IMG/VR virus record: IMGVR_UViG_3300035670_001489
Location: 1 to 20,193 of that record
DNA from: a virus
Length of the DNA: 20,193 bases
Strand: one strand, 5' to 3'
The translations under genes were made by a program, and so were the position numbers. A model generated the notes under the pieces. It saw only the letters and a list, made by a program, of their open reading frames with translations. It did not search any database and was not told where the DNA came from. Positions 1-20,193 of the stretch are shown piece after piece. Position 1 is the stretch's first letter; each line of letters starts with the position of its first letter.

Positions 1-93
1 AATGGAGCATTATGCCCACCTCCATATGAGTATGTGTGGAGTGAATGGAAAACTGCTCCTTATGTAAATGTGGAGGAGATTGAAAATGATTGA
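1..93 (+). CDS. C-terminal end of a phage hypothetical protein (partial)
   Basis: Frame 1 is open from the window edge to a TGA, giving a 30-residue tail that starts NGALCPPPYEYVW and ends EEIEND. It overlaps the next gene by 8 bases in the junction AATGATTGA, the same layout as three later junctions, which supports it being a real gene end rather than chance. Function unknown; the start lies outside the window. Confidence 0.55.
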   Translation, partial: NGALCPPPYEYVWSEWKTAPYVNVEEIEND

Positions 94-241
94 AATTCAA
101 AAGAACTACAAACTCACACTCACAGAACAACAAGCAAAAGAACTCTACTGGATTTTGAAAGATGTAAATTTGGATGTTGATAATGAGTTGAAACTTGTTT
201 ATCACGAACTCAAAAAGCTCTTTGATACGGGGATACGATGA
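86..241 (+). CDS. Small hypothetical phage protein (51 aa)
   Basis: A 51-residue protein, rich in Lys, Glu and Leu (MIEIQKNYKLTLTEQQAKEL...), probably mostly helical. It starts inside the end of the preceding gene, with a GGAGGAG sequence at 72-78 a suitable distance upstream as ribosome binding site. Its stop overlaps the next start (ATGA at 238-241). No family recognised. The case for it rests on the SD and on coupled junctions on both sides. Confidence 0.7.
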   Translation: MIEIQKNYKLTLTEQQAKELYWILKDVNLDVDNELKLVYHELKKLFDTGIR

Positions 242-393
242 GTAAAACCAAAAAAGCATTGGAACGGGTTATTTTGGAACTTGATGCCTGGTGTGACACT
301 TGGACACCGCACTCTTACATTGATCCTCGGATTAGCCTCAGGCTGATCGCTGACCGTGCCCGCACCGTTTTAAACGAGGATAGCAATGACTGA
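238..393 (+). CDS. Small hypothetical phage protein (51 aa)
   Basis: A 51-residue protein starting MSKTKKALERVILELDAW and ending NEDSND. It overlaps the previous gene by an ATGA and the next gene by the 8-base AATGACTGA junction, so it is probably translated by coupling. No recognised domain. Confidence 0.68.
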   Translation: MSKTKKALERVILELDAWCDTWTPHSYIDPRISLRLIADRARTVLNEDSND

Positions 394-535
394 CGACGAA
401 CTTGATGAACTTTGCATCTTTTGGTGGGGTTCCGACACCGATGAGCGCACGGTTACTGAGGTCATTGAGTGCGGTAGTATGGCCGCCTTTGCGCATTACG
501 TTTTAGAAAACTTTGCTAATCAACACAATGACTGA
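386..535 (+). CDS. Small acidic hypothetical phage protein (49 aa)
   Basis: A 49-residue acidic protein (MTDDELDELCIFWWGSD... to NQHND). Start and stop both sit in 8-base AATGACTGA overlaps with neighbours. The N-terminal half is rich in Asp and Glu. No family recognised. Confidence 0.65.
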   Translation: MTDDELDELCIFWWGSDTDERTVTEVIECGSMAAFAHYVLENFANQHND

Positions 536-755
536 CTTCCCCCGTTTTGACCGAGACACCCTTTATAACTATGTTTGGGAAACTGTGGGACGGCGCGTTG
601 GCTATGGCATTGATTGCGATGTTCTAACAGATCAAATCTGCGACGCTGTAACCGAATGGGTACCCAAGCAAGGTGATTTCTGGTTGGAGGAGCCGGGCGG
701 GACGCTCTGGGTCAATAAAGGTTGGGAAGTTGTTACTGTGGATGGTGTGGAATGA
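528..755 (+). CDS. Small hypothetical phage protein (75 aa)
   Basis: A 75-residue protein starting MTDFPRFDRDTLYNYVWETV. An upstream in-frame ATG at 513 exists, but the ATG at 528 fits the repeated AATGACTGA overlap at this and neighbouring junctions, so 528 is preferred. It overlaps the next gene by ATGA. Trp and acidic residues are frequent. Function unknown. Confidence 0.7.
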   Translation: MTDFPRFDRDTLYNYVWETVGRRVGYGIDCDVLTDQICDAVTEWVPKQGDFWLEEPGGTLWVNKGWEVVTVDGVE

Positions 756-931
756 AAGCGCTGCCGGACAACGAACAGCTTGACATTATGTGGAGGGTTG
801 CTGTGTCTACCGCAATCTCAAAAGGAGGTAAGTCTCATGAGTGGTTTGCTCGAGCGCTTTACCACCACCTGGCTGGGACCTATGATGACATCATGTCCAA
901 ATTCAACTACTCCGGTGACGACAATGACTGA
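752..931 (+). CDS. Small hypothetical phage protein (59 aa)
   Basis: A 59-residue protein (MKALPDNEQLDIMWRVAVST...), ending GDDND. I chose the ATG at 752, which overlaps the preceding stop (ATGA), rather than an in-frame ATG at 722 that would run deeper into the previous gene. It ends in another AATGACTGA overlap. No family recognised. Confidence 0.65.
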   Translation: MKALPDNEQLDIMWRVAVSTAISKGGKSHEWFARALYHHLAGTYDDIMSKFNYSGDDND

Positions 932-1088
932 AGACCAAATTGCAATGCTTCGGCGGTTAATCAAAGATGAGATTGAGTGTGCCCAAATTGACGGCTTTGA
1001 GCATGGGGCCTGGGGTTGGGCAGAGAAACAACTGGATAAGGGTTGGGAGGAGTTTCAAGATTCCTTTGTGACGCAAGGGGACCAATGA
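924..1088 (+). CDS. Small hypothetical phage protein (54 aa)
   Basis: A 54-residue, probably helical protein (MTEDQIAMLRRLIKDEIECA...). The ATG at 924 sits in the 8-base AATGACTGA junction, so the longer reading from 780 is unlikely. Its stop overlaps the next start at 1085-1088. Function unknown. Confidence 0.65.
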   Translation: MTEDQIAMLRRLIKDEIECAQIDGFEHGAWGWAEKQLDKGWEEFQDSFVTQGDQ

Positions 1089-1267
1089 AAGTAAATAGCC
1101 GGGTGGTTCTTGAGGATTGCCTTGAACGTGCAGTCAGGCACGCACTGCGAAACATTGATGATGCTTTAACGGATTGCCAGATTAGGCAACTGGAGACTAA
1201 ACTCGATAATGAACTCTGGTTGGCCATCGATACCTACTTTTCATTCGAGGATGACTATGCAAAGTGA
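1085..1267 (+). CDS. Small hypothetical phage protein (60 aa)
   Basis: A 60-residue helical, acidic protein (MKVNSRVVLEDCLERAVRHA... to FEDDYAK). It is coupled to the previous gene by ATGA and overlaps the next gene by 11 bases. A longer in-frame reading from 1043 would overlap the upstream gene by 46 bases and is not preferred. Confidence 0.65.
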   Translation: MKVNSRVVLEDCLERAVRHALRNIDDALTDCQIRQLETKLDNELWLAIDTYFSFEDDYAK

Positions 1268-1481
1268 CAAAGAGGCCCTTCGCGAGATCCTAATGGGGGT
1301 GGGTTTTGGTTTTGTGATAATAGGGGCGCTTACCCTATTTATTATTACTTCAGGGAAATCAGATAATAAGGCTCAATCACAAGATCGCTTTAAGGTTGTC
1401 GATCAGTATGGGCCATGCGAAGTGGTTCGTTACATGCCCAGAGGTGAGGCGAAGTATGTGTACTTTTTGGATTGCAAGTAA
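1257..1481 (+). CDS. Small single-span membrane protein (74 aa)
   Basis: A 74-residue protein with a short charged N-terminus, one hydrophobic segment at about residues 11-31 (ILMGVGFGFVIIGALTLFII) and a soluble C-terminal part with two Cys residues. It is probably an inner-membrane phage accessory protein; topology and function are not known. It overlaps its upstream neighbour by 11 bases. The ATG at 1257 is preferred over 1209. Confidence 0.65.
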   Translation: MQSDKEALREILMGVGFGFVIIGALTLFIITSGKSDNKAQSQDRFKVVDQYGPCEVVRYMPRGEAKYVYFLDCK

Positions 1482-1486
1482 CGGCC

Positions 1487-1879
1487 ATGGGACTCTTTGA
1501 CTATGTGAGAAGCAGCTATCCGCTGCCTGAACCCTTCATGGGTGTTAACCAGACAAAGGACATTGAGTGCGGGATTGGAGGCACCATGACCGACTATTGG
1601 ATTGACCCTACGGGGTTGCTCTGGTACGGAAGTTACGTTGGCTGTCATACCCTTGAATTTATTGAAGAGGGGGATCCCGGGTATGATCCGAAAGCATTTT
1701 GGGCAAACCAAGAATGGGTGCCCACAGGAGTGCACGGTACGTTTCAGGTACACTCCCTCACCAAATACATTGAAATTCACCCAGAGCATCATGATGGCAA
1801 GTGGGAGGATTGGCCTCGCCTCCGCCTTCACTTTAGAAGAGGCAAGCTGCTCGATTGGGAAGATGTCACGGGGCGCTAG
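1487..1879 (+). CDS. Conserved phage hypothetical protein, 'MGLFDYV...YPLPEPF...QTKD' family
   Basis: A 130-residue protein. The N-terminus MGLFDYVRSSYPLPEPF followed by NQTKDIECGIGG and a 'DPTGLLWYG' strand matches a small protein seen in many unrelated tailed phages, usually annotated hypothetical. The ATG at 1487 gives this conserved N-terminus exactly, so the upstream TTG at 1472 is rejected. The C-terminal half is rich in Trp, His and Asp. Its role is unknown; it may be a small beta-rich accessory protein. Confidence 0.8.
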   Translation: MGLFDYVRSSYPLPEPFMGVNQTKDIECGIGGTMTDYWIDPTGLLWYGSYVGCHTLEFIEEGDPGYDPKAFWANQEWVPTGVHGTFQVHSLTKYIEIHPEHHDGKWEDWPRLRLHFRRGKLLDWEDVTGR

Positions 1880-1890
1880 TCCAGGGTAAA

Positions 1891-1933
1891 ACTGTCGAAA
1901 CATGGGAGCGAAGCTATGAAAACCTTCGACAGT
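1891..1933 (+). promoter_or_regulatory. Possible translational hairpin carrying the RBS and start codon in its loop
   Basis: A perfect 9-base inverted repeat, ACTGTCGAA at 1891-1899 and TTCGACAGT at 1925-1933, encloses a 25-base loop. The loop holds the GGGAG ribosome binding site (1904-1908) and the ATG at 1916. An mRNA hairpin here would present or sequester the start of the next gene. The repeat is directly visible; the regulatory role is inferred. Confidence 0.45.
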
Positions 1934-2164
1934 CTGACTGGAAAGCTCCGAGCTGTTCTGAAGAAACATCCCGAAATCCACTTTTATCTGCCGCACAGCC
2001 CAACTGAAATGGACTTGGCGGAAGCAGCTTTTGTTATTGAGAACTTTCTGTCTAGCCGGGTGATTGGAGACGATTCGCTCGAAAATTGGTTAGACTCCTT
2101 TAGGTTCTATAGGGCGGTTAACCCTACCTTTCACCCCATTGTCTTGGACCAAAAAAGCAGCTAA
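1916..2164 (+). CDS. Hypothetical phage protein (82 aa)
   Basis: An 82-residue protein (MKTFDSLTGKLRAVLKKHPE...). GGGAG lies 7 bases before the ATG. The start region sits in the loop of a 9-bp inverted repeat, suggesting translational control. Near its 3' end (2110-2130) it contains a 21-base sequence repeated exactly in the terminator-like region at 10943-10963. Function unknown. Confidence 0.72.
   Translation: MKTFDSLTGKLRAVLKKHPEIHFYLPHSPTEMDLAEAAFVIENFLSSRVIGDDSLENWLDSFRFYRAVNPTFHPIVLDQKSS
2110..2130 (+). repeat. 21-base repeat, copy 1 (inside a gene)
   Basis: Identical over 21 bases to 10943-10963. It contains AGGGCGGTTAACC and a small hairpin TAGGG/CCCTA. Here it codes for the residues YRAVNPTF, so its sequence is constrained by a gene as well as by whatever the repeat does. 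Confidence 0.7.
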
Positions 2165-2188
2165 ACTGTAAGGAGTGCTTCCTTCGTC

Positions 2189-2638
2189 ATGAAAGCCTTC
2201 CTAATGTGTGGGGCGCCCGGAGCTGGCAAAACCACCTACGCCAAAAAACTCGCAACTCTCGAAAATGCTGTTGTTATCAGCGGTGACGACATCCGCGCTG
2301 AACTTTACGGAAGCGCAGAAATCCAGAGCAACTGGTTTGAAATCTGGGATCGCATTGATGAACTGGTTTCTGAGATGTGTGGCATGCCTGTTATTCTGGA
2401 CGGTACTTTTTATCGAAAGAGTTATCGGGAAGAGGCTGTTACCCTCCTAAGCTCATACGGCTATACAGATATTGAAGTGGTCGTTATAAACCCAACCTTG
2501 GAAACGTGCCTTAAGAGAAACCGCGAACGTTCTCGCAACGTGCCAGAATACGTCATTAAAGAAATGCACAACGAGCTTCAACGCTCTCTCAAGGGTCTTG
2601 ACTCAGAACCTTTCTCCAGGCTAAACTATGTATTCTGA
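2189..2638 (+). CDS. P-loop polynucleotide kinase-like protein (AAA_33/Pnkp type)
   Basis: A 149-residue P-loop phosphotransferase. Walker A is at residues 8-16 (GAPGAGKTT), followed by SGDDIR (31-36), DGT (71-73) and an arginine-rich lid with NPTLETCLKRNRERSR (101-116). This is the layout of the kinase domain of T4 Pnk and bacterial Pnkp, which phosphorylate 5'-OH ends of RNA or DNA. Zeta-toxin-like kinases share the fold. It overlaps the following phosphatase gene by 11 bases, so the pair resembles a split kinase-phosphatase end-healing enzyme. An AGGAG at 2171-2175 is about 13 bases before the ATG, rather far. The fold is secure; the nucleic-acid substrate is inferred. Confidence 0.85.
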   Translation: MKAFLMCGAPGAGKTTYAKKLATLENAVVISGDDIRAELYGSAEIQSNWFEIWDRIDELVSEMCGMPVILDGTFYRKSYREEAVTLLSSYGYTDIEVVVINPTLETCLKRNRERSRNVPEYVIKEMHNELQRSLKGLDSEPFSRLNYVF

Positions 2639-3317
2639 TATTAACCCTGGCGATGTGATTGCAGTCGGAGACATCCATGCTTGCTACCCTTTGCTAGAAA
2701 AGTTTCTAGAATATGTTCAAGGTAGCCAAGCCTGTGTGATCTTGCTCGGAGACATTATTGATCGCGGGGGAGACGATGTCAAGGTTCTAGATGTGGTTTC
2801 GTCATTGTTGAGGGAGCCGGAGATAATCGGCCTGAGCAATTTCTTTTGCCTTATGGGAAATCACGAGGCTATGTTTGTCGACGCGATGACGGGCTCAGGT
2901 GCAGACTATGTGCTGTGGTTGCAGAACGGTGGGAACTTTGAAGACTTTGCGGAGATGCGAGAGCACTTGGAGTGGTTGGCAGAGTTACCTGTTTATATGA
3001 CAGTTGGGGATGTAATGTATACGCACGCCGGTATAGTTCCAGGCCGTGATCCTTACGAGCTTGTCGACATGGGGAAAGTGGATAAGTTGTTATGGATGAG
3101 AGAGCCTTTCTTGTCGATGGGTCCTCAATTTGAAAAGTGGAATCCAGAGTTAAAGAAGATAGTCTTCGGGCACACGCCGAAAACCGGCGTAGGGGAGGGG
3201 AAACCGTACACTATCCCCGACGGAATTTGCCTGGACTCAGGGGCCTTCTTTACAGGGGTGCTCACCGCCTATAATGCTACACAGGACACCTTCTACCAGT
3301 TTTCGAAACAACAATGA
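2628..3317 (+). CDS. PPP-family metallophosphatase (lambda phosphatase/Pnkp type)
   Basis: A 229-residue calcineurin-like phosphatase. All metal-binding motifs are present: GDIH (14-17), GDIIDRG (41-47), GNHE (77-80), THAGI (132-136) and FGHT (180-183), with LDSGAFFTG near 202-210. The order and length match bacterial and phage PPP enzymes such as lambda phosphatase and the phosphatase domain of bacterial Pnkp. Its start lies inside the kinase gene and its stop overlaps the exonuclease start. The context favours a 2',3'-phosphate or nucleic-acid end phosphatase over a Ser/Thr protein phosphatase, but the sequence alone does not decide between them. Confidence 0.9.
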   Translation: MYSDINPGDVIAVGDIHACYPLLEKFLEYVQGSQACVILLGDIIDRGGDDVKVLDVVSSLLREPEIIGLSNFFCLMGNHEAMFVDAMTGSGADYVLWLQNGGNFEDFAEMREHLEWLAELPVYMTVGDVMYTHAGIVPGRDPYELVDMGKVDKLLWMREPFLSMGPQFEKWNPELKKIVFGHTPKTGVGEGKPYTIPDGICLDSGAFFTGVLTAYNATQDTFYQFSKQQ

Positions 3318-4192
3318 AAGACCTTCTCCTGATTGATACGAATGCGGTTTTTCACCGCTCTCGCTCCGCCCTCACTCGCACGATGGGCGAGATGGTTACC
3401 TCTGCGGGGATTCCCGTAACCGGCACCTTCGGGACACTCAACACAATCTTTTCAATTATTGAGAAAGGGGACTACGATTCTGTTATCCCTTGCTACGACG
3501 CAGGTGGGAACTTTCGCAAAAAACTGAGCGATGATTATAAAGGTAATCGGGAAAAGGGCAGCATGGAGCACTATGCTGACATGTCTCTGTTGGTTCAGGA
3601 TGTTCTTCCCACACTTGGCTTCACTCCCGTAGGAGTCAAAGGTTGGGAAGCCGACGATATTATTGCCACAATATCTCGCAACTCTCCAGCTTATCGGGAA
3701 ATTCATATTCTGACGGTGGATGCTGATTTGCTTCAGCTTGTGGGGAACCGGGTTAAGGTCATTCTATTCAACAGTGCGAAGAAAGTAAAGACATACGGTA
3801 TTGACGAGGTTGTGGAGAAGTTCGGAGTGTTCCCCGCCGAAGTGAAATACCACAAGGCCCTCGCAGGGGACTCCAGTGACAATGTAGCTGGCATCAAAGG
3901 GATCGGCCCCAAAACCGCTGTCAAAATCATTGAGGAGTCCCGCCCGAGCGAAATCAATCCGGAATTTACGGGGGCTGACAGAATCTGTCTGCATCCGAAA
4001 GTAGCTCCCCATGCGGCCACCTTTCTCGGCAATTTGCGGTTGGTTACTCTGGAGAACGACGTTCCCGATCTGAATTGGTTTGCATCGAGTCCTCCCATTC
4101 CCCTTCATGTAGAAGCTTTGCTTGAGGGTCTCGAGTTCAAGAGTATGCTCAAGAGAAAAGGTAAGATTCTTCAGACACTGGGGTGTTCCTAA
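3314..4192 (+). CDS. 5'-3' exonuclease, FEN/PolA N-terminal domain type
   Basis: A 292-residue flap/5' exonuclease of the kind used in phage replication for primer removal and end processing. Visible acidic metal ligands are LLIDTN (D8), YDAGG (D62), the YKGNRE stretch (75-80), EADD (112-115), VDADLLQL (D136, D138) and GDSSDN (185-190). A helix-hairpin-helix, GIKGIGPKTA, spans residues 193-202. The domain order matches the 5' nuclease domain of DNA polymerase I and T5/T7 exonucleases. It overlaps the phosphatase gene by 4 bases, making a three-gene end-processing operon. No polymerase domain is attached. Confidence 0.93.
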   Translation: MKDLLLIDTNAVFHRSRSALTRTMGEMVTSAGIPVTGTFGTLNTIFSIIEKGDYDSVIPCYDAGGNFRKKLSDDYKGNREKGSMEHYADMSLLVQDVLPTLGFTPVGVKGWEADDIIATISRNSPAYREIHILTVDADLLQLVGNRVKVILFNSAKKVKTYGIDEVVEKFGVFPAEVKYHKALAGDSSDNVAGIKGIGPKTAVKIIEESRPSEINPEFTGADRICLHPKVAPHAATFLGNLRLVTLENDVPDLNWFASSPPIPLHVEALLEGLEFKSMLKRKGKILQTLGCS

Positions 4193-4320
4193 TGCGGTAC
4201 ATGTGCGTTCAAGTCCTATGGAAAGGAGGCAAAATCGAGTGGATCTGGGTGCCATGGGGAAAGAAATCTCTAGACGACATTCGCAATCGCGGAGGAGCTA
4301 TTCTGGGTTACCACGAATGA
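4192..4320 (+). CDS. Small hypothetical phage protein (42 aa)
   Basis: A 42-residue, Trp-rich basic protein (MRYMCVQVLWKGGKIEWIWV...). It begins in a TAATG junction with the exonuclease and ends in an ATGA junction with the next gene. The coupling on both sides is the main support. Function unknown. Confidence 0.55.
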   Translation: MRYMCVQVLWKGGKIEWIWVPWGKKSLDDIRNRGGAILGYHE

Positions 4321-4526
4321 GGGTTGCTCTACGAATCGCAAGTAACATTGGGCTAATTGCTGGTCAATGCGTCTTGCTTTTCGTCTCTCGTGATGTCGGT
4401 TTGGGTATCATTATATGCAGCAGCTTACTGTCGGTTCCGTTCTTCCTGAAAGAGAAGATGTGGGATGTCACGTTGCTGATAGCGTTTATGCAGGCAGTCA
4501 ACATTGTCGGTCTATTTGTAAGATGA
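4317..4526 (+). CDS. Small multi-span membrane protein (69 aa)
   Basis: A 69-residue protein with about three hydrophobic segments (roughly residues 7-24, 28-44 and 50-67) separated by short charged turns (SRD, KEKMWD). It would sit in the host inner membrane. It is coupled by ATGA to both neighbours. Possible roles such as superinfection exclusion or lysis timing cannot be decided. Confidence 0.6.
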   Translation: MRVALRIASNIGLIAGQCVLLFVSRDVGLGIIICSSLLSVPFFLKEKMWDVTLLIAFMQAVNIVGLFVR

Positions 4527-5221
4527 CTACTCGGAAAGTAAGAAGAAGATCAGCCAATCACCGCCACCTTGCTTCGGGGGTTAAGATTTCCCGTGAGCTG
4601 TATCCTCGCCCGGTGATTGACACTTTTCACTATCTTCAGGATAAATACCCGAAGAAGGGTTGGAAACGCCGCAGTCTTCGAAAGCAAGTTTGTTTATTGT
4701 ACATTCAGTGGATGGTTTATCCCACGAATGAGAACAAACACCTGCTGATTGAGACTGTCAAGAAGTGGAGAAAGAAGGAAAAGAACCGTCTTGGAGGCAA
4801 ACGTAGCGTTCTAGAGAAACTTTCTCGTAAATTCTTCAAGGAATGTCGCATCGAGAATAATAAGGAGAAGGTTAGGAAAGACCAAGGAGCAAGCGCACGT
4901 AGGCAGATAAAAGAGGGGAAGGGCAGGCATACACCTGAAATGAGAGCGTTATTTGGCACTTCGGAGTATGGTAGGTGGATGCAGAGTCACCAAAAGATTC
5001 CATCCAAGGCAAAACACTGGTGGGTGTTTTCCCCGGACGGGGAAGTGTTCGAGGTTTTTAACTTGGCTCAATTCGGAAGAGAGAGAGGATTAGACGGATC
5101 CCGGATAGGCCGAACAGCAAGGAATCCAGGGTGGCAATACAAGGGGTGGAAAGCTCGCGAGCGTAATGTGAATCTTGAGGGATTTACTCCTGGATTTGAA
5201 GACCAAAATGAAGATGGGTAG
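4523..5221 (+). CDS. Basic protein with a C-terminal homing-endonuclease-type DNA-binding module
   Basis: A 232-residue, strongly basic protein. Residues about 165-211 (WWVFSPDGEVFEVFN, then AQFGRERGLDGSRIGR and GWQYKGWK) look like the nuclease-associated helix-turn-helix module that follows HNH or GIY-YIG domains in homing endonucleases ('SPdGe..ev.Nl..F...~gl..s...r.a......kGWk'). I cannot find an HNH, GIY-YIG or LAGLIDADG catalytic motif in the N-terminal 160 residues, which are Lys/Arg-rich and helical. It may be a decayed homing endonuclease, an unfamiliar nuclease, or a DNA-binding regulator. It is coupled to the upstream membrane gene by an ATGA overlap. Confidence 0.7.
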   Translation: MTTRKVRRRSANHRHLASGVKISRELYPRPVIDTFHYLQDKYPKKGWKRRSLRKQVCLLYIQWMVYPTNENKHLLIETVKKWRKKEKNRLGGKRSVLEKLSRKFFKECRIENNKEKVRKDQGASARRQIKEGKGRHTPEMRALFGTSEYGRWMQSHQKIPSKAKHWWVFSPDGEVFEVFNLAQFGRERGLDGSRIGRTARNPGWQYKGWKARERNVNLEGFTPGFEDQNEDG

Positions 5222-5248
5222 AATCTAACTGTCCTACAAGAAACGACA

Positions 5249-6661
5249 ATGGTACGAGAAATTCATCTGAAAGAACTTTATGGTTTCGGCGATAAAGCCA
5301 ACCACGGGAAGTTTCCCACAAAGAAAGACTATGATGAGGTGATTGACGAAGATTGCGACGTTTATTTGCCAGATGGTTCCCTTGCGGTAGTGTTTCGTAA
5401 AGGTGCCATCAAGTCTCTTGCTTCTCTGGCGCCTGACTCAAAAGATTTCCAATATTGGAAATGGGCAAGTCGATCCCTATTGAGTGACCAACGAGGGTCG
5501 GCCGCAGGTAAAGAGTTGAGGACAAATGTCGAAATCAGGGTGACCGAGGGCCAGAAAGCGTTCTTTAGCGTTGCTACCAAAAAGGAAATTACGCTGGAAG
5601 AGGCTCTTGAGCTGACTGCGGATGTCACTCCGACTGTCACAACATACTTTGTTGGGAAGGCTGAGGCTGACGGTCTTGTAGATCTTGAGGAAGTGGAACG
5701 TTGGGATGCGATTGTTCGCAAGAAAGCGACACCCCCGAAGCAGAGGAAGGAGGCGACAGACAAAAGAAATGCAGCCAAACTGGCATGGTTTGATTGCTGG
5801 TTGCGCACAGTTTGGGCGAAAGCGGAAGACAAGATAGCTGCGGCGAAAGCGGCTAAGAAGCGTTATGTTACCGGAAACCCGCGCGGAAACAAGGCGTACT
5901 CGGCTGTGTTCGGCACAATCACTCGGTCAGGACGTACCCCGTTCGGCAGGTTGACGGCGCCCACATTGGCGAAATGGGGGGAGTTTCAAGAGCAGAAGAA
6001 AGTGTTCCACGAGGTTAACGAATTGCTCAAGCAGTATATGCCGGACCGGTGGGAACTGCTAAATGACCGTTTTAGCCAAGTTGCTGACGAGCGGTACAAC
6101 TTGTTTGGCACAGTGTTTACCAGCTTCACCATCAACTATAACTTTCAAGTTGCCCGTCATGTGGACGGCGCTAATTCTGACAAAGGAATGGCGGTGCTTT
6201 CTGCACTCGATAACGGAAAGTTTGAGGGGTTTGAGTTCGTGATGCATCCCCTCCGTCTCGCTTTTAACATGCGTCACGGTGATTTATTTATTGGGGACAA
6301 CAACGAGGTCGAGCACTCGATTACCGAGATGCGAAATGCCTCGGCTGACGCTGAGTCGATCACTTTTGTTTTCTACAGTAAAGATGCTGTGCTGACGCTG
6401 GACTCTCTAGAGTGCGAAACGTGCCGTCGAGAGTTTATGGAACACCTAGCAGTAAATCACCCTGAGCTTGGCACAGGTGAGGCTAAATGGAATGGCAGCG
6501 CCCCGGGGATGTGGGGTTCTCAGCTGTGGGAAGATTACAAGGCGAGGAGAACTGCCGAAGGTGACTTTGACTACACAAAGTGCTCTAACACGAACATTGC
6601 GGGCAAGCCTGACGAAGCCGATCTGGTGGTGAGGCAGCCGCAGTTGGCCAAGATAGGGTAA
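5249..6661 (+). CDS. TET/JBP-family 2-oxoglutarate/Fe(II) DNA base dioxygenase
   Basis: A 470-residue protein whose central-to-C-terminal part (about 285-380) matches the TET/JBP double-stranded beta-helix: FTSFTINYNFQVARHVDG gives the HxD iron motif (H304, D306), followed by G-K-F-E-G-F-E-F, MRHGDLFIGD and the distal iron ligand H356 (VEHSI), then ITFVFY. Family enzymes oxidise 5-methyl groups in DNA: T to 5hmU (JBP) or 5mC to 5hmC (TET). At the place where family members usually have the 2OG-binding Arg ('R.S.V.Y') this protein has S370. A CxxC (389-392) and a GMWGSQLWEDYKARR segment follow. The N-terminal 200 residues are charged and unassigned. Neighbouring thymine-hypermodification genes suggest thymine as the substrate. 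Confidence 0.87.
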   Translation: MVREIHLKELYGFGDKANHGKFPTKKDYDEVIDEDCDVYLPDGSLAVVFRKGAIKSLASLAPDSKDFQYWKWASRSLLSDQRGSAAGKELRTNVEIRVTEGQKAFFSVATKKEITLEEALELTADVTPTVTTYFVGKAEADGLVDLEEVERWDAIVRKKATPPKQRKEATDKRNAAKLAWFDCWLRTVWAKAEDKIAAAKAAKKRYVTGNPRGNKAYSAVFGTITRSGRTPFGRLTAPTLAKWGEFQEQKKVFHEVNELLKQYMPDRWELLNDRFSQVADERYNLFGTVFTSFTINYNFQVARHVDGANSDKGMAVLSALDNGKFEGFEFVMHPLRLAFNMRHGDLFIGDNNEVEHSITEMRNASADAESITFVFYSKDAVLTLDSLECETCRREFMEHLAVNHPELGTGEAKWNGSAPGMWGSQLWEDYKARRTAEGDFDYTKCSNTNIAGKPDEADLVVRQPQLAKIG

Positions 6662-6665
6662 GCTT

Positions 6666-6697
6666 GAGTACGGAGGAGGGTTTTCCTTGGCGGGTTT
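6666..6697 (+). terminator. Possible weak terminator or hairpin after the dioxygenase gene
   Basis: The 65-base gap between the dioxygenase and HNH genes is pyrimidine-rich and contains GGAGGA and TCCTCC arms that could pair, but there is no clean T-run. It could be a terminator or the edge of an inserted homing gene. Weak. Confidence 0.2.
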
Positions 6698-6726
6698 CCT
6701 TCCTCCCATAACTCGCCAAAAGTACT

Positions 6727-7479
6727 ATGAACAAGAATGTTTCTATTGTTGTTATAGACACAAGACCCTATCGAAAAATCGCTCAGGATAACTGGGGCCT
6801 TTCCAATGAGCAAATGAAAGGAATGCATGTTCATCACCGCATTCCCGTCAGTAAGGGTGGGACTAATGACCCTACTAACCTATACGTCTGTTCTCCCTCA
6901 TTTCACCGCTGGGTTTGGCATGGTGGTGAAATATGGGTTGAATGGGCAAACGAGGGAGCCAAAAGAGCGCACGCTAAGAGAGATGAATTAGGTAGGAGCA
7001 TTAATGGTATTAAAAATGCGGAAAGGTTAAATCTAGAAAAGGATGAGTTTGGCAGAAGTGTTAATGCTATTAAAGCATCTAGAAAAGCGCATGAAAAGAG
7101 AGATGAACTTGGTAAGAGCATAAATGCTCGTAGAGCCTCTCAAAAGGCTCATCAAGAAAAGGATGAGTTTGGTAGAAGTATCGTAGGCGTAAGGAACGGA
7201 GAAAGACTTCACAGGGAAAAGGATGATCAAGGAAAAAGCGTTGTTGCCATGAGATCCCATGCGGAAAAAGACGAGTTTGGAAGGAGTGTTCTAGCTGTTG
7301 AAAATGCTAAAAAGGTTCATGCGGAGAGAGATGAATTTGGAAGAAGTCTTCATGCAATGAAAAACAACAGCCAAATTTGGGAGTCAACGATAGATGGCTT
7401 TCGTAGTAATGCAGGAGGAGTTGCCACCCACAACAAAGCCAAAGGGTGGGACCCTAATGCGAGAGTAAAGATAAGTTAA
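6727..7479 (+). CDS. HNH homing endonuclease with seven KDEFGRS-type repeats
   Basis: A 250-residue protein. The HNH nuclease motif lies at residues 33-65: MHVHHRIPVSKGGTNDPTNL followed by YVCSPSFH, with H36/H37, N51 and H60 as likely catalytic and metal residues. Residues 84-217 hold seven imperfect repeats beginning (E/K)(K/R)D-(E/D)-x-G-(R/K)-S at 84, 104, 124, 144, 164, 180 and 200. The period is 20 residues, except the fifth repeat, which is 16. Such repeats follow HNH domains in phage and cyanobacterial homing endonucleases and probably contact DNA in tandem. The gene is more AT-rich than its neighbours and stands alone between two modification genes, as expected for a mobile free-standing endonuclease. 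Confidence 0.88.
   Translation: MNKNVSIVVIDTRPYRKIAQDNWGLSNEQMKGMHVHHRIPVSKGGTNDPTNLYVCSPSFHRWVWHGGEIWVEWANEGAKRAHAKRDELGRSINGIKNAERLNLEKDEFGRSVNAIKASRKAHEKRDELGKSINARRASQKAHQEKDEFGRSIVGVRNGERLHREKDDQGKSVVAMRSHAEKDEFGRSVLAVENAKKVHAERDEFGRSLHAMKNNSQIWESTIDGFRSNAGGVATHNKAKGWDPNARVKIS
6976..7362 (+). repeat. Seven coding tandem repeats (60-base period) in the HNH gene
   Basis: Codons for the KDEFGRS-type units recur every 60 bases (48 for the fifth), with variants of 'aaggatgagtttggnagaagt' spread over the array. This is a protein-level repeat; the DNA copies have diverged. Confidence 0.75.
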
Positions 7480-7539
7480 GAAACAATCGTTTACTATTTA
7501 GGGGTCAATGTTATATTCAGGTTACATTCTGAGTATAGC

Positions 7540-8808
7540 ATGGCCCTCTCTTTGCTGGAACGTCCTGAAATTTCCTCACCATATACCGATTGGCGTCTCC
7601 CTAAGAATCGCATTGAAGCTTTTTCCCGAGTGGCTCACGTTCGAGCTGTGGAGGGAGACACAGATCATTATCACTGTGCCCAAGTCATTTGCGATCTGAT
7701 GAACTTGTCAGACGAGGAAAAGGCTCTGTATTGTCTTTTCTTTGGTCAAAGTTATCGTAATCATTGGGCAATGATTGCGTTGCAGCTTGACCTTTACGGG
7801 ATGGGTCAAGAGCAATTGCAATCCTGGTCAGATGAAAACTGGATGCGTTTTAAGTTTGGTAATGACTCTAAGTGGAATGTGCGAAGGTTTCCGCATTTTG
7901 TTAAATCGCTGAAAGAAGTTGTCGGCTCCGGCAGCATTTATCAGCATTTTTATGCTGCTGCTCATGTTGGCAACACAAAAGAGAATTATTACTCTCTGAT
8001 TAGTGCCCTTGAGCAGGTTCATAGTCTAGGTAGAATGTGCTCGTGGTTGGCTGCACAAACTTTTTACGAACTTTTTAATTGGGATATTGATTACCACGAT
8101 CTGCAGCTATACCGAGAGGGCACTTGGAGCCAATATGATTCTTTATGCTATCTCTTCGATCGCCTTGATATTGCCAGAAAACAGAAGCTGCCCAACGGTA
8201 AGGTGCTAAAGTATAATCCAACTAGGAAAGACAAGGAGGTCATGTCAGAAAAGACCGTTATATTGATGAAGGAAGTAAACAAACGTCTTCCCTTCCATGC
8301 TGACATTTACTCTATTGAAAGCGTTTTGTGTGAATATCGGAAAACTAGCTATGGCCCTAAAATCAAAGAATTCACTTTCTGGACCTCAACAGAATTGGTA
8401 GAGCAGTTTACAGAGCTGAAAGCAGCTTGGGCTGACTATAAAGGCCCTGGCAAAGTAGACTGGACCCCGTACATCTCAGGGTTTATGACTAAAGGCTCGA
8501 ATCTGGTTGACAATTACGGCTATGACCGTTCTTATTTTGATGTAATGGTAAAATATGGCCTCAATCTCAACACCCACTATATTTACACAGACGAGCCCGA
8601 CGCTCACGCTCTTCTTAACCTGCCAAAACGAGCGCCCCAGGGTTTAGGCGAAATGCAGAAGATCTGGGATAGCCGCTTCACGGCTAAAGAGCAACAGGCC
8701 CTGAGAGAGAAGCACAACCCGGTTCGCTATTTGAAATTTAAAGACCGCAACCACCCAGCCTGGAAGCTGCTGAACGTGGACTACGCGTATGCCAAGGGCT
8801 TTGTCTGA
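7540..8808 (+). CDS. Alpha-glutamyl/putrescinyl-thymine pyrophosphorylase-like DNA transferase (ADDT/AADT type)
   Basis: A 422-residue helical protein. Its N-terminal 210 residues have the pattern I recognise from the glycosylase-like amino acid:DNA transferase superfamily in thymine-hypermodifying phages: YTDWRLPKNRIEAFSRV (15-31), DHYHCAQVICDLMNLSDEEK (42-61), a Y-x-L-F-F-G-Q-S-Y segment (64-72), the Y134-x-x-F helix and HSLGRMCSWLAAQTFYELF (161-179). In that family these enzymes displace the (pyro)phosphate of 5-phosphomethyl-dU in DNA with an amine or other nucleophile. The neighbours (base dioxygenase upstream, kinase downstream) fit this role. The assignment is from pattern memory, not alignment. 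The start at 7540 lacks a strong SD; the C-terminal 200 residues are unassigned. Confidence 0.7.
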   Translation: MALSLLERPEISSPYTDWRLPKNRIEAFSRVAHVRAVEGDTDHYHCAQVICDLMNLSDEEKALYCLFFGQSYRNHWAMIALQLDLYGMGQEQLQSWSDENWMRFKFGNDSKWNVRRFPHFVKSLKEVVGSGSIYQHFYAAAHVGNTKENYYSLISALEQVHSLGRMCSWLAAQTFYELFNWDIDYHDLQLYREGTWSQYDSLCYLFDRLDIARKQKLPNGKVLKYNPTRKDKEVMSEKTVILMKEVNKRLPFHADIYSIESVLCEYRKTSYGPKIKEFTFWTSTELVEQFTELKAAWADYKGPGKVDWTPYISGFMTKGSNLVDNYGYDRSYFDVMVKYGLNLNTHYIYTDEPDAHALLNLPKRAPQGLGEMQKIWDSRFTAKEQQALREKHNPVRYLKFKDRNHPAWKLLNVDYAYAKGFV

Positions 8809-8812
8809 GTCG

Positions 8813-8839
8813 TTTACGAGCTTGCCAGCAAGCTATAGT
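8813..8839 (+). promoter_or_regulatory. Putative promoter for the inositol synthase operon
   Basis: TTTACG at 8813-8818, a 15-base spacer, TATAGT at 8834-8839, then GAG-TTCA, the initiator-like motif seen at many promoters here. The spacer holds a perfect inverted repeat, AGCTTGC-CA-GCAAGCT (8819-8834), that overlaps the first base of the -10. The short spacer makes it suboptimal, so an operator or activator role for the repeat is possible. Confidence 0.5.
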
Positions 8840-8845
8840 GAGTTC

Positions 8846-8879
8846 ACGGTCCTACGACCCTCAATCAACGACCGTTTTC
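8846..8879 (+). terminator. Leader hairpin before the inositol synthase gene, attenuator-like
   Basis: ACGGTC (8846-8851) and GACCGT (8870-8875) can pair around an 18-base loop and are followed by TTTTC. If the promoter at 8834 is real, this hairpin begins almost at +1 and could be a leader structure or attenuator; otherwise it terminates upstream transcription. Confidence 0.35.
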
Positions 8880-8903
8880 ATTAAACTGACATACTGAGGC
8901 CCA

Positions 8904-10049
8904 ATGTCTAAGAAGATTCGCGTTGCCGTTGCTGGTGTCGGCAACTGCCTGTCCGCCCTTTACCAGGGTGTGCAATTCTATAAGGATCATGATGAGGATA
9001 ATATTCCCGGTGTGATGTTTGCTCGCATCGGCGGTTACCATCCCGCTGACATCGAGTTTGTTGCTGCTTTTGACGTTGATCGTCGTAAAGTTGGGCGTCC
9101 GTTGGGCGAAGCAATCTTCGCCGCCCCTAACTGCGCCCGTGTGTTTTGTCCTGATGTGCCAGCAGGGCCGATTGTTCAGATGGGTCCGGTGTTTGATGGC
9201 GTAAGCCAGCATATGCTCGAGTACCCTGAGCGTTACGGTTTCCGCATCTCGAATGCGGAGCCTGTGGACGTTGTTGAAGTGCTTCGAGAATCGAAGGCTG
9301 ACATCCTCATTAACTACTGTCCGGTGGGTAGCCAGATTGCCACTGAGTACTATGCAGAATGCTGCCTGAAAGCTGGCGTGGCTTTCCTCAATTGTATCCC
9401 GGTGTTTATTGCCAGCGATCCAATCTGGGAACAGAAGTTTATTGATGCGGGCTTGCCGATTGTGGGTGACGATATGCGTTCCCAAGTCGGTGCTTCGGTT
9501 ATGAGCCAGGTGCTGCAAGAACTTGCTTTTGATCGTGGTGCCGTTGTTAAATACCACCAACAACTCAACATCGGAGGAAACACCGATTTCGCGACAATGA
9601 TGAATCAAGACCGACTCTCATCGAAGAAGAAGTCGAAAGAGAATGTGATCCGTGCTCAAAACGATATCCGTGGTATCCCCGTCGATGATGAAGCCCTGTT
9701 TGCTGGGCCCAGCACCTTTATCCCTTATCTGAAGGACAACAAGGTAGCCTACTTTAAGATTGAGCTTGAGGGCTTTGGTGGTGCACCCATTGAAATTGAC
9801 GCCAAGCTATCGGTGCAGGACTCTGAGAACTCGGCAGGGGTAGTGATTGATGCGATTCGCTACCTGAAGGTGGCACGGGAAGAGGGTATCGTGGGTGCTT
9901 TGCGCGGTCCCAGCTGCTGGACACAGAAGACTCCCCCTCAGCAGATGATGTATGCTGATGCCAAGGCAGAGTGCGAGGCTTTTGCGGTCCGCAACCTGGG
10001 AGCGCTCAAGGCTCAGAATACTTTCTCAACTGGCCAGGTGACTGTCTGA
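8904..10049 (+). CDS. ino1: Myo-inositol-1-phosphate synthase (inositol-3-phosphate synthase)
   Basis: A 381-residue, full-length enzyme that converts glucose-6-phosphate to inositol-phosphate using NAD+. It aligns by eye along its length with the actinobacterial/archaeal-type synthase (e.g. mycobacterial Ino1): NAD motif VAGVGNCLSALYQG (9-22), FVAAFDVDRRKVG (52-64), SNAEPVDVV (116-124), NYCPVGSQ (137-144), IASDPIWEQKF (169-179), GDDMRSQVG (188-196), NIGGNTDF (222-229) and the lysine cluster SSKKKSK (239-245). All expected catalytic regions are present, so it is probably active. GAGG precedes the ATG. Synthase genes are uncommon in phages; the flanking transferase, HAD and kinase genes suggest supply of an inositol compound for DNA modification. 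Confidence 0.96.
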   Translation: MSKKIRVAVAGVGNCLSALYQGVQFYKDHDEDNIPGVMFARIGGYHPADIEFVAAFDVDRRKVGRPLGEAIFAAPNCARVFCPDVPAGPIVQMGPVFDGVSQHMLEYPERYGFRISNAEPVDVVEVLRESKADILINYCPVGSQIATEYYAECCLKAGVAFLNCIPVFIASDPIWEQKFIDAGLPIVGDDMRSQVGASVMSQVLQELAFDRGAVVKYHQQLNIGGNTDFATMMNQDRLSSKKKSKENVIRAQNDIRGIPVDDEALFAGPSTFIPYLKDNKVAYFKIELEGFGGAPIEIDAKLSVQDSENSAGVVIDAIRYLKVAREEGIVGALRGPSCWTQKTPPQQMMYADAKAECEAFAVRNLGALKAQNTFSTGQVTV

Positions 10050-10079
10050 TCCGTGTATATTCCCCTTTGGGCTTTCTTT

Positions 10080-10442
10080 ATGGAACCAATAAATTGTTTT
10101 GATTTCGACGGCGTAATTTACTACGGCAAAGACTCTCCTGGTGTCTTCCCTGGGCCCAACGACATTATCATCACTGGCCGTTCTTTTGAAGAACGAGACA
10201 AGACGGTCGCCTGGTGTGAGAAGTTCGGTATTCACAACCAAATTTACTTTAGCCAGGTGCCTGAGCACCTGAAGACTCGAGAAATTTCTGGCTACCATAA
10301 AGCCCTCACTCTACGGGAACTCCTCAAGACTCACCGCATCGAGAAATTCTTTGAGGATGACGAAAGGCAGAAGGAAATTATTGAGGCTTTGGTTCCAGAA
10401 GTTAAGGTAGTTCACCTCGTTCACTCACTCACTCGCAAATGA
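10080..10442 (+). CDS. Small HAD-superfamily phosphatase
   Basis: A 120-residue HAD-like hydrolase. Motif I is CFDFDGVI (nucleophile D8, acid D10), motif II IITGRS (about 29-34), and an acidic FFEDDERQ near residues 90-97 serves as the metal-binding motif IV. It has no large cap domain. A GTG at 10053 would add nine residues; the ATG at 10080 puts the nucleophile at the usual distance from the N-terminus. It lies 30 bases after the inositol synthase and overlaps the kinase by ATGA. It could remove phosphate from inositol-3-phosphate or from a (deoxy)nucleotide; the first is inferred only from context. Confidence 0.82.
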   Translation: MEPINCFDFDGVIYYGKDSPGVFPGPNDIIITGRSFEERDKTVAWCEKFGIHNQIYFSQVPEHLKTREISGYHKALTLRELLKTHRIEKFFEDDERQKEIIEALVPEVKVVHLVHSLTRK

Positions 10443-10936
10443 AAATCGTTGGTCTCTGCGGCGAGCCCGCATCTGGCAAAAGCACCATCATGCGTGCTTT
10501 CATCTCCAACCTCAAGGACACAGGCACCGTGAAGAAAGAAGGGTTGGTGGTCTACACAGAATACCCAGAGGAAAAGGTCTTCGTTGCGGGCATCTACGAT
10601 GATGCCGTCTTTAGCGGAACCGACCGCACCGCAAAATCTTGTGGTCCCAAGTACCGCGAGTGGCTCGATGCGAAGAATGCCGATCCTGCCTACGATGACT
10701 GGGAGTTCTATTGGGAGGGCGAACGCTTCTCCAACAGCAAATTCTTCGACTTTTTCTACGACCAGTGCCCTCACGTTACTACGTATTTCCTGGAGGCTGA
10801 CCCTCAGCTGCTGGACGAGCGCAATGCGAGTCGAAGCAACCAAAATCCCTCGTGGCGCAAGGGTATGGCGACGCGGATGCGTAACCTGCGGGAAGGCTAC
10901 CCAGTTAAAGTAGTGCAGCAGGGTTTCACCCTGTGA
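10439..10936 (+). CDS. P-loop kinase resembling 5-hydroxymethyl-dU DNA kinase
   Basis: A 165-residue P-loop kinase with Walker A GEPASGKST (8-16). It also has GIYDDAVFSGTDR (51-63), EGERFSN (93-99) and a C-terminal R/N-rich lid (ERNASRSNQNPSWR). The G-x-Y...F-(S/G)-G-T-D-R and EG-(D/E)-R-x-x-N elements are ones I associate with phage kinases that phosphorylate 5-hydroxymethyl-2'-deoxyuridine in DNA ahead of hypermodification. A general nucleotide kinase is the alternative. It is translationally coupled to the HAD gene and is the last gene of the modification operon, followed by a terminator-like hairpin. Confidence 0.72.
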   Translation: MKIVGLCGEPASGKSTIMRAFISNLKDTGTVKKEGLVVYTEYPEEKVFVAGIYDDAVFSGTDRTAKSCGPKYREWLDAKNADPAYDDWEFYWEGERFSNSKFFDFFYDQCPHVTTYFLEADPQLLDERNASRSNQNPSWRKGMATRMRNLREGYPVKVVQQGFTL

Positions 10937-10940
10937 GTGC

Positions 10941-10963
10941 GGTAGGGCGGTTAACCCTACCTT
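10941..10963 (+). terminator. Terminator-like hairpin at end of the modification operon
   Basis: GGTAGGG (10941-10947) and CCCTACC (10955-10961) form a perfect 7-bp stem with loop CGGTTAA, followed by a pyrimidine-rich stretch but no solid T-run. It begins 4 bases after the kinase stop codon. Bases 10943-10963 repeat 2110-2130 exactly. Confidence 0.6.
10943..10963 (+). repeat. 21-base repeat, copy 2 (intergenic)
   Basis: Identical to 2110-2130. A 13-base core, AGGGCGGTTAACC, recurs a third time in inverted orientation at 12740-12752. Confidence 0.7.
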
Positions 10964-10985
10964 CCGCCTCCTTTCATTCCTCCCG

Positions 10986-11038
10986 CCGATGAGGCATACT
11001 TAATTCATCGGGGGCGGCGGTTCGCCTCTCACCCCCGA
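10986..11038 (+). promoter_or_regulatory. Putative promoter and structured leader upstream of the 158-residue gene
   Basis: CATACT at 10995-11000 followed by TAA-TTCA fits the local -10 plus initiator pattern; no good -35 is seen. The -10 lies inside an inverted repeat, CCGATGA (10986-10992) and TCATCGG (11005-11011). Just downstream TCGGGGG (11008-11014) pairs with CCCCCGA (11032-11038), with GGCG-GTT-CGCC inside, giving a strong leader hairpin that may protect the mRNA 5' end. Confidence 0.45.
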
Positions 11039-11062
11039 CCCAACTCAACTGGTTAAACTACC

Positions 11063-11539
11063 ATGACCATCCCTTCCCTCAACGCTCAGTCCCAGGCCGC
11101 CAAGCTGTTCTCCAAAAAGTCCAAGGCTGCTCGCTTGTTTGCTGCGAAGCGCACTTACGACATCGGTCTGATCCAGCGCATTACCTTCCACTGCAACGGC
11201 AATCAGAATGAGCCTTTCCGCAAGATTGACCTTTTCGTTGAGCATAACAATGCGAAGGAACTGTGCGAGGTTGGTCTGATGTCCGAAGCTGCTGCTTATC
11301 TGCAGCAGATGGACGGTCGTGATCGTCAGCTTTGTCACCTGCACTCCCTGGCTTGTGCTGCTTCTTATCCTGGTGGTCGCATTAACAATGTTTCCAACTT
11401 GATTGTGCTGCTGCGTGAGACCAATCAAATTATCGGGCGTCGTTGCATTTCCCGAGTGAATGCGGAAACCCTGGACCGTATGGTGTATGCCGGCAACTAT
11501 CTGGCTGCCCGCCTGTTTGCCAACCGCGTCTGCTACTGA
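11063..11539 (+). CDS. Hypothetical phage protein (158 aa), basic N-terminus
   Basis: A 158-residue protein with a Lys/Ser/Ala-rich N-terminus (QAAKLFSKKSKAARLFAAKR) and a mixed, probably alpha-helical body with five Cys. Not recognised. It has its own promoter-like sequence, a structured leader and a strong Rho-independent terminator, so it is a single-gene transcription unit. The codons look well biased, consistent with high expression. No SD precedes the ATG; the leader ends ACTACC. Confidence 0.72.
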   Translation: MTIPSLNAQSQAAKLFSKKSKAARLFAAKRTYDIGLIQRITFHCNGNQNEPFRKIDLFVEHNNAKELCEVGLMSEAAAYLQQMDGRDRQLCHLHSLACAASYPGGRINNVSNLIVLLRETNQIIGRRCISRVNAETLDRMVYAGNYLAARLFANRVCY

Positions 11540-11559
11540 TTGCTGGCTGAGTGCTTTGC

Positions 11560-11590
11560 GGGGGCCCTTGGCCCCCTTTCTTTGTTCTTT
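11560..11590 (+). terminator. Rho-independent terminator
   Basis: GGGGGCC (11560-11566), loop CTT, GGCCCCC (11570-11576): a perfect 7-bp GC stem followed by TTTCTTTGTTCTTT. It closes the 158-residue gene's unit. Confidence 0.88.
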
Positions 11591-11602
11591 CGCTTGACTG
11601 CA

Positions 11603-11782
11603 ATGTTTGAGCTTTACGAGACAGACGAATATGGCGTTTCCTATGTGGCCGAAGCCTACGATTCGATTGAGGAGGCCAAGGCAATGTTGGAGACTGCCCT
11701 GGATTATGCGGAAACGACCGAGCAAGCTTTCCGGATCCGTGGTTTCCTGCAGCAGGTTTACACCGAGTTGACCTGCGGTTAA
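11603..11782 (+). CDS. Small acidic hypothetical protein (59 aa)
   Basis: A 59-residue acidic protein (MFELYETDEYGVSYVAEAYD...), a beta-strand N-terminus then two helices. The ATG at 11603 follows the terminator; a longer in-frame reading from 11540 would translate through the terminator stem and is rejected. A TTTACA-N17-TAAAAT promoter for the next unit lies within its last codons. Function unknown. Confidence 0.68.
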   Translation: MFELYETDEYGVSYVAEAYDSIEEAKAMLETALDYAETTEQAFRIRGFLQQVYTELTCG

Positions 11783-11785
11783 AAT
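11757..11785 (+). promoter_or_regulatory. Sigma-70-like promoter, TTTACA-N17-TAAAAT
   Basis: TTTACA at 11757-11762, 17-base spacer, TAAAAT at 11780-11785. The -35 lies in the end of the upstream gene and the -10 straddles its stop codon. ACT-GTCA follows, close to the local TTCA initiator. It drives the 11809-12706 group. Confidence 0.65.
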
Positions 11786-11808
11786 ACTGTCAACCACTGA
11801 GAAACAAC

Positions 11809-12084
11809 ATGGCAACCAAAACCAAAAGGCCGACCGCCTTGCAGCTTTACAGGCAATTGCAGAAAGTGCGGCAGTTGCAAGACAAAGTGCGGCAGGAACA
11901 ACGTAAGATGAGTGGGATGGCAGCTCAAGCCCGTGAGTTGTTTCATAGCCCAGAGAAGGTTATTATTGATGGTGTCATCTATGAGGTGAGTACTGTGGGC
12001 GGTAATTACCAGTGGACTTGGGACAATGGAGTAATTGTCAAGGAAGTTGGCACTGTGGAAGAATTTGCGGGGTTGATTAAATGA
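11809..12084 (+). CDS. Hypothetical protein with N-terminal coiled-coil-like helix (91 aa)
   Basis: A 91-residue protein. Residues 10-45 are rich in Leu, Gln, Lys and Arg with heptad-like spacing (LQLYRQLQKVRQLQDKVRQ...), suggesting a coiled coil. A small beta-rich C-terminus follows (VIIDGVIYEVSTVGGNYQWT). It overlaps the next gene by ATGA. Not recognised. Confidence 0.72.
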   Translation: MATKTKRPTALQLYRQLQKVRQLQDKVRQEQRKMSGMAAQARELFHSPEKVIIDGVIYEVSTVGGNYQWTWDNGVIVKEVGTVEEFAGLIK

Positions 12085-12380
12085 GTGCGGTTGAGGAAAT
12101 CGATCTCGTAGTTTCTGAGATTCCGGCTTGTAGAAACTGCCAGCATTGTCGTTTGATACCCGGTCTTTTTCACGTTTGTGAGAAACACTGTGTTGAAGAA
12201 CTGGATTACATCAACGGCAAGGTATACGCATTAGATCTAATTTGCACAGAGGTCCGGAAGGACTCACGTTTGTGTGGCCGGGGCGGTAAAGATTTTGTTG
12301 CCAGGGAAAAACCAGTAGATGAGGATAAGCCTGGGTCTACCTGGTGGCACTTTAAACAAATGCTAAAGGAATTGTTCTAA
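12081..12380 (+). CDS. Small zinc-binding phage protein (99 aa)
   Basis: A 99-residue protein with the cysteine pattern C17-x2-C20-x2-C23, C33-x3-C37, C55 and CG at 65-66 with an Arg at 59. This matches a small zinc-finger-like protein widespread in phages ('C..C.hC......C....... ..C...R.....CG..G..F'). Such proteins are usually unannotated; a zinc ribbon is the likely fold. It is coupled on both sides (ATGA upstream, TAATG downstream). Confidence 0.75.
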   Translation: MSAVEEIDLVVSEIPACRNCQHCRLIPGLFHVCEKHCVEELDYINGKVYALDLICTEVRKDSRLCGRGGKDFVAREKPVDEDKPGSTWWHFKQMLKELF

Positions 12381-12706
12381 TGACTTACAAGTGTCCTCGT
12401 TGTTCTACCAGAGTTAAAGACTGGTCTGGTGATGACGCTAAATGTGGATTTGATGAGTATGGAAACTTCCTTGAACACAACTGGAACTGTGCAACTCTCA
12501 ATGCTCTCCGTGAGATGGATGGAAAAGAAACTTGGTGTGATAACAATTATGTGAAAGTTGTAAGTTGTTGTGATGTTGGATTTGGTATTCTGACTTGGTA
12601 TAAACAACGTGGGCAAACTGATGACTTCCGTGATGGTTATTTTGATAGAGGAACTCTACGGTATGCACAAGAATTACTGGGAGACGAGGAGCCGGCGTGG
12701 TTATAG
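12380..12706 (+). CDS. Hypothetical protein with N-terminal CxxC zinc motif (108 aa)
   Basis: A 108-residue protein starting MTYKCPRCSTRVKDW, with C5-x2-C8, C22, H33 and C37 possibly completing a zinc site; more Cys at 53, 63 and 64. It ends acidic (LLGDEEPAWL). Its DNA is clearly more AT-rich than the flanking genes, hinting at separate origin. It starts in a TAATG overlap with the preceding zinc-binding gene. Function unknown. Confidence 0.72.
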   Translation: MTYKCPRCSTRVKDWSGDDAKCGFDEYGNFLEHNWNCATLNALREMDGKETWCDNNYVKVVSCCDVGFGILTWYKQRGQTDDFRDGYFDRGTLRYAQELLGDEEPAWL

Positions 12707-12738
12707 GAGTGGGGGAAGATTGATTTGAGCTCATTAGA

Positions 12739-12752
12739 CGGTTAACCGCCCT
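12739..12752. repeat. Third copy of the AGGGCGGTTAACC motif (inverted) with CGGTTAACCG palindrome
   Basis: GGTTAACCGCCCT at 12740-12752 is the reverse complement of the 13-base core found at 2111 and 10944. Together with the base at 12739 it forms the 10-base palindrome CGGTTAACCG (12739-12748). It lies upstream of the TATACT at 12773. Confidence 0.6.
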
Positions 12753-12778
12753 GGTTTCCTTCTGAAAACCGCTATACT
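12753..12778 (+). promoter_or_regulatory. Putative -10 region with inverted repeat, upstream of the secreted protein gene
   Basis: TATACT at 12773-12778 followed by TAC-CTCA resembles the local promoters, but no acceptable -35 is found. GGTTT (12753-12757) and AAACC (12766-12770) form an inverted repeat immediately upstream. Confidence 0.45.
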
Positions 12779-12804
12779 TACCTCAGCTTTCCGCTGAAGC
12801 CACC

Positions 12805-13005
12805 ATGTTTCTAAGACTTTCCACCTGTTGTGTGCTGTTAGGGTATATGAGTACTTTGCCAGCGCAAGCCGAAGTTACCTCAATCAATGTGAACAAAGCC
12901 TGCGCGTCCATTGTCGGGATCTCTTATGCCTCCGACAACTTTACAGACGAAGAATGGCAGCGGTTTCAGCAATGCCGTTCCTATTTGAACCAATTCGCAG
13001 AGTGA
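12805..13005 (+). CDS. Small secreted (signal-peptide) protein (66 aa)
   Basis: A 66-residue protein with a classic Sec signal peptide: MFLRL, a hydrophobic core (STCCVLLGYMSTLP) and an AQA cleavage site before E23. The mature part is about 44 residues with two Cys (near 33 and 57) that could form a disulfide in the periplasm. Leader peptides are uncommon on phage proteins and suggest a role in the envelope, such as superinfection exclusion or lysis. No family recognised. It has its own -10-like sequence. Confidence 0.7.
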   Translation: MFLRLSTCCVLLGYMSTLPAQAEVTSINVNKACASIVGISYASDNFTDEEWQRFQQCRSYLNQFAE

Positions 13006-13010
13006 TTGCC

Positions 13011-13238
13011 ATGGCTCCTAACAACGCCCACCTTATTGTTTTGGGGGAGATGCTTGTTGCGTCCGCTTTCGAGGATTTTGAGCGGACAGCAGAGAACATT
13101 CAGGAGATGCACACAACTGAAGAGGGAGCCGAGATGCTACGGCGTATTGTACGTGACGACCTTGGCGGGGCGGCTGATGTTGTCTCGGCTGCTCTGTGGC
13201 CAAGTATCCAGTTTGCAGACTGTTGCTTTCCGCTGTAA
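13011..13238 (+). CDS. Small hypothetical helical protein (75 aa)
   Basis: A 75-residue acidic, helical protein (MAPNNAHLIVLGEMLVASAF...), starting 5 bases after the secreted-protein stop. The ATG at 13011 is preferred to earlier in-frame starts, which would overlap the secreted protein gene. A different-frame ORF across 13006-13266 was judged a shadow. Function unknown. Confidence 0.6.
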   Translation: MAPNNAHLIVLGEMLVASAFEDFERTAENIQEMHTTEEGAEMLRRIVRDDLGGAADVVSAALWPSIQFADCCFPL

Positions 13239-13241
13239 AAT
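13213..13241 (+). promoter_or_regulatory. Putative promoter TTGCAG-N17-TAAAAT
   Basis: TTGCAG at 13213-13218, 17-base spacer, TAAAAT at 13236-13241, overlapping the end of the upstream gene. It is positioned to drive the 13263-14088 group. The local sequence CCAGTTTGCAGACTG recurs at 14073. Confidence 0.5.
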
Positions 13242-13262
13242 ACTGTTGGCAAACTTTCGCGA

Positions 13263-13601
13263 ATGACTCAAATGACTGAGAATCACCCGATTACTCCACC
13301 GCCGGAGCTGGTGCGCCAGTGGATGGAGCGCACAGAGTACGACGAACACACATGGTTCTACGAAAGTTACATAGCGGAGCAAGCCGCTCGATGGGGTGCA
13401 GACCAGGAGCTGGAGGCGTGCTGTGCGCTGATGGACGACTGGGGTCTTGATGGCGAAGACCTGATGCTGTGCCGGCGCCCCAAGCCGCTGAGCTTGAAGG
13501 AGCAGGCGCTTGAAGCTTTGGATGAAGAGCAGGCTGAGCTGAGCATACAGAACTACAAGCTCATCCGCGCTGTACTTGAATCTTTACCCGATCATGAGTA
13601 G
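13263..13601 (+). CDS. Synechococcus/cyanophage-type hypothetical protein (HPITPPPELV family)
   Basis: A 112-residue acidic, helical protein. HPITPPPELVRQW, WGADQELEACCALM and RRPKPLSLKEQALEAL are hallmarks I associate with a small protein family of marine Synechococcus genomes and their phages. Function is unknown, but it is the best host marker in the window. Either the ATG at 13263 or the one at 13272 could start it; the second gives MTENHPITPPP. It leads a three-gene group. Confidence 0.78.
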   Translation: MTQMTENHPITPPPELVRQWMERTEYDEHTWFYESYIAEQAARWGADQELEACCALMDDWGLDGEDLMLCRRPKPLSLKEQALEALDEEQAELSIQNYKLIRAVLESLPDHE

Positions 13602-13615
13602 TCGCTTCCACTTCC

Positions 13616-13849
13616 ATGTCTGACAAAAAATCAACCAAGAAAATTGAACGCTACAAACTTGAAACAGCTTTTGTTTCTTTGGCAGACTATGACGTAACGG
13701 TCAAGGGTGATGACTTCATGGAGATGTCTATGTGGCACAACGGTGAGGGCTTTGATGTCATCCTCAACAGCAATGGCGAGCAGCGCTTTGGTCTGACATG
13801 GGGGCAGTACAAAGCGCTTAAGACCCTTGTGAAAGAGTTGGACGGTTAA
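13616..13849 (+). CDS. Small hypothetical protein (77 aa)
   Basis: A 77-residue protein with a Lys-rich start (MSDKKSTKKIERYKLETAF...) and a beta-rich body (MSMWHNGEGFDVILNSNGEQ), ending in a helix. It overlaps the next gene by one base in a TAATG. Not recognised. Confidence 0.65.
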   Translation: MSDKKSTKKIERYKLETAFVSLADYDVTVKGDDFMEMSMWHNGEGFDVILNSNGEQRFGLTWGQYKALKTLVKELDG

Positions 13850-14088
13850 TGACTGAACTTTCACCCGCCGCACAAGCTGTGCTAGATGCTTTTACTGAGG
13901 ACAACTGTTTACATGACTGGAAGCATAACCACTACAACATTGAAGCTTTAGCTGCCGCCCTGCGAGCTGCTGCTGATCAGGTAGTTCCAAAAGATGTGGA
14001 TCCCTCGGGAGATTGGACAGACAAAGATGAAGTGAGGTACCAGCTCTTTGCCATCGCCACCGAGCTTGAAGTCCAGTTTGCAGACTGA
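13849..14088 (+). CDS. Cyanobacteria/cyanophage-type hypothetical protein (ALAAALRAAADQVVP family)
   Basis: A 79-residue protein. The LSPAAQAVLDAF start, ALAAALRAAADQVVP centre and QLFAIATELE end are typical of small proteins repeated in Synechococcus/Cyanobium genomes and cyanophages; function unknown. It supports a cyanobacterial host. Start codon overlaps the preceding stop. Confidence 0.75.
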   Translation: MTELSPAAQAVLDAFTEDNCLHDWKHNHYNIEALAAALRAAADQVVPKDVDPSGDWTDKDEVRYQLFAIATELEVQFAD

Positions 14089-14093
14089 CCTCC

Positions 14094-14122
14094 TTTACAA
14101 TCCAGGTAGGATGAGCCATACT
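14094..14122 (+). promoter_or_regulatory. Sigma-70-like promoter TTTACA-N17-CATACT with spacer inverted repeat
   Basis: TTTACA at 14094-14099, 17-base spacer, CATACT at 14117-14122. The spacer contains ATCC-AGGTA-GGAT (14100-14112). The following sequence TAGTTTAGTTCA contains the TTCA motif a few bases later than usual. It drives the ArdA-like gene. Confidence 0.7.
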
Positions 14123-14152
14123 TAGTTTAGTTCACTCAACCCCGAACCTTCC

Positions 14153-14572
14153 ATGCCTGTCACTCTTACTACCAATTGGAAAGAAACCCTGGAGCCTCTG
14201 ACCGTAGAGGTCATTGAGGCTTTTCTTGAGAACAACTACGCCCTCGACGACATGTTGGTGTTCGTGGACGAGCACAACGAAAAAGACTTCCGCTTCTTCT
14301 ACGAAGACTATGTGAGGCTGGGTGAGGAATTTGGGTTTGAGCCCGTGGATGCTTTCATCAATGAGGTGGCCGATGTGGACGACTTGGATCGCTTTGAACG
14401 TGCCTACATCGGTGAGTACTCATCGCCCGCTCGCATGGCAGAGGACTATCTGTCCAGCGAGGTTGACCGTCTGAGCTATATGATTGTTGTGGATTGGGAG
14501 GCGACCTCCGAATATTTACTGGACCACGATGTGGACCGCCAGGGTGATTTCTATTTCCGGTGTTCGTACTGA
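14153..14572 (+). CDS. ArdA-like antirestriction protein
   Basis: A 139-residue, very acidic protein. The segments FGFEPVDAFINEV (60-72), DLDRFERAYIGEYSSPARMAED (77-98), YMIVVDWEATSEYLL (109-123) and GDFYFR (131-136) match ArdA antirestriction proteins, elongated DNA mimics that occupy the DNA-binding surface of type I restriction enzymes. It is a little shorter than many ArdA proteins (about 160-180 residues), with a shortened N-terminal domain. It has its own TTTACA-N17-CATACT promoter, suggesting early expression on infection. The leader reads CCCGAACCTTCC before the ATG, with no SD. Confidence 0.83.
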   Translation: MPVTLTTNWKETLEPLTVEVIEAFLENNYALDDMLVFVDEHNEKDFRFFYEDYVRLGEEFGFEPVDAFINEVADVDDLDRFERAYIGEYSSPARMAEDYLSSEVDRLSYMIVVDWEATSEYLLDHDVDRQGDFYFRCSY

Positions 14573-14582
14573 GAAAGTCCGA

Positions 14583-14623
14583 GGCGGCGAAGCCGCCAAT
14601 GTAAAATGTTTCCGTCAGGAAAC
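14583..14623 (+). terminator. Terminator-like hairpin and second hairpin downstream of ardA-like gene
   Basis: GGCGGC-GAA-GCCGCC (14583-14597) is a tight GC stem 10 bases after the stop codon but lacks a T-run. A second stem, GTTTCC-GTCA-GGAAAC (14608-14623), follows. Between them TAAAAT (14602-14607) could be a -10 for the next gene. Confidence 0.5.
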
Positions 14624-14651
14624 TGCCAGACATCACGCTGCTTTTGCTAAC

Positions 14652-14891
14652 ATGGACCTCTCCGACCTAACTTTCTACAAGCATCCCGCTGGCTTTCAAG
14701 CGGTTGCTAATTTCCCTAACAGCTACGGTCTCTCAATCATTCCCGAGTCCGACGGAAAACACTACGAGGTTGCCGTTCTGAAAGATGGTTTTATAACGTA
14801 CGAGTCTGGTTTGACGGAAGACGTGTTTCGTTTCGTTACAGTCGACTCCGTTGACGACATCGCGGCTGTTGCCTCCCGTCTGCAAGCATGA
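14652..14891 (+). CDS. Small conserved phage protein, 'YKHPAGFQAV..FPNSYGLSII' type (79 aa)
   Basis: A 79-residue beta-rich protein. The pattern LTFYKHPAGFQAVANFPNSY followed by EVAVLKDG and TEDVFRF is one I have seen in small proteins of many tailed phages; function unknown. The ATG at 14652 gives the conserved N-terminus, so the longer reading from 14484, which overlaps the ArdA gene, is rejected. It is coupled by ATGA to the next gene. Confidence 0.72.
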   Translation: MDLSDLTFYKHPAGFQAVANFPNSYGLSIIPESDGKHYEVAVLKDGFITYESGLTEDVFRFVTVDSVDDIAAVASRLQA

Positions 14892-15061
14892 AAGGTGTTA
14901 TCCTCGTCTGTCTCTTCTACGGTTCCCTTCCTTTCCTTGTTCTGGCTCTCTTCTCTCTCTTGTCTTCAGGCTTCCCTGTGTTTCCTTTGATTGTTGGTGG
15001 GGTCATGGCTGCTGTTGCGCACCGAGGTAAGGGTCAGAGGGGGAGTCACTACCAGAGGTGA
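14888..15061 (+). CDS. Small two-span membrane protein (57 aa)
   Basis: A 57-residue protein with two hydrophobic segments (about 3-26 and 29-44) and a basic C-terminus (HRGKGQRGSHYQR) that would stay in the cytoplasm. Its start overlaps the previous stop. Function unknown. Confidence 0.6.
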   Translation: MKGVILVCLFYGSLPFLVLALFSLLSSGFPVFPLIVGGVMAAVAHRGKGQRGSHYQR

Positions 15062-15071
15062 CCCTCCCTCC

Positions 15072-15100
15072 TTTACAAGCGAGCCAAAAGGCCGTATAGT
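15072..15100 (+). promoter_or_regulatory. Sigma-70-like promoter TTTACA-N17-TATAGT
   Basis: TTTACA at 15072-15077, 17-base spacer, TATAGT at 15095-15100, then TCA-TTCA. AGGTGACC at 15056-15063 occupies the same distance as the AACTGGAC box of other promoters, but matches it only loosely. It drives the DUF932 gene. Confidence 0.75.
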
Positions 15101-15109
15101 TCATTCATC

Positions 15110-15129
15110 GGCCGGTTCAAGGCCGGTTC
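15110..15129 (+). repeat. Tandem 9-base direct repeat in the DUF932 leader
   Basis: GGCCGGTTC occurs at 15110-15118 and 15121-15129, an 11-base period, just after the promoter. It could be an operator with two sites on one face of the helix, or a chance leader sequence. Confidence 0.5.
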
Positions 15130-15152
15130 CAACCTTCATTCCCTGAAACATC

Positions 15153-15986
15153 ATGGCTACCTTCGCAATCACTAACGACCTCAACTGGCAAGTGGAGAAG
15201 CGTGCTCTCTCTTTCCTCGGCAACGATGGCTCTCCAGTTGCAATCAACGAAAAAGTAGCTGTGGTCCGTAGTGACACTGGCGCCTTCCTCGGTGCAGTCA
15301 GCCCTGACTACGAGGTTGTTCAGAACAGTGTGTTGCTTGGTATGGTCCAGCCACTGGTTGACGAAGGGTTGCTGGAAATGAGGAATGTTGGCTACCTGAA
15401 TGGCGGCGCCCGTGTGTTCGTTCAAGCTGTTGTGAACGAAGAGTTTACTGTGGCGGGTGATTCTTATAAGTCTTTCATCACTTTGCTTAACGGTCACATT
15501 GGTAATAACTCCGTGGCAATTGGCCCCAGCAACGTCCGGGTCATTTGTGGCAACACTTTCTCCATGTCCTACAGCCAGATTGGAGAGAAGTTTCGTCATA
15601 GTGCTGGCGTAAATGAGCGTGTGCTGGAGAGCAAGGCTGTGCTGGAATATGTAAATGGTGCAATGGCGCAGTATGCCAAGTATATGGAGCCGCTGGCTCT
15701 GGCACCCTGCAGCAGCGTTCAGTTTCGCAATGCCCTGGAGGTTATCTACGACAAAGATGTGAAGGATATGCGCGCTTCTTTCGTCGACCAGCTTAACTCG
15801 CTGTTTTATAGTGGAGCGGGGAATGAAGGTAAGACATACGCGGATGCCTTTAACGCTGTGACCGACTACAATAGCAACCAGTCACGGAAGACGGCCGAGG
15901 GTCGCTTTAACTACAGCAACTTTGGTTCGGGTGCTCGGGTGGCCCAACGGGCGATGGCAGTGCTGTCAGAGTTGGCTGCTGTCTGA
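15153..15986 (+). CDS. DUF932-family phage/plasmid protein
   Basis: A 277-residue protein matching the DUF932 (phage/plasmid-like) family. Diagnostic stretches are NEKVAVVRSDTGAFLGAVS followed by DYEVVQN, GGARVFVQA, LLNGHIGNNSVAIGPSNVRV and ICGNTFSMS, then KFRHSAGVNERVLESK. The family is common on phages and plasmids; its biochemical function is not established. It is slightly shorter than many members but complete. It has a strong promoter and a structured leader, and a terminator follows. No SD is visible (leader ends GAAACATC). Confidence 0.85.
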   Translation: MATFAITNDLNWQVEKRALSFLGNDGSPVAINEKVAVVRSDTGAFLGAVSPDYEVVQNSVLLGMVQPLVDEGLLEMRNVGYLNGGARVFVQAVVNEEFTVAGDSYKSFITLLNGHIGNNSVAIGPSNVRVICGNTFSMSYSQIGEKFRHSAGVNERVLESKAVLEYVNGAMAQYAKYMEPLALAPCSSVQFRNALEVIYDKDVKDMRASFVDQLNSLFYSGAGNEGKTYADAFNAVTDYNSNQSRKTAEGRFNYSNFGSGARVAQRAMAVLSELAAV

Positions 15987-15994
15987 CGGCTGTC

Positions 15995-16010
15995 CGTCCT
16001 GAGCAGGACG
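15995..16010. repeat. Short palindrome CGTCCTG-AG-CAGGACG
   Basis: Perfect 7-base arms with a 2-base centre, 9 bases after the DUF932 stop. The loop is too tight for a normal terminator; it may be a protein-binding site. Confidence 0.4.
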
Positions 16011-16036
16011 TTAAAAGGCTCGGTTTCGGGGTTTCG

Positions 16037-16067
16037 GAGGGTGGCTGCGGTTGCGGTCACCCTCTTT
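16037..16067 (+). terminator. Probable Rho-independent terminator after DUF932 gene
   Basis: GAGGGTG (16037-16043) pairs with CACCCTC (16058-16064) around a 14-base loop, followed by TTTCT. Stem is perfect over 7 bp; the T-run is short. Confidence 0.6.
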
Positions 16068-16107
16068 CTATGCGTAGGGGTAAAAGCCCACAGCTAAATT
16101 ACCACGA

Positions 16108-16272
16108 ATGGCTTTATCCCAAGAGCAACTTGAACACCGTTTCCATTTGCGGGCGATGGATCTTATTTATGAGGCTGCTTTAGCAGGGAGAGAATTGGGT
16201 GAGAAAGTTGCTTATGCGAAAGCTGTGAATGAGTGGAACCGGAAGCTTTACAATCGGCGGAATCGGGTATAA
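16108..16272 (+). CDS. Small hypothetical helical protein (54 aa)
   Basis: A 54-residue basic, helical protein starting MALSQEQLEHRFHLRAMDLI and ending EWNRKLYNRRNRV. It lies between the DUF932 terminator and the next promoter, whose -10 (TATAAT) overlaps its stop codon. Function unknown. Confidence 0.6.
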   Translation: MALSQEQLEHRFHLRAMDLIYEAALAGRELGEKVAYAKAVNEWNRKLYNRRNRV

Positions 16273-16273
16273 T
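16247..16273 (+). promoter_or_regulatory. Promoter TTTACA-N15-TATAAT
   Basis: A consensus TATAAT (16268-16273) with TTTACA (16247-16252) 15 bases upstream, inside the end of the preceding gene. The short spacer resembles the promoter at 8813. Transcription would start near 16280, just before a long stem-loop. Confidence 0.55.
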
Positions 16274-16282
16274 TTGCTTAAC

Positions 16283-16332
16283 GCTGGGGTGTGGTTGGAA
16301 GAGCGCAACTTCCTTGAGGGCCACACTCCAGC
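16283..16332 (+). ncRNA. Two-tier stem-loop at the mRNA 5' end (structured leader)
   Basis: GCTGGGGTGTGG (16283-16294) pairs with CCACACTCCAGC (16321-16332): 12 bp with one G-U. Inside it, GGAAG (16297-16301) pairs with CTTCC (16309-16313). It starts a few bases after the predicted transcription start and ends 33 bases before the ATG at 16366. It could stabilise the mRNA or be a small regulatory RNA; the strength of the pairing makes chance unlikely. Confidence 0.55.
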
Positions 16333-16365
16333 CCCTCAAAATCAAAAGCGCAATGTTATTTGAAG

Positions 16366-16545
16366 ATGACGGATTCCCAGAAAGAATTTAAGCGTCAACT
16401 CGCCGTCTTAGAGCATTGCCTGCTACTTGGTATGCTTTACTATGACGAAGGAAGAAAAGGGCGGGGAGAGCGCTATCTGCTCCTCGCCCAGCAATACTAT
16501 AAGGCAGCAGTTGAGCAAGCACGAAGCGGAAGTACGTTGCTATAA
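16366..16545 (+). CDS. Small hypothetical helical protein (59 aa)
   Basis: A 59-residue helical protein (MTDSQKEFKRQLAVLEHCLL...), probably a two-helix hairpin. It follows the 16283-16332 stem-loop. The TTG at 16360 is in frame, but ATG at 16366 is preferred. It overlaps the following ORF. Function unknown. Confidence 0.55.
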   Translation: MTDSQKEFKRQLAVLEHCLLLGMLYYDEGRKGRGERYLLLAQQYYKAAVEQARSGSTLL

Positions 16546-17080
16546 AGAGAGGCGTCCCGAGGGTGTTTGTGTTGTTGCTGCTTTGAAAGCAGAAGAGTAC
16601 CCGGATTTGCTTTCCATTCGGGCAGCAGAAGAAAGATTGTATATTTGGGACCGTGTTATTCGTTGGTTTGAGTTGCTTTGCTGGTTTGCCGGTAAGTTGG
16701 AAGAAGCGGAATATTCGGGTGAGCGCCATAGTTTTATTCAGCTGGCACGTGCTTTTTCTCGGTCTGATGTTTCTATCCGGGAATGGCGGAACGCATTCTC
16801 CTACTTTGGGATTGAGGCCCACCAGAAAGTTTGGTTCCCTGTGAAAGGTGAAAGGAATATACGTGAGATTGAAGCTGCTTTGCGGGCTTTAGCTCAAGGT
16901 GATTGGTTGCTTGCAACTGAATTGGAAAGAGTTGTTAAGGCAAGCTCGAAGACTGCTGTATATAAAAAAGCGAAAGGAGAGTTGGAGCAGAGGGGATGGA
17001 AGTGGGGGCAGAAAAAAGTAAAAGGAAGAGTACTAAAGGTTATTTTGCTGCCAGAGGTAACCGTGGACGTCAAAGATTGA
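16511..17080 (+). CDS. Hypothetical protein with C-terminal winged-helix-like region (about 189 aa)
   Basis: The reading frame is open from 16427 to 17080, but there is no in-frame ATG after 16442. A TTG at 16511, with AAGG upstream, gives the least overlap with the preceding gene, so I choose it with low confidence. The product is helical and basic. SDVSIREWRNAF and the C-terminal ASSKTAVYKKAKGELEQRGW with ILLPE resemble a helix-turn-helix followed by a wing, so DNA binding is plausible. Its last codons (17055-17071) contain one arm of a 17-base inverted repeat. Confidence 0.55.
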   Translation: MSKHEAEVRCYKERRPEGVCVVAALKAEEYPDLLSIRAAEERLYIWDRVIRWFELLCWFAGKLEEAEYSGERHSFIQLARAFSRSDVSIREWRNAFSYFGIEAHQKVWFPVKGERNIREIEAALRALAQGDWLLATELERVVKASSKTAVYKKAKGELEQRGWKWGQKKVKGRVLKVILLPEVTVDVKD

Positions 17081-17209
17081 GAAGAGAGATGCTTTCTAAT
17101 TCTATCGCGAAAGAAAAAGAGAGAGAACATTTGCATTCTCTCTCTTAAAGTAGAAACAAGAATAGAAAGAGTGAGAGTTGTTTATAATTATCGACGTCCA
17201 CGGTTACCT
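17055..17209. repeat. 17-base perfect inverted repeat flanking an AT-rich spacer
   Basis: 17055-17071 (AGGTAACCGTGGACGTC) is the exact reverse complement of 17193-17209, with 121 bases between. The left arm is inside the end of a gene; the right arm is intergenic. The spacer is AT-rich and contains a perfect 11-bp hairpin. It could be a recombination site, a long RNA hairpin, or the ends of a small inserted element. Confidence 0.75.
17117..17146 (+). terminator. 11-bp A/G-rich hairpin inside the inverted-repeat spacer
   Basis: AAGAGAGAGAA (17117-17127), loop CATTTGCA, TTCTCTCTCTT (17136-17146). The stem is perfect, and weak in GC. It may terminate transcription of the upstream gene, with AAAG rather than a T-run following. 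Confidence 0.45.
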
Positions 17210-17221
17210 TTTCTCTAGCTT

Positions 17222-17236
17222 TCAAGGTCACCTTGA
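17222..17236. repeat. 15-base palindrome TCAAGGT-C-ACCTTGA
   Basis: Perfect 7-base arms about one centre base, just upstream of the AAGTGGAC box and promoter at 17238-17282. It is a candidate operator for a dimeric regulator. Confidence 0.5.
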
Positions 17237-17237
17237 G

Positions 17238-17282
17238 AAGTGGACCTAGGGGCTTTACAACGCCACCGCAAGGCGGCATACT
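17238..17282 (+). promoter_or_regulatory. Composite promoter: AAGTGGAC box, TTTACA-N17-CATACT
   Basis: AAGTGGAC at 17238-17245 lies exactly 31 bases before CATACT (17277-17282). This promoter also has TTTACA (17254-17259) with a 17-base spacer containing CGCC...GGCG. TGG-TTCA follows the -10. It drives the NUMOD4/HNH gene. Confidence 0.75.
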
Positions 17283-17306
17283 TGGTTCAAGTTTACCCCT
17301 CGCCTC

Positions 17307-17711
17307 ATGTCCCCGGTCACCTGGAAGACGATACCTGGCTTTAGCCGCTATGAGGCAAACGAGCTGGGCGAAATTCGCAACCAGCGGACAGGTAAAGTTC
17401 TAAAGACCTGGGCGAAGAGCGCGAGATGGAAGCGGCAGAAAATCCAACTGGTAGACGACGAAGGCCAAGTCAAAGGCGGTCTTACTTTGTCCCGTATAGT
17501 TTGCGCTGCGAAAGAAGAGCGCTGGCCGGAAGAATATGAGCACACGTGTCACATTGACGGAGATTGCACTAACGACCAAATGTATAACCTTCGCTTCTCA
17601 GACATTATAAATAATGCCATCGATGAAGTTGAAGTAGGAAGGAAGGAAACCTCGAAGCAATACGTGGAGCTTGCGATTGAGAGGTTGCTGGCGCTGAAGG
17701 AGCAGCTTTAG
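17307..17711 (+). CDS. NUMOD4/HNH-type homing endonuclease-like protein
   Basis: A 134-residue protein. W6-K-x-I-P-G-F-S-R-Y-E-A-N-E-L-G-E-I-R-N (6-25) followed by TGKVLK is a typical NUMOD4 module. HTCHIDGDCTNDQMYNLRFS (79-98) with II-N-N matches the HNH_3 consensus 'H.DGd..NN...NLrw.t...N', with H82 and N88/N94 as likely catalytic residues. The first HNH His may be H79. It is short for the family but has both parts. Unlike many homing endonucleases it has a strong dedicated promoter. Confidence 0.8.
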   Translation: MSPVTWKTIPGFSRYEANELGEIRNQRTGKVLKTWAKSARWKRQKIQLVDDEGQVKGGLTLSRIVCAAKEERWPEEYEHTCHIDGDCTNDQMYNLRFSDIINNAIDEVEVGRKETSKQYVELAIERLLALKEQL

Positions 17712-17735
17712 GGGTCACCTTGCCAACCGGCCTCC

Positions 17736-17764
17736 TTGCCTTTTCTCCGAAAAGGCGGTATATT
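17736..17764 (+). promoter_or_regulatory. Promoter TTGCCT-N17-TATATT overlapping a 7-bp hairpin
   Basis: TTGCCT at 17736-17741, 17-base spacer, TATATT at 17759-17764. GCCTTTT (17738-17744) and AAAAGGC (17750-17756) form a perfect stem occupying most of the promoter, so a terminator of the upstream HNH gene and the promoter of the next gene may be one element. Confidence 0.6.
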
Positions 17765-17809
17765 TAGTCCATGGGCGGTGCTTTCGCTGCCCGCAACCCC
17801 CGAACCTCC

Positions 17810-18031
17810 ATGTCCCAGACTGCTTTGCCTTGCTACACTGTTTACGACCAAGAGTGCGAGTACGAGCCTGCGGCGAGAGTTACCACCCTCTCCTGGTTTA
17901 ACATCGCTCGCTGCGCCCGGGAGCGCATGCACGCCAACTGCCACGATATTCACCGTTGGCGTGGAGAGCGCCGGTCGTTCTACTCCAGCCTCCGGGCAAT
18001 GCAGGTGGACACGAAGGAGTTGCTCGACTGA
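17810..18031 (+). CDS. Small hypothetical protein (73 aa)
   Basis: A 73-residue protein (MSQTALPCYTVYDQECEYEP...), with four Cys and an Arg-rich helical C-terminal half (RCARERMHANCHDIHRWRGE). The ATG at 17810 follows the local leader motif CCCCGAACCTCC; the earlier in-frame ATG at 17771 lies at the predicted transcription start and is rejected. Unit ends at a strong terminator. Confidence 0.7.
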   Translation: MSQTALPCYTVYDQECEYEPAARVTTLSWFNIARCARERMHANCHDIHRWRGERRSFYSSLRAMQVDTKELLD

Positions 18032-18040
18032 TTTTTCCAG

Positions 18041-18067
18041 GGGGGCTTTACAACAAGCCCCCTTTTT
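18041..18067 (+). terminator. Strong Rho-independent terminator with TTTACA spanning its loop
   Basis: GGGGGCTT (18041-18048), loop TACAAC, AAGCCCCC (18055-18062), then TTTTT: perfect 8-bp stem. The loop junction contains TTTACA (18047-18052), the local -35 hexamer, but the nearest -10-like TAAACT (18073-18078) is 20 bases away. Confidence 0.92.
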
Positions 18068-18072
18068 CACGG

Positions 18073-18078
18073 TAAACT
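18073..18078 (+). promoter_or_regulatory. Possible -10 hexamer TAAACT
   Basis: TAAACT followed by TTC-TTTG, before the 18103 gene whose leader ends CTCGGAACC. No good -35 at normal spacing and no AACTGGAC box 31 bases upstream. Low confidence, but the upstream terminator implies a promoter is needed here. Confidence 0.35.
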
Positions 18079-18102
18079 TTCTTTGTTCTTCACCTCGGAA
18101 CC

Positions 18103-18378
18103 ATGCCTACAATCCGCGAGCTTTACTCCGTGCTTCGTGCTACCAAGGGCCATATCACCGACGACTGCCGGGCGCACGAATTTGATGAGGAACCAGGGAT
18201 CCTTTTGACTGTGGGAATCTCGGAAGACGGTTCCTGGGACTACCAGCTTGGATGCAACGAGTACCACGGGGCTGCCTACTTTCACCCTCACTGGGTGGTT
18301 CAGTCGGTTTATCGCAACAGCAACTGCCGCCTGCTCGCCCGCGAAATTCGCTCCGAGTGGCCTACAGCCGGTTGCTAA
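18103..18378 (+). CDS. Hypothetical protein (91 aa)
   Basis: A 91-residue protein with a helical start (MPTIRELYSVLRATKGHI), a strand-rich centre (ILLTVGISEDGSWDYQLG) and many His/Tyr residues (YHGAAYFHPHW) near 55-64. The pattern suggests a small mixed alpha/beta accessory protein. No SD. The AACTGGAC box of the next promoter directly overlaps its end. Not recognised. Confidence 0.72.
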   Translation: MPTIRELYSVLRATKGHITDDCRAHEFDEEPGILLTVGISEDGSWDYQLGCNEYHGAAYFHPHWVVQSVYRNSNCRLLAREIRSEWPTAGC

Positions 18379-18422
18379 ACTGGACGCCGGGCGGCTCACG
18401 CTGCCCCTCCCCCATGTAAACT
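18378..18422 (+). promoter_or_regulatory. AACTGGAC-N31-TAAACT promoter
   Basis: AACTGGAC at 18378-18385, 31 bases, TAAACT at 18417-18422, then GCT-TTCA. The spacer contains a GGGC...GCCC inverted repeat. No -35 hexamer at the usual place (18394-18399 is GCTCAC), so the box probably replaces it. Confidence 0.65.
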
Positions 18423-18448
18423 GCTTTCAGTTCACCCCCGAACCAACC

Positions 18449-18685
18449 ATGCTTTCACCCTTTTCTCCCTACGCCTCCATCCTTGGTCTTCCCATCGACG
18501 ACGTTCCTGTCGTAGAGGGTAACATGCAGTACTTTGATGCGCCAGGCGATTTCTTCCTCGCGTACGACGTTGCTGCTTTGCGTTCTTGCGTGGTGGATTC
18601 CAACGGCTCCCGCCTGACAGAATGGCGCTGGAACCCTGGTTACGCGGTTTCTGACCTGAAAGAGGTAGTCCAGTCGAACAAGTGA
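18449..18685 (+). CDS. Hypothetical protein (78 aa)
   Basis: A 78-residue acidic protein (MLSPFSPYASILGLPIDDVP...), ending SDLKEVVQSNK. The ATG at 18449 follows a CCCCGAACCAACC leader; the longer frame from 18248 overlaps the previous gene and is rejected. Function unknown. Confidence 0.7.
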   Translation: MLSPFSPYASILGLPIDDVPVVEGNMQYFDAPGDFFLAYDVAALRSCVVDSNGSRLTEWRWNPGYAVSDLKEVVQSNK

Positions 18686-18695
18686 CCCTAAGGGG

Positions 18696-18724
18696 TTTAC
18701 AAGCGGCTCGGAACCGTGTATAGT
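18696..18724 (+). promoter_or_regulatory. Sigma-70-like promoter TTTACA-N17-TATAGT
   Basis: TTTACA at 18696-18701, 17-base spacer, TATAGT at 18719-18724, then TGG-TTCA. A loose version of the box, AAGTGACC, lies at 18680-18687, again 31 bases before the -10. Confidence 0.75.
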
Positions 18725-18730
18725 TGGTTC

Positions 18731-18769
18731 AGTTGGAGGTTGAGCCCTCTCTACATGCTCCCTCCAACT
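18731..18769 (+). promoter_or_regulatory. Leader hairpin, 9-bp perfect stem
   Basis: AGTTGGAGG (18731-18739) pairs with CCTCCAACT (18761-18769) around a 21-base loop, starting right at the predicted transcription start and followed by a T/C-rich stretch. It could be an attenuator or an mRNA-protecting structure. Confidence 0.5.
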
Positions 18770-18800
18770 GCTTTCTTTCTGTTCCTTCGCTTTCCCAACC

Positions 18801-19139
18801 ATGTTCACCGCTACCGCTTCCAACCCTGCTTTCCCTCCCGTTGACTCCCTGCTTTCGTTCCTTCGCAACGTCAACTACCGGAAACTTGCCAACGATTTGA
18901 TTACTTTTGCTGCTACTTTCTGTGCGATTGTAGTTGCTGTCTCTCTCTTTGTTTACCGCAACTCTCGCGCCTTTTGGGCTGCTCACGGCGAAGAGATTAC
19001 TTTGCGCTTCGAGCTTTTCATCGAGTGGCTGGTTGCCGCCATCGAAAAGACCCACCAGGCTGGTATGGCGTTCCGCCCCGTTGCCGTTCGCCTTTTCAAC
19101 CGCTCGGCTGATTGGCTGTTTTACCAGCTGACTGCTTGA
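18801..19139 (+). CDS. Single-span membrane protein (112 aa)
   Basis: A 112-residue protein with a soluble N-terminus, a hydrophobic segment at about 33-52 (LITFAATFCAIVVAVSLFVY) and a helical, amphipathic C-terminus ending DWLFYQLTA. Probably anchored in the host membrane. No family recognised. It has a strong promoter and a leader hairpin, and an AACTGGAC box follows 12 bases after its stop. Confidence 0.7.
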   Translation: MFTATASNPAFPPVDSLLSFLRNVNYRKLANDLITFAATFCAIVVAVSLFVYRNSRAFWAAHGEEITLRFELFIEWLVAAIEKTHQAGMAFRPVAVRLFNRSADWLFYQLTA

Positions 19140-19151
19140 GGTCAGACGCTA

Positions 19152-19196
19152 AACTGGACTCAGGGCGGTCCGACGCCGCCCTCTAACCTGTATACT
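19152..19196 (+). promoter_or_regulatory. AACTGGAC-N31-TATACT promoter with 7-bp hairpin
   Basis: AACTGGAC at 19152-19159, 31 bases, TATACT at 19191-19196, then TAG-TTCA. AGGGCGG (19162-19168) and CCGCCCT (19176-19182) form a perfect hairpin between box and -10. No -35 hexamer is present. Confidence 0.7.
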
Positions 19197-19219
19197 TAGT
19201 TCAACCCCGCAAACCACCC

Positions 19220-19492
19220 ATGACTCAAACCACCTACCACGTTATTTGCTTTGGCACTTTAGACGCTGAAGACGGAACCACCTACAGCCAGCCTTTCACC
19301 TACGACGACCGCACCGAGGCTGAGTACCGCTTTGGTTACTTTAATAAGGGCGACCGCCACGAAGCTGTTTTCCTTGTGGCTGAAACCGGCGATTCTTTCA
19401 CTGTTGTCAAGTGCTCTAGCGGCGACCGGGCTCACCTGGTAAAGGATGGCCCCGGTGCTTTTGCGCTGCTGTCCTCCGGGGTGCTGGCTTAG
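19220..19492 (+). CDS. Hypothetical protein (90 aa)
   Basis: A 90-residue acidic, beta-rich protein (MTQTTYHVICFGTLDAEDGT...), with FTVVKCSSGDRAHL near the C-terminus. Single-gene unit with its own AACTGGAC-type promoter. Not recognised. Confidence 0.72.
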   Translation: MTQTTYHVICFGTLDAEDGTTYSQPFTYDDRTEAEYRFGYFNKGDRHEAVFLVAETGDSFTVVKCSSGDRAHLVKDGPGAFALLSSGVLA

Positions 19493-19504
19493 AGTCAGAT
19501 CGCA

Positions 19505-19549
19505 AACTGGACGCCAGCGGCCCCGTTTCGCTGCAGCACCCTGTAAACT
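19505..19549 (+). promoter_or_regulatory. AACTGGAC-N31-TAAACT promoter with inverted repeat
   Basis: AACTGGAC at 19505-19512, 31 bases, TAAACT at 19544-19549, then ACC-TTCA. CAGCG (19515-19519) and CGCTG (19529-19533) form an inverted repeat at the same relative position as in the neighbouring promoters. Confidence 0.65.
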
Positions 19550-19574
19550 ACCTTCAGCTACAACAACCTGAACC

Positions 19575-19925
19575 ATGTCCCTCTCCACCAAACTTCAAGC
19601 CCGAGTCAACGCCCGCCGCCAGCAGCGTGAGGCAACCCGGAAACGCCATCGTAACCTTCACAACATTGGTGCTGCTTTAGGCTTGACCGCTGGCATCGCC
19701 GCTTTTGCTTTCGGCGCGCAAACCCCTACCAACAGCCTACCCCCGGTTCCCGCCGTTAGCGTGGAGGCTGCTGTCTCTCAACCAGCGGCACCCCCGGCCG
19801 TAAACATCCACGACGTGAAGCCTGGAACCCGTTGCAACCCCTACGTTAACGGTGTTTACATCGGCGAGCTTTGCGGCGACCACGACGCGTTTCAGGGTCG
19901 CCTGGACCGTGCGTTCGCCGACTAA
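19575..19925 (+). CDS. Membrane-anchored Pro/Ala-rich protein (116 aa)
   Basis: A 116-residue protein with a strongly basic, Arg-rich N-terminus (residues 10-27), one transmembrane or uncleaved signal segment (31-48), a Pro/Ala/Val-rich linker (50-76) and a small C-terminal domain with Cys87 and Cys100 that could form a disulfide. By the positive-inside rule the C-terminal domain would be periplasmic. Function unknown; an envelope-facing role is inferred. Confidence 0.7.
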   Translation: MSLSTKLQARVNARRQQREATRKRHRNLHNIGAALGLTAGIAAFAFGAQTPTNSLPPVPAVSVEAAVSQPAAPPAVNIHDVKPGTRCNPYVNGVYIGELCGDHDAFQGRLDRAFAD

Positions 19926-19937
19926 GGTCAATCTTAG

Positions 19938-19982
19938 AACTGGACCTTGAAAGCCCCGGGGCGGCCTGCCCCGCGTTAAAAT
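19938..19982 (+). promoter_or_regulatory. AACTGGAC-N31-TAAAAT promoter with hairpin
   Basis: AACTGGAC at 19938-19945, 31 bases, TAAAAT at 19977-19982, then ACT-TTCG. CGGGGC (19957-19962) and GCCCCG (19968-19973) form a 6-bp hairpin just upstream of the -10. Confidence 0.65.
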
Positions 19983-20010
19983 ACTTTCGTTGTCAACCCC
20001 CGAAACAACC

Positions 20011-20193
20011 ATGGCAATCGCACCTTCCGGCGGCCCTTCCCCCATCGCCCTCCAAGCTGCCGCTGAGGCCCGCGCTGCGGGGTATCCTCACCTCGAGCTG
20101 GCAATTTACACTTTCGATGCTTTCAACTACGGGAAGTTTCAAACCGCCGACGCCCTCATGGAAGCCCTGATGGAGGCTGAGCTGCCCGAGGAG
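20011..20193 (+). CDS. N-terminal part of a hypothetical protein (partial)
   Basis: Open from an ATG at 20011 to the window edge, 61 residues, Ala-rich (MAIAPSGGPSPIALQAAAEA...). It has the same leader style (CCCCGAAACAACC before the ATG) as its neighbours. Function unknown; the end lies outside the window. Confidence 0.65.
   Translation, partial: MAIAPSGGPSPIALQAAAEARAAGYPHLELAIYTFDAFNYGKFQTADALMEALMEAELPEE

What the first reader, a model, noticed from the sequence alone, without database searches (positions are those of the whole stretch)
17238..19982. New promoter element: AACTGGAC (or AAGTGGAC) box exactly 31 bases before the -10 at five promoters
Boxes at 17238, 18378, 19152, 19505 and 19938 are each followed after exactly 31 bases by CATACT, TAAACT, TATACT, TAAACT and TAAAAT. 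Four of the five have no -35 hexamer. The identical spacing across divergent spacer sequence means the box acts on polymerase at about -51 to -44. This suggests a phage or host activator, or a modified sigma contact. Looser versions, AAGTGACC (18680) and AGGTGACC (15056), sit at the same distance at two TTTACA promoters.
Basis: seen in the sequence. Interest (0 to 1): 0.82.

Follow-up and report, generated by a model that had tools for sequence, protein, structure and literature searches.

The report
Palindromic activator site at cyanophage promoters

Summary
Observation confirmed: five AASTGGAC-N31-NAWAMT in the window against 0.01 expected; the two "looser" TGACC copies sit at the same 31. 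The box is the right half of a 20-bp palindrome, RGWCASTT-N4-AASTGDCM (about -63 to -44, centre -53.5). In the 68-kb relative G002 the same architecture recurs at about ten promoters. Unbiased scans of cyanophage genomes peak at one geometry: dyad gap 10, distance 31 (21 hits; next 8). The full operator plus TATAAT occurs at 120 or more places in IMG/VR, almost all at 30-32 bp, mostly in contigs with T4-like cyanophage proteins. In 13 Synechococcus/Cyanobium genomes it is not above control, so it is phage-specific. About 90% of operator promoters lack a good -35. Best reading: operator of a dimeric activator, probably phage-encoded, replacing the -35 contact; the protein is unknown. The T4-like form may be the "novel regulatory element" of Syn9 early genes (Doron et al. 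2016); that paper was not held, so identity is untested. Probably new: the palindrome, its exact geometry, a TGGAC variant outside T4-like phages, and a second operator (GGTWAACC) found only at 25-27, 37-38 or 47-49 bp, i.e. helical-turn steps.

The parts
15044..15063 (+). operator AGTCACTACCAGAGGTGACC (right half 15056-15063), -35 TTTACA 15072-15077, N31 to -10
   Evidence: perfect GTCAC-N8-GTGAC dyad; kept in relatives G031 and G002
15095..15100 (+). -10 TATAGT of the DUF932 gene (15153-15986)
17226..17245 (+). operator GGTCACCTTGAGAAGTGGAC (box 17238-17245), -35 TTTACA 17254-17259
   Evidence: kept in G031
17277..17282 (+). -10 CATACT, before the HNH gene 17307-17711
18366..18385 (+). operator AGCCGGTTGCTAAACTGGAC (left half weak), no -35
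   Evidence: the G031 orthologue has a perfect TCCAC-N8-GTGGA dyad at N32
18386..18416 (+). 31-bp spacer with GC-rich hairpin
   Evidence: MFE -13.8, z -2.4
18417..18422 (+). -10 TAAACT, before ORF 18449-18685
18668..18687 (+). operator GTCCAGTCGAACAAGTGACC, -35 TTTACA 18696-18701
   Evidence: orthologous promoter in G002 keeps box and N31; in G031 the operator is perfect but at N41
18719..18724 (+). -10 TATAGT, before ORF 18801-19139
19140..19159 (+). operator GGTCAGACGCTAAACTGGAC, no -35
19160..19190 (+). 31-bp spacer with hairpin AGGGCGGTCCGACGCCGCCCT
   Evidence: MFE -14.8, z -2.8
19191..19196 (+). -10 TATACT, before ORF 19220-19492
19493..19512 (+). operator AGTCAGATCGCAAACTGGAC, no -35
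19544..19549 (+). -10 TAAACT, before ORF 19575-19925
19926..19945 (+). operator GGTCAATCTTAGAACTGGAC, no -35
19977..19982 (+). -10 TAAAAT, before the ORF starting at 20011

Best explanation
Each site is a 20-bp palindromic operator (consensus RGWCASTT-N4-AASTGDCM) for a dimeric activator. From about -63 to -44 it contacts host RNA polymerase (alpha C-terminal domain or sigma region 4) and compensates for a weak or missing -35 at a sigma70-type -10, 31 bp downstream. It switches on groups of small phage genes. Shown: the palindrome, the fixed geometry, its recurrence across cyanophages, its absence as a regulon from hosts, the usually poor -35, and its position after stop codons and before start codons. 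Inferred: that a protein dimer binds it, that the effect is activation, that the protein is phage-encoded, and that the genes are early or middle class. The GC-rich hairpin often nested between operator and -10 is probably the terminator of the gene upstream, sharing the same space.
For: Unbiased geometry: the top of the (dyad gap, distance) table is (10,31), 21 hits, next 8. An operator with up to 2 mismatches peaks at d=31 (24), 30 (6), 32 (3); reversed control flat. IMG/VR, the TATAAT pattern: of 170 matches allowed at 26-36, 108 at 31, 31 at 32, 18 at 30. Leave-one-genome-out scan: window 7 against 0.2 at displaced spacings, G002 11 against 1.3, S-PM2 15 against 5.4, Syn9 12 against 4.3. 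Selected on the right half alone, the left half still shows C in 17 of 21 at the symmetric position. Orthologous promoters keep the box while the spacer drifts. Hosts: operator 1 match in 13 genomes against 2 for the control; operator plus -10 3 against 6. Only 16 of 170 operator promoters have a -35 of 5/6 or better, none 6/6. One G031 copy sits at 41, a helical turn further, and the sister element GGTWAACC occurs almost only at 25-27, 37-38 and 47-49, as expected for proteins acting from one face of the helix.
Against: No transcription start, footprint or expression data were available. The binding protein is not identified. S-CBWM1 shows no clear enrichment (3 against 1.0) and G001 none although related. 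Three of the window's seven promoters also have a decent TTTACA -35. Half-sites vary (TGACC, TGTC, TGGC, TGGAC), so one or several proteins could be involved. In some T4-like genomes the excess at 31 over displaced spacings is modest (S-SCSM1 8 against 6.1).
Confidence: 0.72

Rival explanations
1. The same operator is read by a host transcription factor present before infection, which would let it drive the earliest genes.
For: If the T4-like version is the Syn9 early element (memory of an abstract), early transcription must start with proteins already in the cell or injected. One phage genome carries several half-site variants.
Against: 13 Synechococcus/Cyanobium genomes, including WH7803, hold essentially no such sites: operator 1 against 2 in the control, operator plus -10 3 against 6. 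The consensus does not fit the cyanobacterial regulators I know, e.g. NtcA GTA-N8-TAC (consensus cited in PMC3037559).
Confidence: 0.2
2. It is a repressor operator: a dimer bound at -63 to -44 silences these promoters at some stage.
For: Palindromic operators are as typical of repressors as of activators; three window promoters have a good TTTACA.
Against: About 90% of operator promoters have no good -35 and none is 6/6. The site lies upstream of the core promoter at a strictly fixed spacing, whereas repressor sites usually overlap -35/-10 or the start and vary in position.
Confidence: 0.1
3. It is a copied recombination or terminator cassette (like the PeSL promoter/stem-loop cassettes of T4-like phages), conserved by descent and not by protein binding.
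For: It lies between genes, often with a terminator-like hairpin nested before the -10 (mean z -1.7 over 33 spacers, about half strong).
Against: Spacers diverge while half-sites and distance stay; about half the sites have no strong hairpin; a variant one helical turn away exists; palindromic consensus with variable N4 centre.
Confidence: 0.07
4. Chance alignment of short motifs seen after the fact.
For: The pattern was defined post hoc in one 20-kb window.
Against: Recurs with the same geometry in independent genomes and in at least 120 IMG/VR stretches with flat controls.
Confidence: 0.01

Closest known systems
Early-gene regulatory element of Synechococcus phage Syn9 and T4-like cyanophages (Doron et al. 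2016, ISME J, doi 10.1038/ismej.2015.210)
   Same: From memory of its abstract: a novel element controlling early genes, abundant and conserved in T4-like cyanophages. Syn9 and IMG/VR contigs with T4-like cyanophage proteins carry the present operator.
   Different: Text not held, so motif, position and temporal class could not be compared. The window is not a recognisable T4-like phage and uses TGGAC half-sites.
P2-type late promoters activated by Ogr/Delta
   Same: Imperfect dyad centred near -55, sigma70-type -10, no good -35, phage-encoded activator (own knowledge).
   Different: P2 sites read TGT-N12-ACA; here the order is reversed (GWCA...TGWC). No Ogr-type gene was seen among the window proteins scanned.
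T4 middle promoters (MotA box, AsiA)
   Same: Phage activator site replacing the -35 contact of host sigma70.
   Different: The MotA box sits near -30; this operator ends at -44 and is a palindrome. T4-like cyanophages are reported to lack motA and/or asiA (PMC5780444).
PeSL promoter/stem-loop cassettes of T4-like phages (Arbiol 2010, Comeau 2014; cited in PMC4503421)
   Same: Compact intergenic combination of promoter and stem-loop.
   Different: Here the stem-loop lies inside the promoter, between operator and -10, is not always present, and a conserved palindromic operator is added.

Membership tests
Syn9-type early regulatory element (Doron et al. 2016) | same motif and position relative to mapped early start sites | not testable with these tools
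   paper not held; no transcription data
Syn9-type early regulatory element (Doron et al. 2016) | abundant and conserved in T4-like cyanophages | tested here: met
   184 IMG/VR loci at d 29-32, 168 with T4-like cyanophage proteins
P2 Ogr-type activated promoter | dyad centred near -55, weak -35 | tested here: met
   centre -53.5 from the consensus and N31; -35 poor in about 90%
P2 Ogr-type activated promoter | TGT-N12-ACA consensus | tested here: not met
   consensus RGWCASTT-N4-AASTGDCM, half-sites in the opposite order
T4 MotA middle promoter | MotA box about 12 bp upstream of -10 | tested here: not met
   element ends 31 bp upstream of -10
NtcA-activated cyanobacterial promoter | GTA-N8-TAC | tested here: not met
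   dyad is GWCA-N10-TGNC; NtcA consensus as cited in PMC3037559
PeSL cassette | intergenic promoter plus stem-loop | tested here: inconclusive
   hairpin in about half of the spacers
host sigma70 -10 promoter | TATAAT-like -10 shortly before the start codon | tested here: met

The most novel reading that the evidence does not exclude
Cyanophages carry an unidentified, phage-encoded dimeric activator that reads a 20-bp palindrome at -53.5 and drives many of their small-gene promoters, with lineage-specific half-sites; the freshwater relatives of this window have in addition a second, unrelated activator reading GGTWAACC at helical-turn distances, and promoters can swap one operator for the other.
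Probability: 0.45. Interest if true: 0.8.

Novelty: new variant of a known kind. Interest (0 to 1): 0.6.

Why it matters
T4-like cyanophages are reported to lack the T4 middle-promoter genes motA and/or asiA (PMC5780444), so how they order their gene expression is open. A precise 20-bp operator with fixed geometry gives a direct bait for the missing regulator, a genome-wide way to predict its promoters from sequence, and a test of whether freshwater and marine cyanophages share a regulator. The exact spacing and the helical-turn steps of the second operator are unusually clean evidence for activator-to-polymerase contact read from sequence alone.

Tried and rejected
Sigma contact or extended -35: rejected because the element is a palindrome. 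Host regulon: strict patterns not enriched in 13 hosts. Near-identical phage records: none in INPHARED. Regulator candidates: Pfam/PHROG scans of the window and shared relatives' proteins gave no clear HTH regulator. A small AbrB/MazE-like protein is shared by G002 (37370-37603, -), S-PM2 and Syn9 gp92; all are below Pfam's cut-off, and the Pfam search found none in S-SM2, Bellamy, S-SCSM1 or S-SKS1 (tblastn gives a weak S-SKS1 match): kept only as a weak lead. Such proteins are annotated as MazE antitoxins in S-CREM1 (PMC9964418). A scan with protein 14153-14572 found no IMG/VR relatives. The key papers (Doron 2016; Arbiol 2010; Comeau 2014) were not held, and citing papers did not give the motif. 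The presence of -35 cannot be contrasted well with 'other TATAAT', because most of those are not promoters.

Full report
What the window is. The window is a whole 20,193-base IMG/VR record with no near match in the phage collection. Its DUF932 protein (15153-15986) is 45% identical to one in Synechococcus phage S-CBWM1 and 58-84% identical to proteins in other IMG/VR contigs. It carries small unknown ORFs at 14-20 kb and DNA-modification-like genes further left. It is therefore a cyanophage fragment by relationship, related to S-CBWM1-like phages.

The observation. The five boxes and the 31-base spacing are exact; two more boxes (15056 and 18680) sit at the same distance. The expected number by chance is 0.01. 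Because the pattern was found post hoc, I looked for replication.

The box is half of a palindrome. In the relative G002 (68,565 bases, DUF932 70% identical), about ten promoters carry the same architecture, typically GGTCA-N10-TGACC-N31-TAAACT or TATAAT. Selecting promoters only by the right half and the -10, the symmetric left position is C in 17 of 21. Perfect dyads at distance 31 occur in the window (15044-15063), G031, G002, S-SKS1, S-PM2 and Syn9. From 46 sites the consensus is RGWCASTT-N4-AASTGDCM.

The geometry is not chosen by hand. Scanning all gaps 4-16 and distances 10-59 in nine genomes, the top cell is gap 10, distance 31, with 21 hits against 8 for the next. With up to two mismatches the distance histogram is 31:24, 30:6, 32:3, all others 2 or fewer, and the reversed operator is flat. 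With a matrix trained without the genome being scanned, distance 31 beats displaced distances in the window (7 against 0.2), G002 (11 against 1.3), S-SM2 (10 against 3.7), S-PM2 (15 against 5.4) and Syn9 (12 against 4.3), weakly in S-SCSM1, and not in G001.

It is widespread in cyanophages. A first IMG/VR scan for GGTCA..TGACC with -10 and TTCA gave 20 stretches; the ones at exactly 10 and 31 were G002 and marine contigs in which the promoter precedes a cobS-like gene. The same gene's promoter in S-SCSM1, Bellamy, S-SM2, SynMITS9220M01 and S-SKS1 has boxes such as AACTGTCC, AAGTGACC or AAGTGTCA at 31 (Syn9 at 30). Of 184 loci at 29-32, 168 encode homologues of T4-like cyanophage proteins.

It is not a host regulon. 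In 13 Synechococcus/Cyanobium genomes, including WH7803, the operator is found once against twice for the control, and operator plus -10 three times against six for the controls.

Conservation between orthologues. The DUF932-gene promoter and the promoter of ORF 18801 keep box and 31 bp between window and G002 although the proteins are 70% and 52% identical and the spacers differ. In the close relative G031 the 18378 site is a perfect TCCAC-N8-GTGGA at 32, and the 18680 site a perfect GGTCAC-N8-GTGACC at 41, one helical turn further. The 19152 promoter has been replaced there by one with TTTACA in a terminator-like loop.

Mechanism. A palindrome means a dimeric protein (inference). Its place upstream of the core promoter, its fixed distance, and the poor -35 in about 90% of 170 operator promoters (none 6/6) favour activation over repression. 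Centre -53.5 is close to the geometry of P2 Ogr-type promoters (own knowledge), though the motif differs. Absence from hosts favours a phage-encoded protein. No HTH candidate was found; an AbrB/MazE-like protein shared by G002, S-PM2 and Syn9 is a weak lead.

The hairpins. About half of the 31-bp spacers hold a strong hairpin (mean z -1.7, 33 spacers), in some T4-like phages clearly terminator-like, e.g. GGGGGTCATGTGACCCCCTTTT in Bellamy. I read them as the previous gene's terminator nested in the promoter. This resembles PeSL cassettes but is not required.

A second operator. Upstream of TATANT promoters in the window's relatives lies the palindrome GGTWAACC. Pooled over seven genomes the distances fall at 25-27 (9), 37-38 (5) and 47-49 (20), with one exception at 74; control octamers gave 0-4 scattered hits. 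Steps of about one helical turn are the signature of a factor acting from one face of the DNA. The DUF932 promoter uses this operator in G001, L010 and L019, and the first operator in the window, G031 and G002, so promoters can exchange operators.

Prior art and limits. The abstract of Doron et al. 2016 (from memory) reports a novel element controlling Syn9 early genes, conserved in T4-like cyanophages. The T4-like form seen here may be that element; I could not read the paper. What is probably new is the palindromic form and exact geometry, the TGGAC variant and extension to S-CBWM1-related phages, and the second operator. No start sites or binding data exist here; temporal class and protein are inferred.

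Noticed in passing
window 2116-2123 and 10949-10956; G001, G003, G008, G002, G031: A second palindromic element GGTWAACC lies at 25-27, 37-38 or 47-49 bp before TATANT in relatives (34 of 35 pooled; controls scattered), i.e. in helical-turn steps. It looks like the operator of another activator in this phage group.
   Followed up: partly
window 15044-15100 against L006 (G001), L010, L019: The orthologous DUF932-gene promoter uses the GTCA..TGAC operator in window, G031 and G002 but GGTWAACC in other relatives: an operator swap.
   Followed up: partly
window 17307-17711: HNH/NUMOD4-type gene sits directly behind the 17238 promoter; in G031 that promoter drives the next gene instead, so the endonuclease gene seems to have inserted and taken over the promoter.
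   Followed up: partly
window 18040-18078; several places in L191 (about 3850-5150): A third promoter type: TTTACA in the loop of a terminator-like hairpin (GGGGGGCTTTACAACAAGCCCCC) followed by a -10, replacing an operator promoter in the relative.
   Followed up: no
window 2189-10936: DNA hypermodification-like set: TET/JBP oxygenase (5249-6661), ADDT amino acid:DNA transferase (7540-8808), P-loop nucleotide kinase (10439-10936), AAA_33/zeta-type kinase (2189-2638), with an inositol-phosphate synthase (8904-10049).
   Followed up: no
window 6963-7347: Three diverged copies of a 97-nt repeat inside the HNH ORF 6727-7479.
   Followed up: no
window 14153-14572: Anti-restriction-like protein (phrog_36653), also in S-PM2 at 22340.
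   Followed up: no
G002 37370-37603 (-); Syn9 gp92; S-PM2 about 1967-2110: Small AbrB/MazE-like proteins; possible regulator or antitoxin.
   Followed up: partly
L034, L036, Syn9 44796-44826 and 49100-49130: Some operator promoters carry three near-repeats of ACTCTGCCCC or CTTGCCC with about 11-bp period between operator and -10, possibly a further binding site.
   Followed up: no
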